Assembly (NCBI GenBank): GCA_013373325.1
Contig: JABXIA010000120.1
Span: forward strand, 58,443 to 122,442
Direction of reading: 5' to 3'
DNA: 64,000 bases
Source of the DNA: Paracoccaceae bacterium
GTDB taxonomy: Bacteria > Pseudomonadota > Alphaproteobacteria > Rhodobacterales > Rhodobacteraceae
The notes below the pieces were generated by a model, which searched no databases, was not told where the DNA came from, and saw nothing but the letters and a program-made list of their open reading frames with translations. The position numbers and the translations under genes were made by a program. Each line of letters starts with the position of its first letter. The stretch's first letter is position 1. This document shows, in pieces, positions 1 through 64,000 of the stretch.

Positions 1-297
1 GATCTCGAAGCCTTCCGTGTCGCCGGCGATGATCGAGCGGATGCTTTCGCCCTCGCCAAATTCGATGGTGGTCACGTGGGTGAGCGAGACGTTGAGGCGA
101 TAGACCTGGCCTTCCTGGTAGGTGGCCAAGCGCACGCGGCTGTCGTTGGGCCCGCCACGCGGGATGGCTTCGGCGAAGGCAACGACTGGCAGCAAAACGA
201 AAAGGACAACAACTGCAGTTCGTACGAGCAACAAACATGCGTTTCCGGAATAAGTAGTGTCACCGATACCCTGCCGCGCTGCGCGCTCTCGGCACAT
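1..297 (-). CDS. virB9: VirB9-family T4SS protein, N-terminal part (runs off window)
   Basis: Reverse-strand reading gives ...LLVRTAVVVLFVLLPVVAFAEAIPRGGPNDSRVRLATYQEGQVYRLNVSLTHVTTIEFGEGESIRSIIAGDTEGFEI, signal peptide plus VirB9-like start; directly downstream of virB8. Start codon uncertain. Confidence 0.75.
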   Translation of the reverse strand, partial: MCRERAARQGIGDTTYSGNACLLLVRTAVVVLFVLLPVVAFAEAIPRGGPNDSRVRLATYQEGQVYRLNVSLTHVTTIEFGEGESIRSIIAGDTEGFEI

Positions 298-335
298 TGA
301 CGACAAGATAATTTGAAGTGAATTCCAGAAGCGCA

Positions 336-989
336 TTAATTCTCCAATCTGTCGGAGCGGATGGAATACTCGAGCACGGTGAAGCCGAATGGATTGGTCC
401 AGACCTCGTCGATGGAGCGGCGGGTCTCCGGGCGGAACTCGAAGAGAAGCGTGGCAGTGAAGAGGCCTGTCTGAACGCCATTGATAGACGTCAGGCGCTT
501 GCGCAGGCGGACCGTGGCGCGGTTGGTTCCGATCCGGTTGATGCTGAGGATTTCCACGTCGAGCCGGGCATTGGGGCCATAGACGGTCGGCGGGTAATTT
601 TCGTTGGCGCTGTTCCAGATCTGGCGCAGCCCGCTCTCGGCGGCCCCATCCGAGCGGCGCAGGACGCTGCGGATGCGCAGATCGTTGTCCAGCTGGTTAT
701 AGACCTCCCGGTCGGTCACATAGCGGAAGACCTCCGCCTCGATGATCGCCTGATTGGCGGTCACCGAGGAGGCGCCCACCGAGGCTTCGGGGAGAGCAAA
801 ACCGGTGGCGGGATCGTAGGGGACAACAACCGGGGGCGGGTCGACATCGAGGATCGAGACAGCCGCGGCACTCAGACAGCCGATGATACCGAAGAAAAGG
901 CCCATCAGGCCAAGGCGTTGCCAGAGCCGTTCGCGGCGTAAGGCACCATAGACCAGTTCTTCCTCGATGATTTCTTGTTCAGTCGCCAC
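336..989 (-). CDS. virB8: VirB8-family T4SS inner membrane protein
   Basis: 217 aa, single N-terminal TM then VirB8-like periplasmic domain (ANQAIIEAEVFRYVTDREVYNQLDND...), position in virB operon. Confidence 0.85.
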   Translation of the reverse strand: MATEQEIIEEELVYGALRRERLWQRLGLMGLFFGIIGCLSAAAVSILDVDPPPVVVPYDPATGFALPEASVGASSVTANQAIIEAEVFRYVTDREVYNQLDNDLRIRSVLRRSDGAAESGLRQIWNSANENYPPTVYGPNARLDVEILSINRIGTNRATVRLRKRLTSINGVQTGLFTATLLFEFRPETRRSIDEVWTNPFGFTVLEYSIRSDRLEN

Positions 990-1006
990 CCGTCATGCCC
1001 CCACGA

Positions 1007-1819
1007 TCAGTCTGCCCGGAGGTCTGGCAAGGTGAAATCCATGAAGCGCTGTTCTTCGGCGATGGTGGCGGCATCGATCACGCCGCCGGTGCCATCGCCC
1101 ACGGTCTGGATGGCTTCGAGTTGCCACATGGCGACCAGTGCAATGGCGAGCTCCGCGGTCACGCGCGTGTTGAGATCGATGCTTTCCTTGAGTTCGTCCA
1201 TGTCGTCGATGAGTCCGACAAGGCGGTCGACCCGCTCGAGCGATTGGCCGGCATCCTCATAGCTGTTCTGGGCCGCCGCCGAGACAAGGGCACCGGTGGT
1301 GGCCTGCGTCGCCACGCGGTTGGCTCCGGGATTTCCGCTCGTGGCCATTTCCGAGAGGGTGTCCTCGTCAAAGCCGAGGTCGGCCAGAACGCGGTCCATC
1401 TGGGTTTCGATCTCGCCTGCGCCGGAGCCCGAGAGGCCCGAGAAATCCCCAGTCTTGATCGCCTCAATCGTGGCGAGGATGTCGCCGAACTCTTGGTCGA
1501 GCAGGCCGTTCAACTCGTCTTCCATTTCCGTGCGGATGATTTCGGGAAGCTCGGCAAGTCGGGTGAGCGCTTCATAGGTTCTTTGCAGCTCCGCGAGTTG
1601 ATCCGTGAGTGTGGCAAGCTGTTCGCGGAGCTGCGTCAGCTGCTCGTTTTGCAGAATCTCGTCCTCGATCATCTGCCGCAGCTGCTGGATGTTTTGCGCG
1701 ATGTTCTGGGTGTCGACGACGGGCACGCCTTGCGCGAGGGCAGGGGATAGGGCGCCAAGATGCAGACCGATCCCAAGTGTCGTGGCCAAAGCTGTCCTCA
1801 AGAGCAGATGTCCCATCAT
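1007..1819 (-). CDS. VirB5-like T4SS protein
   Basis: 270 aa, signal peptide, coiled-coil rich, operon position between virB4 and virB8; C-terminus ...RFMDFTLPDLRAD. Confidence 0.65.
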   Translation of the reverse strand: MMGHLLLRTALATTLGIGLHLGALSPALAQGVPVVDTQNIAQNIQQLRQMIEDEILQNEQLTQLREQLATLTDQLAELQRTYEALTRLAELPEIIRTEMEDELNGLLDQEFGDILATIEAIKTGDFSGLSGSGAGEIETQMDRVLADLGFDEDTLSEMATSGNPGANRVATQATTGALVSAAAQNSYEDAGQSLERVDRLVGLIDDMDELKESIDLNTRVTAELAIALVAMWQLEAIQTVGDGTGGVIDAATIAEEQRFMDFTLPDLRAD

Positions 1820-2991
1820 TCAATCTCCCTGATCGTAAAATCCATGAACGCGCCTTCGGTCATGCGAGCGCTGGCCTGGGCCAGCTCCTCGGCAGAAAGG
1901 ACGCGGGTGCGTGCCGCCTGAAGCCGGATGCGTGCAGCGACGAGGCGCACGAGTTCGGCGCGGGCATAGGTGTTGAGCGCCATGCTCTCCTGCACATCTT
2001 CTGTCTCGGAAATCCGCTCGACGATATCGCGGATGCGCAGGGCGGCTTGGCGGATCGCGGCGGGTGAGTTGCTGCCATAAAAGGCCGCCCCATGACCCGT
2101 GAGCGAGAGGTTGGCATTGGCGAGAAGCGCGGGGTCGATCGTGCCAAGCGCTTCGATCCCGCCGATACGGGTCAGATAGAGATTGTAGCGTTCGGGGATC
2201 ACCTGGACGTAGTGCTGGGTCTCGCGAAAGGGCGGAACGCCGCCATACTCGAAGACCCGGCCGGGTCCGGCGTTATAGGCCGCGAGGCCGTTGATGATGT
2301 TGCCATCGAATGTGTTGAGCTGGGTCGCGAGATAGCGCGCGCCGCCATGCACCTGCAGGTAAGGGCTGTCATAGTATTCCGGGTTAATGCCCAGATCGCT
2401 GGCGGTGCCCGGCATGATCTGGGTGAGACCATAGGCGCCGACGGGAGACCGTGCCCCAATCGTAAACCGGCTTTCCTGCCAGATGAGGGCCTGTAGAAGC
2501 GCGCGCCATTGGACGGGGGAAAGACCCGCGCGGCCAACACCCGCAAAGCCACTGGTCTCCTGAGCCACGCGGATGATGAGCTGCTCGATGGTCTCAGACG
2601 CATCCCCAAACATCTGTTCACCGCCGGGATTGGGATCGATCTCGCCCGTGCCATAGACCGCCTCGACTGACCGGGCCGGATCCCCGCTGCCGCTTTCCAG
2701 CCCCGAGACCATAGCTGGCAAGCCCTGACCGCCGAAGCTGGTCTGGGCATCAAGGATGCGTTGCAGGGTTTCCAGCTGCTCCCGTTCGATCTCGGCAATG
2801 AGTTCGCGCACGGCAAGCTTGTCCGACTGAACGGCCAAGTCAGCCTCGCGATCGCCGGTCTCGACGATGTCACGCGCGGTCAGCCCACTGTCATTGGTCG
2901 GCACGCCTTGCGCGACGCCGAGACCGGGCAGCAGGCAAAGTGCCAGGATATGAGGCAGGCTAGACTTCAATGTCGCCCTCCGGGGTGCCAA
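1816..2991 (-). CDS. Lytic transglycosylase (SLT domain) with C-terminal tail resembling the adjacent VirB5-like protein
   Basis: SLT motifs IWQESRF, GAYGLTQIMPGTA, GGARYLATQL, ALAAYNAGPGRV; C-terminus ends FMDFTIREIE. Overlaps next ORF by 4 nt. Confidence 0.85.
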   Translation of the reverse strand: MAPRRATLKSSLPHILALCLLPGLGVAQGVPTNDSGLTARDIVETGDREADLAVQSDKLAVRELIAEIEREQLETLQRILDAQTSFGGQGLPAMVSGLESGSGDPARSVEAVYGTGEIDPNPGGEQMFGDASETIEQLIIRVAQETSGFAGVGRAGLSPVQWRALLQALIWQESRFTIGARSPVGAYGLTQIMPGTASDLGINPEYYDSPYLQVHGGARYLATQLNTFDGNIINGLAAYNAGPGRVFEYGGVPPFRETQHYVQVIPERYNLYLTRIGGIEALGTIDPALLANANLSLTGHGAAFYGSNSPAAIRQAALRIRDIVERISETEDVQESMALNTYARAELVRLVAARIRLQAARTRVLSAEELAQASARMTEGAFMDFTIREIE

Positions 2992-3127
2992 GGGGCGTGA
3001 AGTGGCAATCAGGCGCGACGGGTGCCGTTGACGCGAGGAATGTGAAGCAGTTCGCCTGCGGCTCCCGGTACTGGGTGCAGGAGGCCAAAGCGCCGAGCGC
3101 GGTGATAAGAAACAGGGTACGGATCAT
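2960..3127 (-). CDS. Small lipoprotein, VirB7-like
   Basis: MIRTLFLITALGALASCTQYREPQANCFTFLASTAPVAPDCHFTPLGTPEGDIEV; lipobox ALASC; only visible inside a longer out-of-context ORF in the track (2960..3751). Confidence 0.65.
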   Translation of the reverse strand: MIRTLFLITALGALASCTQYREPQANCFTFLASTAPVAPDCHFTPLGTPEGDIEV

Positions 3128-5514
3128 GAAAGCCTCCAGAAGTCCGGGCGGTCGCGGTAATCGGCGCCGACAAGCGCTTCGCCCTTTTCCATGCCGCCAA
3201 GGATGGTGAGATTGGGTCCAAGCGCGCTCAGATCGGCATCGACGACGATCGAGCCCTGATCGTCGCGGATCAGCGCCAAACGGCTGTTGCTGCCCGTGTT
3301 GAGAAGGACGTCGAGCTCCTTCTCCGTGAGGTTCAGCATGGCGTAGTCCGCAGGCTGCGCGCGGATATTGGGCAGCAGGATCTGCGTCGGCACCGCCTCG
3401 ACGATGGTCTTGCCGGTCCGGGTGCGCTCGAGCTGGCTTGCGTATTGCGTCATCATCACCGCGACGGTGTTCTGCTTGCGCGCGGTCACCAGCCAGTTCG
3501 ACAGCCGCTCGGCGAAATACGCGTTGTCGAGCGCCTTCCAGGCCTCGTCGATCACGATGATGGTGGGGCGGCGGTCCTCGATTTCGCGTTCGACCCGGCG
3601 GAAAAGATAGGAGAGAACCGCCATCCGTTCCTTGTCGGCCTCGCTGTCGAGAATGCCGGTCAGATCGAAGCCCACGACATCGCCCCTGAGCGAGAAGGTG
3701 TCCTCGAGGCTCTGCCCGAAGATCCAGCCATAGCGACCGTCTTCGGTCCACTCGAGCAGGCGCTGGTGCAGATCGCCGCCATCATCGGTGGACACAAAAA
3801 GCGACGCGAAATCCCGCCAGTTCCGCAGGGCCGGATTGGAGGCCTGGGCATTCTGGCGCACGACCTCCTGGATGCGGTTGGTCTGTGCGGGCGTCAGGGG
3901 CTTGTCAGCGCGGTAGAGCAGGGCGGCAAGCCAATCCGACAGCCAGGCGGTGCCGCGCGCATCGGTCTCGGTCCAGAGCGGGTTGAGGCCCGTGGGCTGA
4001 CCGGCGTTCAGGGACGCGTAGCGCCCGCCATTCGCGCGGACCGCCATCTCCATACCGAGGCGGTAGTCGAAAACGAAGATCCGGGCGCCCGCGCGACGGG
4101 CCTGGGTCATCAGGAAGGCCGAAAGCACAGACTTACCTGACCCGGGCCGGCCCATGATCAGTGTATGCCCGCTGGTCGGTTCTTTGTCGGGCGATCCCTG
4201 CTCGTGATAGGAAAACCGGTAGGCGCTCTGCTCGGGCGTGGGCAAATAGGTGATGACCCGGCCCCATGGGGTAAGTGCTGCGGGTTTGCCGAGCTGCGTT
4301 CGGTGGAAGGCCGCGAAATCCGCGAAGTTGCGATTGGTGACGGCGCTGGCACGCACGCGCTTGGGCTGGTTGCCGGGATGCTGGCTGAGGTAATGGGCCT
4401 TTGCGGCGACCCGCTCACCGATCATCTTCACGCCTTCGGTCGCGGCGGCGTTCACGATTTCGGCGCTGAGCGTCTGCAGCTCATCCAGCGTTTCGCAGAA
4501 GAGCGTCACGACCATATGGTGTTCGCCGAAGCTTTGGCGCTTGGCCTCGAGATCATCGGCGGCGATATCGAGGGCTTCCAGGAGCGAGAGGGCCGCGTCC
4601 TGGCTGGCCTGCATCTGGCGCTTTTGCCGCTTGATGCGGCCCGCCATGAGGTTCGAATTGATCGGCGTGAAGGAGTGCGTCACGATCATGTCGACCGGCA
4701 GGTTCAGCATGTCGAACATGGTGCAGGAGGTGCCTTCCGAGTATTCCCCGATGGTGAAACTCTTGCCGTAGCGATGGCCCACGACGCCTTCGGAAAGCTC
4801 GAAATGGTCGCCCTGAAACGTCACGCGGGTATTGGCGACGTTGAAGGACAGAAAGCCGTAGGTGTTTGCCGGGTAGAGCGGCAGCTCGGTGCCCGTGTTC
4901 AGCGCGCCCAGAAACCCTACCAGTTCGCCTGATGTGGCTGACAGCAGGCGCGGCTTGAGCTCGGTGAGGCCCGAGAGGAATACATTCACGGCCTCGCCGA
5001 GGCGCTGCAGGCGCTTGCGAGTCTCCTCCCTCAGCCGGTCCGGTGCGCTGCGGCTGAGGAACGGCAGGAGGCTTTTCGGGGGCGGGCGGTGAATGACGGT
5101 GAGCGTCAGGGTCTTGTCTCGGAGCCCGCTGGTCTCGAGCTTGGTGCGCCAGCGCCGGTCCACCTCGCCCGCGAAGCTGTCCTCACGGATGGGGTCGAGA
5201 TCAGGTTTGATGGCCTTGGAGGCCTTGTGGACGTAATAGCTGAATTCCGGCCCGAGCTGCGCGACGATGCGGGCAAAAAGCGCCGTCACCTTGTCGAGAT
5301 AGGCATCGTCCGTCGTGTAGCTGTTGATCCCCTCGAGCCGGATGCAGCGGAAGAGTTCGTTCACCCGCGTCCGCACGGTCTGGTCATCGACGAGGCTCAC
5401 ATAGGGCAGCATATGCGCAAGGCGGGTCTCGCGCGCATACCAGTCCGGCGTCATTGTGCGGGGGTCGAGCGCAGCATCACGGGCGTCATCACGGGGCATA
5501 GCTGTCCCCGCCAT
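3124..5514 (-). CDS. virB4: VirB4-family T4SS ATPase
   Basis: 796 aa; Walker A GRPGSGKS, IIVIDEAWKAL Walker B, VirB4 N-domain. Confidence 0.95.
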   Translation of the reverse strand: MAGTAMPRDDARDAALDPRTMTPDWYARETRLAHMLPYVSLVDDQTVRTRVNELFRCIRLEGINSYTTDDAYLDKVTALFARIVAQLGPEFSYYVHKASKAIKPDLDPIREDSFAGEVDRRWRTKLETSGLRDKTLTLTVIHRPPPKSLLPFLSRSAPDRLREETRKRLQRLGEAVNVFLSGLTELKPRLLSATSGELVGFLGALNTGTELPLYPANTYGFLSFNVANTRVTFQGDHFELSEGVVGHRYGKSFTIGEYSEGTSCTMFDMLNLPVDMIVTHSFTPINSNLMAGRIKRQKRQMQASQDAALSLLEALDIAADDLEAKRQSFGEHHMVVTLFCETLDELQTLSAEIVNAAATEGVKMIGERVAAKAHYLSQHPGNQPKRVRASAVTNRNFADFAAFHRTQLGKPAALTPWGRVITYLPTPEQSAYRFSYHEQGSPDKEPTSGHTLIMGRPGSGKSVLSAFLMTQARRAGARIFVFDYRLGMEMAVRANGGRYASLNAGQPTGLNPLWTETDARGTAWLSDWLAALLYRADKPLTPAQTNRIQEVVRQNAQASNPALRNWRDFASLFVSTDDGGDLHQRLLEWTEDGRYGWIFGQSLEDTFSLRGDVVGFDLTGILDSEADKERMAVLSYLFRRVEREIEDRRPTIIVIDEAWKALDNAYFAERLSNWLVTARKQNTVAVMMTQYASQLERTRTGKTIVEAVPTQILLPNIRAQPADYAMLNLTEKELDVLLNTGSNSRLALIRDDQGSIVVDADLSALGPNLTILGGMEKGEALVGADYRDRPDFWRLS

Positions 5515-5767
5515 GGATGCTGCGGTTTCGCGTGGGTGGCGTCTCCTGCAGCGCTGTCATCATCACGTCGATGAAGCGCGGGTCCCAATCCGCGGCCTTC
5601 CACAGTACCGGATAGAGTAGGGCGGCGACACCCAGTACCGCGATGTGCTGAACCCAGACGAACAAGAGCACCGAACCGAAGAGCCAGACCATCGCATACA
5701 TGATCGGCAGGCCCAGTAGCTTGGGCGGGCGCACGAGGCCGAGGAAGAGAGGCGAGCGCTCAGCCAC
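5489..5767 (-). CDS. virB3: VirB3-family T4SS protein
   Basis: AERSPLFLGLVRPPKLLGLPIMYAMVWLFGSVLLF...; probable GTG start overlapping the virB2 stop; ORF extends to 5809. Confidence 0.8.
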   Translation of the reverse strand: MAERSPLFLGLVRPPKLLGLPIMYAMVWLFGSVLLFVWVQHIAVLGVAALLYPVLWKAADWDPRFIDVMMTALQETPPTRNRSIHGGDSYAP

Positions 5768-6053
5768 CGGCAAAGACCGCGGCAACGATGGTGGGGGCGG
5801 CCGCAACACCGGCGATGCCCACGAGGACCCAAAGCGCTTGGCGCAGGTCGATGATGTTGAAGAACCAGCTCAAGAAAACGCCGAGGACCGCGAGTGTGGC
5901 GATGACCACACCAAGAGGGCCGGTCAGCGCATCGACAATGCCCTGTAACAGGCTCTGGATCGGGGAGAGATCGATGCTCTGTGCAAGGGCGGGTTCGGCA
6001 ATCAGCAGGAATAGCGCCAGCGAGGCGACAAAGAGGTTTGAAATCTGTTTCAT
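5760..6053 (-). CDS. virB2: TrbC/VirB2-family pilin
   Basis: 97 aa, signal peptide plus two hydrophobic helices, GPLGVVIATLAVLGVFLSWFF. Confidence 0.85.
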   Translation of the reverse strand: MKQISNLFVASLALFLLIAEPALAQSIDLSPIQSLLQGIVDALTGPLGVVIATLAVLGVFLSWFFNIIDLRQALWVLVGIAGVAAAPTIVAAVFAGG

Positions 6054-6718
6054 GAATTTGATCCTTCCAATCGGGCCACGACGGCCATGACGCGGGCCAC
6101 GTGGTTCTGGGTTTCTCGGTAAGGGGGAATGCCACCGTGTTGGCGCACGGCATCCGGCCCCGCGTTGTAGGCCGCAAGCGCCAGGCGCGGATCGCCGAAC
6201 GTCTCCAGCATCATCGCGAGGTAGCGGGCGGAGCCGTCGAGGTTCTGCAACGGATCGCGCGGGTCGACGCCCAGATCAAGCGCCGTCGCTGGCATCAATT
6301 GACCAAGGCCAATGGCACCTGCACTTGAAATCGCATCCTGCCGGTAGGCGCTCTCAACCTCGACATTGGCCCGATAGAGAGCCAGCCAATCCGTCACGGA
6401 AAGCCCCGCGCGACGCAGGCCGGGATGGTCGGCATAGCGTAAGGCCGTGGTCTGAATCCCGGAGAGGACATCGGCGCGGGGCAGGGGAGTCGGGCGGGCA
6501 AGGGCCGCGACTTCGACGCCCTCTTGCTCGGTCTCTACCTCGCCGAAGATCGCGATCCCATCGGAGGCCGAACCCTGACCGATGCCGTCATTGTAGTTCC
6601 GGGCAAAACCGCTCTGAGACCGCGACGGGGTCAGAGAGCCGTCGCTCTCCATGACCAGGACCATTTGCGCTGAGGCAGGTGCTGCGACCAGCCAGAGGCA
6701 GACGAGGTTAGTTGTCAG
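6050..6718 (-). CDS. VirB1-like lytic transglycosylase
   Basis: NVESAYRQDAISSAGAIGLGQLMPATALDLGV...GSARYLAMMLETFGDPRLALAAYNAGPDAV; start codon uncertain (no good ATG; ORF open to 7051). Confidence 0.8.
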   Translation of the reverse strand: MTTNLVCLWLVAAPASAQMVLVMESDGSLTPSRSQSGFARNYNDGIGQGSASDGIAIFGEVETEQEGVEVAALARPTPLPRADVLSGIQTTALRYADHPGLRRAGLSVTDWLALYRANVEVESAYRQDAISSAGAIGLGQLMPATALDLGVDPRDPLQNLDGSARYLAMMLETFGDPRLALAAYNAGPDAVRQHGGIPPYRETQNHVARVMAVVARLEGSNS

Positions 6719-7088
6719 CGCCCTTGTCTGATGGGGCTTTGTCTGGCGGGGCGAGTTTGTGCGTACGGCTTGTCCCCGCCTCAAGCGGCAGATCGACATG
6801 CGCAAAGCCAAGGCCAATGAAGAATGACACCACGCCAGAGATCGTCTTGAACTCGCGGATCTTGATATCGTTGTAGGTCGTCCGCGTGCGGGCGGTGACG
6901 AGGAGCTTTTCCACCCCGTCATCAGAGACAACGCGCATGATCCAGACCCCGTAATAGCTGGGGCCTTTCTTATGTGCCGACTCCTGGCACAGGATTTCTG
7001 CGCTATAGCCGCTTTCCACGAGTTCGCGGAACCTGGCTTCCGTAACCACATTTGGTGCTTCGATGTCCCAGTTCATGGCCCGGCTCAC
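6708..7088 (-). CDS. Hypothetical protein, first gene of T4SS operon
   Basis: 126 aa ORF, overlaps following SLT gene, operon-like spacing. Confidence 0.6.
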   Translation of the reverse strand: MSRAMNWDIEAPNVVTEARFRELVESGYSAEILCQESAHKKGPSYYGVWIMRVVSDDGVEKLLVTARTRTTYNDIKIREFKTISGVVSFFIGLGFAHVDLPLEAGTSRTHKLAPPDKAPSDKGADN

Positions 7089-7140
7089 GCTTTCTCCAAT
7101 GGCGCGACCCCAGGCATTCCCACTTGAAGCCCAGAGTTAC

Positions 7141-7154
7141 GATAGTATACTATC
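7141..7154. promoter_or_regulatory. Perfect 14-bp palindrome GATAGTATACTATC upstream of T4SS operon
   Basis: Direct reading; near-identical copy at 24913-24926. Confidence 0.55.
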
Positions 7155-7217
7155 AACCGCAAGATGTAATATCGTGCTTTAGCTGTAGTTTGGTTACGCA
7201 AACACTAGTCACGGCCA

Positions 7218-7538
7218 GTGTCCGCGATCAAGGAGATAACAGGTTTGAGAAACCCAAGGTTGACATGCCTGCTCCCAATGCAAGCTATAGCTCTTCTGAT
7301 CTGCGTTCCCGGGCCGGTTTTGGCGGCATCCTGCTCTGCGCCATCCCGTCCTTTCCTGCCAAGCGATTCGCGGGCCGCGCGGGACTATGCGGATATCATC
7401 CGCGGCGACTTCGAAGATTACATCCAGGATATCCAGAGCTACTTCCGTTGCCTCGACAGCGAACGCGCCCGCGCTTTCGAAGAAGCGCGGGAAGTCAGCG
7501 AGGACTATGGCCGATTTCTACAATTGGTAGGGGATTGA
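7218..7538 (+). CDS. Small secreted hypothetical protein
   Basis: 106 aa, signal-peptide-like N-terminus, divergent from T4SS operon. Confidence 0.55.
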   Translation: MSAIKEITGLRNPRLTCLLPMQAIALLICVPGPVLAASCSAPSRPFLPSDSRAARDYADIIRGDFEDYIQDIQSYFRCLDSERARAFEEAREVSEDYGRFLQLVGD

Positions 7539-7640
7539 TGGGCAACCTCGGGAGCATCAGACTTGCAGCCCATGGAAACCAGACGCCGATAACACCCTCA
7601 AATATCTACTTTTTAGATAACAGATTTCATCCGCTAGCGA

Positions 7641-7661
7641 CGTCACAAAAGGTATGTGACG
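7641..7661. promoter_or_regulatory. Inverted repeat CGTCACA-N7-TGTGACG at the XRE gene start
   Basis: Perfect 7-bp arms overlapping the ribosome-binding region. Confidence 0.4.
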
Positions 7662-7662
7662 C

Positions 7663-7920
7663 GTGGCAAAAACAATCAGAACAAATGGCCAGTTGGCGCT
7701 CGTCCGTGCGTTGGTTGAAGCACGTCAAAATGCGGGTCTCAGCCAGCAGCAGTTGGCGGCGAAGCTCAAACGCCACCAGTCATTTGTGGCACGTCTCGAA
7801 AGTGGCGAGCGTCGTATCGACGTCGTGGAGTTTACAGTTCTGGCGAGGGTCATTGGTTTTGACAAAGATGAAGTCCTGTCGATTGTCGAAGCCGCCACGG
7901 AGCCCGACCACAGGATTTGA
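7663..7920 (+). CDS. XRE-family HTH transcriptional regulator
   Basis: ARQNAGLSQQQLAAKLKRHQSFVARLESGERRIDVVEF, canonical HTH_3; GTG start. Confidence 0.85.
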   Translation: MAKTIRTNGQLALVRALVEARQNAGLSQQQLAAKLKRHQSFVARLESGERRIDVVEFTVLARVIGFDKDEVLSIVEAATEPDHRI

Positions 7921-8089
7921 ACCAAATGAATTGTTGAGAACGCGGGAACCCATTTTCCCGGTCTGATGAATATTCCCTCATCGAGGACCAGGTAGCCAAA
8001 ATCAACGAAGTCCGGCGCGCGGTCGTAGCGAACGCTCTGCAACCCCACGCCGCAATTCGCAGCGCCACAGTGCAGGAAGTCAGTAAACA

Positions 8090-8317
8090 GTGAACGAAGA
8101 TGAGGTCGAAGGCGTCGCGATTGCGAATCTGATCGGGACGGACGAGCGTAGTGTTGTCGGTTGGGTGTATCGCTGGAATACGGGCGCGTTGGCGGTGATG
8201 TGGGACGTCCAAGGGCCCCAGCCGGTATCGGAAACCCGGCCGGATATAAATGACGAACAGAAGCAGGAAATCGACTTAGACGCACTCATGCGGATCGGAA
8301 AAAGTGATAGTGGATAA
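8090..8317 (+). CDS. Small hypothetical protein
   Basis: 75 aa ORF with plausible composition; no family recognised. Confidence 0.35.
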   Translation: MNEDEVEGVAIANLIGTDERSVVGWVYRWNTGALAVMWDVQGPQPVSETRPDINDEQKQEIDLDALMRIGKSDSG

Positions 8318-8853
8318 GCTTCTTAGGCAGCCGTCAGTTCATATTGATGGAAAGGGTCTGCGAGCGTACCGGCCATTGGAGTAGATGGCGGCGAAGGTCT
8401 CGAAGGAGCCCACACCGGACCTCTCAAATTCGTGCTGCGTGCGTTCATGGCGCCGATCTTGCCGCAACAGCATAAAATTTCACGCCGTCTCACAAGGAGA
8501 ACAGCAGCCGTTTGTGCATACCGCAGCAAGATCGAGGAGGGCAAAAACCGGGGCCAGGACTTTCCGGCCACTCGTCGCAGGCGCGGCAAAGAATGGCTGT
8601 CTCAGGCTCGACGGTCGGGAAGCGGACTTTTTACTGCCCACTTTACGTTGCCAGCTTTAAGTCGAAACCAGTCTTCTGAGCGCGGATGCATGCGTGGATA
8701 GCTCTCAATATCATGTTCGCTAGAATTGCTTCGATGGCTAGATCTTCACGGAAAATACGTCGGCTTGTAGAGAGACGGACAAAGGTTTCCGCCTTGCATT
8801 TTGCGGTCTTGGCGAGTGGCAGAGACAGTGTGATCTGCCACTCACCTTTCTTC

Positions 8854-9198
8854 TTACTCAGGCATGATAGCGCCAATCTCGTACATTCCGTTGTCGTTCT
8901 TAATCAGCATCAGTGTGACCAAAGCGCCTTCTGATAAATCATCCGTGATTTGAAGACTTGAGGCTAGAGTGAGATCCATTGTCATTGCAGGCCAACCGAT
9001 TTCGGGGATCGGCTCGTGGCTGACGTTTGCAGAGTTTTCGCCAATCGAATTGATGGTTGCCTTCGCATGAACAGCACCTTCCATTTGAGCATCGCTCATC
9101 CCCATATTGGAATGGTCCATTGTGCTATGGCTCGTCTGAGCGGAAGCGATGGGTGCAGCCAAAAGCGAGGCAACTAGGGTTACAGCAAGTTTTTTCAT
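8854..9198 (-). CDS. CusF-like periplasmic copper-binding protein
   Basis: Signal peptide; EIGWPAMTMDLTL CusF core; Met/His-rich N-terminus. Confidence 0.85.
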   Translation of the reverse strand: MKKLAVTLVASLLAAPIASAQTSHSTMDHSNMGMSDAQMEGAVHAKATINSIGENSANVSHEPIPEIGWPAMTMDLTLASSLQITDDLSEGALVTLMLIKNDNGMYEIGAIMPE

Positions 9199-9233
9199 TG
9201 GATTGTCCTCTTAGGGTGATTTCACATTTCGGG

Positions 9234-12200
9234 CTATTCTGCCGGTACCGGTGATGCCTCTCGGCCGGGTTCCTGCAGCAGGGTTTGGTTGACACGGGTA
9301 AGAGCCAATCGCTTCCAGATCACGAAGATGGAAGGAATGACCAAAAGGGTTAGCAGCGTGGCAGTCGCCATCCCGCCTACCATCGGGGCTGCAATGCGCT
9401 GCATGATCTCCGAACCGGTGCCTTGGCCATACATGATCGGAATTAGGCCGGCGAAGATTGTCGCCACCGTCATCACTTTGGGGCGTACTCGTAGAAGTGC
9501 GCCTTCGAAGACTACCTCTTCGACATCATCGGTTGTCAATTTGCGCTGTGCCTCAGCCGCGAGGTTTTTTCGCTTTTCCCAGGCTAGATTGAGATACAGC
9601 AGCATAACAATCGCGGTTTCAACCGCGACACCGGCCAGTGCAATGAACCCCACCAGAACAGCGACAGAGATGTCGAAGCTTAAGTACCACAGGAACCAGA
9701 CACCTCCTGCGAGGGCAACCGGCAACGCGGCAAGGATGATCCCAACCTCGATTACTCGATTGAAGGCCAGAAAGAGCATCAGTGTGATGATAAGCAGCGT
9801 TGCCGGTGCAACCAGCTTCAGCCGCTCCTGCATGCGCTCAATGTACTCGTACTGACCGGACCATGTGATCGAGTAGCCAGGCGGCAATTCCACCTCTGCC
9901 GCAACCAGTTGACGGGCTTCGGTTACGTAGCCTCCCAGGTCCCGGCCCGCGATGTCGATGAAGACAAAACCAGTGCGGCGTGCGTTTTCGGACCGGATCA
10001 TACCGGGTCCGTCCACCACTTTGATCTCTGCCAGGTTGCCAAGGGGGATATGCGCACCGGACGGCGTGACCACCGGAAGGTCGCGCAGGCGTTCGGGGCT
10101 GTTCCGCCATTCCTGGGGGTAGCGCAGATTTATTGGAAACCGCTCAAGGCCTTCCACGGATTCCGAGACCTGCATCCCGCCGATTGCGGTCTGAACGACA
10201 TCCTGCACTTCACGTACGCTCATCATATAGCGCGCAGCGGCATCGCGGTTGACGTCGATCTCCACAAACCGCCCTCCTACAGGCCGCTCTGCATAGGCTG
10301 ATGCCGTACCGTCGATACCTGCAACCACGCGTTCGATATCGACACCAATCTGCTCGATGACGCTCAAATCAGCGCCGGAGATTTTGACACCGACGGGTGT
10401 CTTGATCCCTGTGGCAAGCATATCGATGCGGTTCTTAATCGGCTGAATCCAGACATTGGTCACACCAGGAATTTGCACAGCGCGGTCAAGCTCGTCGCGT
10501 ATGCCTTCCATCGTCATGCCCGCGCGCCATTCGGATTCAGGTTTCAGCTGAATCGTCGTCTCGATCATTGTGAGCGGAGCGGGATCCGTGGCGGTATCGG
10601 CGCGTCCAAGCTTGCCATGCACCGTCGCGACCTCAGGGACCGTAGCAATCAGCCGGTCGGATTGCTGCAGCACTTCGCGTGCCTTGCCGATGGAGACACC
10701 GGGGTACAGTGTCGGCATGTAAAGGAAATCGCCCTCGTTCAGCTCTGGCATGAACTCGGTCCCGATACGCTGCAGCGGCCACCACATCGAAGCGACCAGC
10801 ACACCGGCGAGCAACGTCGTGGCCCACGGCCACGCGACAGCAGCATCCAGAAAGGGCCGGTAAATCCAGATCACGATACGGTTCAGAGGGTTCTTGTGCT
10901 CCGAAAGAATCCGGCCGCGCACAAAGTATCCCATCAGAACTGGCACCAGCGTGATGGAAAGGATCGCCGCCGCTGCCATTGCGTAGGTCTTTGTGAAGGC
11001 CAGCGGCTTGAAAAGCCGCCCTTCCTGGCTTTCCAGAACAAAGACCGGCAAAAAGCTCACGGTGATGATTGCCAGGGAAAAGAAAAGTGCCGGTCCCACT
11101 TCGGTTGCGCATTCGGTGACGAGGCGCCAGCGGTTTTGATTGGTCAGCTTTTCCTTCTCTAGCCTTCGGTGCATGGCTTCGATCATCACGATAGCCGCGT
11201 CCACCATCGCGCCGATGGCGATGGCAATTCCGCCCAAACTCATGATGTTGGCATTCACCCCCTGCAGCTTCATGATGATGAAGGCTGCAAAGATGCCGAG
11301 AGGCAGTGACAGAAGGATCACGAGGGACGAGCGGATGTGCAGCAGAAAGGCTGCACAGACCAAAATGACAACGATAAATTCTTCGGTCAGCTTTGTTTCG
11401 AGATTCTCAATCGCGCGCTCGATAACACCCGCGCGGTTGTAAGTTGTGACTAGCTCAACGCCCTCAGGAAGGTTTGCCCGCAACTCTTCGATACGCGCCT
11501 CAACCGCTTTGATCGTGGCCAGGGCGTTCCCGCCCCAGCGTAGAATGACTACGCCGCCGACAGCATCACCCTCACCGTTGAACTCCCCAACTCCACGGCG
11601 CATTTCCGGCCCAAGGCGGATGTCTGCGACGTCGCCAACTGTAAGTGCCGCACCGCGTTCGTTGACCATGAGGGGTGCTTTGGCCAGGTCTGCCAGTTCA
11701 TCAACATAGCCAGTAGAGCGGATCATGAATTCCGCTTCGCCCATTTCAATCACGGAACCACCGGTCTCGCGGTTGGCGTTTTGAATGGCACTGCGGATCT
11801 GCGGCAGGGTGACGTCAAAGGCGCGCAGTTTGTTCGGGTCCACAACGACCTGATACTGTTTGACCATCCCGCCGATGGTTGCGACCTCGGACACGCCGTC
11901 GACGGTTTGCAGCTCATACTTCAGGAACCAGTCCTGGAGTGTCCGCAGTTGGGCCAGGTCGTGCCCGCCAGTCCGGTCAATAAGCGTGTACTGGTAGATC
12001 CAGCCGACACCGGTTGCATCCGGACCGAGTTGCGGGGAAACCCCTTCGGGAAGGTTTGCGGTTATCTGACCCAGATATTCGAGAACGCGGGTGCGAGCCC
12101 AGTAAAGGTCCGTGCCGTCCTCAAAAACGACGTAGACGTAACTATCGCCAAAAAAGGAAAAGCCTCTCACATCACTGGCTCCGGGCACAGCGAGCATGGC

Positions 12201-12413
12201 AGTGGCAATGGGGTAAGTGACCTGATCTTCAACGACCTGGGGGGCTTGCCCGGCATAAGGTGTGCGGACAATGACCTGAACATCCGACAAGTCGGGAATA
12301 GCATCTACGGGAGTTTCGCGGACCGCCCAGACACCGATCACGCCCATCATGACTGCAAGTGCTAGAACTACGAAGCGATTTGCAACAGAAGCCCGTATTA
12401 CAGAAGCGATCAT
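9234..12413 (-). CDS. cusA: CusA/CzcA-family heavy-metal RND efflux pump
   Basis: 1059 aa, TPVDAIPDLSDVQVIV..., full HME-RND architecture. Confidence 0.95.
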   Translation of the reverse strand: MIASVIRASVANRFVVLALAVMMGVIGVWAVRETPVDAIPDLSDVQVIVRTPYAGQAPQVVEDQVTYPIATAMLAVPGASDVRGFSFFGDSYVYVVFEDGTDLYWARTRVLEYLGQITANLPEGVSPQLGPDATGVGWIYQYTLIDRTGGHDLAQLRTLQDWFLKYELQTVDGVSEVATIGGMVKQYQVVVDPNKLRAFDVTLPQIRSAIQNANRETGGSVIEMGEAEFMIRSTGYVDELADLAKAPLMVNERGAALTVGDVADIRLGPEMRRGVGEFNGEGDAVGGVVILRWGGNALATIKAVEARIEELRANLPEGVELVTTYNRAGVIERAIENLETKLTEEFIVVILVCAAFLLHIRSSLVILLSLPLGIFAAFIIMKLQGVNANIMSLGGIAIAIGAMVDAAIVMIEAMHRRLEKEKLTNQNRWRLVTECATEVGPALFFSLAIITVSFLPVFVLESQEGRLFKPLAFTKTYAMAAAAILSITLVPVLMGYFVRGRILSEHKNPLNRIVIWIYRPFLDAAVAWPWATTLLAGVLVASMWWPLQRIGTEFMPELNEGDFLYMPTLYPGVSIGKAREVLQQSDRLIATVPEVATVHGKLGRADTATDPAPLTMIETTIQLKPESEWRAGMTMEGIRDELDRAVQIPGVTNVWIQPIKNRIDMLATGIKTPVGVKISGADLSVIEQIGVDIERVVAGIDGTASAYAERPVGGRFVEIDVNRDAAARYMMSVREVQDVVQTAIGGMQVSESVEGLERFPINLRYPQEWRNSPERLRDLPVVTPSGAHIPLGNLAEIKVVDGPGMIRSENARRTGFVFIDIAGRDLGGYVTEARQLVAAEVELPPGYSITWSGQYEYIERMQERLKLVAPATLLIITLMLFLAFNRVIEVGIILAALPVALAGGVWFLWYLSFDISVAVLVGFIALAGVAVETAIVMLLYLNLAWEKRKNLAAEAQRKLTTDDVEEVVFEGALLRVRPKVMTVATIFAGLIPIMYGQGTGSEIMQRIAAPMVGGMATATLLTLLVIPSIFVIWKRLALTRVNQTLLQEPGREASPVPAE

Positions 12414-14611
12414 TGAGTCACCTCAACCGGCTTTGTGCCTACCAGGGTCATTGAGAAGTCTGCATTCTGGGTGAAAAGCAGAGTCACTTCTTGTCCATCC
12501 GGCAATCCAGTTAAGTCGAGGGCTGGATCAATCGAGAAGTCCATGGTCATACCGGGCATGCCAATCTGCGTCACTGGACCGTGGGTGATGTTCACCGTCC
12601 GCGTTGCGGAGTCGACACTATTGATCTTGCCCAACACCTCCATCGGCGGTGAGACCGTTTCTACCCCGGTGAGCACCATGGTCATGCCGTCCGGCCGCGC
12701 AAAGGTCAGCGCCACTTCTTTGCCGACCGGAAGGCTGGTAATTTCCAGCTCTTCACCCACTTGGAAATTCATGGTCATGCCTGGCATGCCAATTTCCATG
12801 ATAGGGCCGTGAGTTATCGTGACCATGCGGGTTTCCGCGTCGACCTGGTCAATGGTTCCTGAAACGAGAACCTCTGAAGCTCCCTCGGAGGTGTTTGGCT
12901 CATTGGTTTCTGGAGGTGTGTCTGCAATGGGCTGGGAGCCTGCAGCCCGGACAGCGGTAATGGTGAACATCCCGTCATCACTTTTTGAGAGATCGAACTC
13001 GACTGGCACATCCATGGGTACTTCGGCAGTGTCTAGGCCTGCCACTGGCATATCCATTTGCATAGCAGGCCAGCCGAGTTCAGGGATTGGCTCATGTGAG
13101 AGCGACAGCTTTCCGTCCGTTGTCACGCCACTCACAATGCCGGTGCCTGTAGCAGCAACACCGTCGTCTGGACCAAGCTCAATGAGCCCGAGCAGGCCAT
13201 CTGCTCCACGAGACAGCCGAAACGACACCTGTTGACCTTCAGCCAAACGCGAAAGAGAAACATCAGCCCGGATCGGGAAACTAGACGTCATTTCCGGCCA
13301 GTCGAGGCTGTCCAGGGCTCCGTGCCGGATCTGTGCGGTCCGGGCCTCAGGATCCAGCGCAACCAGCTCGCCTGACCCACGTGCAGGGGCCTCATCAGTC
13401 GGCGCCATGCGCATGAGCCCGGCGCTTAGTGCGCTTTCGCTGTCGATCAGGAATTGGGCCGAGGCAACAACCTCTTCCCCCGGCGCCAGCCCCTGTGCGA
13501 CTTCTGTCCGCCCGCCGCCGCCGAAATTGTCACGCAGCCCCGCGGTGATGAGGCGGGGTTTGAAAGTGCCGTCGCCGGTTTTCAGTATCACCCGTTCTGC
13601 GGCGCCGGTTCGGATAACAGCCTCGGTCGGGACCGTGAGCGCCATGCGGTTTTCTGACGGGATCAGGCTGACCGTGCCGAACATGTTCGGGCGTAGCAGC
13701 ATGTCGGAGTTGTCAAATTGCAAGCGAACGGGAAGAGTCCGGGTCACTGCGTCAAGTTCAGGATAGATGTAGTCAACTGAACCATTGAAGACACGACCGG
13801 GCAAATGTTCAAACCGCGCTTCAGCAAGCATATTGTCAGTCAGCTTTGCAATGTCGCGCTCAAAAACATCGACAATTAGCCAAACGGTTGAAAGTTCTGT
13901 TAGCGATGCAGCGCGTGTACCGGGCTGCAGAAACATACCGTCCGCAGCCTCAAGTGAAATCACAACGCCGTCCTGAGGAGCCTCGACTTCAATATTGCGC
14001 TCGGGAATGCCGCTGGTTTCAATACGCTTGATTTGCCTGTCAGACATGCCGTGACTGCGCAGTTTGTTACGCGCGGCATCAATGATCTGCGATTTGCCTG
14101 CTTCAATAGCGCGAACCAGGTCACCAGCTGATGAGCCGATCTGAGGGGAGAACATCTCAAATAAGACGTCGCCCTTTTGAACGGGGTCTCCGACAGCGCG
14201 CACATTCAGCTTTTCAATCCAACCGTCCACGCGAGTGTGAACATGGCTTGTCCGGTGCTCGTCATAGCCAACAAAGCCAACGGTTTCGATCTTGCCGGAA
14301 ACCTCGGACATCCGTGAAATCGCGGTGCGGACGCCAATGGCGTTAATCTCTGCCGCTGATAGCTGCACTTCTGCAGGATCCCCGGAAGGCTCTTGGCCTG
14401 CATATACAGGAACAAGATCCATGCCCATGGGGGATTTACCCGGCCCTGGTTGCCGGAAGTTCGGATCCATCGGTGCAACCCAATACAAGATCTCGGCCTC
14501 GTTCGCCCCTGTCATTGATGCCGGGTTGAGGAAAAGTCTTTCGAGAGAGATGCCTCCCGCAACTCCTGCAGCAAGCGCAAGAATACCGAGAGCAAAATAG
14601 CGTCCACGCAT
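12410..14611 (-). CDS. cusB: CusB-family RND periplasmic adaptor with heavy-metal-binding domain and four C-terminal CusF-like repeats
   Basis: YWVAPMDPNFRQPGPGKSPMGMDLVPVY domain; adaptor core; four CusF-like repeats (LDWPEMTSSF, LGWPAMQMDM, IGMPGMTMNF, IGMPGMTMDF). Confidence 0.92.
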   Translation of the reverse strand: MRGRYFALGILALAAGVAGGISLERLFLNPASMTGANEAEILYWVAPMDPNFRQPGPGKSPMGMDLVPVYAGQEPSGDPAEVQLSAAEINAIGVRTAISRMSEVSGKIETVGFVGYDEHRTSHVHTRVDGWIEKLNVRAVGDPVQKGDVLFEMFSPQIGSSAGDLVRAIEAGKSQIIDAARNKLRSHGMSDRQIKRIETSGIPERNIEVEAPQDGVVISLEAADGMFLQPGTRAASLTELSTVWLIVDVFERDIAKLTDNMLAEARFEHLPGRVFNGSVDYIYPELDAVTRTLPVRLQFDNSDMLLRPNMFGTVSLIPSENRMALTVPTEAVIRTGAAERVILKTGDGTFKPRLITAGLRDNFGGGGRTEVAQGLAPGEEVVASAQFLIDSESALSAGLMRMAPTDEAPARGSGELVALDPEARTAQIRHGALDSLDWPEMTSSFPIRADVSLSRLAEGQQVSFRLSRGADGLLGLIELGPDDGVAATGTGIVSGVTTDGKLSLSHEPIPELGWPAMQMDMPVAGLDTAEVPMDVPVEFDLSKSDDGMFTITAVRAAGSQPIADTPPETNEPNTSEGASEVLVSGTIDQVDAETRMVTITHGPIMEIGMPGMTMNFQVGEELEITSLPVGKEVALTFARPDGMTMVLTGVETVSPPMEVLGKINSVDSATRTVNITHGPVTQIGMPGMTMDFSIDPALDLTGLPDGQEVTLLFTQNADFSMTLVGTKPVEVTQ

Positions 14612-14697
14612 GGAAAACCTCGTTTTGGCTTGCGGGATGCAAGCCTTGTCTGATCAGAAACAGATGGCGCACTCGATTGGGCGCCAAGCGAATTCAA

Positions 14698-15126
14698 TCA
14701 GATTGAACGGGGAGGACGATCATGCGGGAGTTCTGACCTGGAAATTACTCCGGCCGAGCTCGCTATCACAAGTTGAACAGTTACCAGGCGGCGCTCAACA
14801 GACGGAATTGGAGCTGCGTTGAACTCGTGAAAACAGCAAACGGCCACCGAACAAGTGGCATACCGTTCTTCATCAGGGATTTCGCAGGTGCCCTTTTGAT
14901 GATGCCTGTGCGGCATTCTTTTTGCCGCTTTGTGCAAAGTGCATGTCTCGTGCTGTACGTCAGAAACAGCGACGGTGGAATTTGCGTGAGGCGATGCATG
15001 AGCAGAAATTGCCGCAAGCGTGTTCAAGAAAACCACAGCAAGAAGTAGGGTTGACGCACCGGCGCGTATCAACCGACCAAAGTCACTCCTGAACCCAGTA
15101 ACTGCCATAGCGTGGCACATAATCAA
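14698..15126 (-). CDS. Cys/His-rich exported hypothetical protein, first gene of cus operon
   Basis: 142 aa with TM/signal region then HETCTLHKAAKRMPHRHHQKGTCEIP...TCSVAVCCFHEF. Confidence 0.6.
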   Translation of the reverse strand: MIMCHAMAVTGFRSDFGRLIRAGASTLLLAVVFLNTLAAISAHASPHANSTVAVSDVQHETCTLHKAAKRMPHRHHQKGTCEIPDEERYATCSVAVCCFHEFNAAPIPSVERRLVTVQLVIASSAGVISRSELPHDRPPRSI

Positions 15127-15454
15127 AATTTTTTCCGGCGCAACCCCTTCCGGTGCGAAATGAAGGCCATCAGGCTCCCTGGTCCCTAGCTGGTGAAACT
15201 GGGGTCATGCGTTGGGCGCGTTGTCTGCCAAGCTTGGGCAACGGCTTCCCCGCGCATCGTTTGGGATCTCCTCAGCCCTTCTGTTTCTAGAAGCACTGAT
15301 GATCGCTCTCTGCTCAGAAAGGCCGTAAAAGTGCAGAACGTTTTGCGGCGAACTAACAAAAGCGCACCCGGTTCGCAAATGTATCAAAACGTATCCTTGA
15401 GTTGGAGACCCACACTGGCTAGCTAGATAGAGCTAAGGGAAACGGAGCTGTTTT

Positions 15455-15778
15455 ATGCGCTCAAAAGCGGGCAAATTGTGGACATCGTTGACGCTGGCGT
15501 TGTTGCTGGCGCTGTCCGCACTTTTCGCGCCCCTGACTGCAGAAGTAGAAAATCAGGCTGAGGCCGCTCCTGTTGCCCAGCATGAAACGGCAGACGGGCA
15601 CAGCCATTCCGGCCCCGGCCCATGCCACAAGGCTGCGGCCTGTGAAGTCCCGGTTGCACTGCAGCCCTGGCAGCAAGTTTCCATCACCGAAAAAGCAGGA
15701 AAGCTGGCGGTCGTCCTGAATGATTCCGGCTTGGCTTCTGTGGCGCCTGAAGCGCACCTTCCACCTCCCAAAACGTGA
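15455..15778 (+). CDS. His/Cys-containing exported small protein
   Basis: 107 aa, signal peptide, HETADGHSHSGPGPCHKAAACEVP; good RBS-like ggaaacggag upstream. Confidence 0.6.
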   Translation: MRSKAGKLWTSLTLALLLALSALFAPLTAEVENQAEAAPVAQHETADGHSHSGPGPCHKAAACEVPVALQPWQQVSITEKAGKLAVVLNDSGLASVAPEAHLPPPKT

Positions 15779-15955
15779 TCCCAAGCACCTGAGCCCACTG
15801 CTTGCCATTCCCTTCGCTTGAGGACTGCAGCAGCGTGCAATTGCACCGTTCTATGAGTGACTGCTGCTTCGGCTGATTCCGGCGCGCAAAAACTGCGCTT
15901 GCGGATGCCTGCAGGGGCCAACTGATCAACATCTCAACAGACCAAAGGACTGACG

Positions 15956-17788
15956 ATGCCACCCATCGCACCTTGGCGCACGGCCATTGCCGGCGCTGCC
16001 CTTGCCCTGTCCGCGACTGCCGCGGCCCAGGCCGGGACCTATGACATCACAGTGGACAAGATCGGCATCAACGCCGGGGACTTCCGCAAGTCCGGTGTCG
16101 GCTACAACAACAGCCAGACCCCGACGATCCTGCGCTTAAAGGAAGGCGAAGAGGTCACGCTCAATGTGACAAACAACCTGCGCGAGGACACCTCGATTCA
16201 CTGGCACGGGCTGATCCTCCCCTTCGACCAGGACGGGGTGCCGGAGATCAGCTTTGACGGCATCAAGCCGGGTGAAACCTTCACCTACAAGTTTCCGATC
16301 GCGCAGGCGGGCACCTACTGGTTCCACAGCCATTCCGGCTTTCAAGAGCCGGACGGGGCCTATGGCGCCATCGTCATCGAACCGAAGCGCGGTGAAACGG
16401 TGCGGGCGGACCGCGACTATGTGGTGCAACTGACGGACACCCACCCGCACCGCGGCAAGCGGATCATGCGCAATCTCAAGATGTCGGCAGATTACTACAA
16501 CCGCTCGCAGCGCACGCTGCAGGACCTGATCCAGGATTCCGGCAGCATGGGCCTGAAGGCGGCGCTGGAAGACCGCAAGATGTGGGGCCGGATGCGAATG
16601 ATGCCGACTGACATCGAGGATGTTCAGGGCTTTGCTCCGATGATTAACGGCCAGAGCACAGCGCAGAACTGGACTGGCCTGTTCAAGCCAGGCGAGAAAG
16701 TCCGGCTGCGGCTGATCAACTCCTCCGCCATGGCCTATTTTGATGTGCGGCTGCCCGGTCTGAAAATGACTGTGGTGCAGGCTGACGGCAATGACGTGAA
16801 ACCGGTCACCGTGGATGAGCTGCGCATTGCGGTGGCTGAGACCTATGACGTGATCGTGCAGCCCAAGGAAAACCGCGCCTATAGTATTCTGGCGGAATCC
16901 ATGGGCCGCACCGCGATGGTGCGCGGCACCCTGGCGCCGCGCGAGGGGCTGGCTGGGCCAGTTCCGCAAATGCGACCCAAGCCGCGGCTGACGATGGCCG
17001 ATATGGCCGGCATGATGGGTGACATGGGCATGGAAGGCCATGTGATGCGCAGTGACACCGGCATGTCCGATAGTGTCATGATGATGCCCGGCATGGATCA
17101 CAGCCAGCACCAGATGCCGGCCGCCTCTGACAGCCCGTCCATGGCTGGAATGGACCACAGTCAGCACAACATGGCTGCGTCGGCCAAAGCTGAACCGACG
17201 GCTGAAATGGACCATAGCCAGCACAATGTGAGCGGCGCCAAGACATCCAAAGGCGGCGCAATGGCAGGGATGAACCACAACGGGCATCAGATGGTGATGG
17301 CCGGCGAACAGGAGGGTTTTTACGCGGCGGGCAGCGGGCTGACTCCCAGCGCGGCCAACGGTGGAAAATTCCTCTCCTATGATGATCTCAGCGCCCGCCG
17401 GCCGCTCTACAGGGACCGTCCGGCGACACGCGAGATCGAGCTGCGCCTCACTGGCAACATGGAGCGCTACATCTGGTCGATCAATGGCAAGAAGCTGTCC
17501 GAGGCCGAGCCGCTGCGGCTGAAGTACGGCGAACGGGTCCGGTTCAAATTCGTCAATGAAACCATGATGGCCCACCCGATGCACCTGCATGGCATGTGGA
17601 CGATCCTGGATACCGGCAAGGGCCGCAGGGATCCCATCAAGCACACTGTCAGCATCGCGCCGGGCACCACCGTCTACACTGAAACCGAAGTCGATGCGAC
17701 AGGCCAGTGGGCCTTTCACTGCCACCTCTCTTACCACGCTGACGCGGGTATGTTCCGCAAAGTGATCGTCGAAGGCGGCCCCGCTTGA
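15956..17788 (+). CDS. copA: CopA/PcoA-type multicopper oxidase
   Basis: HWHG, HSHSG, HPMHLHG, HCHLSYHADAGM copper ligands; MDHSQH Met/His repeats. Confidence 0.95.
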   Translation: MPPIAPWRTAIAGAALALSATAAAQAGTYDITVDKIGINAGDFRKSGVGYNNSQTPTILRLKEGEEVTLNVTNNLREDTSIHWHGLILPFDQDGVPEISFDGIKPGETFTYKFPIAQAGTYWFHSHSGFQEPDGAYGAIVIEPKRGETVRADRDYVVQLTDTHPHRGKRIMRNLKMSADYYNRSQRTLQDLIQDSGSMGLKAALEDRKMWGRMRMMPTDIEDVQGFAPMINGQSTAQNWTGLFKPGEKVRLRLINSSAMAYFDVRLPGLKMTVVQADGNDVKPVTVDELRIAVAETYDVIVQPKENRAYSILAESMGRTAMVRGTLAPREGLAGPVPQMRPKPRLTMADMAGMMGDMGMEGHVMRSDTGMSDSVMMMPGMDHSQHQMPAASDSPSMAGMDHSQHNMAASAKAEPTAEMDHSQHNVSGAKTSKGGAMAGMNHNGHQMVMAGEQEGFYAAGSGLTPSAANGGKFLSYDDLSARRPLYRDRPATREIELRLTGNMERYIWSINGKKLSEAEPLRLKYGERVRFKFVNETMMAHPMHLHGMWTILDTGKGRRDPIKHTVSIAPGTTVYTETEVDATGQWAFHCHLSYHADAGMFRKVIVEGGPA

Positions 17789-17816
17789 CCCTGCAAGATC
17801 AGAAAGAGACGCAAAC

Positions 17817-18524
17817 ATGAGTAAAACACGCAACGCGGCCTTTGCCGCTGCCGGCGCGGCGGCACTTTGTTCCGCCCCTGCCAGGGCAGAGCAGCTGATC
17901 TACGGCTTTCAGGCAGAGCAGCTAGAATACAGGCAAAGCGACGGTGAGGACGCCTTTGTTTGGGATTTCGATGCCATGATCGGCACCGATGAGCTGAAAC
18001 TTGTCTGGCGCAGTGAAGGGGAAAGGGTTCAGGGATCGGGCGAGCTTGAAGCCCTGGAAAACCAGCTGAGGCTGCAGTTCCCGGTGTCTACCTTTTTTGA
18101 TGCAGTGGTTGGGGTGCAGGCCAGCACGCCAGACGGCTTGCCTGATCGCTACAACGCGGTGCTGGGCCTCAAGGGGCTGGCGCCGCAGTGGTTCGAAATC
18201 GACGCCGACCTGTACCTGTCGGACAACTCATTCTTCCGGTTCGAGGGAGAGTATGAGGCTGCGCTGACCAACCGCCTGATCCTGACTCCGAACCTAGAGC
18301 TGACAGTGCCGCTGCAGGATGATCCAGCCTACGATCAAGCAGCAGGCGGCGCCACGGTCGAAGCAGGTCTGCGGCTGAGCTACGACCTGATTGACCGGGC
18401 GGTCTCTCCCTACATCGGCGTAAACTACGAGGAATCCTTTGGCGGCACAGCGGATCTGCTGCGCGCCAGCGGTGAAGAGAACGGTGTGTTCTCGGTCGTC
18501 TTCGGAACCCGCCTGATGTTCTGA
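17817..18524 (+). CDS. copB: CopB/PcoB-type copper resistance outer-membrane protein
   Basis: 235 aa beta-rich (LIYGFQAEQLEYRQSDGEDAFVWDFDAMIGTDELKLVWRSEGE...), follows copA. Confidence 0.9.
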   Translation: MSKTRNAAFAAAGAAALCSAPARAEQLIYGFQAEQLEYRQSDGEDAFVWDFDAMIGTDELKLVWRSEGERVQGSGELEALENQLRLQFPVSTFFDAVVGVQASTPDGLPDRYNAVLGLKGLAPQWFEIDADLYLSDNSFFRFEGEYEAALTNRLILTPNLELTVPLQDDPAYDQAAGGATVEAGLRLSYDLIDRAVSPYIGVNYEESFGGTADLLRASGEENGVFSVVFGTRLMF

Positions 18525-18615
18525 ACTCTGACGCCAGGCTGGGACAGCCCGGTCTGGTGGATCCCCTTTCCGCCATAGTTCCGGCGGCGGAAGGGTAATT
18601 TCCCCTCTCGAAATC

Positions 18616-19122
18616 ATGGAGATACCAATGAAGAAGCTTTTCATTTCCGCGGCGCTGGCTGCTCTGACCAGCACACCTGTTCTGGCCGGTGTTTCGGGCC
18701 ACGGCGACGGCCAAGGCGCCCATGGCAGCCACGGCGAGCAGATGGCGGCCGGCATGCCCGGAAACCGCAGCAAGGTTAGCCGCACAGTGAAAGTGATTAT
18801 GAAAGAAACCGACGACGGAGAAATGATTTTCTCCCCCTCATCCATGGAGTTCAAGCAGGGTGAGACCATCCGCTTCATGGTGGTGAACAAAGGTGAACTG
18901 GACCACGAATTCGTTCTGGATACCCAAGAACGAAACGCCATGCACAAGCAGGCAATGGCTGGCGGGATGGAAATGCACAATACGCCGAATGCCGTCACCC
19001 TGGCTCCTGGCAAACGCGGCGAAGTCATCTGGAACTTCAGCAATGGCGGTACATTCGAATTCGCCTGCCTGATCCCGGGTCACTATGAATCCGGCATGTA
19101 TGGAAAAGTCGCTATAGAGTAA
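18616..19122 (+). CDS. Cupredoxin-domain copper-binding protein
   Basis: KQGETIRFMVVNKGELDHEFVL...FEFACLIPGHYESGMYGKV plastocyanin-like copper site. Confidence 0.9.
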   Translation: MEIPMKKLFISAALAALTSTPVLAGVSGHGDGQGAHGSHGEQMAAGMPGNRSKVSRTVKVIMKETDDGEMIFSPSSMEFKQGETIRFMVVNKGELDHEFVLDTQERNAMHKQAMAGGMEMHNTPNAVTLAPGKRGEVIWNFSNGGTFEFACLIPGHYESGMYGKVAIE

Positions 19123-19227
19123 CACTCCCGGGCGCCATACCACTCACGAAAATGCAGCTGGCGCCCCACTGCGCGGTAAATCTTTTGATTTGCCGCGCCT
19201 TTTCTTTCCTTTTGCCAACTGTGTTCA

Positions 19228-20457
19228 ATGCCTGCCGAGCAATCTTTTCCAGAACTCTTCTCTTTCGTCCATGGCGTCGCGAATTGGCTGGGCTTCAGAC
19301 TTAATGAAGCCTCGCCGGAATGGCTGCATCCAGCAATGCATCTGGTTCTACTGCTGGCCCCGGCGCTGCTGGCAGTCTCTGCGGCTGCGCTGCTCGGCCG
19401 GGCGCTCCATTTGCGGCTTGCGCGTTCCTCCGCCAGCCTTGCGACCGCGTTGACCGTGTCCGTCGCCGGTCTTGACCGGAACCTAGTTACCCACATTGCC
19501 CGGACCACGCGCCGGCAGCAGTTTTTCCTACTGCTTCTGAGCCTGTCTTTATTGCCTGTGTTGTATCTATCGTTGGAACTGCCCAAGCAGATCGTGAATA
19601 ACGTATTGAGCAAATCGCACGCACCGCTGAGCCTGCTGGGATATGATCTGACTGCTACGCAGCATCTGGCAGTTCTAAGCGGTGTTTTTCTGCTGGCAAT
19701 CACGCTGAACGGTGTCGGGAAGTACTTGCTGAATGTGCTGAAAGGGCGGCTTGCCGAACGCTGTCTCAGACGTCTCCGGCTGCTCATCTATTGTCGTTGG
19801 CGCAAACAAGCCGGCCGCCCGCGAAAAAGCGAGCTTCCGCAAATTCTGGGGCAGGAAGCAGAGCCGATTGGCGGCTTTGCAGCGGATCTGGTTGCGCTTC
19901 CGGTGACCCAGGGCGGAACGTTGCTTACAATCCTGCTGTTCATGTTCATTCAGGATCCGATCCTGGGTGCTTCGGCACTGACTGTTCTGCCGCTGCAACT
20001 GTTTCTGCTGCCCTATTTGCAGCGTATCGTAAACCGGCTGAGCCGGGAACGTATTCAGGAGATGCGGAGACTTACCCGCGGTCTAACGGAACAGCTGAAC
20101 CCTGAACAGGACCGCCCCAGAGATGTGCTGCTTACAATGGCCTCGTTGCGGCAGTTGGAAGCGATCCGCAGACGGATCCACCGGGTGAAGTTCTTTGCCA
20201 AGGCGTTGAACAATTTCCTGACCGCTCTGACACCGTTCCTCTTTTATTCGCTAGGCGGGTACTTTGTGCTTGAGGAACGCATCACTCTGGGCGCTCTGAT
20301 CGCGGTATTGGCGGCGCATAAGGATTTCTCAGCTCCGCTGAAAGAGCTGTTCCGCTTTTATCAGCAGCTCGAAGATACCCGGATACGCTACAAGGAGATC
20401 CTGGGGTTTCTGTTGGAACCTCAGAAAGCGGATTTAATGCCGGCAGTGAAATGCTGA
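19228..20457 (+). CDS. ABC exporter-type transmembrane domain protein without nucleotide-binding domain
   Basis: 409 aa, multiple TM helices with ABC exporter-like loop (LPQILGQEAEPIGGFAADLVALPVTQGGTLL); no Walker A or signature motif. Confidence 0.7.
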   Translation: MPAEQSFPELFSFVHGVANWLGFRLNEASPEWLHPAMHLVLLLAPALLAVSAAALLGRALHLRLARSSASLATALTVSVAGLDRNLVTHIARTTRRQQFFLLLLSLSLLPVLYLSLELPKQIVNNVLSKSHAPLSLLGYDLTATQHLAVLSGVFLLAITLNGVGKYLLNVLKGRLAERCLRRLRLLIYCRWRKQAGRPRKSELPQILGQEAEPIGGFAADLVALPVTQGGTLLTILLFMFIQDPILGASALTVLPLQLFLLPYLQRIVNRLSRERIQEMRRLTRGLTEQLNPEQDRPRDVLLTMASLRQLEAIRRRIHRVKFFAKALNNFLTALTPFLFYSLGGYFVLEERITLGALIAVLAAHKDFSAPLKELFRFYQQLEDTRIRYKEILGFLLEPQKADLMPAVKC

Positions 20458-20521
20458 CATCCAGCAGCGCTGCAGCCCAGCCTTCTGGCGGAAGAAGCTA
20501 TGCTGGCAAGTCCGTCCGATC

Positions 20522-21052
20522 TCATTGGATCCCGTTTGCGCGCTGCAGCTCGCGCACGTAGCGTGTCACCAGGTTGACTTCGCCATCAGTCACTCCCGGC
20601 ACTGGCGGCATGTTTCCGAACCGCCAGTGATGTGCTCGTACGCCGTTTTTAGCAGCCAGCAGGAATGCGGTATCGGAGTGGTGGCTTGGCTCATAGATCT
20701 TGTGAACCAGCGGCGGGGCAACCCCTTCCTGACCAGCTGCGTTTTCGCCATGGCAGGATGCGCATTTGGCTTCAAAGATGCGTTTTCCGATCTGCGCGTT
20801 TTCAGAAAGGGTCTTGGGCAACTTCACCTCAACAATAGCCACGCCCTCCAATATGGCTTCCGCTGCTTCCGGGTTCTGCTCTGTTGGTCGGGAAACGCCC
20901 CACATGGCAAATCCGCCGATGGCAATCAGCGCTGTTGCAAGCAAAAGGCCCGTTCTGTTCATGTTTTCCCATCCAATTGTCAAAGCCGCCACCGTTGCGG
21001 GAGCTGTCCTAGCGGCCAATAGATTTGCGGCCTTCCAGCGCAGGAAGGTCAA
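20522..21052 (-). CDS. Class I c-type cytochrome
   Basis: CASCHGE haem motif, NGVRAHHWRFGNMPPVPGVTDGEVNLVTRYVRELQ distal Met region. Confidence 0.88.
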   Translation of the reverse strand: MTFLRWKAANLLAARTAPATVAALTIGWENMNRTGLLLATALIAIGGFAMWGVSRPTEQNPEAAEAILEGVAIVEVKLPKTLSENAQIGKRIFEAKCASCHGENAAGQEGVAPPLVHKIYEPSHHSDTAFLLAAKNGVRAHHWRFGNMPPVPGVTDGEVNLVTRYVRELQRANGIQ

Positions 21053-21103
21053 CGCCTGTACGGCCGGTGATTTGTATCGGTATGTATCCGAATATAGCCG
21101 GTC

Positions 21104-22483
21104 TCACTGTCCAAGCGGCAGCTTCAGCACGGCGCAGAGACCGCCCTCCGTCTGGTTGCGCAATGTGAGGCTGCCGCCATGCGCGCGCAGGATGGTGCGG
21201 GCAATCGACAGCCCCAGCCCGTGCCCGCCCGTTTCAAGCGAGCGAGAGTCTTCCAATCGCGTGAAGGGATCGAATACACGCTCCAAGTCAGTTTCCGGAA
21301 TACCCGGTCCTGGGTCCGACACAGTGATTACGGCGCCACCGTCCTGTAATCGATATTCAACCTGCGCCGCGCCGCCATACCTCAGCGCGTTTTCAATCAC
21401 ATTGCGCAGAGCCCTGCGCATGGCGTTCTGCCGCAGGCAGATCTGGACGGGATCCCCAGGCAGCAGTTCAAAACCGTTCAGCATGTCGCTTCGTAAAGCC
21501 TGGAGAAAACTGCCCAGCTCGCAATCTTCAGGCTTTTCTGCGTCCGCCAAACCACGGGCAAAGGAGAGTGTTGTTTCGACCATGCTCTGCATCTCCCCGA
21601 TAAGGGATATCATGCTACTGCGGGTTTCATCGTCTTCCACAAACTCTGCCCGCACCCGCATTGCTGTCAGCGGCGAGCGCAGGTCGTGGCCTAAGGCGGC
21701 CAGCATCCGGGTGCGCTCGGCAACGAGGCTGGTTATTCGATGCTGCATCCTGTTGAACGCATGGATGAGTTCTTGTACCTCCAGAGGCCCGTCTGCGGGA
21801 AGCGGTTCAGTAGCTTCCTCACCCCCCAGGTTTTCAGCCGCTGAGGAAAGCATGCGCAGCGGAGCCGTGACACGGGTCAGCACAAACAGAAAAATTGCAG
21901 CCAGGATGAAGCCTGCGCTGAGGGCAAAGGTGATCGTCGGCTGTAAGGACCATTGCAGCGGTGGCCGCTCGAACAATGTCTCTGCGTTCAGCCATTGGCC
22001 ATCGCTCAGCGCAATTGACAGGTTCAATTCAATTGCCAGCATCTGGCCGCGCATCATTTCCCGATGGATCTCAGCCATCTCTGGTTCCAGATAGGGAAGT
22101 GGCAGTCCAGCACTATCAGTCTCGTGCAGTTCAGCCCGGATCTCCCGGTTGGTGTCTCCACCCAGAAGTGCGCGAACCCGTGCCTCGGCAGCACCATCAG
22201 TGTCATGTGAAGTGTGCGTTACGGCCGGGCTGCCGCTAAGTTCGAAACGCACCAGGGGAGAATTGGCAGCCCGGACAATCGAGGGATGGAGGGACGGGGG
22301 AGCTTCTTCAATCAGCCTCGCGACATTGGCTGCCCTGCCGGCTGCCTCGGTGCTCATCGCAGCCCGGATCGCTAGGCTGCGTTCCCCAGACAAGAAAAAC
22401 AGGCTTACGCCTTGTGCGGCGGCCAGCGCCAGCACGACCAAAAGCACTAACTGCGACCGCAATCTGCGCGGAACAAAACTCAT
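21104..22483 (-). CDS. Sensor histidine kinase
   Basis: HAMP, ALGHDLRSPLTAMRVRAEF H-box, GGHGLGLSIA G-box. Confidence 0.93.
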   Translation of the reverse strand: MSFVPRRLRSQLVLLVVLALAAAQGVSLFFLSGERSLAIRAAMSTEAAGRAANVARLIEEAPPSLHPSIVRAANSPLVRFELSGSPAVTHTSHDTDGAAEARVRALLGGDTNREIRAELHETDSAGLPLPYLEPEMAEIHREMMRGQMLAIELNLSIALSDGQWLNAETLFERPPLQWSLQPTITFALSAGFILAAIFLFVLTRVTAPLRMLSSAAENLGGEEATEPLPADGPLEVQELIHAFNRMQHRITSLVAERTRMLAALGHDLRSPLTAMRVRAEFVEDDETRSSMISLIGEMQSMVETTLSFARGLADAEKPEDCELGSFLQALRSDMLNGFELLPGDPVQICLRQNAMRRALRNVIENALRYGGAAQVEYRLQDGGAVITVSDPGPGIPETDLERVFDPFTRLEDSRSLETGGHGLGLSIARTILRAHGGSLTLRNQTEGGLCAVLKLPLGQ

Positions 22484-23205
22484 TGATCCAAAACCTCAAT
22501 ATCCACGGACAGGCAGTATCCGCCATTGCGAACCGTGGTAATCAGGCGCGGGCGCAAGAGATCACTCTCTATCTTGCGGCGGAGGCGGCTGATCTGGTTG
22601 TCAATTGTCCGATCCATTGGCGCCGCTGCCCGGCCAGCGGTCAGATCCATCAACTGATCGCGGCTCAGTACCAGGCGGTTACGCTCTAGCAGCGCGACCA
22701 GCAGCTTGAATTCGGAGCCGGTCAAAGCCGTCTCTTGTCCTGCGCTGTCGAGGATCACCCGCCTGTCGCTATCCAAGACCCATTGCCCGAATTTCACACG
22801 TTTTCCTGCTAATCGGCCTGCGGGTGGTTCTTCCTTTGCTGTACGGCGCAGGATTGCCCGGATGCGAGCCAGCAGCTCGCGCGGGTTAAAGGGTTTGGCC
22901 AAGTAATCGTCTGCACCGGTCTCCAGCCCGGTGATCCGATCGTGCTCCTCGCCCAAGGCGGTCAACAGCAGCACAGGCAATTGCCCTTCTTGAGACAAGC
23001 GTTTGCAAACAGACAGCCCGTCCTCACCTGGCATCATCACATCCAGAACAACCAGATCGAAGCTTCCGGAAGTGAGCATCGCGTCCATTTCTTCGGCGTC
23101 TTTGGCGGCGGAGGACCGCATGCCGTTTTTCTCCAGGTAACGTGTGACCGCAGACCGGATTTCGCGGTGATCGTCGACCACCAGAATATGGGGTGTGTTG
23201 CTCAT
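22480..23205 (-). CDS. OmpR-family response regulator
   Basis: VVDDHREIRSA, DLVVLDVMMPGEDG, winged HTH DNQISRLRRKIE; overlaps kinase by 4 nt. Confidence 0.95.
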   Translation of the reverse strand: MSNTPHILVVDDHREIRSAVTRYLEKNGMRSSAAKDAEEMDAMLTSGSFDLVVLDVMMPGEDGLSVCKRLSQEGQLPVLLLTALGEEHDRITGLETGADDYLAKPFNPRELLARIRAILRRTAKEEPPAGRLAGKRVKFGQWVLDSDRRVILDSAGQETALTGSEFKLLVALLERNRLVLSRDQLMDLTAGRAAAPMDRTIDNQISRLRRKIESDLLRPRLITTVRNGGYCLSVDIEVLDQ

Positions 23206-23412
23206 ATTTGTTTGAAATATACCAACACTGCGGCAAGGTTCGAGAGAGATTTGTCGCGAAGTGTATCAGAGGCAGCTTCGCTTGCTTCTCTGCTTGCGCA
23301 GAAATGGAAACGCACAGCAGCGAGCGAGCAGTGTTGTCCGTCGTCAGGGATTTTGGGACAGATGGCGGCCTCATCTAAGAGAGGGTCTGGCTCATCTGGT
23401 AGCTGTGATTAT

Positions 23413-23835
23413 GCGGCGGATTTGTGGTAAAGCAAGCGCCGGTTTTCGATGGTCTTCCGTTTGATCCTCTCTCGTTGTTTCAGAATGCTTTCGCCGCGTC
23501 CGAAGTAGACACCGACCGGGGTGAAGTTTTGCAGGCTCTCGTGATAGCGCCGGTGGTTGTAATGATCGATAAAGCTGTCGATCTGCTGACGGAGGTCACC
23601 TGGTAGGTAGTAGTTTTCCAGCAGGAGGCGGTTTTGAGGGTCTGATGCCATCGCTCGATCTTACCCTGAGGCTACAGGAGATATCGCGCGCCGCGCACAT
23701 GGTCCAACTGCTGGTCTTCCAGCCAGTCAGCCAGTTCACTGGAGATGTAACTGGCACCATTATCCGAGAGCAGGCGCGGTTAGTGCAGAACCATCGCCTG
23801 ATTACAACCCGAAGCCTGCAGTACCAATGTCGGCT
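23413..23835 (-). pseudogene. IS3-family transposase remnant (C-terminal integrase core)
   Basis: LQASGCNQAMVLH*PRLLSDNGASYISSELADWLEDQQLDHVRGARYLL*PQGKIERWHQTLK(frameshift)NRLLLENYYLPGDLRQQIDSFIDHYNHRRYHESLQNFTPVGVYFGRGESILKQRERIKRKTIENRRLLYHKSAA. Confidence 0.85.
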
Positions 23836-24178
23836 TCCTGCAGCACTGCTGCCGTTCCTGGCTGTCCTTCCTGCGCTCGCGGCGAAGGACACCTCCGTCC
23901 GGCTCCTCGTTAGCAGGCCATGACCGCAGCGAAAGGGCGGTTCGAATTCCGCCCCTCGGACTGACTTTCAACGACCGGTTTGGCGACACATGCTGCTTCA
24001 CAGCGAAAACAACGCCGCACCCCCGAGCGAATGCTGCGTCAGCAAACACAGAGAAAGGCAACGGCAGCAAAGTCCCGCTCTCCGAACATACGCACCGAAA
24101 GCAGCGAAGGGCCGGTGCTTGAGCAACTCAGCGCGCTCAATTTCTCGCAGCATGATGGCAAAGCTGTCTTTGTCAGCG

Positions 24179-24874
24179 CTAGTAGTTCACCTGTTCGAAG
24201 CCATAGTTGCCCTCATAGTCACGCCAATCGACGAAGACAGATCGGTGATAGATACCCGGGCAATTCTGGCCCCAACGTTCAAGTCCCACATGGGCCTCGG
24301 GCAGGGCAGTTATGGAAGATCGCTGCCATGAGAAATCGCCTTGGGTCCCGTAGGTGCCGAGGACCACGGTCGCGCTTCGGTTACAATCCCCATCGCGCCC
24401 GGACTCGTGCTGTCGTGCATACCGTACATCGAAGACGCGGATGGACCGCACGAAATTGAACTCTGGCCCGCTGATATCGATGTCCGCGCGGTCCTGAACA
24501 AGCCGCAGGGTGAAGTCTGTGGGAACGAGATTATCTACTGGCAAGGATTGGAGCGGTCGACGGCTGTCGGTCCGGTACAAGGCTTCAATTATGCGGTCAG
24601 CGTTGTTTGATTGCCGATCGCTCTCATAGGACGCGCCCATGGGACAGCGCCAGATTTGCAGCGGCGGTTCCACTGGCCAAGGCGTAATCCGCCGGATGAA
24701 CTCGGCGCGGGCTCGGGCGCAAGGGACGGAAGCGGGCCAGCCGCCAGACAGACACAAGAGGATCGCGCAATCGATCGGGTAGGTCTGCGCGCGGGCGGGT
24801 GCCGGCAGCGAAAAGCTTGTCACGGCCAAAGCGACTGCGACCGAGGGGAGGAGCTTCTTGAGTAAATGGCGCAT
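24179..24874 (-). CDS. Exported hypothetical protein, conjugation-region type
   Basis: Signal peptide MRHLLKKLLPSVAVALAVTSFSLPAPARAQ; shares promoter-type element with the T4SS operon. ORF open to 24949. Confidence 0.6.
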   Translation of the reverse strand: MRHLLKKLLPSVAVALAVTSFSLPAPARAQTYPIDCAILLCLSGGWPASVPCARARAEFIRRITPWPVEPPLQIWRCPMGASYESDRQSNNADRIIEALYRTDSRRPLQSLPVDNLVPTDFTLRLVQDRADIDISGPEFNFVRSIRVFDVRYARQHESGRDGDCNRSATVVLGTYGTQGDFSWQRSSITALPEAHVGLERWGQNCPGIYHRSVFVDWRDYEGNYGFEQVNY

Positions 24875-24912
24875 ACTGGGGGACCTCCGTGAGAGGAGTT
24901 CAGCATACATAC

Positions 24913-24926
24913 GATAATATACTATC
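24913..24926. promoter_or_regulatory. GATAATATACTATC imperfect palindrome, second copy of the T4SS-upstream element
   Basis: 13/14 match to 7141-7154 plus flanking similarity. Confidence 0.5.
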
Positions 24927-25206
24927 GCAACGCAAAATATAAAACGCATAATGAAGTTTATGTTAATTATGGTGGTGAACGCCCAGATATCTGAGAGTCG
25001 TTCTTTTATTAATTTTTGGAGAGTTTCTGTCGCCGAAACTTCCAGAAAGCGACCAATTTCAACATTGGCTTTCCCGCGAAGCAGGATCGGTCAACAGGCG
25101 CTGCAATAACGCGCAATACAATGCCTCCCACATCGCCCAATAGCCCGAGCCTCCAAAAATGGCTGATCCTAGTTTATCTTGACGCATTGGGTCATAACCC
25201 ATTCTC

Positions 25207-25689
25207 GTGCCGACAAGATCAAGAGAGAGATCACAGTTGTTAGTTTCGATAGCCATATCTGTCGCACTCTTTGTCGCAACAGCCTATCTGCATTTGGTAT
25301 CCCTGCGCTTCTGCTCCGGCCACATGGCATCCATTCCGATGTGGCCGCATACGCGCGTTCTGTCTATCGTGAGTCTGTTGTTTGTCACCCATCTGTTCCA
25401 GATCGGGCTCTTCGCAGGCGGCTTCTGGATTGCGGGGGCGTGGTTCGGGATCGGTGGCTTTGAGGGACCCGATATGGCACACCCGCTCGACTATCTATAT
25501 TTCTCGGCTGTCATGTACACATCGCTCGGGATTGGCGATATCGTCCCAACCGGACATATGAGGTTTATCGCCGGTGTCGAGGCCCTCAACGGGCTCCTGC
25601 TGATTGCCTGGTCCGCATCCTTCCTGTTTGCGATGATGAACCGCCTGTGGGACTGGGAGCCTTGTGTCGAGCCCAAAGACGAGGAGTGA
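25207..25689 (+). CDS. Small ion-channel (two-TM pore) protein
   Basis: YFSAVMYTSLGIGDIVPTGHMRFIAGVEALNGLLLIAWSASFLF resembles a K+ channel pore (TSLGIGD). Confidence 0.7.
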   Translation: MPTRSRERSQLLVSIAISVALFVATAYLHLVSLRFCSGHMASIPMWPHTRVLSIVSLLFVTHLFQIGLFAGGFWIAGAWFGIGGFEGPDMAHPLDYLYFSAVMYTSLGIGDIVPTGHMRFIAGVEALNGLLLIAWSASFLFAMMNRLWDWEPCVEPKDEE

Positions 25690-25715
25690 GGCATCCGTTC
25701 TAGGGGCTCAACCAA

Positions 25716-26858
25716 TCAGCGCATCTTGAACGCAATGATGCCGAGCAATGCGGCGAAAGCTGAACTGCTCACAACGGCGAGTTTTGCCGTTGCGGCGATC
25801 GGAGTTGCATCGAATGCCGCACCGACGATGAACAAGCTCATGGTGAAACCGACGCCAGCCAGCAGTGAGACCCTAATGACGTCCCGCATCGAGGTGCCGG
25901 GCGGGAGTGTTCCGATGCCGAGGCGAAGCGCCAGAAGTGTTCCGCCGAGAATTCCCAAAGGCTTACCGACAATCAAAGCAATCGCAATGCCGATTGCGAC
26001 AGACCATGCCTGTGGGTCAGCAGGAGCAAAATCCATCATGACGCCGCCGTTGAAGAATGTGAAGATTGGCACAACAAAGAGCAGAGCAACTGGCGAAACG
26101 CGCCGCTCGGCGCGCGCTGTCGCTCTTGGCGGAAACGACGACAGCGGCAATGAAAACCCGACAATTGCCCCTGCAATGGCTCCTTCGAGACCGGTCAGTA
26201 TAAGTCCTGCCCAGAGAACGCAGCCGAAGGCGAGGTAAGGCAAGAGAGATGCCCTTCGGGTTCGATTGAGCAGAAATAGACCTGCTAAGCCGCCAACCAC
26301 CACCCAAAGCGGCCAAAACTGATCGAACGCTCCGTAGAACAATGCGATGACAATTACTGCGCCAAGGTCGTCGAAAATCGCTGCGGCTGTGGCAAAGGCG
26401 ATGACCGCAGGGTCAACCCGGCCCGAAAACAGCGAGAGGACGCCAAGGACCAAGACGATGTCTGTCGCAATCGGGATTGCCCAGCCACGCAGGGCGACGG
26501 CATCTCCGGCATTGAGCCCGAAGTAGATCGCTGCCGGCACAATCATGCCCCCAAGCGCCGCACTTGCCGGAAGCATGGCCGCACCGGGTTCGGTCAGCGC
26601 CCCACGGGTCAGCTCAAGATTTGTGTGAAGACCGATGAGAAAGAAGAAGACCGTCAGAAGGCCCTGATTGATCCACTCGATCAGAGGGGCTTCGATTGCC
26701 CAGTCGCCCGCCCCAACCCGCAGAGGCAGGTGATGCACAATCGCGTAGATGTCCGCCAGCGGCGAGTTCGCGGCCACTATACCCAGAGCAAGACCGACGA
26801 GCATGGCGAACCCCGCGCGCCGCCCGTCGCGAACCGATTGCGTGGCAACATCCGTCAA
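25716..26858 (-). CDS. nhaA: Na+/H+ antiporter NhaA
   Basis: GWAIPIATDIVLVLGVLSLF, FAAAAIFDDLGAVIVIALFY motifs. Confidence 0.95.
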   Translation of the reverse strand: MTDVATQSVRDGRRAGFAMLVGLALGIVAANSPLADIYAIVHHLPLRVGAGDWAIEAPLIEWINQGLLTVFFFLIGLHTNLELTRGALTEPGAAMLPASAALGGMIVPAAIYFGLNAGDAVALRGWAIPIATDIVLVLGVLSLFSGRVDPAVIAFATAAAIFDDLGAVIVIALFYGAFDQFWPLWVVVGGLAGLFLLNRTRRASLLPYLAFGCVLWAGLILTGLEGAIAGAIVGFSLPLSSFPPRATARAERRVSPVALLFVVPIFTFFNGGVMMDFAPADPQAWSVAIGIAIALIVGKPLGILGGTLLALRLGIGTLPPGTSMRDVIRVSLLAGVGFTMSLFIVGAAFDATPIAATAKLAVVSSSAFAALLGIIAFKMR

Positions 26859-28189
26859 CTGTGGGCGGGCTCATCTTGCGGCGCCAGCCAGCGCGACAGG
26901 TAGGCGCGTTCGAACAGAAAGACTCCCGCGATCGTAAGGGCCGCGTAGGCGACAATCGCGGGATCGCTTTGTAATTTCATGGCAGTGAACGCGACCAGAA
27001 CGATCGCATCAAACCCGAGTGCTGCAAGAATGATGACACCCGAGGCACCGATCTCTGCCCTGCGGTAGCGCCAGACACCCCAATGCACGGCCATATCCAT
27101 CATCAGATAGAAGAACGCACCCAACGACGCGATGCGGCTCAGATCGAAAAACACAGCAAGGAAGGATGCGATCACCACGGTGTAAACCAGCGTATGCCGC
27201 TGGATCGGACCGGACATGCCGAAGTGACTATGCGGGATCATCTTCATATCCGTCAGCATCGCAAGCATCCGCGAGACCGCAAAGACACTCGCCAGCACGG
27301 CAGACGCCGTGGCGACGACGGCCAGCAGGACCGTCAGCAGGAAGCCTACCTGCCCCAATGCCGGTTCCGCCGCCTCGGCCAGCGAATAGTCCTTGGCGGC
27401 AATGATCTCGTCTATGGTCAGGCTGGACCCGACACCGAAGGCCACGAGCAGATAGACGACGACGCACAGCGCAATCGAAATCATGATCGCGCGCCCCACG
27501 TTGCGGTTGGGATCGGTGATCTCGGCGCCGCTGTTGGTGATCGTCGTGAACCCCTTGAACGCAAGAATGGCAAGCGCGACCGAGGCGACGAAACCCATCG
27601 GGCCGAAATCCACAGCGTCCCGCGACGCGGCTGCAAATTCAAACCCGCTCGACCACAGGGCCGCGATCCCGAAGAGCGCGATGCCCCCGATCTTGATTGC
27701 GGCCATGACCATCGAGAACAGCCCAATTGACCGGTTGCCCGCGATGTTTACGACGAAGGCGAAAAGGATTACCCCAACGGCCAGGATGGGCACCAGCGGC
27801 CCGCCCTCGATATCGAACGGACGCAAAAGATAGGTGGCAAAGGTCCTTGCGACGAGGCTTTCCGCGATCACCATGCTGAGCGCCATTAGAAGCGCCGCCC
27901 CAGCCGCAACTGCCCCCGGTCCGTAGCATTTTTGCAGGATCATCCCGATCCCCCCTGCCGAGGGCCAGGCGTTGGACATCTTGATGTAGCTGTAGGAACT
28001 GAACCCGGTGACGATCGCGCCGATGATGAACGCAATGGGAAAGAACGGCCCGGCCAGTTCGGCGATCTGCCCGGTCAGAGCAAAGATCCCTGCCCCGATC
28101 ATCACGCCCGTGCCCATGGCAACCGCGCCGCCCAAAGTAATGGAGTTCTTCTTGTAGCCGTCGCCGCCGTGGTCGTGCTCATGGTTCAT
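26855..28189 (-). CDS. APC-superfamily amino acid permease
   Basis: GGAVAMGTGVMIGAGIFALTGQIAELAGP and 12-TM pattern. Confidence 0.92.
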   Translation of the reverse strand: MNHEHDHGGDGYKKNSITLGGAVAMGTGVMIGAGIFALTGQIAELAGPFFPIAFIIGAIVTGFSSYSYIKMSNAWPSAGGIGMILQKCYGPGAVAAGAALLMALSMVIAESLVARTFATYLLRPFDIEGGPLVPILAVGVILFAFVVNIAGNRSIGLFSMVMAAIKIGGIALFGIAALWSSGFEFAAASRDAVDFGPMGFVASVALAILAFKGFTTITNSGAEITDPNRNVGRAIMISIALCVVVYLLVAFGVGSSLTIDEIIAAKDYSLAEAAEPALGQVGFLLTVLLAVVATASAVLASVFAVSRMLAMLTDMKMIPHSHFGMSGPIQRHTLVYTVVIASFLAVFFDLSRIASLGAFFYLMMDMAVHWGVWRYRRAEIGASGVIILAALGFDAIVLVAFTAMKLQSDPAIVAYAALTIAGVFLFERAYLSRWLAPQDEPAHS

Positions 28190-28213
28190 GATTTGCCCCG
28201 TCTTTCCTGTTTC

Positions 28214-29305
28214 TTAGTTCGGCCTTTGCCAAGCGTTTGTGTGTATGGCCACTCCGCCTGCTAAGTGGCGACGCAAACCGCTCAGCGCCTGCTCCAGATC
28301 AAGGTGATCAACAATGGAATTGGCCCCTGCGTGTCGTGCATCGCTGGACCGCATTGCCTCAAGTGTCACCAATATCATCGCAGCCGTCAAATCAGCCTGA
28401 TCGCCACCTTCGAACAGGTTCGCGGCGATCTCTTTGCCTTCGCAATCGAACGCAACCGCCGCAATCCGTGTTCGTAATTGCCCGAATTGCGGCAGCCACT
28501 GTGAAAGCTTTGTCATTTGCCGGGGATGCTCTGACATCCAACGTCCGAGCCTAAGCCGTTGTGCCACTGCAAACAGGCGTGTGACAAATGGCGGATCGAC
28601 GGCCAGGTAATGGTGAACACGGAGTTCGAGTCCGCCAGGATGAATACCCTCATCGGGAAACGCCACATCGAGCGCCAGTCTCGGCGCCTCGTTCTGTGCG
28701 AAACTGAACCTCCAGGGGTGCGTGCCTGGAAACACAGACCGGCCCGTCACCGGATCGTCATAAGGCTGTCCAAGCGTCCGAAAGAACCACTCGGCCGCCG
28801 CCTGTCCATAGTGACGGCCCATACCAAGCTCGACTCCGATACGCAGCGTCTCTACCCGTTTGTCGCTTGCCAGAGCTGCCGCCATCAATGTGCTGAGACC
28901 CGGAGCAGTTCCAACACCCGTCACAAGACACCCGTTTGTCCCGTCCGCCGCCCGGATCAGGGCGTGGACATAGCTCGGCGTCGCCGATGTATCGAGCACC
29001 GTACCGCCTCTTGCGAGAATTTCAGCGACCAGCCCCGGCGGTGTCGCTTCGGTCAGATTTACGACCATGGCGTCGTCGGGAAGTGAATGGGCCGCGTCGG
29101 GGCGCGCCACGTCGAGGGCTGTGTAAACCACGTTTTCATGCGCCGTTTCAACCGCACGGTTTCGCCTGGAAACCGCCCAAACCTTCCATTCCTGATGGTC
29201 GGAAAGGAGGCGAACAAGCCGCGACCCGACATCACCGGATCCTCCGAGGATCACCAGATTGCTCACTCCGTTCACCCTCTTGGTCTCGGCGCTTCTAAAT
29301 CGCAA
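28214..29305 (-). CDS. Saccharopine dehydrogenase-like NAD(P)-binding protein
   Basis: LVILGGSGDVGSRLVRLLSD Rossmann motif; start may be internal (about 29266). Confidence 0.8.
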   Translation of the reverse strand: MRFRSAETKRVNGVSNLVILGGSGDVGSRLVRLLSDHQEWKVWAVSRRNRAVETAHENVVYTALDVARPDAAHSLPDDAMVVNLTEATPPGLVAEILARGGTVLDTSATPSYVHALIRAADGTNGCLVTGVGTAPGLSTLMAAALASDKRVETLRIGVELGMGRHYGQAAAEWFFRTLGQPYDDPVTGRSVFPGTHPWRFSFAQNEAPRLALDVAFPDEGIHPGGLELRVHHYLAVDPPFVTRLFAVAQRLRLGRWMSEHPRQMTKLSQWLPQFGQLRTRIAAVAFDCEGKEIAANLFEGGDQADLTAAMILVTLEAMRSSDARHAGANSIVDHLDLEQALSGLRRHLAGGVAIHTNAWQRPN

Positions 29306-29446
29306 ATCCGTCTTGCATTTCCGATATCAAACTCAATCTTCGATCAATTCGCAGGCGAGCGCTCGATCGTCGGCAAAAACTGACGCCGCTCCGGTTTCCC
29401 GATAGCCAGCTTGCGCTCTGCAAAAAACGGAACAGAACGCTTGCGT

Positions 29447-30097
29447 TCATTGCGCGGCAACTTCCCGGAATCGAGGCAGAAACGCCGGAACATTCTCTGC
29501 ATATCTCTCCCATGCCTCGCCAAACCGGGCCCGACTGTCGGCCTCCTCGCTCTTGGCAAGTCGCGCATACATCCAGACCAGAACCGGGAACATTGCAAGC
29601 GTGAGGATTGTCGGCCATTGCACGAGGAACCCTGCCATGATGAGAGCGAACCCCACATATTGCGGATGCCGTATCCGGGCGTAGGGACCCGTGACCGCCA
29701 GTCGCCCGGCCCGCTGTGCTGCCCAGAGATGGTGCCAGGCCACCGAGATCAGCCAGAAGCCCCCACCGATGAATGCAAAGCTGAGGAAATGGAACGGCCC
29801 GAAATGCGGGTTCGCTTCCCAGCCGAACATCATTTCCAGAAGGTGCCCGCTGTCATGGGCGAACCAGTCAATCCCCGGCCAGTTGGATTGGAGCCAACCC
29901 GACAGGAAAAAGATCGTCAGCGGAAACCCGTACATCTCGACAAAAAGTGCCACGATGAAAGCACTGAATGCGCCGAAGCTGCGCCAGTCACGCGATGTCT
30001 GTGGCTTGAAGAAACTGAACGCGAACAGAATGAAGACCGCCGAATTGATGAACACGAGCAGCCAAAGCCCGTATGACGATCCCGGGTCGCTCGTCAT
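29447..30097 (-). CDS. Isoprenylcysteine carboxyl methyltransferase-like membrane protein
   Basis: GPYARIRHPQYVGFALIMAGFLVQWPT...EEADSRARFGEAWERYAENVPAFLP. Confidence 0.88.
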   Translation of the reverse strand: MTSDPGSSYGLWLLVFINSAVFILFAFSFFKPQTSRDWRSFGAFSAFIVALFVEMYGFPLTIFFLSGWLQSNWPGIDWFAHDSGHLLEMMFGWEANPHFGPFHFLSFAFIGGGFWLISVAWHHLWAAQRAGRLAVTGPYARIRHPQYVGFALIMAGFLVQWPTILTLAMFPVLVWMYARLAKSEEADSRARFGEAWERYAENVPAFLPRFREVAAQ

Positions 30098-30360
30098 TTG
30101 TCATCACCCGATCCGCGGCCGCCATGTCCGCCGTGGCCACCATGACCGCCATGCATGAAGAAATGCATGCCAACACAAAGCAGCAAAGGGAGCCAGATCA
30201 GCAACCCGCTGCCCAGAATGTGCACCCGATGCTCGTAACCCAGCAGTAGTCCACCAAGGATGAGCGCAAAGATCAGGTAGATGCCCGCGCGTGATTTCCA
30301 GAACGAGGGCGGCCTCGGCGGATTGTCATTATCCAAATGTTTTTCGTGATGTCTTGTCAT
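30094..30360 (-). CDS. DUF2933-like small membrane protein with GGH-repeat tail
   Basis: 88 aa, two TM helices, tail HGGHGGHGGHGGRGSGDDK. Confidence 0.75.
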   Translation of the reverse strand: MTRHHEKHLDNDNPPRPPSFWKSRAGIYLIFALILGGLLLGYEHRVHILGSGLLIWLPLLLCVGMHFFMHGGHGGHGGHGGRGSGDDK

Positions 30361-30467
30361 AACACATTCCCGTAGTCAGTTGTGGATCGAGGGGACATGA
30401 AACCAGCCCCCACGCGTCGGAGCCATTCGCGCAGTTTCTGCAAGGTTATGGCCAGTCTTTTTTCGCG

Positions 30468-32948
30468 TCATACGTCATGTCCCTTGAAAAGAACTCCTGC
30501 GGGCGCGCGACGTCCCTGAACCGCATCGAATTCGGCTTCTGTCAGAAAATCAAGCGCCCGCCGCCCCGTGACATCCGCCGCAGCCGCAAGAACATGCGCC
30601 CAGCTTGATCGGTTGGCGAACAGCATCCCGTTGGTATCGAGTGTACCGCCGCGACCGCAAAACCCGAGGAATTTCGACTTCCGCAATCCGGTATCAAGGC
30701 GGCGGAGGAGACCGCAGAGCGGCTCCGGCCTGGTATGCGCGACAAAAACCCGGGCGCCTGCCGTTTCGGGAAAGAATATTTCGAGCGTCGCGTCGGAGGC
30801 GGTCATCTTCGCCTCATGATCGTCGCGGGGGCTGCGGAACCGTCCCGGCTCGACCATCACGATGACACGGTGCCGCACGCTCTTTTCTTTCAGGCGATCC
30901 GACGCCGTGAGAGTTTCGGCCAGTTGGTAAGCGCCAATGGCGACCAAGATCAATTCCGGGTCATCGCCACCGACATCGCGCAGGCAGACCGCGCCGTCGG
31001 CCAGCGCCCGTTGCGCCAGTTCGGGAGATAGCACGTCTGGAACTTCGCGCTTGGGAACCACCATCGTCCAGATCGCCCCGTGTGATCGAAAGACATCCCG
31101 CAGGCATGCGACGGCACTGTTCCAGTCCACAGGAAACACGACGCGAGAGAGATCGGACATCTCCGCCCACATCGTTTCGGCGGCGGTCGTGTCCTGATGC
31201 GACAGCTCGTTCTTGCCATTTTCCCACGTATGCGAGGTGAGGACAACCGGCAGGCCAAGCCAATAGGGTTGGCGACCTGCGGCGATCAATTGCCGCGTGA
31301 AGATCAAATCCTGGCGCAAAGCGCCAAGCATTTTCGTGGCGAAGGCTTCGTAGGAGACTGCCAGATTGAGACCGCTCTTGTTTCCCAGAACGGCGCATAT
31401 GACGGCTTCTTCGTTAAGGGCTGTTATCACGCCACCGGTCTCGGATTCCGGCATCCCGGGCTCGGGGGCGGTCACACGATGCTTCAGCAGATCTAGGGTC
31501 GCGTTCATCCTGTTGCTGCGCATTTCATCAGGGTTGCCGACGCGGGCGCGCAGGCCGGGATTGGCGAGGACAAGCGCTTCGAAGTATTGGTCGAGACCTT
31601 CCATCGGCGAGACGTTTCTGCGACCCTCAGAGGCGTGCCACGGCGGTTCGGGCAGGCTGGGCGTCACCGCCGGGCGCGAGATCAGGGGATGGGCCCGCTC
31701 CTTGGGACGTCCCGAGGCGTCATGGTTGTTGAGCGCAAGCACCGCATCCGACAGGTCTTTTGGCGGCACCCAGAGGTTCGCGGCACCTTCGTTGAAGTCA
31801 CGGCGGGCGGCCGCGTCGGTTCGCGGATTGCCCTCGAGCGGCAGGTTATGCGCACGGTTCGTGCCGGCGCCGGGAAATCCGAAACCTTTGACCGTCTCCG
31901 CGATGCCGTAGTGTAGACGGATCGCAGGTGCTTCGTCCTTTTCCCGAACGGCCAGGGCATCGGCGGCGAGACGTTCCTCGATCTCAAAGATCGCCCAAGC
32001 GAAGGCTGCCGGATCGCGCCCGTCCAGATCGATCGGATCGAAACCGTTCAGCCGCAGGTGCCGACGGAACCAGTCCACGCCGCCGGATTGCGCCATTGTC
32101 GTGCGCTGGTCGATCCGTCGACCGTTCGCGATCATGATCGGGGCGACCGGCCCGGTGTCTTTCGAACGCCACCAGCGCGGTGCCCAGTCGCTTCCGCGCT
32201 GTTCTTCGAAAGCACCGTCACTCATGAACGCCACAAGATGTTCACCGGGCTGAGGCATGTGCCCGTAGAGCAGTCCGGCAAAGCCGAGATAGCCGCCTTC
32301 GATGAGACCGCCGGCGGTATGCGCGTTCACATGGCTGCCGAGCGCAGATGCGGGGCGTCCCTCGGCGGTGATCTCGTAGGAATAGAAATCCCGAACGAAG
32401 CGCGTCAGGCCGGGATCGGAAAACGAGTATCGGTTCTCCTGTTCGGACGACATGTTGTTGACGATGAGGTTCACCGCGTCGATCGCGGCAACGCAATGCC
32501 CCTGTCCCATCAGCCAGGATCGTGTCATGCCGCCAAGCGCGTTTGCAGCCAGATAGCCGACATAGGCTGGAACCATGTTGAGCGACCCGCCGGTATGACC
32601 ATCGGGACCGGCTTTGAAATCCTCGGCGTCAAGCGGTGTCCCGTCCGTGCGCACGTTTCGCGCATAGGTCATATGCACCACGAGCCACATTGCCGCCTTC
32701 GTGATGCGATCTGCTGCGGCGAGGATACGCCAGGCTTCGGCCCTGTCGCGCACTCGCCCGCGACGCTCGAGAATATCGACCATGTCGTGGACCCGCACCT
32801 GTGTCAGGTCGTCATGGGCCGCAAGACCCGCGCCAAGCACCCAATCCGCAAAGGCCGGTTCGTTGCCACGATAGAGAGCGGCCCGATCCCTTGTCCGCAC
32901 TTGCCCGGCGGCCGGCGTCTCCAAGTGCCTGTTGTGGTTTTCGGACAT
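30468..32948 (-). CDS. Phosphoketolase (Xfp) family protein
   Basis: 826 aa; GHTGGSLNMVPAYVGYLAANAL, MGQGHC, GGYLGFAGLLYGHMPQPG, SDGAFEEQRGSDWAPRWWRSKDTGPVAPIMIANGRRID. Confidence 0.85.
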   Translation of the reverse strand: MSENHNRHLETPAAGQVRTRDRAALYRGNEPAFADWVLGAGLAAHDDLTQVRVHDMVDILERRGRVRDRAEAWRILAAADRITKAAMWLVVHMTYARNVRTDGTPLDAEDFKAGPDGHTGGSLNMVPAYVGYLAANALGGMTRSWLMGQGHCVAAIDAVNLIVNNMSSEQENRYSFSDPGLTRFVRDFYSYEITAEGRPASALGSHVNAHTAGGLIEGGYLGFAGLLYGHMPQPGEHLVAFMSDGAFEEQRGSDWAPRWWRSKDTGPVAPIMIANGRRIDQRTTMAQSGGVDWFRRHLRLNGFDPIDLDGRDPAAFAWAIFEIEERLAADALAVREKDEAPAIRLHYGIAETVKGFGFPGAGTNRAHNLPLEGNPRTDAAARRDFNEGAANLWVPPKDLSDAVLALNNHDASGRPKERAHPLISRPAVTPSLPEPPWHASEGRRNVSPMEGLDQYFEALVLANPGLRARVGNPDEMRSNRMNATLDLLKHRVTAPEPGMPESETGGVITALNEEAVICAVLGNKSGLNLAVSYEAFATKMLGALRQDLIFTRQLIAAGRQPYWLGLPVVLTSHTWENGKNELSHQDTTAAETMWAEMSDLSRVVFPVDWNSAVACLRDVFRSHGAIWTMVVPKREVPDVLSPELAQRALADGAVCLRDVGGDDPELILVAIGAYQLAETLTASDRLKEKSVRHRVIVMVEPGRFRSPRDDHEAKMTASDATLEIFFPETAGARVFVAHTRPEPLCGLLRRLDTGLRKSKFLGFCGRGGTLDTNGMLFANRSSWAHVLAAAADVTGRRALDFLTEAEFDAVQGRRAPAGVLFKGHDV

Positions 32949-32966
32949 CCTGATTTCCCTGCTTCT

Positions 32967-33869
32967 CTAGTCGATGCTTGTGCCCGCTCGCACCCCAAGC
33001 GACCCGAATGCTTCAGCCAGAACGTCGGCGATTCCGATCGCATTCGATGGATGCGGTATGGTGTCGGTGGTGATGATCCTTGCGGCACCGGCTGCCAGAA
33101 TGTCATCATGTGCGGAACCGGCGAAAACCGCGTGGATCACGAGGCACACCGGCGCGCGGCTGCCCGCCGCAACGAGCCGTTCAATGGTGCGCACCAAGGT
33201 CCGTCCCGAAGAGGCGATATCGTCCAGGATCACGGGCGTGCCATCGCGCAACACGGCACTTTCCGGCACGCTGACCTCGACCTGACGGTCGCCGGTCCGG
33301 ACCTTGCGCAGCACTTCATAGGGCCGTCCGGCCAGCCGGGCCACCTCGGCCACCCATTGCTGGCTTTCGCTATCGGGGCCCAAAAGAACAGCGTCGGGCA
33401 GGTTAGTCTTGATCCAGTTTGCAAGCAGTGGGGCGGAAACGGCGCGCACCGCTGGGATCGGGAAAACCTCCTCCAGCCGAGCGATCCGGTGCAGATGCGG
33501 ATCGACCGTCACCAGCCAGTCGAAACTTTCACCCAGGAAGTGCGCGAAAAGCCGCGCGCTGACCGCCTGCCCAGCCTCGAAACGGCTGTCCTGCCGCATG
33601 TAACCGAGATAGGGTGCGATCAATCCGACGCGGCGCGCGCCCATCTCGCGGGCCGTCGCCGCGGCGAAGCGCAACGGCAGCGCATGATGGTCTGGATTGC
33701 GTAATGTCGCCAGGAGCGCCACGTCGGCCCCGTCCAGATCGCCCGGCAAGGTCATCAGGCTTTCGCCATCGGGGAAATGGTGCCAGTCGAGCGTGCGCAA
33801 TTCCGCCCCCATCGCGAGTGCCAGAGTTTCGGTCAGTAGCTTCATTTCGGGAAACGGTATGAGGATCAT
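32967..33869 (-). CDS. prs: Ribose-phosphate diphosphokinase
   Basis: VILDDIASSGRTLVRTIERL PRPP loop; PYLGYMRQDSRFEAGQAVSARLFAHFL. Confidence 0.9.
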   Translation of the reverse strand: MILIPFPEMKLLTETLALAMGAELRTLDWHHFPDGESLMTLPGDLDGADVALLATLRNPDHHALPLRFAAATAREMGARRVGLIAPYLGYMRQDSRFEAGQAVSARLFAHFLGESFDWLVTVDPHLHRIARLEEVFPIPAVRAVSAPLLANWIKTNLPDAVLLGPDSESQQWVAEVARLAGRPYEVLRKVRTGDRQVEVSVPESAVLRDGTPVILDDIASSGRTLVRTIERLVAAGSRAPVCLVIHAVFAGSAHDDILAAGAARIITTDTIPHPSNAIGIADVLAEAFGSLGVRAGTSID

Positions 33870-35374
33870 GGGCCCTCCTCGGACAGCGTGAGAACCCCGG
33901 TTTGGGATTCGGCATAGGCCAGGGCATAGGCCAGTTCGCCCGCTGTCTCGGCATGGAGTTCATAGAGCGGCTGGCCCTCGTCCACCCGGTCGCCCAACCG
34001 CACCAGCAAGCGAATGCCTGCGCATTTCTGACGCGGCGCGCCTGCCAGCTTGGCGATGCGGGCGATCCGGCGGTTATCCACGGATGTCAAAAGGCCCGCG
34101 TGGGGGGCGTGTATCTCGATCCGCTGCGCCGCCGTTCCGGGTTCCCGGAACCCGCCCTGCGCCTCACAGATCGCCATGAACCTGGCCTCAGCCGCGCCGC
34201 TATCCAGCAGAGCCCGGGCCCGGTCTCGTCCCTGCCCCGCCACGCCGTCGGGAGCGAGGTCCAGAAGATGCCCGGCCAGATCCAGCGCCCTTTCGCGCAG
34301 GTCCGCAGGCGCATCGGGCGCGCGTCGCAGGACCGCCAGCACGTCGATGGCTTCCAGCGTCGGGCCGATGCCGCGCCCGACCGGAGCGATGCCGTCGCTG
34401 ATATGCAGCGCCAGGTTCAGACCCAACGCATTGCTGACCGCTGACACACGGACGCCGAGTGCCTCGGCAGCCTTCTCAGAGCGCACCTTGGCCGTGGGTC
34501 CGACCGGCATGTCGATCAGGACATGCGTGGCACCCGCCGCGGCCTTCTTCGACAGTACGCTTGCCACCAACTGACCGGTCGAGTCGAAATCAAGCGGGCG
34601 TTCGACACGAATGAAATGATCGTCGGCGGGGCTGAGGGCGAGCCCGCCACCCCAGACGATGCACCCGCCTTCTGCTTCGACTACCCTGCGCAGCGCGGCG
34701 GCGTCGAGCGCAACGGGTGCCATGGCCTCCATCGTGTCGGCCGTCCCTGCCGGCGACGTGATCGCACGGCTGGACGTCTTGGGAATCAGGTGCCCCGCTG
34801 CGGCGATGATAGCAACCACGATCGGCGTCGTTCGATTGCCCGGCAAACCGCCGACGCAATGCTTGTCGAGAATGGTCCGCCCTCCCCAGTCGAGCGTCTG
34901 CCCGGCGCCCTGCATGGCGCGGGTCAGTGCCACGGTCTCGGGCTCATCCAGCCGCTCACCCGCACAGGCGGTGACGAAAGCGGCAAGCTCGAGATCGGAC
35001 AGCCGGCTGTCGAGCGTGTCGCTCACGATTGCCGCGAACCCAGCCTGATCCAGCCTGTCGCCATAGGCTTTCGACCGGATCATCGACGCGGAAACGGGCG
35101 GTTCGGGATGAGAAAACGCTCCCTTGTCCCCTGCTCGCGCACCAAGCGCCGCCCAAGCCGAGGCGGACAGCGCCGCCTGATCCACGTCAAGCCACGCTCC
35201 GCGGCCAACGACATTCAGGGTTGCGATGATCCAACGGTCCTCCAGGTCGATCCGCACACGGGTCTGGGCCGCGAACCCGTCGGAGCGACAGATGTGGCAG
35301 TCTTCGTTCATATAGACGACCGGTTGCCGGTAGGTGTCGATCCCGGCGGGGACAAGAGCAAGCGTATCGGTCAT
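33866..35374 (-). CDS. Thymidine phosphorylase / AMP phosphorylase family (about 500-aa class)
   Basis: DKHCVGGLPGNRTTPIVVAIIAAAGHLIPKTSSRAITSPAGTADTMEAMAPV; extra N-terminal domain. Confidence 0.88.
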   Translation of the reverse strand: MTDTLALVPAGIDTYRQPVVYMNEDCHICRSDGFAAQTRVRIDLEDRWIIATLNVVGRGAWLDVDQAALSASAWAALGARAGDKGAFSHPEPPVSASMIRSKAYGDRLDQAGFAAIVSDTLDSRLSDLELAAFVTACAGERLDEPETVALTRAMQGAGQTLDWGGRTILDKHCVGGLPGNRTTPIVVAIIAAAGHLIPKTSSRAITSPAGTADTMEAMAPVALDAAALRRVVEAEGGCIVWGGGLALSPADDHFIRVERPLDFDSTGQLVASVLSKKAAAGATHVLIDMPVGPTAKVRSEKAAEALGVRVSAVSNALGLNLALHISDGIAPVGRGIGPTLEAIDVLAVLRRAPDAPADLRERALDLAGHLLDLAPDGVAGQGRDRARALLDSGAAEARFMAICEAQGGFREPGTAAQRIEIHAPHAGLLTSVDNRRIARIAKLAGAPRQKCAGIRLLVRLGDRVDEGQPLYELHAETAGELAYALAYAESQTGVLTLSEEGP

Positions 35375-36753
35375 CGCGGCCGGTCCAGATAGACGGATTC
35401 GAGGTGCTCCGGGACGCGCACGGATCGTCCAAGCTCGTGTTTGACGCGAAATCTCAGGGTGTCCGCAGCCGAAGGTTCCCCGTGGGTCAGATAGGTCATC
35501 GTGGGTGCGGGACCGGCGGACATCCAGCGCAGGATTTCGTCGGCATCGGCATGCCCGGAAAAGGACTGGAGCTGAACCACTTCGGCCTCGATCGGGAACT
35601 CTCGTCCGAACATGCGCAAGGTTCGCGCGCCATCGGCCAGCACCGCGCCACGTGTTCCGCCGGCCTGAAAGCCGGACAGCAGGATCGTGTTCCGCCTGTC
35701 GCCGCCAAAGCTTGCCAGATGGTGCAGGATGCGCCCGCCGGTCAGCATTCCGCTGGCGGAGACGATGATCATCGGGCCCTGGCGCGTGTTCAGATCCTTC
35801 GATTGCTCGACCGTGTTGACGCGCTTGGCAATCTCGAACATCGCGACGCAGTCTTCGCGGCTGACGTGATGCTCTGCGTGGTGGCGGTGATAGATATCGG
35901 TCGCATCCACGGCCATCGGGCTGTTGAGGAACACCGGTACATAGGGAATGTCCCCCCGCGCCATGAGCCGCGCGATATGCAGCATCACCCCCTGCGCCCG
36001 TCCGACCGCAAATGACGGGATCAGTACCGTGCCGCCACGGGCAAACGTGCGCTTCAGGACTGGGGCCAGTTCGGCCTCGGGGTCGGTATCGGGATGGGAG
36101 CGATTGCCGTAGGTGGATTCGCAGACCAGCACATCGGCTCCACCGAACGGTTTCGGCGGCCGCATCAGCGGATCGGGATCATGGCCCAGATCGCCGCTGA
36201 AATGGACGACCCTGTCGCCGATCTCGAAACGGATCTGGGCGGCGCCCAGAAGGTGCCCGGCCGGGATGAAACGGGCGGCGACCCCGTCGCCGAGGTCGAT
36301 CCTCTGATCGAAGCCATGCGGCCGAAGGCGTTCCAGCGCCGCCTCTGCATCCTTGAGCGTATAGAGCGGTTTGGGGTTCTTGTGTTTGGAAAACCCCCTC
36401 CGGGCGGCAAAGCGCGCCTCTTCTTCCTGAATGTGTCCGCTGTCGGGCAGGATAAGCCCGCAAAGGTCTGCTGTCGCCTCGGTGCAGTGGACCCGGCCGC
36501 CGAACCCCGCCCGGATCAGCGCCGGCAGGTATCCCGAATGGTCGAGATGTGCATGTGTGAGCAGCACAGTGTCGATCGTGTTCGGACGCACGGGAAACGT
36601 TTTGCGGTTGCGTTCTCGCAGGTTCTTGAACCCCTGGAACAGGCCGCAATCCACGAGAATGCGCCGTCCCATGGCCTCGATCAGATAACGCGATCCCGTC
36701 ACGGTCCCGGCGGCACCCAGAAAGCGTAGTTTCGGACGTGTGATTTGTGTCAT
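35371..36753 (-). CDS. MBL-fold beta-CASP metallo-hydrolase
   Basis: LTHAHLDHSGYLP, VCESTYGNRSH, IIVSASGMLTGGRILHHL, SGHADADEIL. Confidence 0.93.
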   Translation of the reverse strand: MTQITRPKLRFLGAAGTVTGSRYLIEAMGRRILVDCGLFQGFKNLRERNRKTFPVRPNTIDTVLLTHAHLDHSGYLPALIRAGFGGRVHCTEATADLCGLILPDSGHIQEEEARFAARRGFSKHKNPKPLYTLKDAEAALERLRPHGFDQRIDLGDGVAARFIPAGHLLGAAQIRFEIGDRVVHFSGDLGHDPDPLMRPPKPFGGADVLVCESTYGNRSHPDTDPEAELAPVLKRTFARGGTVLIPSFAVGRAQGVMLHIARLMARGDIPYVPVFLNSPMAVDATDIYHRHHAEHHVSREDCVAMFEIAKRVNTVEQSKDLNTRQGPMIIVSASGMLTGGRILHHLASFGGDRRNTILLSGFQAGGTRGAVLADGARTLRMFGREFPIEAEVVQLQSFSGHADADEILRWMSAGPAPTMTYLTHGEPSAADTLRFRVKHELGRSVRVPEHLESVYLDRPR

Positions 36754-36755
36754 GC

Positions 36756-37115
36756 CTAAGTCTCCCTATTCGCGATGGCGTTGAAGAGCCCGCCGAAGAT
36801 CAACGCGGCATACCAGCCATAGAGAAAGCTCTCGACCAGACCGACGATGAAGCCAAGCGGTGTCAGCCAGACGAACCCTGGCAGCAGGCCGGACCAGGTC
36901 TGGTACATCGCATAGCCGGGAAAGATCAGATCGAACGCGATGCAGACCAGATAGGTCACCGCCAGAAACAGGCTCAGCGCCCAGCCCAGCGGCACAAGTG
37001 GCAGGCGCGCGCGCCCCGTCGCGGTATCCGCGCCCATGACACATGCCCCGCACGTCATGCGCAGGGCCAGGAAAAGGATCGCCGCGACTGCGGTGAAATA
37101 GATGATAGGCATCAT
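36756..37115 (-). CDS. Conserved small membrane protein
   Basis: 119 aa, about 3-4 TM helices, near-contiguous with the MBL gene (stop-to-start spacing). Confidence 0.65.
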   Translation of the reverse strand: MMPIIYFTAVAAILFLALRMTCGACVMGADTATGRARLPLVPLGWALSLFLAVTYLVCIAFDLIFPGYAMYQTWSGLLPGFVWLTPLGFIVGLVESFLYGWYAALIFGGLFNAIANRET

Positions 37116-37224
37116 GGCTTGTTCCCTCCTCGCCGCCGGTGGGACCGGTCCGCAAGAGCCTTGCTATCCGGCGCCGCCGTGCCGTGGCTCGCGCGGGACG
37201 CAGATCCCGCGCGGGGGTGTCGTG

Positions 37225-37389
37225 TCAGTGGCCGCAGCAGCAGCCGGATTTGGCCGGCGTCTCCTTGGCGGATTCCGTGACGCGCGGCTCGGGCTTGGCT
37301 TGGCCCTGCGCGTCGGATTTGCCGCCGCAACATCCGGTCGATTTCTCGGCGGCGCTGGCTTGCTTCGGGGTATTGGAAAGACTGTCCAT
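37225..37389 (-). CDS. Cys-rich 54-aa protein
   Basis: MDSLSNTPKQASAAEKSTGCCGGKSDAQGQAKPEPRVTESAKETPAKSGCCCGH; not in the supplied ORF track; purine-rich upstream (ggaggtcc). Confidence 0.6.
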   Translation of the reverse strand: MDSLSNTPKQASAAEKSTGCCGGKSDAQGQAKPEPRVTESAKETPAKSGCCCGH

Positions 37390-37572
37390 CTGGACCTCCT
37401 CTTGTTGCCTTCGTTCTATAGACGCGGCTCGACGGACAGCATTACAGGAATTCGGACATTGGCGCGTTTGCAGTGTGAGGATGCGGGCGGTCTCGCAGGC
37501 CGGAGGCAGTCGTTTGGCAGCTCCGACCGGGACGCCCGATCCGGGCTGGCATGGGTCGAGCGGTTCTGACAG

Positions 37573-38769
37573 CTACAGCAGTCGTCGCGCGGCCCAGCCA
37601 ATCGCCTCCAGGCCACGCGCGCGCAAGCCGCGGCGGTGCCACGCCGGCTGGGTGATTTCAGCGGCCTCTGCGAGGTCGCCCAGATACTGCGCCTGCAGTT
37701 GCTCGGCCAGGGTCCGATCCCGAGCGATCAACACGAGCTCCTGGTTGATGAACAGGCTTCGGTAGTCGAGGTTTGCCGAGCCCACGATCGACCAAGCCGC
37801 GTCGATGACCGAAGTCTTGGCATGCAGTTGGCGCGGCAGGTATTCATAGACCCTCACGCCCGCCGACAGAAGGTGCGCATATGCAGCCCGAGTCGCCCAG
37901 CCGGCGACCGGCGGATCGCTCCGGCGGGGGACCAGCAAACGTGCGTCCACGCCGCGCCGGGCGGCGGCCTGAAGCGCGCGGTCGACCACGGTTCCAGGAC
38001 TGAAATATGGTGAGGTCAGATAAACGTGGGTTTGCGCCATTTCGATCAGCCCCGCATGCAGACAGGCAAGCCGCTTGCGGCACAGGCGCGAGTAGCTCGG
38101 CACCAGCAACCCCTCGATCCCCTTGGTATCATCGGGAATCGCGCTGGCCGGAAGCTGGCCAGCGTCAAGCCAGAGTCGCTCGAAATGCCTGACAGCGAGC
38201 TCCACCAGCGGGCCCGCGACGCGCACATGGGTGTCTCGCTGACGGGTCTCGCCGTGAAGTCGGCGCGAGTTCAGTCGGCGTATGTTGAAACCGCCCAGGA
38301 ATGCTTCCCGGCCATCGACGACCAGAAGCTTGCGGTGGTTGCGTTGCAGATATCTCAGCGGGTGCAGCAGGCTGAAGGGGCGAAACCAGCGGAACCGGAC
38401 CCCGGCCTGTTTCAATTCGTGTCGCAGCCTGCGAAAGTTTCTCTGGCCGGCACCGAAGGCGTCGAGGTGCAGCCGCACGTCAAGGCCGGCGCGCGCTTTT
38501 TCCGCGAGCGCGGCCACGAAACGCGCGCCGACCTCGTCGGCCGCAAAGATATAGGACTCCATGCGGATATCGCGCGTCGCGCGCTCAATCGCGGCGATCA
38601 TCTCGTCGAAAAGCACATCGCCTTCGACGAAAAGCCGGAACGTGCCCTCGCCCTCGCCGAGGTCCGGCACACACATCGCAGCGCGCGCATGTTTGCTCGA
38701 CCGCGAGACGCCCGTTGCTTTGCGGCTGATACCGTCCGCCCGAATAAAATTTCTGTCAAAGACGCGCAT
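37573..38769 (-). CDS. Phospholipase D / cardiolipin synthase family
   Basis: Two HKD-type motifs: NHRKLLVVDGREAFLGGFNI and LHAKTSVIDAAWSIVGSANLDYRS. Confidence 0.92.
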   Translation of the reverse strand: MRVFDRNFIRADGISRKATGVSRSSKHARAAMCVPDLGEGEGTFRLFVEGDVLFDEMIAAIERATRDIRMESYIFAADEVGARFVAALAEKARAGLDVRLHLDAFGAGQRNFRRLRHELKQAGVRFRWFRPFSLLHPLRYLQRNHRKLLVVDGREAFLGGFNIRRLNSRRLHGETRQRDTHVRVAGPLVELAVRHFERLWLDAGQLPASAIPDDTKGIEGLLVPSYSRLCRKRLACLHAGLIEMAQTHVYLTSPYFSPGTVVDRALQAAARRGVDARLLVPRRSDPPVAGWATRAAYAHLLSAGVRVYEYLPRQLHAKTSVIDAAWSIVGSANLDYRSLFINQELVLIARDRTLAEQLQAQYLGDLAEAAEITQPAWHRRGLRARGLEAIGWAARRLL

Positions 38770-38893
38770 GGTTCCCGCTTAGCGCATCGTGAATCTGGCA
38801 GCAACGTCAGGGTCGTCGACTGGTGCGCCGCTTCCTGATATGATGGCGCGAGAACCTGCTTTGATCTCGATGGTGGCGCGATGGCCAGGGCGG

Positions 38894-40108
38894 TCAGACA
38901 CCGGACGGATCATGGAGACCGTGCTGGCACCAGACGCAATCGCAAGCGACATGGTCGCAACTGCGGTCTTTGAGAGGTTCGCGATAGCGAAACCGGGCGA
39001 GCGGCAGCACGAGGCGCTTGGTAAACGACAGCCGATAGGCCGTCGCCAATACCGAGCGGGTGTCGTTGGCACCGAGTTTTCCGATCAGATAATCCAATCC
39101 GCGCGCGCCGGTCCGGTTGAACATGAACCGGTTGACCACGCCGGCACTCAGGCCCGGCTGCAAACTCTGCCGCCAGGCCCTGGAGTAGTCGGTGCCGCGT
39201 ACCAGGCTCTCTGCCGCCAGTTGGCCCGTTCGCATCGCATAGCGCAACCCGAATCCTGCCAGCGCGTCCTGAAAACCCGCGTGCTCGCCGATCACCGGGT
39301 TTCCGCCCTGCATCGCTGTGCGTGGCAATCTGACATTCCCGAAACCGCCGAAGCCGCGCGCATTCTGCATTTGCAGCCCGGCGTGACGTTCGAAATACGA
39401 CACCGTCGCTGCAAGATAGTGCGCCTGATCGCGAAAGCCCGTGAAGATGCAACTTGCCACCGTTCCGCGTCCTTCGTTCACGAGCAGATAGGCGTAGCCC
39501 TTCGGGGCAAGTTCCGGCCCAAACGCAAGCCAGGCACCATCGGGCATGGCCGTGTCAAAGACGTAGCCGACCGCGATGATATCAGCACGGCGCGGTCCGC
39601 CTGCCAGTATCATGTTCCCCGACGTGGCCGTGACCCGATCGTTGAACCGCACCTCGACACCGGCCGCCTGGGCCTGAGCCAGCAGGGCGCGGTCCAGCGT
39701 CCCCACGGCGTTGCCCCGCCGCAACAGATAGAACAGGGGCTTTGAATCATGAACCCGGTGCGCCGTGGCGCGGCTGTCAAAGACGACGCCTTCGGTGATA
39801 CCGCGATGATCGAGATCGGCGGCGATTCCGACCGCAGCGAGTTCGTCCAGAACGTCCTGCGCGTCGGTCCAGTTCTCCAGACCCTGAAAATCGTCATGGA
39901 AACGGTGACCGACATCCTTGTGCCATTCACGCACCGTGACCCGGCGGTTGGCCTTGGCCAGAACTATCGCGCAGACGAGGCCCGCGGGCCCGGCTCCAAC
40001 AATTTCAATCTGGTCATCGCTGGCGGCGGAATGGTCGGGCACAGGTGCCATCATCCCGCCGCTTTCCGGCACCCGGTACCCTCGTGCCTTCTGGAGTCCA
40101 GAGTGCAA
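38894..40108 (-). CDS. FAD-dependent oxidoreductase, geranylgeranyl reductase-like
   Basis: IEIVGAGPAGLVCAIVLAKANRRVTVRE dinucleotide fold; later GEHAGFQDALAGFGLRYAMRTGQLAAESL. Confidence 0.85.
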   Translation of the reverse strand: MHSGLQKARGYRVPESGGMMAPVPDHSAASDDQIEIVGAGPAGLVCAIVLAKANRRVTVREWHKDVGHRFHDDFQGLENWTDAQDVLDELAAVGIAADLDHRGITEGVVFDSRATAHRVHDSKPLFYLLRRGNAVGTLDRALLAQAQAAGVEVRFNDRVTATSGNMILAGGPRRADIIAVGYVFDTAMPDGAWLAFGPELAPKGYAYLLVNEGRGTVASCIFTGFRDQAHYLAATVSYFERHAGLQMQNARGFGGFGNVRLPRTAMQGGNPVIGEHAGFQDALAGFGLRYAMRTGQLAAESLVRGTDYSRAWRQSLQPGLSAGVVNRFMFNRTGARGLDYLIGKLGANDTRSVLATAYRLSFTKRLVLPLARFRYREPLKDRSCDHVACDCVWCQHGLHDPSGV

Positions 40109-40346
40109 CCGCAGGATCCACCGACCGGTACCATGCGGCAGAGGACAAGCCGGTCAACCAGTTTATGCGACGATGCCAGGCATCCTTCCCCTGCCGAAAC
40201 TTGTGTAAACACCTGCGAGGTCCGATTCCCCCGCAGGCCATTTCTCCGTGATCTTCTGCACCACATCGGGGCCTTTCGAACATGCAGGAAACTTTTCCGG
40301 CCCGCAGGCCATGCAAATGGTGCGGAGCCTTGGCCGACAGTATTGA

Positions 40347-41078
40347 TCATATGCCGTAGGACCAAGCCGGAAGTCGGCCCATATGGATGTCGACGCTGCG
40401 GACACCAGACACGTTTTCCACCGCGACGCGAATGGCGTTCTCTTCGAAATCGCTGTCGGCAACGCCCCAGACCGCCACATTGCCGTTATCAACTGTGTAG
40501 TTAACCAGATTGACCGCTGCACCGGGCACCTCTTTGAGCGCCTCGTCAATCTTGGCGCGCAGCACCCGATCATCGTTTGAGGGCTTGGAAAGTGCCCCGT
40601 CCGGAATTGCCGACAAGGCATGTAGCAAGTTTGCCCGACTGACGATTCCGACCACGCGCCCCGCGCGCAGCACCGGCACCCGTTTGATCCGGTGCTTTTC
40701 CAGAAGGCGCGCGATCTCGGCGACCGCCGTGTCCTCCTCGACCGAAACGACATCGCGGGTCATCACGTCAGTAACATGGTGGCTGTTGAGCTTGACAAAG
40801 TCGTGGGCGGAATCGCCCGACCCGCCCAGCAGTTCGAGCCACCAGGATCGGCGTGGGCCGTCGGTGTCGCGGACGCGCCGCATCAGGTCTCCTTCGCTGA
40901 CCACTCCCTTGAGGGCGCCGTCCGCGTCTACGACGGGTAGCGCGCTGACGTGATGGTCGAGCATCAGTCGCACGGCGTCCTCGATTTTTCCGTCCTGCGG
41001 GACGGAGATCACGGACGTCGTCATAATATCCTTGGTTTGCATGTCGTTGCCTCCTTCGCAAGTAATGGGTCGATGCAC
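40347..41078 (-). CDS. CBS-pair plus BON domain protein
   Basis: Two CBS repeats (TKDIMTTSVISVPQDGKIEDAVRLMLDHHVSALPVVD...; VTDVMTRDVVSVEEDTAVAEIARLLEKHRIKRVPVL) then BON-like C-terminus. Confidence 0.9.
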   Translation of the reverse strand: MHRPITCEGGNDMQTKDIMTTSVISVPQDGKIEDAVRLMLDHHVSALPVVDADGALKGVVSEGDLMRRVRDTDGPRRSWWLELLGGSGDSAHDFVKLNSHHVTDVMTRDVVSVEEDTAVAEIARLLEKHRIKRVPVLRAGRVVGIVSRANLLHALSAIPDGALSKPSNDDRVLRAKIDEALKEVPGAAVNLVNYTVDNGNVAVWGVADSDFEENAIRVAVENVSGVRSVDIHMGRLPAWSYGI

Positions 41079-41081
41079 CGA

Positions 41082-41681
41082 TCAGGTGCCGATCACCAGT
41101 TGCAGGTCATCGCCCAAATCATAGGGTGGGATGTCAAGGTTGCGTGGTGCTGGTCCTTTCCGTATCCGCCCCGACGTGTCGTAATGCGATCCGTGACATG
41201 GGCAGAACCAGCCGCCGAATTCTCCGACTGCGGATCCGTCCTGACCCAGCGGTATACAGCCGAGATGGGTGCAGACACCGATAACGATCAGCCACTCACC
41301 AGCTTCGTCCGCCGTTCGGTTCTCGTCTCGCGCGGGAACGTCGCCACTCAGGTTCGGGTTCTCGCGCGCACTGTCGACAGTGTCGACAAGATCGTCGAGT
41401 TCGACCGCGCGCGCCGCCTCGATAGCCGCAACAGACCGGCGCCAGACGAAGACCGGGCGCCCCCGCCACTTGACGGTAATGCGCTGGCCCGGTTCGACGC
41501 CGGACAGATCGACCCTGACCGTACCGGAGGCGGTCACGTCGGCTGAGGGGTTCATCGAGTCAATCAACGGCCAGACCGCAGCCCCGACGGCAACTGCGCC
41601 TGTGGATGCCGTTGCATAATAGAGAAAATCGCGGCGTTCCTTTGCGGTTGCAGGAACAGGGTCGTCTTCGGCATGGGTCAT
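41082..41681 (-). CDS. Rieske [2Fe-2S] protein, bc1-type iron-sulfur subunit
   Basis: CTHLGCIP and [29 protein letters not shown]-terminal anchor [25 protein letters not shown]. Confidence 0.95.
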
Positions 41682-42523
41682 TGTGAATCCTCCCGATTGG
41701 CGTTCATCTCGGATGCGACAACAGGGCTTTCGATGTGAACACCCGCGTCTACATGCAATACTTCGCCGGTGATGCCGCTGGTATAATCGCTAGCGAAAAG
41801 CAGCGCCGTGCGGCCCACCTCGTCGGCTTCTATGTTGCGCAGCAAGGGTGCTGCGCGCTTGGTCGCCTCTAGAAGGCCCGAAAAGCCGGTCAGCCCCGAT
41901 GCCGCACGGGTCAGCACCGGACCCGCCGAAATAGCGTTGACACGGATGTTTGACGGCCCGAGTTCATGCGCGAGATAGCGCACCGTGGCTTCGAGCGCCG
42001 CCTTGACCGGCCCCATGACGTTGTAGTTTTCCACCACGCGTTCGCCGCCGAGATAACTCAGCGTGATCACGCTGCCACCATCGGTCATCAGCGGTTCGGA
42101 AAGATGCGCCATACGGATCAATGAATGAACCGAAACGGCCATCGCTTCCGAGAACCCCGCGGCAGAGCAGTCTGTCAGACGACCGTGCAGGTCGGCGGGG
42201 GGCACACTGCCAATGGCATGAAGAATGAAATCCAGCTTTCCCCAGCGTTCTGCGATGGCATCGAAAACGGCATCGAGTTCCTGTGGCGCCTTCACATCGC
42301 AAGGCAGGACGATGGGCGCTTCAAGCCGCGCGGCCAACGGTGTCACGTGGGTCTTGGTGCGCTCATTAACATAAGTGATGGCCAGCTCGGCACCCGCCTG
42401 CCGGAAGTGCAGAGCGGCGGGCCACGCCAGACTGCGTTCATTCGCGATGCCGATGACCAAGCCCTTGCGACCGGACAGGTCCAAAAGCTCCACGGGATCG
42501 CAGCATTCGGGGAAGTCAGGCAT
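41678..42523 (-). CDS. fabI: Enoyl-ACP reductase FabI family
   Basis: [69 protein letters not shown] open to 42622, ATG at 42523 more likely. Confidence 0.88.
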
Positions 42524-42695
42524 CTTCCGATTGAACCCGGGTATCGGCGGAGGCGTCCGGCACCTTCTTCTGTGCAGTTTGACGCTTCGCGGTCTTGCCG
42601 TGCTTATGCCCGCCGTGTCCATGCCCGAAGAGATGCAATGCAGCCATCCCGCCGATCACGAGGACCAGAACCCAGTTTTCGATAATCCATTCCAT
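42516..42695 (-). CDS. Small membrane protein with His-rich segment, DUF2933-like
   Basis: [59 protein letters not shown]; absent from the supplied ORF track. Confidence 0.65.
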   Translation of the reverse strand: MEWIIENWVLVLVIGGMAALHLFGHGHGGHKHGKTAKRQTAQKKVPDASADTRVQSEDA

Positions 42696-42701
42696 GATCC
42701 T

Positions 42702-44465
42702 TCACTCCTTGTTTGGTATGGCGGTCGGTTGGCCCGCTTGTGTGGTGGTGGCGATGGGGAAACTGCCGTACATCGCGCCAAAGACATGTGTGAGCCATGC
42801 ATCGCGCGCTTTGCGCAAGGCACCGAGGTTTTCGCCGGTACGCGCGAACAACGCGCGTTCGGCAAGGATGGCGGGATGGTCTTTCGGCAGAGGATCCCGC
42901 GTCTCACGCACGGAGTCGGCTGTGGATTTCACCAGCGCCATCCAAGGGTTCACACGCTCGGAAAACATCGTTCTGGTCCATCGCATCGGATGCAGGGCGC
43001 GCAGCATCTCGGCACTGGCAGGGGACGTCGCGGCCTTGATCCAAGGGCTAACAAATGTCGAATAAGCCGCCTCGTTGATCCGTGACATCTGCGCGACCTG
43101 GGCCAGCGCTCCATGGTCTGACCCAAAACCGAGATCGTCGACGTCGCGCGGCTCGAAACGCACGTCGTAGTCGTCGGTCTTGCGCTTTGCGCCCCCGGAA
43201 GGATTATCGATGACCATCTCATAAAGCCCGGGCGCCAGCGCCTCGACCGCCTCCAGGCTTTCCAGGATCGCCCGATGCTGAAGCCGCGCGACGGACCCGG
43301 AGACGAAGATGCCCAGATGCCCGACAGTCTCGTGCGTCATGTAGACGATGCGCTGTCCGGCAGCCTTGAGCGCATCGGTGTCAGGATATAGCTTGGCAAT
43401 CCAGCCCAACGCCTGCTGCGGCGGGGTGATGTTGTCGCCCTCCGAGGCAAAGACGATGATCGGGTTGCGGATCCGTTTCAGATCGATGGTACAATGCGCG
43501 TCCAGTTGCATCTCGCCCTGCTCCAGTCGATTGCCGATGAAAAGGTTCTGAGTGATGCCGAGAATTTCCTCGCGGCTCAGCGTATAGTAGCCATTCCACC
43601 AGCGTTCGAAGTCGAGGAACCGTTCACGTTCGGTATCGGCATGGGAAAAGAGGTTGGCGTATTTCTCCCAGATCGCCTTTTCAGGTTGCAGGGTCTCGAA
43701 GTTCTGCGCCAGCCACGCGCCGTCGAACCGCCCGTCGCCCAGATCGGCGATCATGTGCGCCGCCCAGGATCCGCCCGAGAGCGCGCCGAGCATCCGCATC
43801 GGGCTGGTGGCCGCGTCGCCCGACCAATAACTGAGCGGAGAGCCGTTCAACACGATGGGCCCGGTCAGACCGTCGCAATCGGCGGCCAGCAGGGCGGCGG
43901 CCCAACCGGCCTGACAATTGCCGTAGAGCACGGGTGCCGCGTTCGGGTGACGGCGGGCGACTTCGGTGACGAAGTCACGCAGTGCATAGTGTACGTCAGC
44001 CAGCGTCTGGCCGGGCATGGGTTCTGGAAAGAAGATCACGAAATAGACCGGATGGCCCTCGTGCATCGCCATGCCGACTTCGCTGTCATGCTTGAAGCCG
44101 CCGATACCCGGCCCATGTCCCGCGCGCGGATCAATGACGATGACCGGCGGCTTTGCCTCGTCCACGCAATCGTCCCAGCAATCTTCGCCTGCCCGCGTGA
44201 TCCGGAGCAGTGCATAATTGGCGGGCCGTTCAAAAGTGCGGGCATCCAGCAGAAGCTCATAGTCGAAATCCAGAAGCGGCGGCATGCCCTGACGTTCATG
44301 TGCGATCATGTTGTCGGCGCGTTCGCGTAACGTGTCGAGGAACAGCACCCAGCGTTCAAAGGCGTCCTGAGCGTAGGGCACATTGGCACCAGCGGAGGGC
44401 CGTTTAGTCTCAGGTGCCGTAAGTTGCTCCGGCGTCACAGTCGCAAGGCGCAAGCTCTTATTCAT
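42702..44465 (-). CDS. DUF3141-type alpha/beta-hydrolase-like protein
   Basis: PVIVIDPRAGHGPGIGGFKHDSEVGMAMHEGHPVYFVIFFPEPMPGQTLADV; PVLYGNCQAGWAAALLAAD. ATG at 44465 overlaps upstream stop (ATGAATAA). Confidence 0.85.
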   Translation of the reverse strand: MNKSLRLATVTPEQLTAPETKRPSAGANVPYAQDAFERWVLFLDTLRERADNMIAHERQGMPPLLDFDYELLLDARTFERPANYALLRITRAGEDCWDDCVDEAKPPVIVIDPRAGHGPGIGGFKHDSEVGMAMHEGHPVYFVIFFPEPMPGQTLADVHYALRDFVTEVARRHPNAAPVLYGNCQAGWAAALLAADCDGLTGPIVLNGSPLSYWSGDAATSPMRMLGALSGGSWAAHMIADLGDGRFDGAWLAQNFETLQPEKAIWEKYANLFSHADTERERFLDFERWWNGYYTLSREEILGITQNLFIGNRLEQGEMQLDAHCTIDLKRIRNPIIVFASEGDNITPPQQALGWIAKLYPDTDALKAAGQRIVYMTHETVGHLGIFVSGSVARLQHRAILESLEAVEALAPGLYEMVIDNPSGGAKRKTDDYDVRFEPRDVDDLGFGSDHGALAQVAQMSRINEAAYSTFVSPWIKAATSPASAEMLRALHPMRWTRTMFSERVNPWMALVKSTADSVRETRDPLPKDHPAILAERALFARTGENLGALRKARDAWLTHVFGAMYGSFPIATTTQAGQPTAIPNKE

Positions 44466-44817
44466 TGTTGGCTTCCTTCTGTTCATAGATTTCTCTGGAT
44501 GGCCGCCCTGCAAGAAGCGCAAGTGCGAGGTTCTTTGCGACATCCTCGCGCAGACCGGTCAACAGGTAGGCCGCATCACCGGGCTTGAGGCCCAGTGCGC
44601 GCGCCGCTAATTCCGGGGGTTGCTTCAAGATTTCCATGCGCTGGAACAACGCCAATGCCATCGGGGCGTCTGGATGCGCGGAGGCCTCTGCACAATTGCA
44701 TATCATCCGCGACATGAACTCCGGAACGGCGGCATTCCGCGACGGTTCCGTTGCTCCCGAACGAAAATTCGTCGTCTCCCGTGGCATGATCCCAGTCCTC
44801 CTGCTGTGCTGGCCCAA
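44458..44817 (-). CDS. Small CxC-motif protein downstream of ECF sigma factor
   Basis: PEFMSRMICNCAEASAHPDAPMALALFQRMEILKQPPELAARALGLKPGDAAYLL; homologous to 61596-61904. Confidence 0.65.
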   Translation of the reverse strand: MGQHSRRTGIMPRETTNFRSGATEPSRNAAVPEFMSRMICNCAEASAHPDAPMALALFQRMEILKQPPELAARALGLKPGDAAYLLTGLREDVAKNLALALLAGRPSREIYEQKEANNE

Positions 44818-44879
44818 GGCGTAGTCACAAAAGAAGACGTCGATTGGCGAAAAACGTTACAGAACCGACCGCGTTTCGA

Positions 44880-45506
44880 TCAGGAATTCTGCTGCCCTGC
44901 TTCGCAATCGGTTTCGTGCTCGGCGTTCTTGCAACCCTCAGGCTGACAATAGCAATCGTCACGGTCATCCCGGCAGCAAGCGCCACAATGATTTGTCAGC
45001 GCCTCGCGCAGAGCCGTGCGCGCCCGGTGTAGCCTAACGCCAAGCGCGTTGCGGGTTAGTCCAAGGTCGCGCGCCACATGCTCACGGTCTTCTTCGCCGA
45101 AGTCGATGCGCCGGATCAGTTCCGAATCCGCCGGGCGCAGTTCGGAAATCAGACCGCCATGACAGGTGCAGAGCCGTGCCATCTGAGTCGGCGCATCAGC
45201 GGTCCAGTCTTCCGGCTCGCGCGCCACCGCCGCGGCCAGTTGGTCACGGCGCGTGCCTTTGCGGAAATGGTCATTCAACGTGGAGCGCAGGATCGCATAG
45301 AGCCAGGCATCCATCCGTTCGACGTCTCTGAGTTGGTCCTTGCGCTGCAGCACGCGGATGCTGAAATCCTGCAGGACATCCTCTGCATCCGCCCGGTTGC
45401 CAAGCCGTTTGATCAGGAACCCCAGAAATGCGCCACGTCCATCGAGCAACGCACGTTCCGTCGAGGTGTTAGGTACCTTCGGTTTTTCGGTGTCGAGCGA
45501 TGCCAT
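44880..45506 (-). CDS. ECF RNA polymerase sigma factor with CxC linker and Cys-rich C-terminal tail (CorE-like)
   Basis: sigma2 RLGNRADAEDVLQDFSIRVLQRKDQLRDVERMDAWLYAILRSTLNDHFRK; LCTCHG; tail HCGACCRDDRDDCYCQPEGCKNAEHETDCE. Confidence 0.9.
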   Translation of the reverse strand: MASLDTEKPKVPNTSTERALLDGRGAFLGFLIKRLGNRADAEDVLQDFSIRVLQRKDQLRDVERMDAWLYAILRSTLNDHFRKGTRRDQLAAAVAREPEDWTADAPTQMARLCTCHGGLISELRPADSELIRRIDFGEEDREHVARDLGLTRNALGVRLHRARTALREALTNHCGACCRDDRDDCYCQPEGCKNAEHETDCEAGQQNS

Positions 45507-45731
45507 GACATTCCTGTCCTAATTTTCCGATATTTGCACTGTTGTCGACATGATCATCGCGTCGAGCGTGTTCAATGCTTGCAGGCGTTCACACAGATCA
45601 AATTCGCCATGCTCCGTCCCGCCGTATCGAAGGCCAAGACCCACTCTTCCCCTCTGCTAGGAAGCCTCTCACCAACCTTGTCCACAGTCACCAGGCCACA
45701 TCAATCTATTGATTTAGCGAATTATATCCTA

Positions 45732-46628
45732 TTATGCTCCGCTTTTCTGGCTTTGCGTTCTACCGCTGAGATTGACGAGAACTATACCCGCAATGACCAA
45801 TACGATCCCGGAAAACTGCACGGCGGAAAGACGCTCGCCAAAGAACAGTGCCCCGATGGTGAGACCGAATATCGGCACCAGGAAGCTGAACACAATCGCC
45901 CGGTTCAGTTCCACTTCCTCCAGTACCGAAAACCACAGCCAGTAAACCAGTGCAGAGCCAAACAAGGCCAAGCCCAACAGCGACATTACGAAAACAGATG
46001 TCCATTGGATGGCCGTCTGATCTTCAAGGAGAAGCGCCGCCACGGCAAGAGGCACGCTGCCGATCAGCATCTGAAAGCCCATTGCAAAAAGTCCATCGAC
46101 CTGACCTGCGATGGATTTGATCGCCACGTTGCTGACAGTCACTCCAACCGCAGCCAGAACGATGTAGGCAAAACCGATGGCCGTCCCGTCTCGCGCTCCA
46201 TCGCCCAATTGTGGCAAGGCGATCACAAGTATTCCCGCGAAACCGATCAATAGGCCACCCCAACCGACCCTCGCCAGTCGCTCTCCAAGCCATGCAACGC
46301 CCAACATTGTCGCAAGCAGCGGCTGAGCGTTGGCGATAACCGTGGCGAGCCCGGGAGATACAAATTCTGCCGCATGAAACATGCCGAGAAATCCCAGACT
46401 GGTCGCGCCAAGGCCGACGACACCCAGTGTCACCCACGTGCGCCAACCACGCGGAAACGGCCGCTGCAGCCACACCGCAACAAACACCAGGGTGGCCGCA
46501 GCCAGAATTGCCCGCAGTGTCGCAAAGGTCAAATGCGGCGAATATTGCAGCCCTGCCGTGATCAGCGGAAAGCACGCCGCCCACAAGAGCATGGCCAGAA
46601 CGATCTTGGTTATTGTCGTCGGCGACAT
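45732..46628 (-). CDS. EamA/DMT-family transporter
   Basis: Two EamA halves, about 10 TM helices, LLWAACFPLITAGLQYSPHLTFATLRAILAA. Confidence 0.93.
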   Translation of the reverse strand: MSPTTITKIVLAMLLWAACFPLITAGLQYSPHLTFATLRAILAAATLVFVAVWLQRPFPRGWRTWVTLGVVGLGATSLGFLGMFHAAEFVSPGLATVIANAQPLLATMLGVAWLGERLARVGWGGLLIGFAGILVIALPQLGDGARDGTAIGFAYIVLAAVGVTVSNVAIKSIAGQVDGLFAMGFQMLIGSVPLAVAALLLEDQTAIQWTSVFVMSLLGLALFGSALVYWLWFSVLEEVELNRAIVFSFLVPIFGLTIGALFFGERLSAVQFSGIVLVIAGIVLVNLSGRTQSQKSGA

Positions 46629-46791
46629 CGGGATTTCCTTTTTTCAGGTCAGAACCGGCTGGAATTGCGGAGATCTTCCGGCGTGCCAAGTCAGTGTAGA
46701 ATGATAAGTTTTTCTCGTAGTTGATGATCGCAGTCGCAAGTGTCAACAATTGCGGTGCGGCGGCTTGGCGACAGTGATTGGACGAACCAAA

Positions 46792-46898
46792 CAGACGTTT
46801 CAGCGACTGAAACCTTACTGGTTATTAAGACAAACGTCTGATGACCTGTGCTTTATGAGTTCCAGGATGCACGTATAATGAAAGAAACGCAGACGTTT
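46792..46898. promoter_or_regulatory. CAGACGTTT repeat cluster with nested inverted repeat upstream of ECF sigma gene
   Basis: CAGACGTTT at 46792-46800 and 46890-46898, reverse complement at 46832-46840, nested GTTTCAG-CGA-CTGAAAC at 46797-46813. Confidence 0.4.
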
Positions 46899-47612
46899 GT
46901 GGCAGACGGTGTAACGCATCCGACTTACGAGCGTCGTATTTTGCAGAGGTGTGTGATGAAAAATGACCAAGGCGACAAATTTTCCTTAGTTGACCAGTCC
47001 GACGTCGCTGCAAAATCCACCGACGCGGCCGTTCGCCACGCGTTGGTGGAAGGCAGACATCAAATTCTGAAATTCCTGCGTCGGCGACTGGGTGATCCAG
47101 AGGCGGCAGAGGATGTCCTGCAAACATTTATGCTGCGGGCCATCGACCGCTCAGAGCAACTTCGTGATGTGCGCGCCGTTCGCGGCTGGCTCAGTCAGAT
47201 CCTTGCGTCGTCCATAGCGGACCATGGCCGCAAGGTTTCGCGACAGCGACAGAGGGAGGTGGTCATGGCCCCGACCGACCTGGAAGGCGTCCATCACGAT
47301 TTTGACGAAGAACTGGACGAGGTTATCTGCAATTGTCTCTACAAGTTGTTGCCAACGCTCAAACCGGAATATGCCGAAGTCATCTGGCGGGTCGATCTTC
47401 AGGAACAACCGCGAGAGGACGTCGCCAAAGACCTTGGGATCACGTTGAACAACCTCAACGTCCGCGTTCACCGGGGCAGGCAGGCATTGAAGACAAGGTT
47501 GCAGCAGATGTGCCTGACCTGCCCGGTTCACGGCTTTCTTGATTGCGATTGCGACGCGGCAGAGAAGGTCCGCGCCCGCCTCGAAGGCCTTGCGGACGAA
47601 AGCGAAATCTGA
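46878..47612 (+). CDS. ECF RNA polymerase sigma factor with CxC linker and Cys-containing tail
   Basis: RRRLGDPEAAEDVLQTFMLRAIDRSEQLRDVRAVRGWLSQILASSIADHGRK; VICNCLYKLLPTLKPEYAEVIWRVDL; tail MCLTCPVHGFLDCDCDAAEK. Start uncertain (46848, 46878 or 46956). Confidence 0.88.
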   Translation: MKETQTFVADGVTHPTYERRILQRCVMKNDQGDKFSLVDQSDVAAKSTDAAVRHALVEGRHQILKFLRRRLGDPEAAEDVLQTFMLRAIDRSEQLRDVRAVRGWLSQILASSIADHGRKVSRQRQREVVMAPTDLEGVHHDFDEELDEVICNCLYKLLPTLKPEYAEVIWRVDLQEQPREDVAKDLGITLNNLNVRVHRGRQALKTRLQQMCLTCPVHGFLDCDCDAAEKVRARLEGLADESEI

Positions 47613-47938
47613 AGAACACGCAGAACCGCGGAGCGATCCTCGGAGCTTTAATGCTGCTGCCTTACACGCGTGCCTGAGACCGAAGCCGCAATCGAAAGAT
47701 GATCACGATCGCGTTTGATAAGTCGTGGGCTCATGTCCTTCGGCGAACAATAGGCTGCAATCGGGCAAATGTGTACCGAAAGCGCTTGGACCGATACGCC
47801 CAATCGGCGCTTTCCTGCTTTCAGGTGCCGACGCAATATGGCTGCGCGCTGTAACAAACACTAGCGCCGGTCGTCTTTTTGAGAGCCGGGGTCGTTCGAT
47901 GCCCCTTCCAAACTCAGACAAACGCGGAGGCACCGATC

Positions 47939-49279
47939 ATGTCCAACAGCGAAATCCCACCTGATGAGCAGTTTGAATTGCATGACGGCGCGAGGCAGCT
48001 TCCACGCCTTGGACCCGGAAGGGCCGCGATGTGGTTACTTGCCAAATTGCTCAGCCGTCTGGTTCGGAACGGTCACCTGACTGTTATCGACCCCTGTTGT
48101 GGGACTTGGCGTTTCGGTGGCGGTGACGGCCCTGCCGTTTCAGTCCGATTGACCGACAAGGCGCTGCCTGCGCAACTTCTTGCAAACCCCAGTCTGGCGC
48201 TTGGCGAGGCCTATATGGATGGAACGCTCCGCATCGAGACCGGCAGCCTGCGCGACCTTCTTTCGATTTGCATGGCTGACCTCGACGCCGTCGACGCTTT
48301 GCCCGGGAAACGGATCAGGCAAGGGCTGGACGCTTTTTTGAGCCGCAGGTTGCATCACAACCCGATCAACCGGGCCCGCTGCAACGTGGCGCACCACTAT
48401 GATCTCTCGACCGAACTCTACGACCTCTTTCTTGACGCGGACCGACAGTATTCATGCGCCTACTTCGCCACAGGCAATGAAACTTTGGACGAGGCGCAAG
48501 CCCTCAAGAAACGACACATCGCTGCAAAGCTGCTGCTGCGGCCCGGCCTTGACGTTCTCGATATCGGCTCGGGCTGGGGGGGCTTGGCGCTGGAGCTTGC
48601 CCAACAGCATCAGGCCCGCGTGACCGGTCTGAGCCTGTCTACCGAACAGATCGTGGCCGCCCGCGCCAGCGCAACGCAGTCCGGCCTGTCCGAACAGGTC
48701 GCCTTTAAACTCCGCGACTACCGGCAAGAGAAAGGCCAGTATGACCGTGTCGTTTCGGTGGGCATGTTCGAGCATGTGGGCCGCAGTGGATTTGATGACT
48801 ATTTCAGCACGATCCGAAGGGTTCTCAAGCCGGATGGAGTCGCGCTTGTACATGCGATCGGTACGATGGCACCCAAAGGTGGCAGCGATGCGTGGATCAG
48901 GAAATACATTTTCCCCGGTGGCTATCTTCCGTCACTGTCCGAAACGATCTCGGCGGCGGAACGTTCTGGGCTTTGGGTCACCGATGTCGAGGTCCTGCGC
49001 CTGCATTATGCAGAGACCCTGCGGCACTGGTCCGAACGCTTCGCAGCCGAGCGCGGGACCGCGCGGAGGCTTTACGACGAACGGTTCTGCCGCATTTGGG
49101 AATTCTATCTGGCTGTCTGCGAAATGGCATTCCGGCATGGCCGGTTGATGGTGTTCCAGCTCCAGTTGGCCAAACGCCGCGACACCGTTCCGTTGACGCG
49201 GAATTACATCGCGGACGCTGAGGCAGATCACCACTGCCACATCAGGGCACTCGGCAAACAAATAGGGAGAGCAAGATGA
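47939..49279 (+). CDS. Cyclopropane-fatty-acyl-phospholipid synthase family methyltransferase
   Basis: VAHHYDLSTELYDLFLDADRQYSCAYF; LDIGSGWGGLALELA; SVGMFEHVGRSGFDDYF. Confidence 0.95.
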   Translation: MSNSEIPPDEQFELHDGARQLPRLGPGRAAMWLLAKLLSRLVRNGHLTVIDPCCGTWRFGGGDGPAVSVRLTDKALPAQLLANPSLALGEAYMDGTLRIETGSLRDLLSICMADLDAVDALPGKRIRQGLDAFLSRRLHHNPINRARCNVAHHYDLSTELYDLFLDADRQYSCAYFATGNETLDEAQALKKRHIAAKLLLRPGLDVLDIGSGWGGLALELAQQHQARVTGLSLSTEQIVAARASATQSGLSEQVAFKLRDYRQEKGQYDRVVSVGMFEHVGRSGFDDYFSTIRRVLKPDGVALVHAIGTMAPKGGSDAWIRKYIFPGGYLPSLSETISAAERSGLWVTDVEVLRLHYAETLRHWSERFAAERGTARRLYDERFCRIWEFYLAVCEMAFRHGRLMVFQLQLAKRRDTVPLTRNYIADAEADHHCHIRALGKQIGRAR

Positions 49280-50331
49280 CAGGCAAAGGGCAAATCAAGG
49301 TCGCCGTGAACGGATACGGTGTGATCGGCAAGCGCGTAGCCGACGCGGTGGCCGTGCAGGCCGACATGGACCTGATCGGCGTGGCGGATGTCGTGGCCGA
49401 CTGGCGCGCCCGGATGCCGGCAACCAAGGGCTTTGCCCTCTACGCTGCAGACCCGGAACGGGAATCCGCGATACAAAAGGCCGGCCTGAACCTCGCCGGC
49501 GGCTTGGACGATCTGTTGGCCGCCGCCGACATCGTGATCGATTGCACGCCGAAAAAGATCGCCGCTCAGAATGTGGAAACATACCGCGACAAAGGCATCC
49601 GTTTCATCGTTCACGGCGGCGAAAAACACAGCGTAACGGGCCATTCCTTTGTCGCCGAAGCGAATTATGAAACGGCGCTCGGGCGCGACAGCACCCGTGT
49701 CGTGTCCTGCAACACGACCTCGATCGTCCGCACGCTGAGCGCACTCAAACGGTCCGGCCTGCTTGGCTCGGCGCGCGGAACGCTGCTTCGGCGCGCCACT
49801 GATCCATGGGAAAGCCATCTGGGCGGGATCATGAACACGCTCGTTCCCGAACCCGAAATCCCTAGCCACCAAGGCCCCGATGCGCAAAGCGTCGATCCCG
49901 ACCTTGACGTGATCACGATGGCCGTCAAGGTGCCCCAGACCCTTGCGCATTTGCACTACTGGTCCGTGAGGATGCCGCGCAAGGCATCAAAGGATGAGGT
50001 GCTGGACGCATTCTGCGCGTCGTCCCGCATTGCTCTGATCCGGATGTCGGACGGGCTGGGTGCAATCAACGCAGTCAAGGAGATGATGGCCGATCTCGGG
50101 CGCCCCAACGACAGCCTCTACGAGGTGGCCCTGTGGGAGGACATGCTCAGGGTAGAGGGCGACGAGTTGTTCTATGCCTATATGGTCGACAACCAGGCTA
50201 TCGTGATCCCCGAGACCATCGACGCGATCCGTGCCCTAACCCAAGCTGAGCCAGACGGAGCCGCATCGATTGCGCGCACGAATGCGGCGCTGGGTGTCGG
50301 TGCGTTTGCGGCCAACACACCGACGCGTTAG
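49276..50331 (+). CDS. Type II (archaeal-type) glyceraldehyde-3-phosphate dehydrogenase family
   Basis: KVAVNGYGVIGKRVADAVAVQADMDLIGVADVVADWRA; IDCTPKKIAAQNVETY; VVSCNTTSIVRTLSAL catalytic Cys; RATDPWESHLGGIMNTLVPEPEIPSHQGPD. Confidence 0.9.
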   Translation: MTGKGQIKVAVNGYGVIGKRVADAVAVQADMDLIGVADVVADWRARMPATKGFALYAADPERESAIQKAGLNLAGGLDDLLAAADIVIDCTPKKIAAQNVETYRDKGIRFIVHGGEKHSVTGHSFVAEANYETALGRDSTRVVSCNTTSIVRTLSALKRSGLLGSARGTLLRRATDPWESHLGGIMNTLVPEPEIPSHQGPDAQSVDPDLDVITMAVKVPQTLAHLHYWSVRMPRKASKDEVLDAFCASSRIALIRMSDGLGAINAVKEMMADLGRPNDSLYEVALWEDMLRVEGDELFYAYMVDNQAIVIPETIDAIRALTQAEPDGAASIARTNAALGVGAFAANTPTR

Positions 50332-50365
50332 CAAGAGGCACTGAGGACTGAATTGGCGTGACTGA

Positions 50366-51136
50366 TCAGCCCGCCGCCATGCCCCCGTCGACGGGATATT
50401 GCGCTCCGGTGATGAACGCGGAATCGTCGGAGGCGAGGAAGAGGACGAGGTTGGCGATATCGAGGCTTTCGCCATAGCGACCCAGCGGGATCGTATCGGA
50501 AAGCTGCTGCTTTACTTCATCGCCGCGACCGGGATTGAAGCCTTCCTCCAGCGACCGCATCATCCGGGTGTTGACCGGCGATGGATGCACGGAATTGACC
50601 CGCACGTTGTGGCCCGCCGCCTCGATCGCAGCCGCGCGCGTCAGGCCGACTACGGCATGTTTCGACGTGATATAGGGCGCGACGTTTGGGCTGCCTTTGA
50701 GACCCGCAATGGACGACATGTTGATAACGCTTCCCGATTTCCGTCCGATCATCACCGGCAAGACATGCTGCAATCCAAGGAATGCGCCGCGCACGTTGAC
50801 TGCCATCACGCGGTCGAAATCCTTGATCTTCTGATCGATCAGTGGCGCGACCTTGCCCTCGATCCCGGCGTTGTTGAAGAACACGTCGATGCGTCCGAAT
50901 TTCTCGACGGTCTGCGCGACATATCGTTCGCAATCCTCGACCGACGATACGTCGGCCGCGATTGTCAGCACATCGCCCGAATTTCCAAGATCCCTCGCGG
51001 TATCCGACAGATCACTTTCCCTGAGGTCGACAAGCGCGACCTTGGCACCTTCGCTGAGAAAGAGCCGCGCGGTTTCCAGACCGATACCAGCTGCGCCCCC
51101 GGTGATCAGGGCGACTTTGTCGGCGAGACGTTTCAT
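50366..51136 (-). CDS. Short-chain dehydrogenase/reductase
   Basis: ALITGGAAGIGLETARL; NNAG; PYITSKHAVVGLTRAAAIEAA. Confidence 0.93.
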   Translation of the reverse strand: MKRLADKVALITGGAAGIGLETARLFLSEGAKVALVDLRESDLSDTARDLGNSGDVLTIAADVSSVEDCERYVAQTVEKFGRIDVFFNNAGIEGKVAPLIDQKIKDFDRVMAVNVRGAFLGLQHVLPVMIGRKSGSVINMSSIAGLKGSPNVAPYITSKHAVVGLTRAAAIEAAGHNVRVNSVHPSPVNTRMMRSLEEGFNPGRGDEVKQQLSDTIPLGRYGESLDIANLVLFLASDDSAFITGAQYPVDGGMAAG

Positions 51137-52071
51137 CGAGAATCTCCTTTTGATGATTTTGGGGGTGACGAACGAACCTGCGTCCCGGCCGTTCCATCCA
51201 GAAGCGCCAGCGCATCCTCAAGCTGACCGATACCAGCGAGGCCTCCTGCCTCCGCGAAATCGGCCGCTGCCGCCATCTTGGGGCCCATAGAGCCCGCCGC
51301 CAGGTCGAGCGCCCGCGCCTCTGGCGGGGTGAGATGTCGGATGGGCGCCGCATCATCCGTTCCGAAATCCCGGTAGGCCGCATCCACGTCAGTGAGCAGA
51401 AGCAGCGCATCCGCCCCGAGCCGTTGCGCAAGCAGCGCGCTGGCGGCATCCTTGTCGATCACGGCCTCGATCCCGGTCATGCTGCCGTCGGGCAGGCGCA
51501 GCACGGGAATGCCCCCGCCTCCGGTGCAGATCACGATCACACCCTGATCCAGCAGCAGGCGCAGCACACGCAGATCCGGAATGTCCTGCGGCTTTGGCGA
51601 AGGCACGACGCGCCGCCATTTGTCCCCGTCCTGCGCGATGCTCCAACCGGCGGCGGTGGCGCGTGTTTCGGCCTCGTCGCGGGAATAGACCGGGCCGATG
51701 AACTTGCTGGGCGCCTGAAACGCGGGGTCGTCCGCGTGGACCACAACCTGCGTCAGAAGCGTGGCGACCGGAAGCGCATGATCCAGCGCATTCTCCAGTT
51801 CCTGCTCGATCATGTAGCCGATCATGCCGACGGTTTCCGCACCCAGCACGTCGAGAGGAAATGCCTCGTCGGGTTTGTACACCGCCCCCTGAAGCGCCAG
51901 CAGCCCGACCTGCGGACCGTTGCCGTGGGTCACGACCAGTGTGTGCCCGGCGCGCACGATATTTGCCAGCGCAGCGGACGCAGTCCGGACGTTGGCGCGT
52001 TGATTGTCTGCCGTCAGGGGTTGACCCCGCTGCAGCAGGGCGTTCCCGCCAAGCGCTGCGACCACCAGCAC
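51133..52071 (-). CDS. arcC: Carbamate kinase
   Basis: VVAALGGNALLQRGQPLTADNQRANV; THGNGPQVGLLALQ; VICTGGGGIPVLR; DKDAASALLAQRLGADALLLLTDVDA. Confidence 0.95.
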   Translation of the reverse strand: MLVVAALGGNALLQRGQPLTADNQRANVRTASAALANIVRAGHTLVVTHGNGPQVGLLALQGAVYKPDEAFPLDVLGAETVGMIGYMIEQELENALDHALPVATLLTQVVVHADDPAFQAPSKFIGPVYSRDEAETRATAAGWSIAQDGDKWRRVVPSPKPQDIPDLRVLRLLLDQGVIVICTGGGGIPVLRLPDGSMTGIEAVIDKDAASALLAQRLGADALLLLTDVDAAYRDFGTDDAAPIRHLTPPEARALDLAAGSMGPKMAAAADFAEAGGLAGIGQLEDALALLDGTAGTQVRSSPPKSSKGDSR

Positions 52072-52073
52072 GG

Positions 52074-53075
52074 CTAGTTAGCCAATGTGGCGACAAGGAT
52101 CGCCTTGATGGTGTGTAGCCGGTTCTCGGCCTGATCAAAGACTATGGAGGCCGGGCTTTCGAACACCTCTTCGGTCACTTCCATCGCCGTGATGTCGAAA
52201 TGTTTTGCGATGTCGGCACCGACCTCAGTCTCGGCGTTGTGGAAGGCGGGCAGGCAGTGCATGAACTTGGTCTGCGGATTGCCGGTCTGCGCCATCACGT
52301 CCGAGTTGACCTGATAGGGCAGAAGTTGGCGGATACGTTCTTCCCATTTGTCCTTGGATTCACCCATCGACAGCCAGACATCGGTGTAGATGAAATCGGC
52401 CCCTTTCACCGCCTCGCCCACCTCTTCGGTGATGGTGATGCGCGCGCCGGTGGTCTCTGCGATCCGGTGCGCTTCGTCCTGAATGGCTGGATCGGGCCAA
52501 CAGGCCTTTGGCCCGCACAGACGCACGTCCATACCCATTTTGGCGCCGCCGATCAGCAGGCTGTCGCCCATGTTGTTGCCCGCATCCCCCAGAAACGCAT
52601 AGGCAATCTGACCCAGCGGTTTGTCGGAATGCTCTGACATGGTGAGGAAATCGGCGAGGATCTGCGTGGGGTGGAATTCGTCCGTCAGACCGTTATAGAC
52701 CGGCACCCCGGCATACTGCGCCAGCGTCTCGACGATGGGATGACCGAAGCCGCGATATTCGATCGCGTCATAGACCCGGCCCAGCACGCGGGCGGTGTCC
52801 TTCACGGTCTCCTTCTTGCCCAGATGCGACCCCGACGGCCCCAGATAGGTGACATGGGCGCCCTGATCGTGGGCGGCCACCTCGAAGCCGACGCGCGTGC
52901 GGGTGCTGTCCTTTTCAAAGATCAGCGCGATTTCCTTGCCGGTCAGGCGCGGCACTTCGTAGCCACCGTATTTCGCCGCCTTCAGGTCGGCGGAGAGTTT
53001 CAGCAGAAAGCCGATTTCCTGCGGGCTGAAGTCGCGCAGCGCAAGAAAATGGCGGTTTCGTAGATTGTAGGACAT
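52074..53075 (-). CDS. arcB: Ornithine carbamoyltransferase, catabolic context
   Basis: [68 protein letters not shown] at 53075. Confidence 0.95.
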
Positions 53076-53089
53076 GGGGTTTCCTTTTG

Positions 53090-54316
53090 TCAGATTGCGT
53101 CGCGGATGGTGGGGCAGCTCATGCAATGGCTTCCACCCCTGCCCCGGCCCAGTTCGGCACCGGGAATGGCCAGAACTTCGATCCCGGCGTCCTTCAGCGC
53201 GGCGTTGGTGTCATCATTGCGGTCATAGCCGATGACAACACCGGGCCGCAGCGCCAGCACGTTGTTGCCGTCATTCCACTGCTCGCGCGACTGCTCGGCC
53301 AGATCGCTGCCGCCGGTCGGGACCAGATGCAGTTTCTTGAAACCCAATATCTCGGCGGTGATTTCGAAAAGATGCCGGGCGTCGCGCCGGATATCGAGCG
53401 CGGCACCGGCCGACCCGGGACGCAGGTCATAGCAGGTGATCGCGTCAGCCACCTCCTTGAACGTCGTCACGACATCGTTGCCGCAATGGGTGAATACCGT
53501 GTCCAGATGCATTGCCGCCCGCGACCGGGGCATCTGGCAGGCGATGACGCGCGTCACGTCACCCCCCAGAAACAACGCCTCGGCCAACTGACCCACCGCC
53601 TGCGGAGACGAGCGTTCGCCCATACCGACCATCACGACGCCATGGCCGATGGGCATGATATCGCCCCCTTCCAGCGTAGCCGCGCCAAATTCGCGCGTCG
53701 GATCGCCGAACCAGACACGCGCATCTGCGAACTTGGGGTGGAACCGATAAACGGCGGCCATCAACAGCGTTTCGGGCCGCCGTGCCGGCCAGTACATCGG
53801 GTTCAGAGAGACGCCGCCATAGACCCAGGCGGAATTGTCCCGCGTGAAGATGAAATTGGGCAGCGGTGGCAAAACAAAGCCGTTGAGGCCGAGATAGCTG
53901 CCGAACATGCCCGACGGGGTGAAAGGAAGATCGTCGACGGTGATCCCACCAACGAGAAAACGGGCGAGTTCCACGCCCGGCAGTGCCTCCATCCAGGCGC
54001 GCAGGTCGTCACGCATCCCCACGCCCACATCATTGCGGGTGATCCGGTGGTCGAGCACCCAGGTGCGCGCCTCCTTGATGTCCAGCGTCTCGGCGAGCAG
54101 CGCCATGGCATCCAGGACCTCGATGCCCTCGCCGCGCATGATGTCGGCAAAGACGGCATGGTCCTTGATCGCCTGCTTGACCCAAAACACATCATCGAAC
54201 AGTAGATCGGCGCAGTTTTCGGGGGTCAGGCGGCGGTGGGCAAGTCCGGGCGGCGACACGATCACCTGCCGCAATTGCCCTGTTTCCGAATGTACGCCGA
54301 GTTTCAGTTCAGACAT
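53090..54316 (-). CDS. arcA: Arginine deiminase
   Basis: [74 protein letters not shown] catalytic Cys. Confidence 0.97.
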
Positions 54317-54340
54317 CTGCGGTAACTCCTATGTATTCAG

Positions 54341-55810
54341 TCAAAGAATGGCGGCCAAGCTGATGCTGGCCGAGATGAAGACGACGAGGATCAGCAGTAA
54401 TGGCCATACGAAGACAACCCACCGATCAAACGATACGCGTCCGATCGCCAGACCGCCGATCACCACTGCGGATGTGGGCGTGATCAGGTTCACCAGCCCG
54501 CTTGCGGATTGATAGGCCGTCACCACAAGGTCGCGACCGACGCCCGCAAAATCCCCCAGTGGGGCGAGGATGGGCATCGACAGAACCGCCAGTCCGGAAG
54601 ATGAAGGTACGAGGAAGCTCATCCCGATCTCAATCCAGAGCATCAGGTTGATGAACGCGATTTCCGGCAGGCCGCCGAGGGTGTCGGCCGCGCTGTTGAG
54701 GATGGTATCGGCGATCAGGCCCTGTTCCATGATGACGACGATGCCGCGCGCCAGCCCGATCACCAGCGCCACGCCCAGCAGATCCCTGGCGCCGTCGACA
54801 AAGGCCGAGGTCAGTTTCTTCTCGCCCAATCGCGCGACAACCCCGACGACGATGGCCATGCCGAAGAACAGCGCCCCCATCCGGGCCATCCACCAGCCCT
54901 GGCTCGACACGCCCCAGATCATGACGGCAAAGGTGGCGAAGAACAGGAGCAGAACCAGCTTCTGGGTGCCGGTCAGCTTCGGCTCGCTGAATTCCGCGTC
55001 CGTCTCTTTCAGGAAAAACCGCCGGTCGCTTTCGCGTTGCGCCGCGACGACGGATCGCGCCGGGTCCGCCTTGACCCTGGAGGCGTAGCGCATGACATAG
55101 GCAATGCAGATCGCGAGGCCGCCCAGCAGGATGACCAGCCGCAAGGCGATGCCTTCGGTGAACGGAATGCCCGCCGCGTTGGAGGCGATCACCGTGGCGA
55201 AAGGGTTGATCGTCGAGCCCAGCGTGCCGATGCCCGCGCCGATCAGGATGATCGCCACGCCGGTCACGGAATCGTATCCCGCGGCGATGACCACCGGGAT
55301 CAGCAGCGCGTAGAAGGCCAGCGTTTCCTCGGCCATGCCGTAGGTCGTTCCGCCCAGGGCGAAGAGCGACATAAGGATCGGGATCATCCAGATCTCGCGG
55401 CCCTTCAGGCGGACCATCGCCGCCTGGATCCCCGTGTCGATCGCATTTGTCGCGTTTACCACCCCCAGAAAACCGCCCAGGAGCAGCACGAACAGCGCCA
55501 CGTCGATGGCATTGGCGGCATAGCTGTCGGGGTCATAGAACCCGGCGACAGGTGCCAGCATGACATCCACGAAGCCCTGCGGATTGGCTTCGACCGTCTG
55601 ATAGGTGCCCGGCACCGCGATCTCGCGCCCGACCTCTTCATTCATCGCGCGGTCGTACTGCCCGGCAGGGATGATCCAGGTCAGGGCCGCAACGGCGATG
55701 ATCAGCAGAAAAAGGATGGAATAGGCGGTGGGAAATCGTGCTGCCAGTCCGCTCCCGTCGGGCTTCTTGTCTGTAGATGTATCAGTCATCGTGGCCTCCC
55801 CTTCATTCAA
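54341..55810 (-). CDS. YfcC/ArcD-type basic amino acid antiporter-like permease
   Basis: 489 aa, 12-TM pattern, [44 protein letters not shown]; first gene of ADI operon. Confidence 0.88.
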
Positions 55811-58191
55811 TGCGTTTGGTGTGTTTGTGGTGTGGAACCCGGCTCCAGGATGGTTTCAGAATCCACCGGGTTCCGCCGATCACCTGCGCCGCCTTGGCCT
55901 TCGCTGATCCCTTCCAGCCGCGTCCGCTTGAGCAGCAGCGCGTTGACCGCGACCAGCGCCGAGCTGCCCGACATGGCAATTGCGGCGACGGCAGGGCTGA
56001 TGATCAGCGGGTAGAACACGCCCGCTGCAGCGGGGAAGGCGATCACGTTGTAGGCCACCGCCCAGAACAGGTTCTGGTGCATCTTGCGCAGGGTGGCGCG
56101 CGACAGCTCGATCGCGCCCACGACATCGTAGGGATCGCTTTTCATCAGCACGACATCGGCGCTTTCCATCGCCACATCCGTGCCCGCGCCGATGGCAAAG
56201 CCGACATCGGCCTGGGTCAGCGCGGGCGCGTCATTGACGCCGTCGCCGACCATGCCCACCTTCTTGCCCTTGGCCTGAAGCTCCTTGACCTTCTCGGCCT
56301 TCTGACCGGGCAGCACGTCGGCCAGCACCATGTCGATGCCCAACTCGGCCGCGATCCGCCGCGCCGTGCCCTCGTTGTCGCCGGTCAGCATCGCCACCTC
56401 GACGCCGCGTTCGCGCAGCTTGGCCACGGCGGCCATGGCGCTTGGGCGCGGTGCATCGGCGATGGCGATCAGCCCGAGCATCCGCCCGCCCTTCGCCACA
56501 TGCACCACGGTGCGGCCCTCGCCCTTCAGGCGCTCGGCTTCGGCATCCAGCGCGCCAAGGTCGATGCCTTGCTCGTCCATCAGCCGGCGGTTGCCGACCA
56601 GCACTGGCTCGCCCGCGATCTCGGCGCGTGCGCCGCGGCCTTCAAGGTTCTCGAAGCCGGCCATCTGCGGCACATCGAGCCCCTCGGCGCGCTGGACGAT
56701 GGCCAGCGCCAAGGGGTGATCCGATCCGCGATCGACAGAGGCCGCGGCGCGCAGCGCATCATCCTCGGTACTCCCGTCGGCCGCGACGAGTTCGACAACG
56801 CGCGGCTCGCCCATCGTCAGCGTGCCGGTCTTGTCGAAGACGATCACGTCGAGCTTGGTCGCATCCTCGAGCGCCCCGGCATTCTTGAACAGGATGCCGT
56901 GCTGCGCCCCCAACCCGGTGCCCACCATGACAGCCATTGGCGTGGCCAGCCCAAGCGCATCCGGGCAGGCGATGACGAAAACGGTGATCGTCAGTGTAAG
57001 CGCGAACAGCAGCGGCGATCCGATCCACCAGAACCAGACCGCGAAGGTGGCCAGCCCGATCACGATGGCGATGAGGACCAGCCATTGCGACGCCCGGTCG
57101 GCCAGAAGCTGTGCCGGTGCCTTCGAGTTCTGCGCCTCCTGCACCAGCTTGACGATCTGAGCCAGCGCGGTGTCGGCGCCGACCTTGGTGGCGCGGTAGC
57201 GGAACGTGCCGGTCTTATTGATCGTGGCGCCGATGACGGTATCGCCCAAGCTCTTGTTCACCGGCATCGACTCGCCCGTCAGCATCGACTCGTCGACCAG
57301 CGAAGATCCTTCCAAAACCTCGCCGTCCACCGGAATCTTGTTTCCCGGGCGGATCACCACCGTTTCGCCCTGAAGCACTTCGGAGGTCGGCACCTCGGTC
57401 TCCTGCCCGTCGCGGATCACCGTGGCCATCGGCGGCGCGAGATCGAGCAGCGCCCGGATCGCCGCAGAGGCACCGGCGCGCGCCCGCATTTCCAGCCAGT
57501 GGCCCAACAGGATGAAGACCAGCAGCACCGCGACCGCCTCGTAGAACTGCACGCCGGGAAAGAAGAAGGTCGAGCCGACGCTGAACACATATCCGGTGCC
57601 GACCGACAGCACGACGAGCACGGCCATGTTGAGGATGCCGTTCTTCAGCGCCCGCCAAGCGGCTACGAAAAACGGCCAACTGGGCCAGACGATGCCCGCG
57701 CTGCCGAGGAAGAACAGCCAAAGGTCCAGCCTCAGGCCGAAAGGCGGCACCGGGGGCGTGAACATGCCGCCCATCGGCGAGTAGATGAAGATCGGGATGG
57801 TAAAGAGCAGCGCCACCCAGAACCGGTTGCGCATGTCGCGGACCATGTCGGCCATCTCCATGCCGCCGCCGTGACCCATCTCATGGGCCATCGCGTCCTT
57901 GGCAACGGGCCCTGTCGCGCCATGCGCCGCGTGGTCTTCATGGCCGGTGTGGTCCATCTGGCAGATATGGTTCGGCATACGCTCTCCGGCGCAGTGAAAG
58001 CCGCAGGCGTCGATCGCCTTGCGCAGCGCCTCCTCGTTCACCACCGTTTCGTCGTACTGCACTGTCACACTGGCAGACGCAGGGTTCGCTTCCGCCCGGT
58101 GAACGCCGTCGAGGGCGGATACATGACGTTCGACCGCGAGATGATCGAGTTCCTCGAACAATCCGCGGACCTCAAGGGTCAAGGTTTTCAA
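55807..58191 (-). CDS. P1B-type heavy-metal (Cu-like) ATPase with CPD ion motif
   Basis: [31 protein letters not shown] in place of CPC; N-terminal HMA-like domain plus His/Met-rich linker. Confidence 0.95.
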
Positions 58192-58402
58192 TGCTGGCTC
58201 CTGTCGATTAATCCTTGCGGTCGCGAAGGACCGTCAGGGGAATAGACGTTGCCAGGCATCGGACGTTACAGTGTCCGGCGAAAATCTTCGCAGGCACTGC
58301 CGCTGGTGTCACCCATGAGACGGTAACGCTTTACGTCCACTCGCGTCAGTATTTCCGTATGGCGCGCACTGGCGCAGGGTCGGGCAGCCTGGGACCAACC
58401 AA

Positions 58403-59302
58403 TTGACGAAAAGCCAAATTGCGGAGTTTGAATTGAGCAGCATGACCAAAGCGAGCACTGCAACCCACAAGTGCTTTGCCCTCGTGCTAAGTGGCGGCGG
58501 GGCAAGGGGCCTCTCGCATGCTGGCGTACTCAGAGCTTTGATCGCCAGGGGCTACATCCCAAGCGCCGTCGTGGGCGTGTCGATGGGCGCGGTTGTCGGT
58601 GCTACGTATGCTCTTAATGACAAATGGTACGACGCACTCGTGGGCATGGATACCAGCGGGTTTCCGGCAACACCGGACTTTCGCGTGCCTGGAATGGCTG
58701 CAAGGATCAGGGGAATGCGGCTTGCTTTGCTTGCCGCGCGGGACATGTATTTTGGCTGGGGATCAGGCGCGCGCACCGAGACCTGGGGCCGCAGTGTCCT
58801 GTCCGGCCTGACCAAGGGCAAGAACCTGCAGGACGGCCGCATCCCGGCTTTTGTCTGTGCAACCGACATGCTGTCTGGCCAACGCGTGGTATTCGGCAAG
58901 GGAGATGCCACTGATTATGTCTATTCAAGCGCGGCGCTGGCCGGAATACTGCCGCCCCTTGTCGATGATCCGTATGTACTGATGGACGGAGCCTATTCCG
59001 ATATCGCGCCGGTGGACGTCGCCAGGGCCACCGGCGCGGAAGTCGTGATCGCTGTGGATCCCAGCCAGCGCGAAAACGCGACTGGCCCGAAAAACGGCTT
59101 GCAGGCGATGATGCGATCCATCGAGGTCTGCCAGTATGAACATGCGCGACTGCGTTTTGAGCAAGCGGATTTTGTGATCCGACCCGCTTTCAGCCAGACC
59201 ATCGGCACACTGGAATTCCGGCAAAAGCGTCATTGTATTGCGGCAGGCGCCGTGGCGACCCGCCGCGCATATAACGACATCAGCATGCTGCTCGCCCCCT
59301 GA
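58403..59302 (+). CDS. Patatin-like phospholipase
   Basis: LVLSGGGARGLSHAGVLRAL; VVGVSMGAVVGATYAL (GxSxG); DGAYSDIAPV (DGA). Start uncertain. Confidence 0.93.
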   Translation: MTKSQIAEFELSSMTKASTATHKCFALVLSGGGARGLSHAGVLRALIARGYIPSAVVGVSMGAVVGATYALNDKWYDALVGMDTSGFPATPDFRVPGMAARIRGMRLALLAARDMYFGWGSGARTETWGRSVLSGLTKGKNLQDGRIPAFVCATDMLSGQRVVFGKGDATDYVYSSAALAGILPPLVDDPYVLMDGAYSDIAPVDVARATGAEVVIAVDPSQRENATGPKNGLQAMMRSIEVCQYEHARLRFEQADFVIRPAFSQTIGTLEFRQKRHCIAAGAVATRRAYNDISMLLAP

Positions 59303-59367
59303 TCGGCGAGTTGCCCCCGACGTGCGATTGCGCTCAGTTGCAGTCACCCAGGAAACATCCCTGCAAG

Positions 59368-60210
59368 CTACCCCATGAGCAGCGTGATCGGCGCGGTCGC
59401 GCCCAACACGATCATCAGCGGCGGCGCCGGGGCGGCGCTGTCCTGTCCGGACTCTCGCGGCTGACACATCGGCACCACGATGCGCAGGTAGGCCGCCAGC
59501 GCCAGCACGCTGTTGAGAATGCCGATCACCGCCAGCCACAGATAGCCCGCCTCGATCGCCGTACCGAAGAGCAGCACCTTGCCGAAAAAGCAGAAAAGCG
59601 GCGGAATGCCCGTCATTGACAGCAGGAACACCACCATCGCTACGCCGATCACAGGGCGCGCGCGGCCGAAGCCCCGGAAGTCGTCAAGGCTGCGTCCGGC
59701 GACCATGATCACCGCGAAGGCGCCGAGATTCATCGCCACATAGGCCGCGCTGAACACGATCACCGAGGGCAGCGCCAGCAAGCCTGGCCCCAGATCCACG
59801 ATCCCCATCATGAAATAACCCGCCTGCGCCATCGACGAATAGGCCAGCAGGCGCACCTCGTTGCTTTGCACCAGCGCCGCCAGGTAGCCGCACGTCATCG
59901 TCATGGCGGCGATTAGCGCGACCACCATCGGCCAGCTGGTACCGACCGGTAGGTCGCGCAAGATCTGCGCGAAGGCGAAGATTGCCGCGACCTTGGTAAT
60001 TACCGACAGATAGGCGGCCACGGACACCGGCGCGCCGTCATAGGCGTCGGGTGCCCAAAACTGGAACGGCACCAGCGCCGCCTTGTAGCCCAGCCCGATC
60101 AGCACCGCGGTCAGCCCGGCCAGCGCGATCAGCGTCCTGCCCGCCAGCCGGCCCAGCTCGGAAAAGAGCGTCGAGCCGGCACCGCCGTACGAGATGGACC
60201 AGCCGGAGAC
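59368..60210 (-). pseudogene. NuoN (NADH-quinone oxidoreductase subunit N) fragment lacking its N-terminal half
   Basis: SYGGAGSTLFSELGRLAGRTLIALAGLTAVLIGLGYKAALVPFQFWAPDAYDGAPVSVAAYLSVITKVAAIFAF... normal C-terminal half; 5' breakpoint about 60.2 kb, exact base not determinable here. Confidence 0.75.
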
Positions 60211-60399
60211 CCGGCGTTCAATCGTGCCGCTTTAGCCTCTGCGCCCGCGTGACTGCCGCGGCGACGCGGAGCAGGCCTTCCGCCTCCTGTTTTTGGGGGG
60301 AGCCGGACCAATCCTGCGGCTGACGATTTGCATTCTTTTCAAGGCTGTAGAAGTCGCTTACGTTTGGAAACAGAGAGTAGGCCTGAAAAGGAAAATGCC

Positions 60400-61086
60400 A
60401 TGTGCCTGTCGGCCCAAGTCAGTTTTGCTGCAAGCGTTTTCCTTGTCGGGGGTGGGGCCGCCATTTCAATCGTGGCCTTCCAGCGCAACAAACGCTATCT
60501 CCCGCTTGCATTGATGCCGCTTTTCGCAGGTCTTCAGCAATTCACTGAGGGTTTCGTGTGGGTTGGCATGAACGGAAATGATCCCCTGACGGTCTTGTGG
60601 GGGGCAATGGGGTTCATCTTCTTCACGTGGTTCATGTGGCCGATATGGGTTCCCTTCTCGGTTTATGTGCTGGAGCCGGACGACAGTCCGCGCAAGCGAT
60701 TGTTCCGCCTCATGGCGCTGATCGGACTGGCCTTCGGCCTGCTGCTATACATCCCGCACGGGCTCAACAGCGACATGGTTGTGGTAGAGATCAACAACCA
60801 GTCGCTGGCCTATGAAAAATCCATGTGGCTCGATTTCATGATGCCGCGGTGGTTGACCAACACGATCTACGTGACCCTCATCACCCTGCCGCCGGCCCTG
60901 TCGCACTACAAACATGTGCGCCATTTCGCCTTGACGCTGGTGGCGGTGATCGTGGTCGATATTGCTTTCCTGCAATATGCCTACATCTCTTTCTTCTGCC
61001 TGCTGGCAGGACTTGCGACGCTGCATCTGGTCTACATCATCCTGACAAATAAGTGCGCCCGTGAATGTCCTGAACTGTTTGCCTAA
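60400..61086 (+). CDS. DUF6629-type seven-TM membrane protein
   Basis: MCLSAQVSFAASVFLVGGGAAISIVAFQRNKRYLPLALMPLFAGLQQFTEGFVW. Confidence 0.8.
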   Translation: MCLSAQVSFAASVFLVGGGAAISIVAFQRNKRYLPLALMPLFAGLQQFTEGFVWVGMNGNDPLTVLWGAMGFIFFTWFMWPIWVPFSVYVLEPDDSPRKRLFRLMALIGLAFGLLLYIPHGLNSDMVVVEINNQSLAYEKSMWLDFMMPRWLTNTIYVTLITLPPALSHYKHVRHFALTLVAVIVVDIAFLQYAYISFFCLLAGLATLHLVYIILTNKCARECPELFA

Positions 61087-61595
61087 ATCCGACAAGTAAA
61101 TGGCGCGCTCTACGGAATCACAACGGCGATTCTCTGTATTTTTTACCGGCCTGTCCAAGGGGTCGTCGTAGGCTGAACGTCAGGGCTTCCGGGACGCTGC
61201 CTTGGTACCGGCGCGTGAATGGCAGGGCGGGCTGTCTGGTCGGTCATTGATTATTGCGCTTCGTCTTGCGGGCTTAGACTGTGTTGGTTGGTTTGGTCAC
61301 TGTGGCGTCATGTGGTCTGCGGGCGGCCTTCCCTGCCTTGCGCCTAGCGTCGGTTCCTGTCTTGAGGGCTTTTTACAGGGATGGCCACGAGCGCTTCTTC
61401 GACAACAATGCCGTCACGATGTGCTTCGACTATTCTGCTGGCGAGCAAAACCGAAACGAGGATACCAACCAGAATGAGAGGTCCGAACATGTCTGTCTTC
61501 CTTACTGATGAACGCTGATTGCGCGGTTCATAAGGGTAGACGCCGGCTCTGTCCTTTCGTTACACACATTGGGGTGCGGTCCGTGAGCCGACCAC

Positions 61596-61904
61596 TCAAT
61601 GGGTCCTCTTTCCCCTCCCTTCCCCGCGTGTTTGATCTGCGTCCGACGCCGGTACTGTGAGGACTGACGCTACCAAAGCACTGGCCATCTGGCGGCGGAA
61701 CAGAAAAAGAACTGTTTTGGCGTCACCTGTGCTGAGCCCGACCGCGTCTGCCGCAGACCGAAGGCTTCGCCCTTCGACATCGACTTTCAGAAACAACTCG
61801 CCCGACAACCTTCAAACATCGGCTTGAACAGTGCTTCGACACTCGCAGAACACATCCGATATCAAGTCTGCGACTGCCTGCGCATCTGCCGGTTCCGTGG
61901 GCAT
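61596..61904 (-). pseudogene. Homolog of the small CxC protein at 44458-44817, interrupted by in-frame TGA (61812-61814)
   Basis: MPTEPADAQAVADLISDVFCECRSTVQADV*RLSGELFLKVDVEGRSLRSAADAVGLSTGDAKTVLFLFRRQMASALVASVL...; ungapped 40-residue CxC-to-GDA spacing in both copies. Confidence 0.6.
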
Positions 61905-61967
61905 ACGATCCTCCCGAGCGGCTTCTGCATGAAGACGCCGTTTGAAGCGCAGCATTACAAAATCGCC

Positions 61968-62630
61968 TCAAGACGCGGTGTGTTGGTCCTCGCAATCGGT
62001 CTCTTCAACCGGATGCTCGCAGCCGTCCGGCGGACAGGAACAATCGTCAAAGCCATGACGGCAACAAGGGCCGCAGTGGGCCATCAACGCGTCACCAAAA
62101 GCAGCGCGGGCGCGGTGGAGACGCACATTCAATGTCCCGGACTTGAGCCCGAGGTCAGCTGCCACAATGCCGCGATCCTCGTCGTCGATGTCAATTCGGC
62201 GGATCAGGTCTGCATCACCCGGGCGCAGTTCGGTGACCAACCCTTTGACGCAGTTGCAGATCACGTCCATATCTTCGACCGGGTCATCCGTGACAACGGC
62301 AGACTGAGCCTCCAGTGCAACAGCCTCCTTTAGACGCCTGGACCGTCCCGACTTGCGATAGTGATCATTTAGCGCTGACCGCAACACCGCGTAAAGCCAG
62401 GCATCCATGCGGTCCGCCTCGCGCAGCTGATCCTTACGTGCCAGAACGCGGATGCAAAATTCCTGCAGCACGTCCTCAGCATCGGCTCGGTTTCCCAGCC
62501 GTTTGACTAGGAAGCCCAAAAACGCGTTTCTGTTCACCGACAGAGTTGCTTCAAGGCCGGGCTGACCGGCGCCGCTGCCCTTTGCGATATGGTTTTTAGT
62601 TTCCGACATGGTTGCACGCCGCCCTTGCAT
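61968..62630 (-). CDS. ECF RNA polymerase sigma factor with CxC linker and Cys-rich C-terminal tail (CorE-like)
   Basis: RLGNRADAEDVLQEFCIRVLARKDQLREADRMDAWLYAVLRSALNDHYRK; VICNCVKGL; tail HCGPCCRHGFDDCSCPPDGCEHPVEETDCE. Confidence 0.9.
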   Translation of the reverse strand: MQGRRATMSETKNHIAKGSGAGQPGLEATLSVNRNAFLGFLVKRLGNRADAEDVLQEFCIRVLARKDQLREADRMDAWLYAVLRSALNDHYRKSGRSRRLKEAVALEAQSAVVTDDPVEDMDVICNCVKGLVTELRPGDADLIRRIDIDDEDRGIVAADLGLKSGTLNVRLHRARAAFGDALMAHCGPCCRHGFDDCSCPPDGCEHPVEETDCEDQHTAS

Positions 62631-62980
62631 AGAAAGTCCGATCCAACCCGGCAGGCGCAGTCATCAAACATGTCGCCATGGGCAGATACCATGAACCTAT
62701 CCATTCCAAGGCGAAATTCCAATATCAATGATTTTGAAGTCGGCAATCCATCGCGCCATTGAAATTTATCTGAATGGTTGCGGAAGACAATAGCACAATG
62801 TTTTTCACAGTCTCGACGTCTCGCGTAACATCTTCAGCTTCGAGAAGAAATTTCTTGTAATCGTTTTTCTTTTTGGGCGTCTTCGACTAAACGTGGTCAA
62901 AAACGGACGGCGCGCACCTGATTGGGGCGCAGCACCCGAACGGGAAAAACCGGCCAAGCACGACAGGAGCCAGGGCGGAC

Positions 62981-63343
62981 ATGAGTGAACTGACGCAATA
63001 CGCCATTCTGCTCGGCCTGACGCTTGGCACGGTCGGGCTGGTCCTGAGCCTCTATGCCCTCGCCCGTGCGATCGGGCGGGCGCGGGCGGAACCGGCCAAG
63101 GATGTGCCCGCAACCGCCGGCACTTTGGCGCGCGATCCGGTCTGGGTCCGATACCACGCCAAGTATTACGGCTATGCGCTCCTGTTTCTGGCCTTCGATA
63201 TGGAGATGGCCTTCATGTACCCTTGGGCGGTCGTTTACCGCGAAGAGGGGCTGGTCGCCCTGCTCGACATGGGCGTTTTTCTCGCGATCCTGTTTCTCGG
63301 CCTGCTCTATGGATGGAGCCAGGGCGCGCTGAGGCGGCAATGA
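62981..63343 (+). CDS. nuoA: NuoA-like NADH-quinone oxidoreductase subunit A
   Basis: [55 protein letters not shown]. Confidence 0.88.
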
Positions 63344-64000
63344 TGGATTTGTCCGGGGCACGTCAGGGTCTGTTGCGCGGTTTCCGCGGGTTGGTCGCCG
63401 GGGCCATGGCGCGGGATTTGCGCGCGTTCGTGGTGCCTGGAGAGGACGTCGCGAATGCGCTTGGTCTCGATCTGGACGCCGCAGGGCTGATCCGCGCGGT
63501 GACGCCGCGCCACGCGAACGTCTTGCTGATCGCGGGGCCCTTGCCCACTGCGCTGGCCGATGCGGCCAGCGTCGTCTGGGCCCAGATGCCGCGACCCCGG
63601 TGCATTCTCGCGCTTGGTGAGGCCGATCTTGGCCCTCTGCCCACTGCCGACGTGACGGCGGAGATGTCGCAGGCGGGCCTGATCTCCGGACTGGAGGATC
63701 TGCGCAAACTGCTCTGCAATGGGGCTTTTGCACCAGACATCGCGGAATTTGATGCGCCTGCCCTGTCGGAGCGGATCGAATACACCTGCCCCATGCATCC
63801 GGAAGTCATTTCGGACGAACCCGGCAAATGCCCGAAATGCGGGATGTTCCTTGTGGAACGCCGCGTTTCCGGCGCGGCGTCGCACGGCCATGAGGGCCAT
63901 GAGGGCCATGAGGGCCATGAGGGCCATGAGGGCCATGAGGGCCATGAGGGCCATGAGGGCCATGAGGGCCATGAGGGCCATGAGGGCCATGAGGGCCATG
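63340..64000 (+). CDS. NuoB-like protein fused to a heavy-metal-binding domain and Gly-His-Glu repeat (runs off window)
   Basis: [17 protein letters not shown]...[82 protein letters not shown]... ATGA overlap with nuoA stop. Confidence 0.7.
63888..64000 (+). repeat. 9-bp in-frame tandem repeat (CATGAGGGC)n encoding (His-Glu-Gly)n
   Basis: About 12 near-perfect copies up to the window edge. Confidence 0.95.

Follow-up and report, generated by a model that had tools for sequence, protein, structure and literature searches.

The four-gene operon at positions 30,468–36,753 of the 64,000-nt window (the whole stretch of Paracoccaceae bacterium contig JABXIA010000120.1 that was analysed) is built on a core triad, comprising a likely beta-CASP RNase, a phosphorylase and a paralogue of PRPP synthetase (PRS), to which a phosphoketolase-like gene is added as a replaceable cassette. 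We give about an even chance to the reading that this is a mobile accessory module with which cells short of oxygen or energy catabolise and recycle nucleotides derived from RNA. Gene content, conserved gene order, residue signatures, the absence of ribose-1,5-bisphosphate (R15P) isomerase and the linkage to acetate kinase were established directly. To our knowledge, no enzyme activity has been reported for any of the four subfamilies.

All four genes lie on the minus strand, and the tight packing described in an earlier note, with 4-nt overlaps among the last three genes as it listed them, was confirmed together with its reading frames and coordinates. The metallo-beta-lactamase (MBL) gene (35,371–36,753; 460 aa) heads the triad, followed by those of the phosphorylase (33,866–35,374; 502 aa) and the PRS paralogue (32,967–33,869; 300 aa). 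Both junctions are 4-nt ATGA overlaps, and an 18-nt gap precedes the phosphoketolase-like gene (30,468–32,948; 826 aa). The transcription unit is likely longer than four genes, since a DUF5676 membrane protein gene (36,756–37,115, minus strand), probably co-transcribed with the MBL gene, stops only 2 nt upstream of it, and genes for a DUF2933 membrane protein (30,094–30,360, minus strand) and an overlapping ICMT-like methyltransferase (29,447–30,097, minus strand) lie behind the phosphoketolase-like gene. The DUF5676–MBL order is identical at loci L003, L004 and L012, and the synteny of the methyltransferase is kept at the loci of relatives. Upstream of DUF5676, a 54-aa Cys-rich protein (CCGG...CCCGH; 37,225–37,389, minus strand), annotated as 'hypothetical' in L003 and L004, is probably metal-binding, as judged from its sequence. 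The type II (archaeal-type) GAPDH previously placed near 49.3 kb is indeed present, above its cut-offs (49,276–50,331, plus strand), on the same island but outside the operon; 9 of the 58 loci with full flanks have such a gene no more than 10 kb away from the phosphorylase.

The operon sits on a conjugative-plasmid island that is 98–99.9% identical to Sulfitobacter and Paracoccus plasmids. Records from Proteobacteria, Bacteroidota and Planctomycetota contain the triad with the same overlaps, and relatives of the phosphorylase are encoded at at least 565 places in one genome collection, with the PRS paralogue mostly adjacent in the loci examined. The PRS gene immediately follows the phosphorylase gene in 64 of 77 loci (46 of 58 once dereplicated), the MBL gene immediately precedes it in 48 of 77 (32 of 57 once dereplicated), and most junctions of both kinds share an identical 4-nt overlap, which argues that the clustering is not due to chance. 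An adjacent PRS is missing in 12 of 58 dereplicated loci, which counts against our best reading; a Pfam search for substitute neighbour genes at the PRS-less loci gave unrelated families only. A copper ATPase often adjoins the triad and occupies the fourth position in close relatives; the phosphoketolase may thus have come along as a passenger.

The phosphorylase passes the bacterial 'thymidine phosphorylase family' model NF003338 (631 bits, cut-off 434) and reaches 432 bits against the AMP phosphorylase model TIGR03327, under the cut-off of 535, as do its relatives (475–506 bits). It is 43% identical to the AMP phosphorylase of T. kodakarensis, and residues S194, A196, T198, S199, W233, G235, P282 and K288 of that enzyme are kept in 86–88 of 88 bacterial members, while S. 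aureus pyrimidine-nucleoside phosphorylase (PyNP) and human thymidine phosphorylase (TP) differ. This archaeal active-site signature fits the earlier placement in the long class to which archaeal AMP phosphorylase belongs, and the protein looks like an NMP phosphorylase rather than a thymidine phosphorylase. The RefSeq names 'thymidine phosphorylase' and, for the 826-aa protein, 'xylulose 5-phosphate 3-epimerase' are probably misleading.

The beta-CASP protein contains the Pfam domains Beta-Casp, RMMBL and Lactamase_B, with an HxHxDH motif that is invariant among family members, and its nearest solved relative is the ribonuclease TTHA0252 (E 2e-69). The domain set and motif agree with the possible RNase function suggested before, and the protein is likely a Zn ribonuclease. 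A CRISPR-related role was considered and rejected: the best NCBIfam model, the type VII nuclease Cas14, scores far under its cut-off and has only the beta-CASP family in common.

Genome-wide questions were answered by family searches only, in a host genome that is 90.5% complete. The earlier note had seen neither RuBisCO nor R15P isomerase in the window, and the family searches found neither in this genome. R15P isomerase scored over its cut-off in none of 289 Alphaproteobacteria, although 41 of these have a phosphorylase that passes its own cut-off, nor in any of 40 phosphorylase-bearing genomes, while the same search was positive in control archaea. Both R15P isomerase and MtnA were rejected as the missing step, because the host IF-2B protein is MtnA-like and adjoins a class II aldolase, and 21 of the 40 carriers have no member of that family; RuBisCO was rejected because the host genome has none. 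The proposed analogy to the archaeal AMP pathway is thus supported for the first step, where the phosphorylase signature makes nucleotide phosphorolysis likely, and fails downstream.

The PRS paralogue is the candidate for the step from R15P to R5P or PRPP. It passes NF005537 (370 bits, cut-off 322) and TIGR01251 (169 against 113), its fold matches archaeal PRS (TM 0.88), and it retains the PRS catalytic residues D166, K189, R191 and the R5P loop. All 69 operon-encoded PRSs examined carry PDxES (GPDxES), followed by QW, in place of the canonical PDxG(G/A) of the pyrophosphate loop, and the housekeeping PRS of the host has PDVGG. A more specific proposal, to which we attach a small chance, is that the paralogue would act not as a PRPP synthetase but as a ribose-1,5-bisphosphate:AMP phosphotransferase (R15P + AMP -> R5P + ADP). 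Such a reaction would amount to reverse PRPP synthetase chemistry minus one phosphate, which the altered PDxES loop would favour. Standing in for both R15P isomerase and RuBisCO, it would complete a bacterial pathway that leads from RNA through NMP, R15P, R5P and Xu5P to acetyl-phosphate, with the high AMP levels of starved cells as the driving force.

The four family calls of the earlier note agree with ours, with the reservation that the 826-aa protein falls far under every NCBIfam phosphoketolase cut-off (best PRK05261 subfamily score 130 bits against 777) and scores 131 bits with Pfam XFP. Its profile nevertheless aligns over a long stretch with true phosphoketolases (E 4e-31), which, with an XFP-like fold and acetate kinase linkage at other loci, upholds its identity as a divergent, phosphoketolase-like protein, as judged from homology and modelling. 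The top 20 PDB matches of its AF2 model are phosphoketolases (E 1e-27 to 1e-31, TM ~0.70); the AF2 models were built from few sequences, and with a moderate pLDDT of 78 and weak active-site loops, the overall fold alone was used from this one. Of the 13 XFP active-site residues listed in PMC10547157, ten are identical and show no variation; fixed N368, N577 and K579 stand where B. breve has Q321, Q546 and H548, and R442 is variable. Acetate kinase occurs at 10 of 23 loci with a phosphoketolase versus 1 of 35 without (Fisher p 2e-4; 6 of 12 versus 1 of 30 once dereplicated, p 1e-3), and at two loci, L045 (Thiobacillus) and L058, the genes next in line after that of the phosphorylase encode acetate kinase and a true phosphoketolase. 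This linkage supports acetyl-phosphate as an output. The ATP recovery proposed in the earlier note is, by way of acetyl-phosphate, unproved for this host, because acetate kinase is missing from the 90.5%-complete genome in family searches and Pta alone was found.

Taken as a route, the beta-CASP protein would, by its family, degrade RNA to 5'-NMPs, and the phosphorylase, by its active-site signature, would convert NMP and Pi to free base and R15P. R15P would then be turned into R5P or PRPP without isomerisation to RuBP, most likely by the PRS paralogue of the operon or else by PhnN of the host. Homology and linkage suggest that the phosphoketolase could convert R5P/Ru5P/Xu5P to acetyl-phosphate and glyceraldehyde-3-phosphate, the former yielding ATP where acetate kinase adjoins, or acetyl-CoA via Pta in this host.

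A less likely alternative, though the strongest of the rivals, is nucleotide salvage rather than energy catabolism, in which R15P would become PRPP through PhnN or the PRS paralogue, the bases would be re-used and the phosphoketolase would serve another island function. The host encodes PhnN above its cut-off, adjoining phn transporter/lyase-type genes, the paralogue retains the PRS catalytic residues named above, and the phosphoketolase-like gene, replaced by the Cu-ATPase in relatives, is missing in 149 of 150 sampled family members. However, the host already encodes a housekeeping PRS, and phosphoketolase or acetate kinase adjoins the phosphorylase in unrelated loci, two of them without an intervening PRS. 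It is rather improbable that the operon is an ordinary (deoxy)nucleoside phosphorylase operon feeding thymidine or uridine phosphorolysis into the pentose-phosphate pathway. The RefSeq/NF003338 name and the fold shared with TP/PyNP at ~30% identity would suit it, but TIGR02643, TIGR02644 and NF004490 (TP and PyNP) give 137, 173 and 178 bits against cut-offs of 571, 409 and 269, the discriminating residues side with AMP phosphorylase, and the genome encodes a separate, ordinary TP-family phosphorylase.

We doubt still more that the genes share no pathway and were gathered as unrelated useful functions on a plasmid island for copper and low-oxygen stress. Genes for copper efflux, a multicopper oxidase, a CusF-like protein, the Cys-rich protein, NhaA and arginine deiminase do lie in the window, and the Cu-ATPase is a frequent neighbour of the triad; yet the 4-nt overlaps are maintained across phyla and acetate kinase is enriched beside the phosphoketolase. 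It is hardly credible that the operon belongs to a bacterial version of the archaeal pentose-bisphosphate (AMP) pathway whose R15P isomerase and RuBisCO are encoded at other sites in the genome: the first enzyme type is alike and a type II GAPDH lies close by, but the searches described above speak against both downstream enzymes, and the aldolase beside the host IF-2B protein points to MtnA.

Expression data from Bradyrhizobium diazoefficiens may bear on the conditions of use in the preferred reading, a nucleotide catabolism or recycling module. In the portions of PMC6515984 and PMC9104804 available to us, bll3117-bll3116-bll3115 (annotated thymidine phosphorylase family, PRS and MBL) and a second operon, bll2518-bll2517 (phosphoketolase and acetate kinase), are FixK2 targets; bll3117, bll3115 and bll2518-2517 drop strongly in a fixK2 mutant, and products of the triad-like operon are induced by microoxia. 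By analogy, this FixK2-dependent microoxic expression fits the energy limitation proposed in the earlier note. The likeness is one of product annotations; MBL comes last, the genes form two separate operons, and those portions put forward no pathway. Upstream of the operon in the window we found no convincing FNR/FixK box. Exact boxes precede 5 of 76 homologous operons versus 1.7% of control stretches, and FNR/FixK regulation was rejected as a general rule because allowing one mismatch left no enrichment. The low-oxygen lxa locus of Burkholderia was also set aside, as the literature searched does not name the operon's genes there.

Should the phosphorylase make R15P, oxygen-limited bacteria could dispose of nucleotide ribose without RuBisCO, and the four proteins of this single operon would offer a direct way to test which bacterial enzyme uses R15P. 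The preferred reading, if true, would also explain why, on plasmids and stress islands, the module is accompanied by genes for acetate kinase, arginine deiminase and copper defence.

Among known systems, xylulose-5-phosphate/fructose-6-phosphate phosphoketolase (XFP) resembles the 826-aa protein in fold, ThDP/catalytic residues and acetate kinase linkage, at only ~20% identity and with the three replacements given above. The archaeal-type (class III) and bacterial PRPP synthetase classes of PMC13252144 share with the paralogue the fold, metal-binding Asp, K-x-R flexible loop and R5P loop, and differ in having PDxG(G/A) where the paralogue has its invariant PDxES and QW. The haloarchaeal non-carboxylating pentose bisphosphate pathway (R1P kinase, R15P isomerase, RuBP phosphatase and aldolase; PMC9700705) likewise represents nucleotide ribose catabolism without RuBisCO, but employs the R15P isomerase that the phosphorylase carriers lack. 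With the archaeal NMP shunt, or pentose bisphosphate pathway (T. kodakarensis TK0352, R15P isomerase and type III RuBisCO), the operon shares the phosphorylase superfamily branch, the active-site signature and the likely product R15P; where the archaeal system has R15P isomerase and RuBisCO, the phosphorylase is here linked with the PRPP-synthetase paralogue and a beta-CASP nuclease, and at some loci also with phosphoketolase and acetate kinase.

The operon is a real, conserved and mobile module whose parts are ordinary and whose combination is new; its central step, from ribose-1,5-bisphosphate (R15P) to ribose-5-phosphate (R5P) or PRPP, is still a candidate assignment. The four genes lie on the minus strand exactly where the earlier note placed them. 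In transcription order, a beta-CASP MBL nuclease (35371-36753) is followed by a phosphorylase (33866-35374), a PRPP-synthetase paralogue (PRS; 32967-33869) and an 826-aa phosphoketolase-like protein (30468-32948). The first two junctions are 4-nt overlaps (ATGA), and the phosphoketolase-like gene starts 18 nt after PRS; from this spacing, we infer co-transcription. A DUF5676 gene (36756-37115) ends 2 nt ahead of the MBL gene and is preceded by a 54-aa Cys-rich ORF (37225-37389; CCGG...CCCGH) kept in related plasmids, and DUF2933 and ICMT-like genes lie downstream of the phosphoketolase-like gene. Because related plasmids retain the complete order, from the Cys-rich ORF and DUF5676 through the ICMT-like gene, the transcription unit may comprise eight genes rather than four.

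Among 80 species-level loci with the phosphorylase, PRS lies directly 3′ of it in 64 of the 77 with enough sequence and MBL directly 5′ in 48 of 77 (46/58 and 32/57, respectively, after dropping loci whose phosphorylases are >90% identical), with a most frequent spacing of -4 nt at each junction. The phosphorylase-PRS pair also occurs in records of Bacteroidota and Planctomycetota. A phosphoketolase, divergent or true, is found within 10 kb of the phosphorylase in 23 of 58 full-flank loci (12/42 dereplicated). Acetate kinase is present at 10 of these 23 loci vs 1 of the 35 without phosphoketolase (Fisher p 2e-4; dereplicated 6/12 vs 1/30, p 1e-3, related loci being not fully independent). L045 (Thiobacillus) and L058 have no intervening PRS: there, acetate kinase and a true phosphoketolase come next after the phosphorylase. 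A Cu-ATPase takes fourth place in Roseovarius-type loci; loci with a copper ATPase directly after PRS are L012, L015-L023, L040, L049 and L056. This varied content beside a conserved triad makes the fourth gene an exchangeable cassette and the triad the core.

The phosphorylase exceeds the cut-off of NF003338, the bacterial 'thymidine phosphorylase family' (631 vs 434 bits), is below that of AMP_phos TIGR03327 (432 vs 535 bits) and is far below cut-off in all thymidine and pyrimidine-nucleoside phosphorylase (TP/PyNP) models. It shares 43% identity over 397 aligned residues with the solved T. kodakarensis (Tk) AMP phosphorylase; human TP and S. aureus PyNP are more distant, at about 30%. At active-site positions that differ between archaeal AMP phosphorylase and TP/PyNP (Tk S194, A196, T198, S199, W233, G235, P282 and K288), several of them probably AMP-binding per UniProt annotation, 86-88 of 88 bacterial members carry the archaeal residue. 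This archaeal-type identity, the active-site residues and a separate TP-family protein in the host genome (C347) argue for a predicted NMP phosphorylase activity, which we consider probable, and the nucleotide phosphorolysis proposed earlier gains support at the sequence level. The T. kodakarensis NMP phosphorylase was itself formerly misannotated as thymidine phosphorylase (PMC8376864).

RefSeq names the family of the 826-aa protein 'xylulose 5-phosphate 3-epimerase', which is probably wrong for a divergent phosphoketolase. An hhalign comparison (E 4e-31, 23% identity) matches it to true phosphoketolases along most of the sequence, and the top 20 PDB matches of its model are phosphoketolases, followed by transketolases. 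PMC10547157 lists 13 active-site residues, ten of which are identical here and do not vary across the family alignments; in place of Q321, Q546 and H548 the family has fixed N, N and K. Together with the acetate-kinase linkage, these features support acetyl-phosphate as the predicted output, tell against the epimerase name and agree with the phosphoketolase originally claimed. Pta is encoded in the host genome (409 contigs, 90.5% complete), in which no acetate kinase was detected. The divergent phosphoketolase is rare, with one carrier among 289 sampled Alphaproteobacteria and one among 150 sampled host-family members, both being this genome. For the MBL nuclease, Cas14 of type VII CRISPR systems is the top-scoring NCBIfam model, at 340 bits vs a cut-off of 800; this identity is rejected, the match reflecting only the common beta-CASP family, and is a trap for automatic annotation.

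R15P, the expected phosphorylase product, is without an archaeal-type outlet. The earlier note had extended an analogy to the archaeal AMP pathway and proposed a genome search for its enzymes, which went against it: the 90.5% complete host genome has no RuBisCO, and no R15P isomerase exceeds the cut-off in 289 Alphaproteobacteria (41 with a phosphorylase over cut-off) or in 40 phosphorylase-bearing genomes. The conversion of R15P to R5P or PRPP is thus a pathway hole. MtnA as a general substitute is ruled out because 21 of those 40 genomes lack any protein of the R15P isomerase family. On host contig C354 (L002), an MtnA-like isomerase gene adjoins a class II aldolase gene, candidates for a DHAP shunt or methionine salvage. 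The host also encodes PhnN, which in E. coli converts R15P to PRPP.

Within the operon, the obvious candidate for this step is the PRS paralogue (300 aa), whose model matches archaeal PRS (TM 0.88). Critical residues of human PRPS1 are D171, K194, R196 and T225 (PMC12238573), and many bacterial PRPS classes have been described in a preprint (PMC13252144). Operon-type enzymes retain the metal-binding Asp, the K-x-R flexible loop and the R5P loop. The host's housekeeping PRS has the usual PDVGG loop, in place of which the operon PRS and all 68 others from such loci carry GPDxES. The residues following the metal-binding Asp are presumably the pyrophosphate loop, and the invariant acidic residue at this place suggests that the donor or acceptor has changed. 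On a novel and more speculative reading, the paralogue might catalyse R15P + AMP -> R5P + ADP, in effect the PRS reaction run backwards with one less phosphate.

The operon region is plasmid DNA. Positions 25000-49990 match a Sulfitobacter dubius plasmid at 98.4% identity across 99% of their length, S. faviae at 97.6% and, over 13.8 kb, a Paracoccus sediminicola conjugative plasmid at 99.7%; for positions 45000-64000, identity to the S. dubius plasmid is 99.9%, and the left part of the window matches plasmids bearing type IV secretion genes. The operon's neighbours include genes for copper efflux, a copper oxidase, NhaA and a type II GAPDH, as well as an arginine deiminase pathway and its transporter. 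Genes for arginine deiminase, ornithine carbamoyltransferase, an amino-acid-kinase-family protein (carbamate kinase?) and a YfcC/DcuC-type carrier (51133-55810) form a plasmid-borne fermentative arginine pathway on the same island. One protein (12410-14611) joins a CusB-like adaptor to four CusF-like matches, and a large DUF3141 protein (42702-44543) recurs near the triad in L014-L018, L020, L048 and L086. This island recurs, its gene positions unchanged, in L067-L070, L072 and L073 (Achromobacter, Hydrogenophaga, Pseudomonas rhodesiae, Pigmentiphaga, Burkholderiales), indicating recent transfer between orders.

No convincing FNR/FixK box lies upstream of the window operon, nor are such boxes general upstream of homologous operons. 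FixK-affected genes of Rhodopseudomonas palustris include a putative phosphoketolase (PMC3050613). Two Bradyrhizobium diazoefficiens reports (PMC6515984, PMC9104804) annotate bll3117-3116-3115 as thymidine phosphorylase family, ribose-phosphate pyrophosphokinase and MBL, give bll2518-2517 as a phosphoketolase-acetate kinase operon, and place both among microoxia-induced products and FixK2-dependent genes. Energy limitation, the setting first suggested for the operon, is likely and fits these microoxia-induced, FixK2-dependent Bradyrhizobium operons, which resemble that of the window in annotated names and operon structure.
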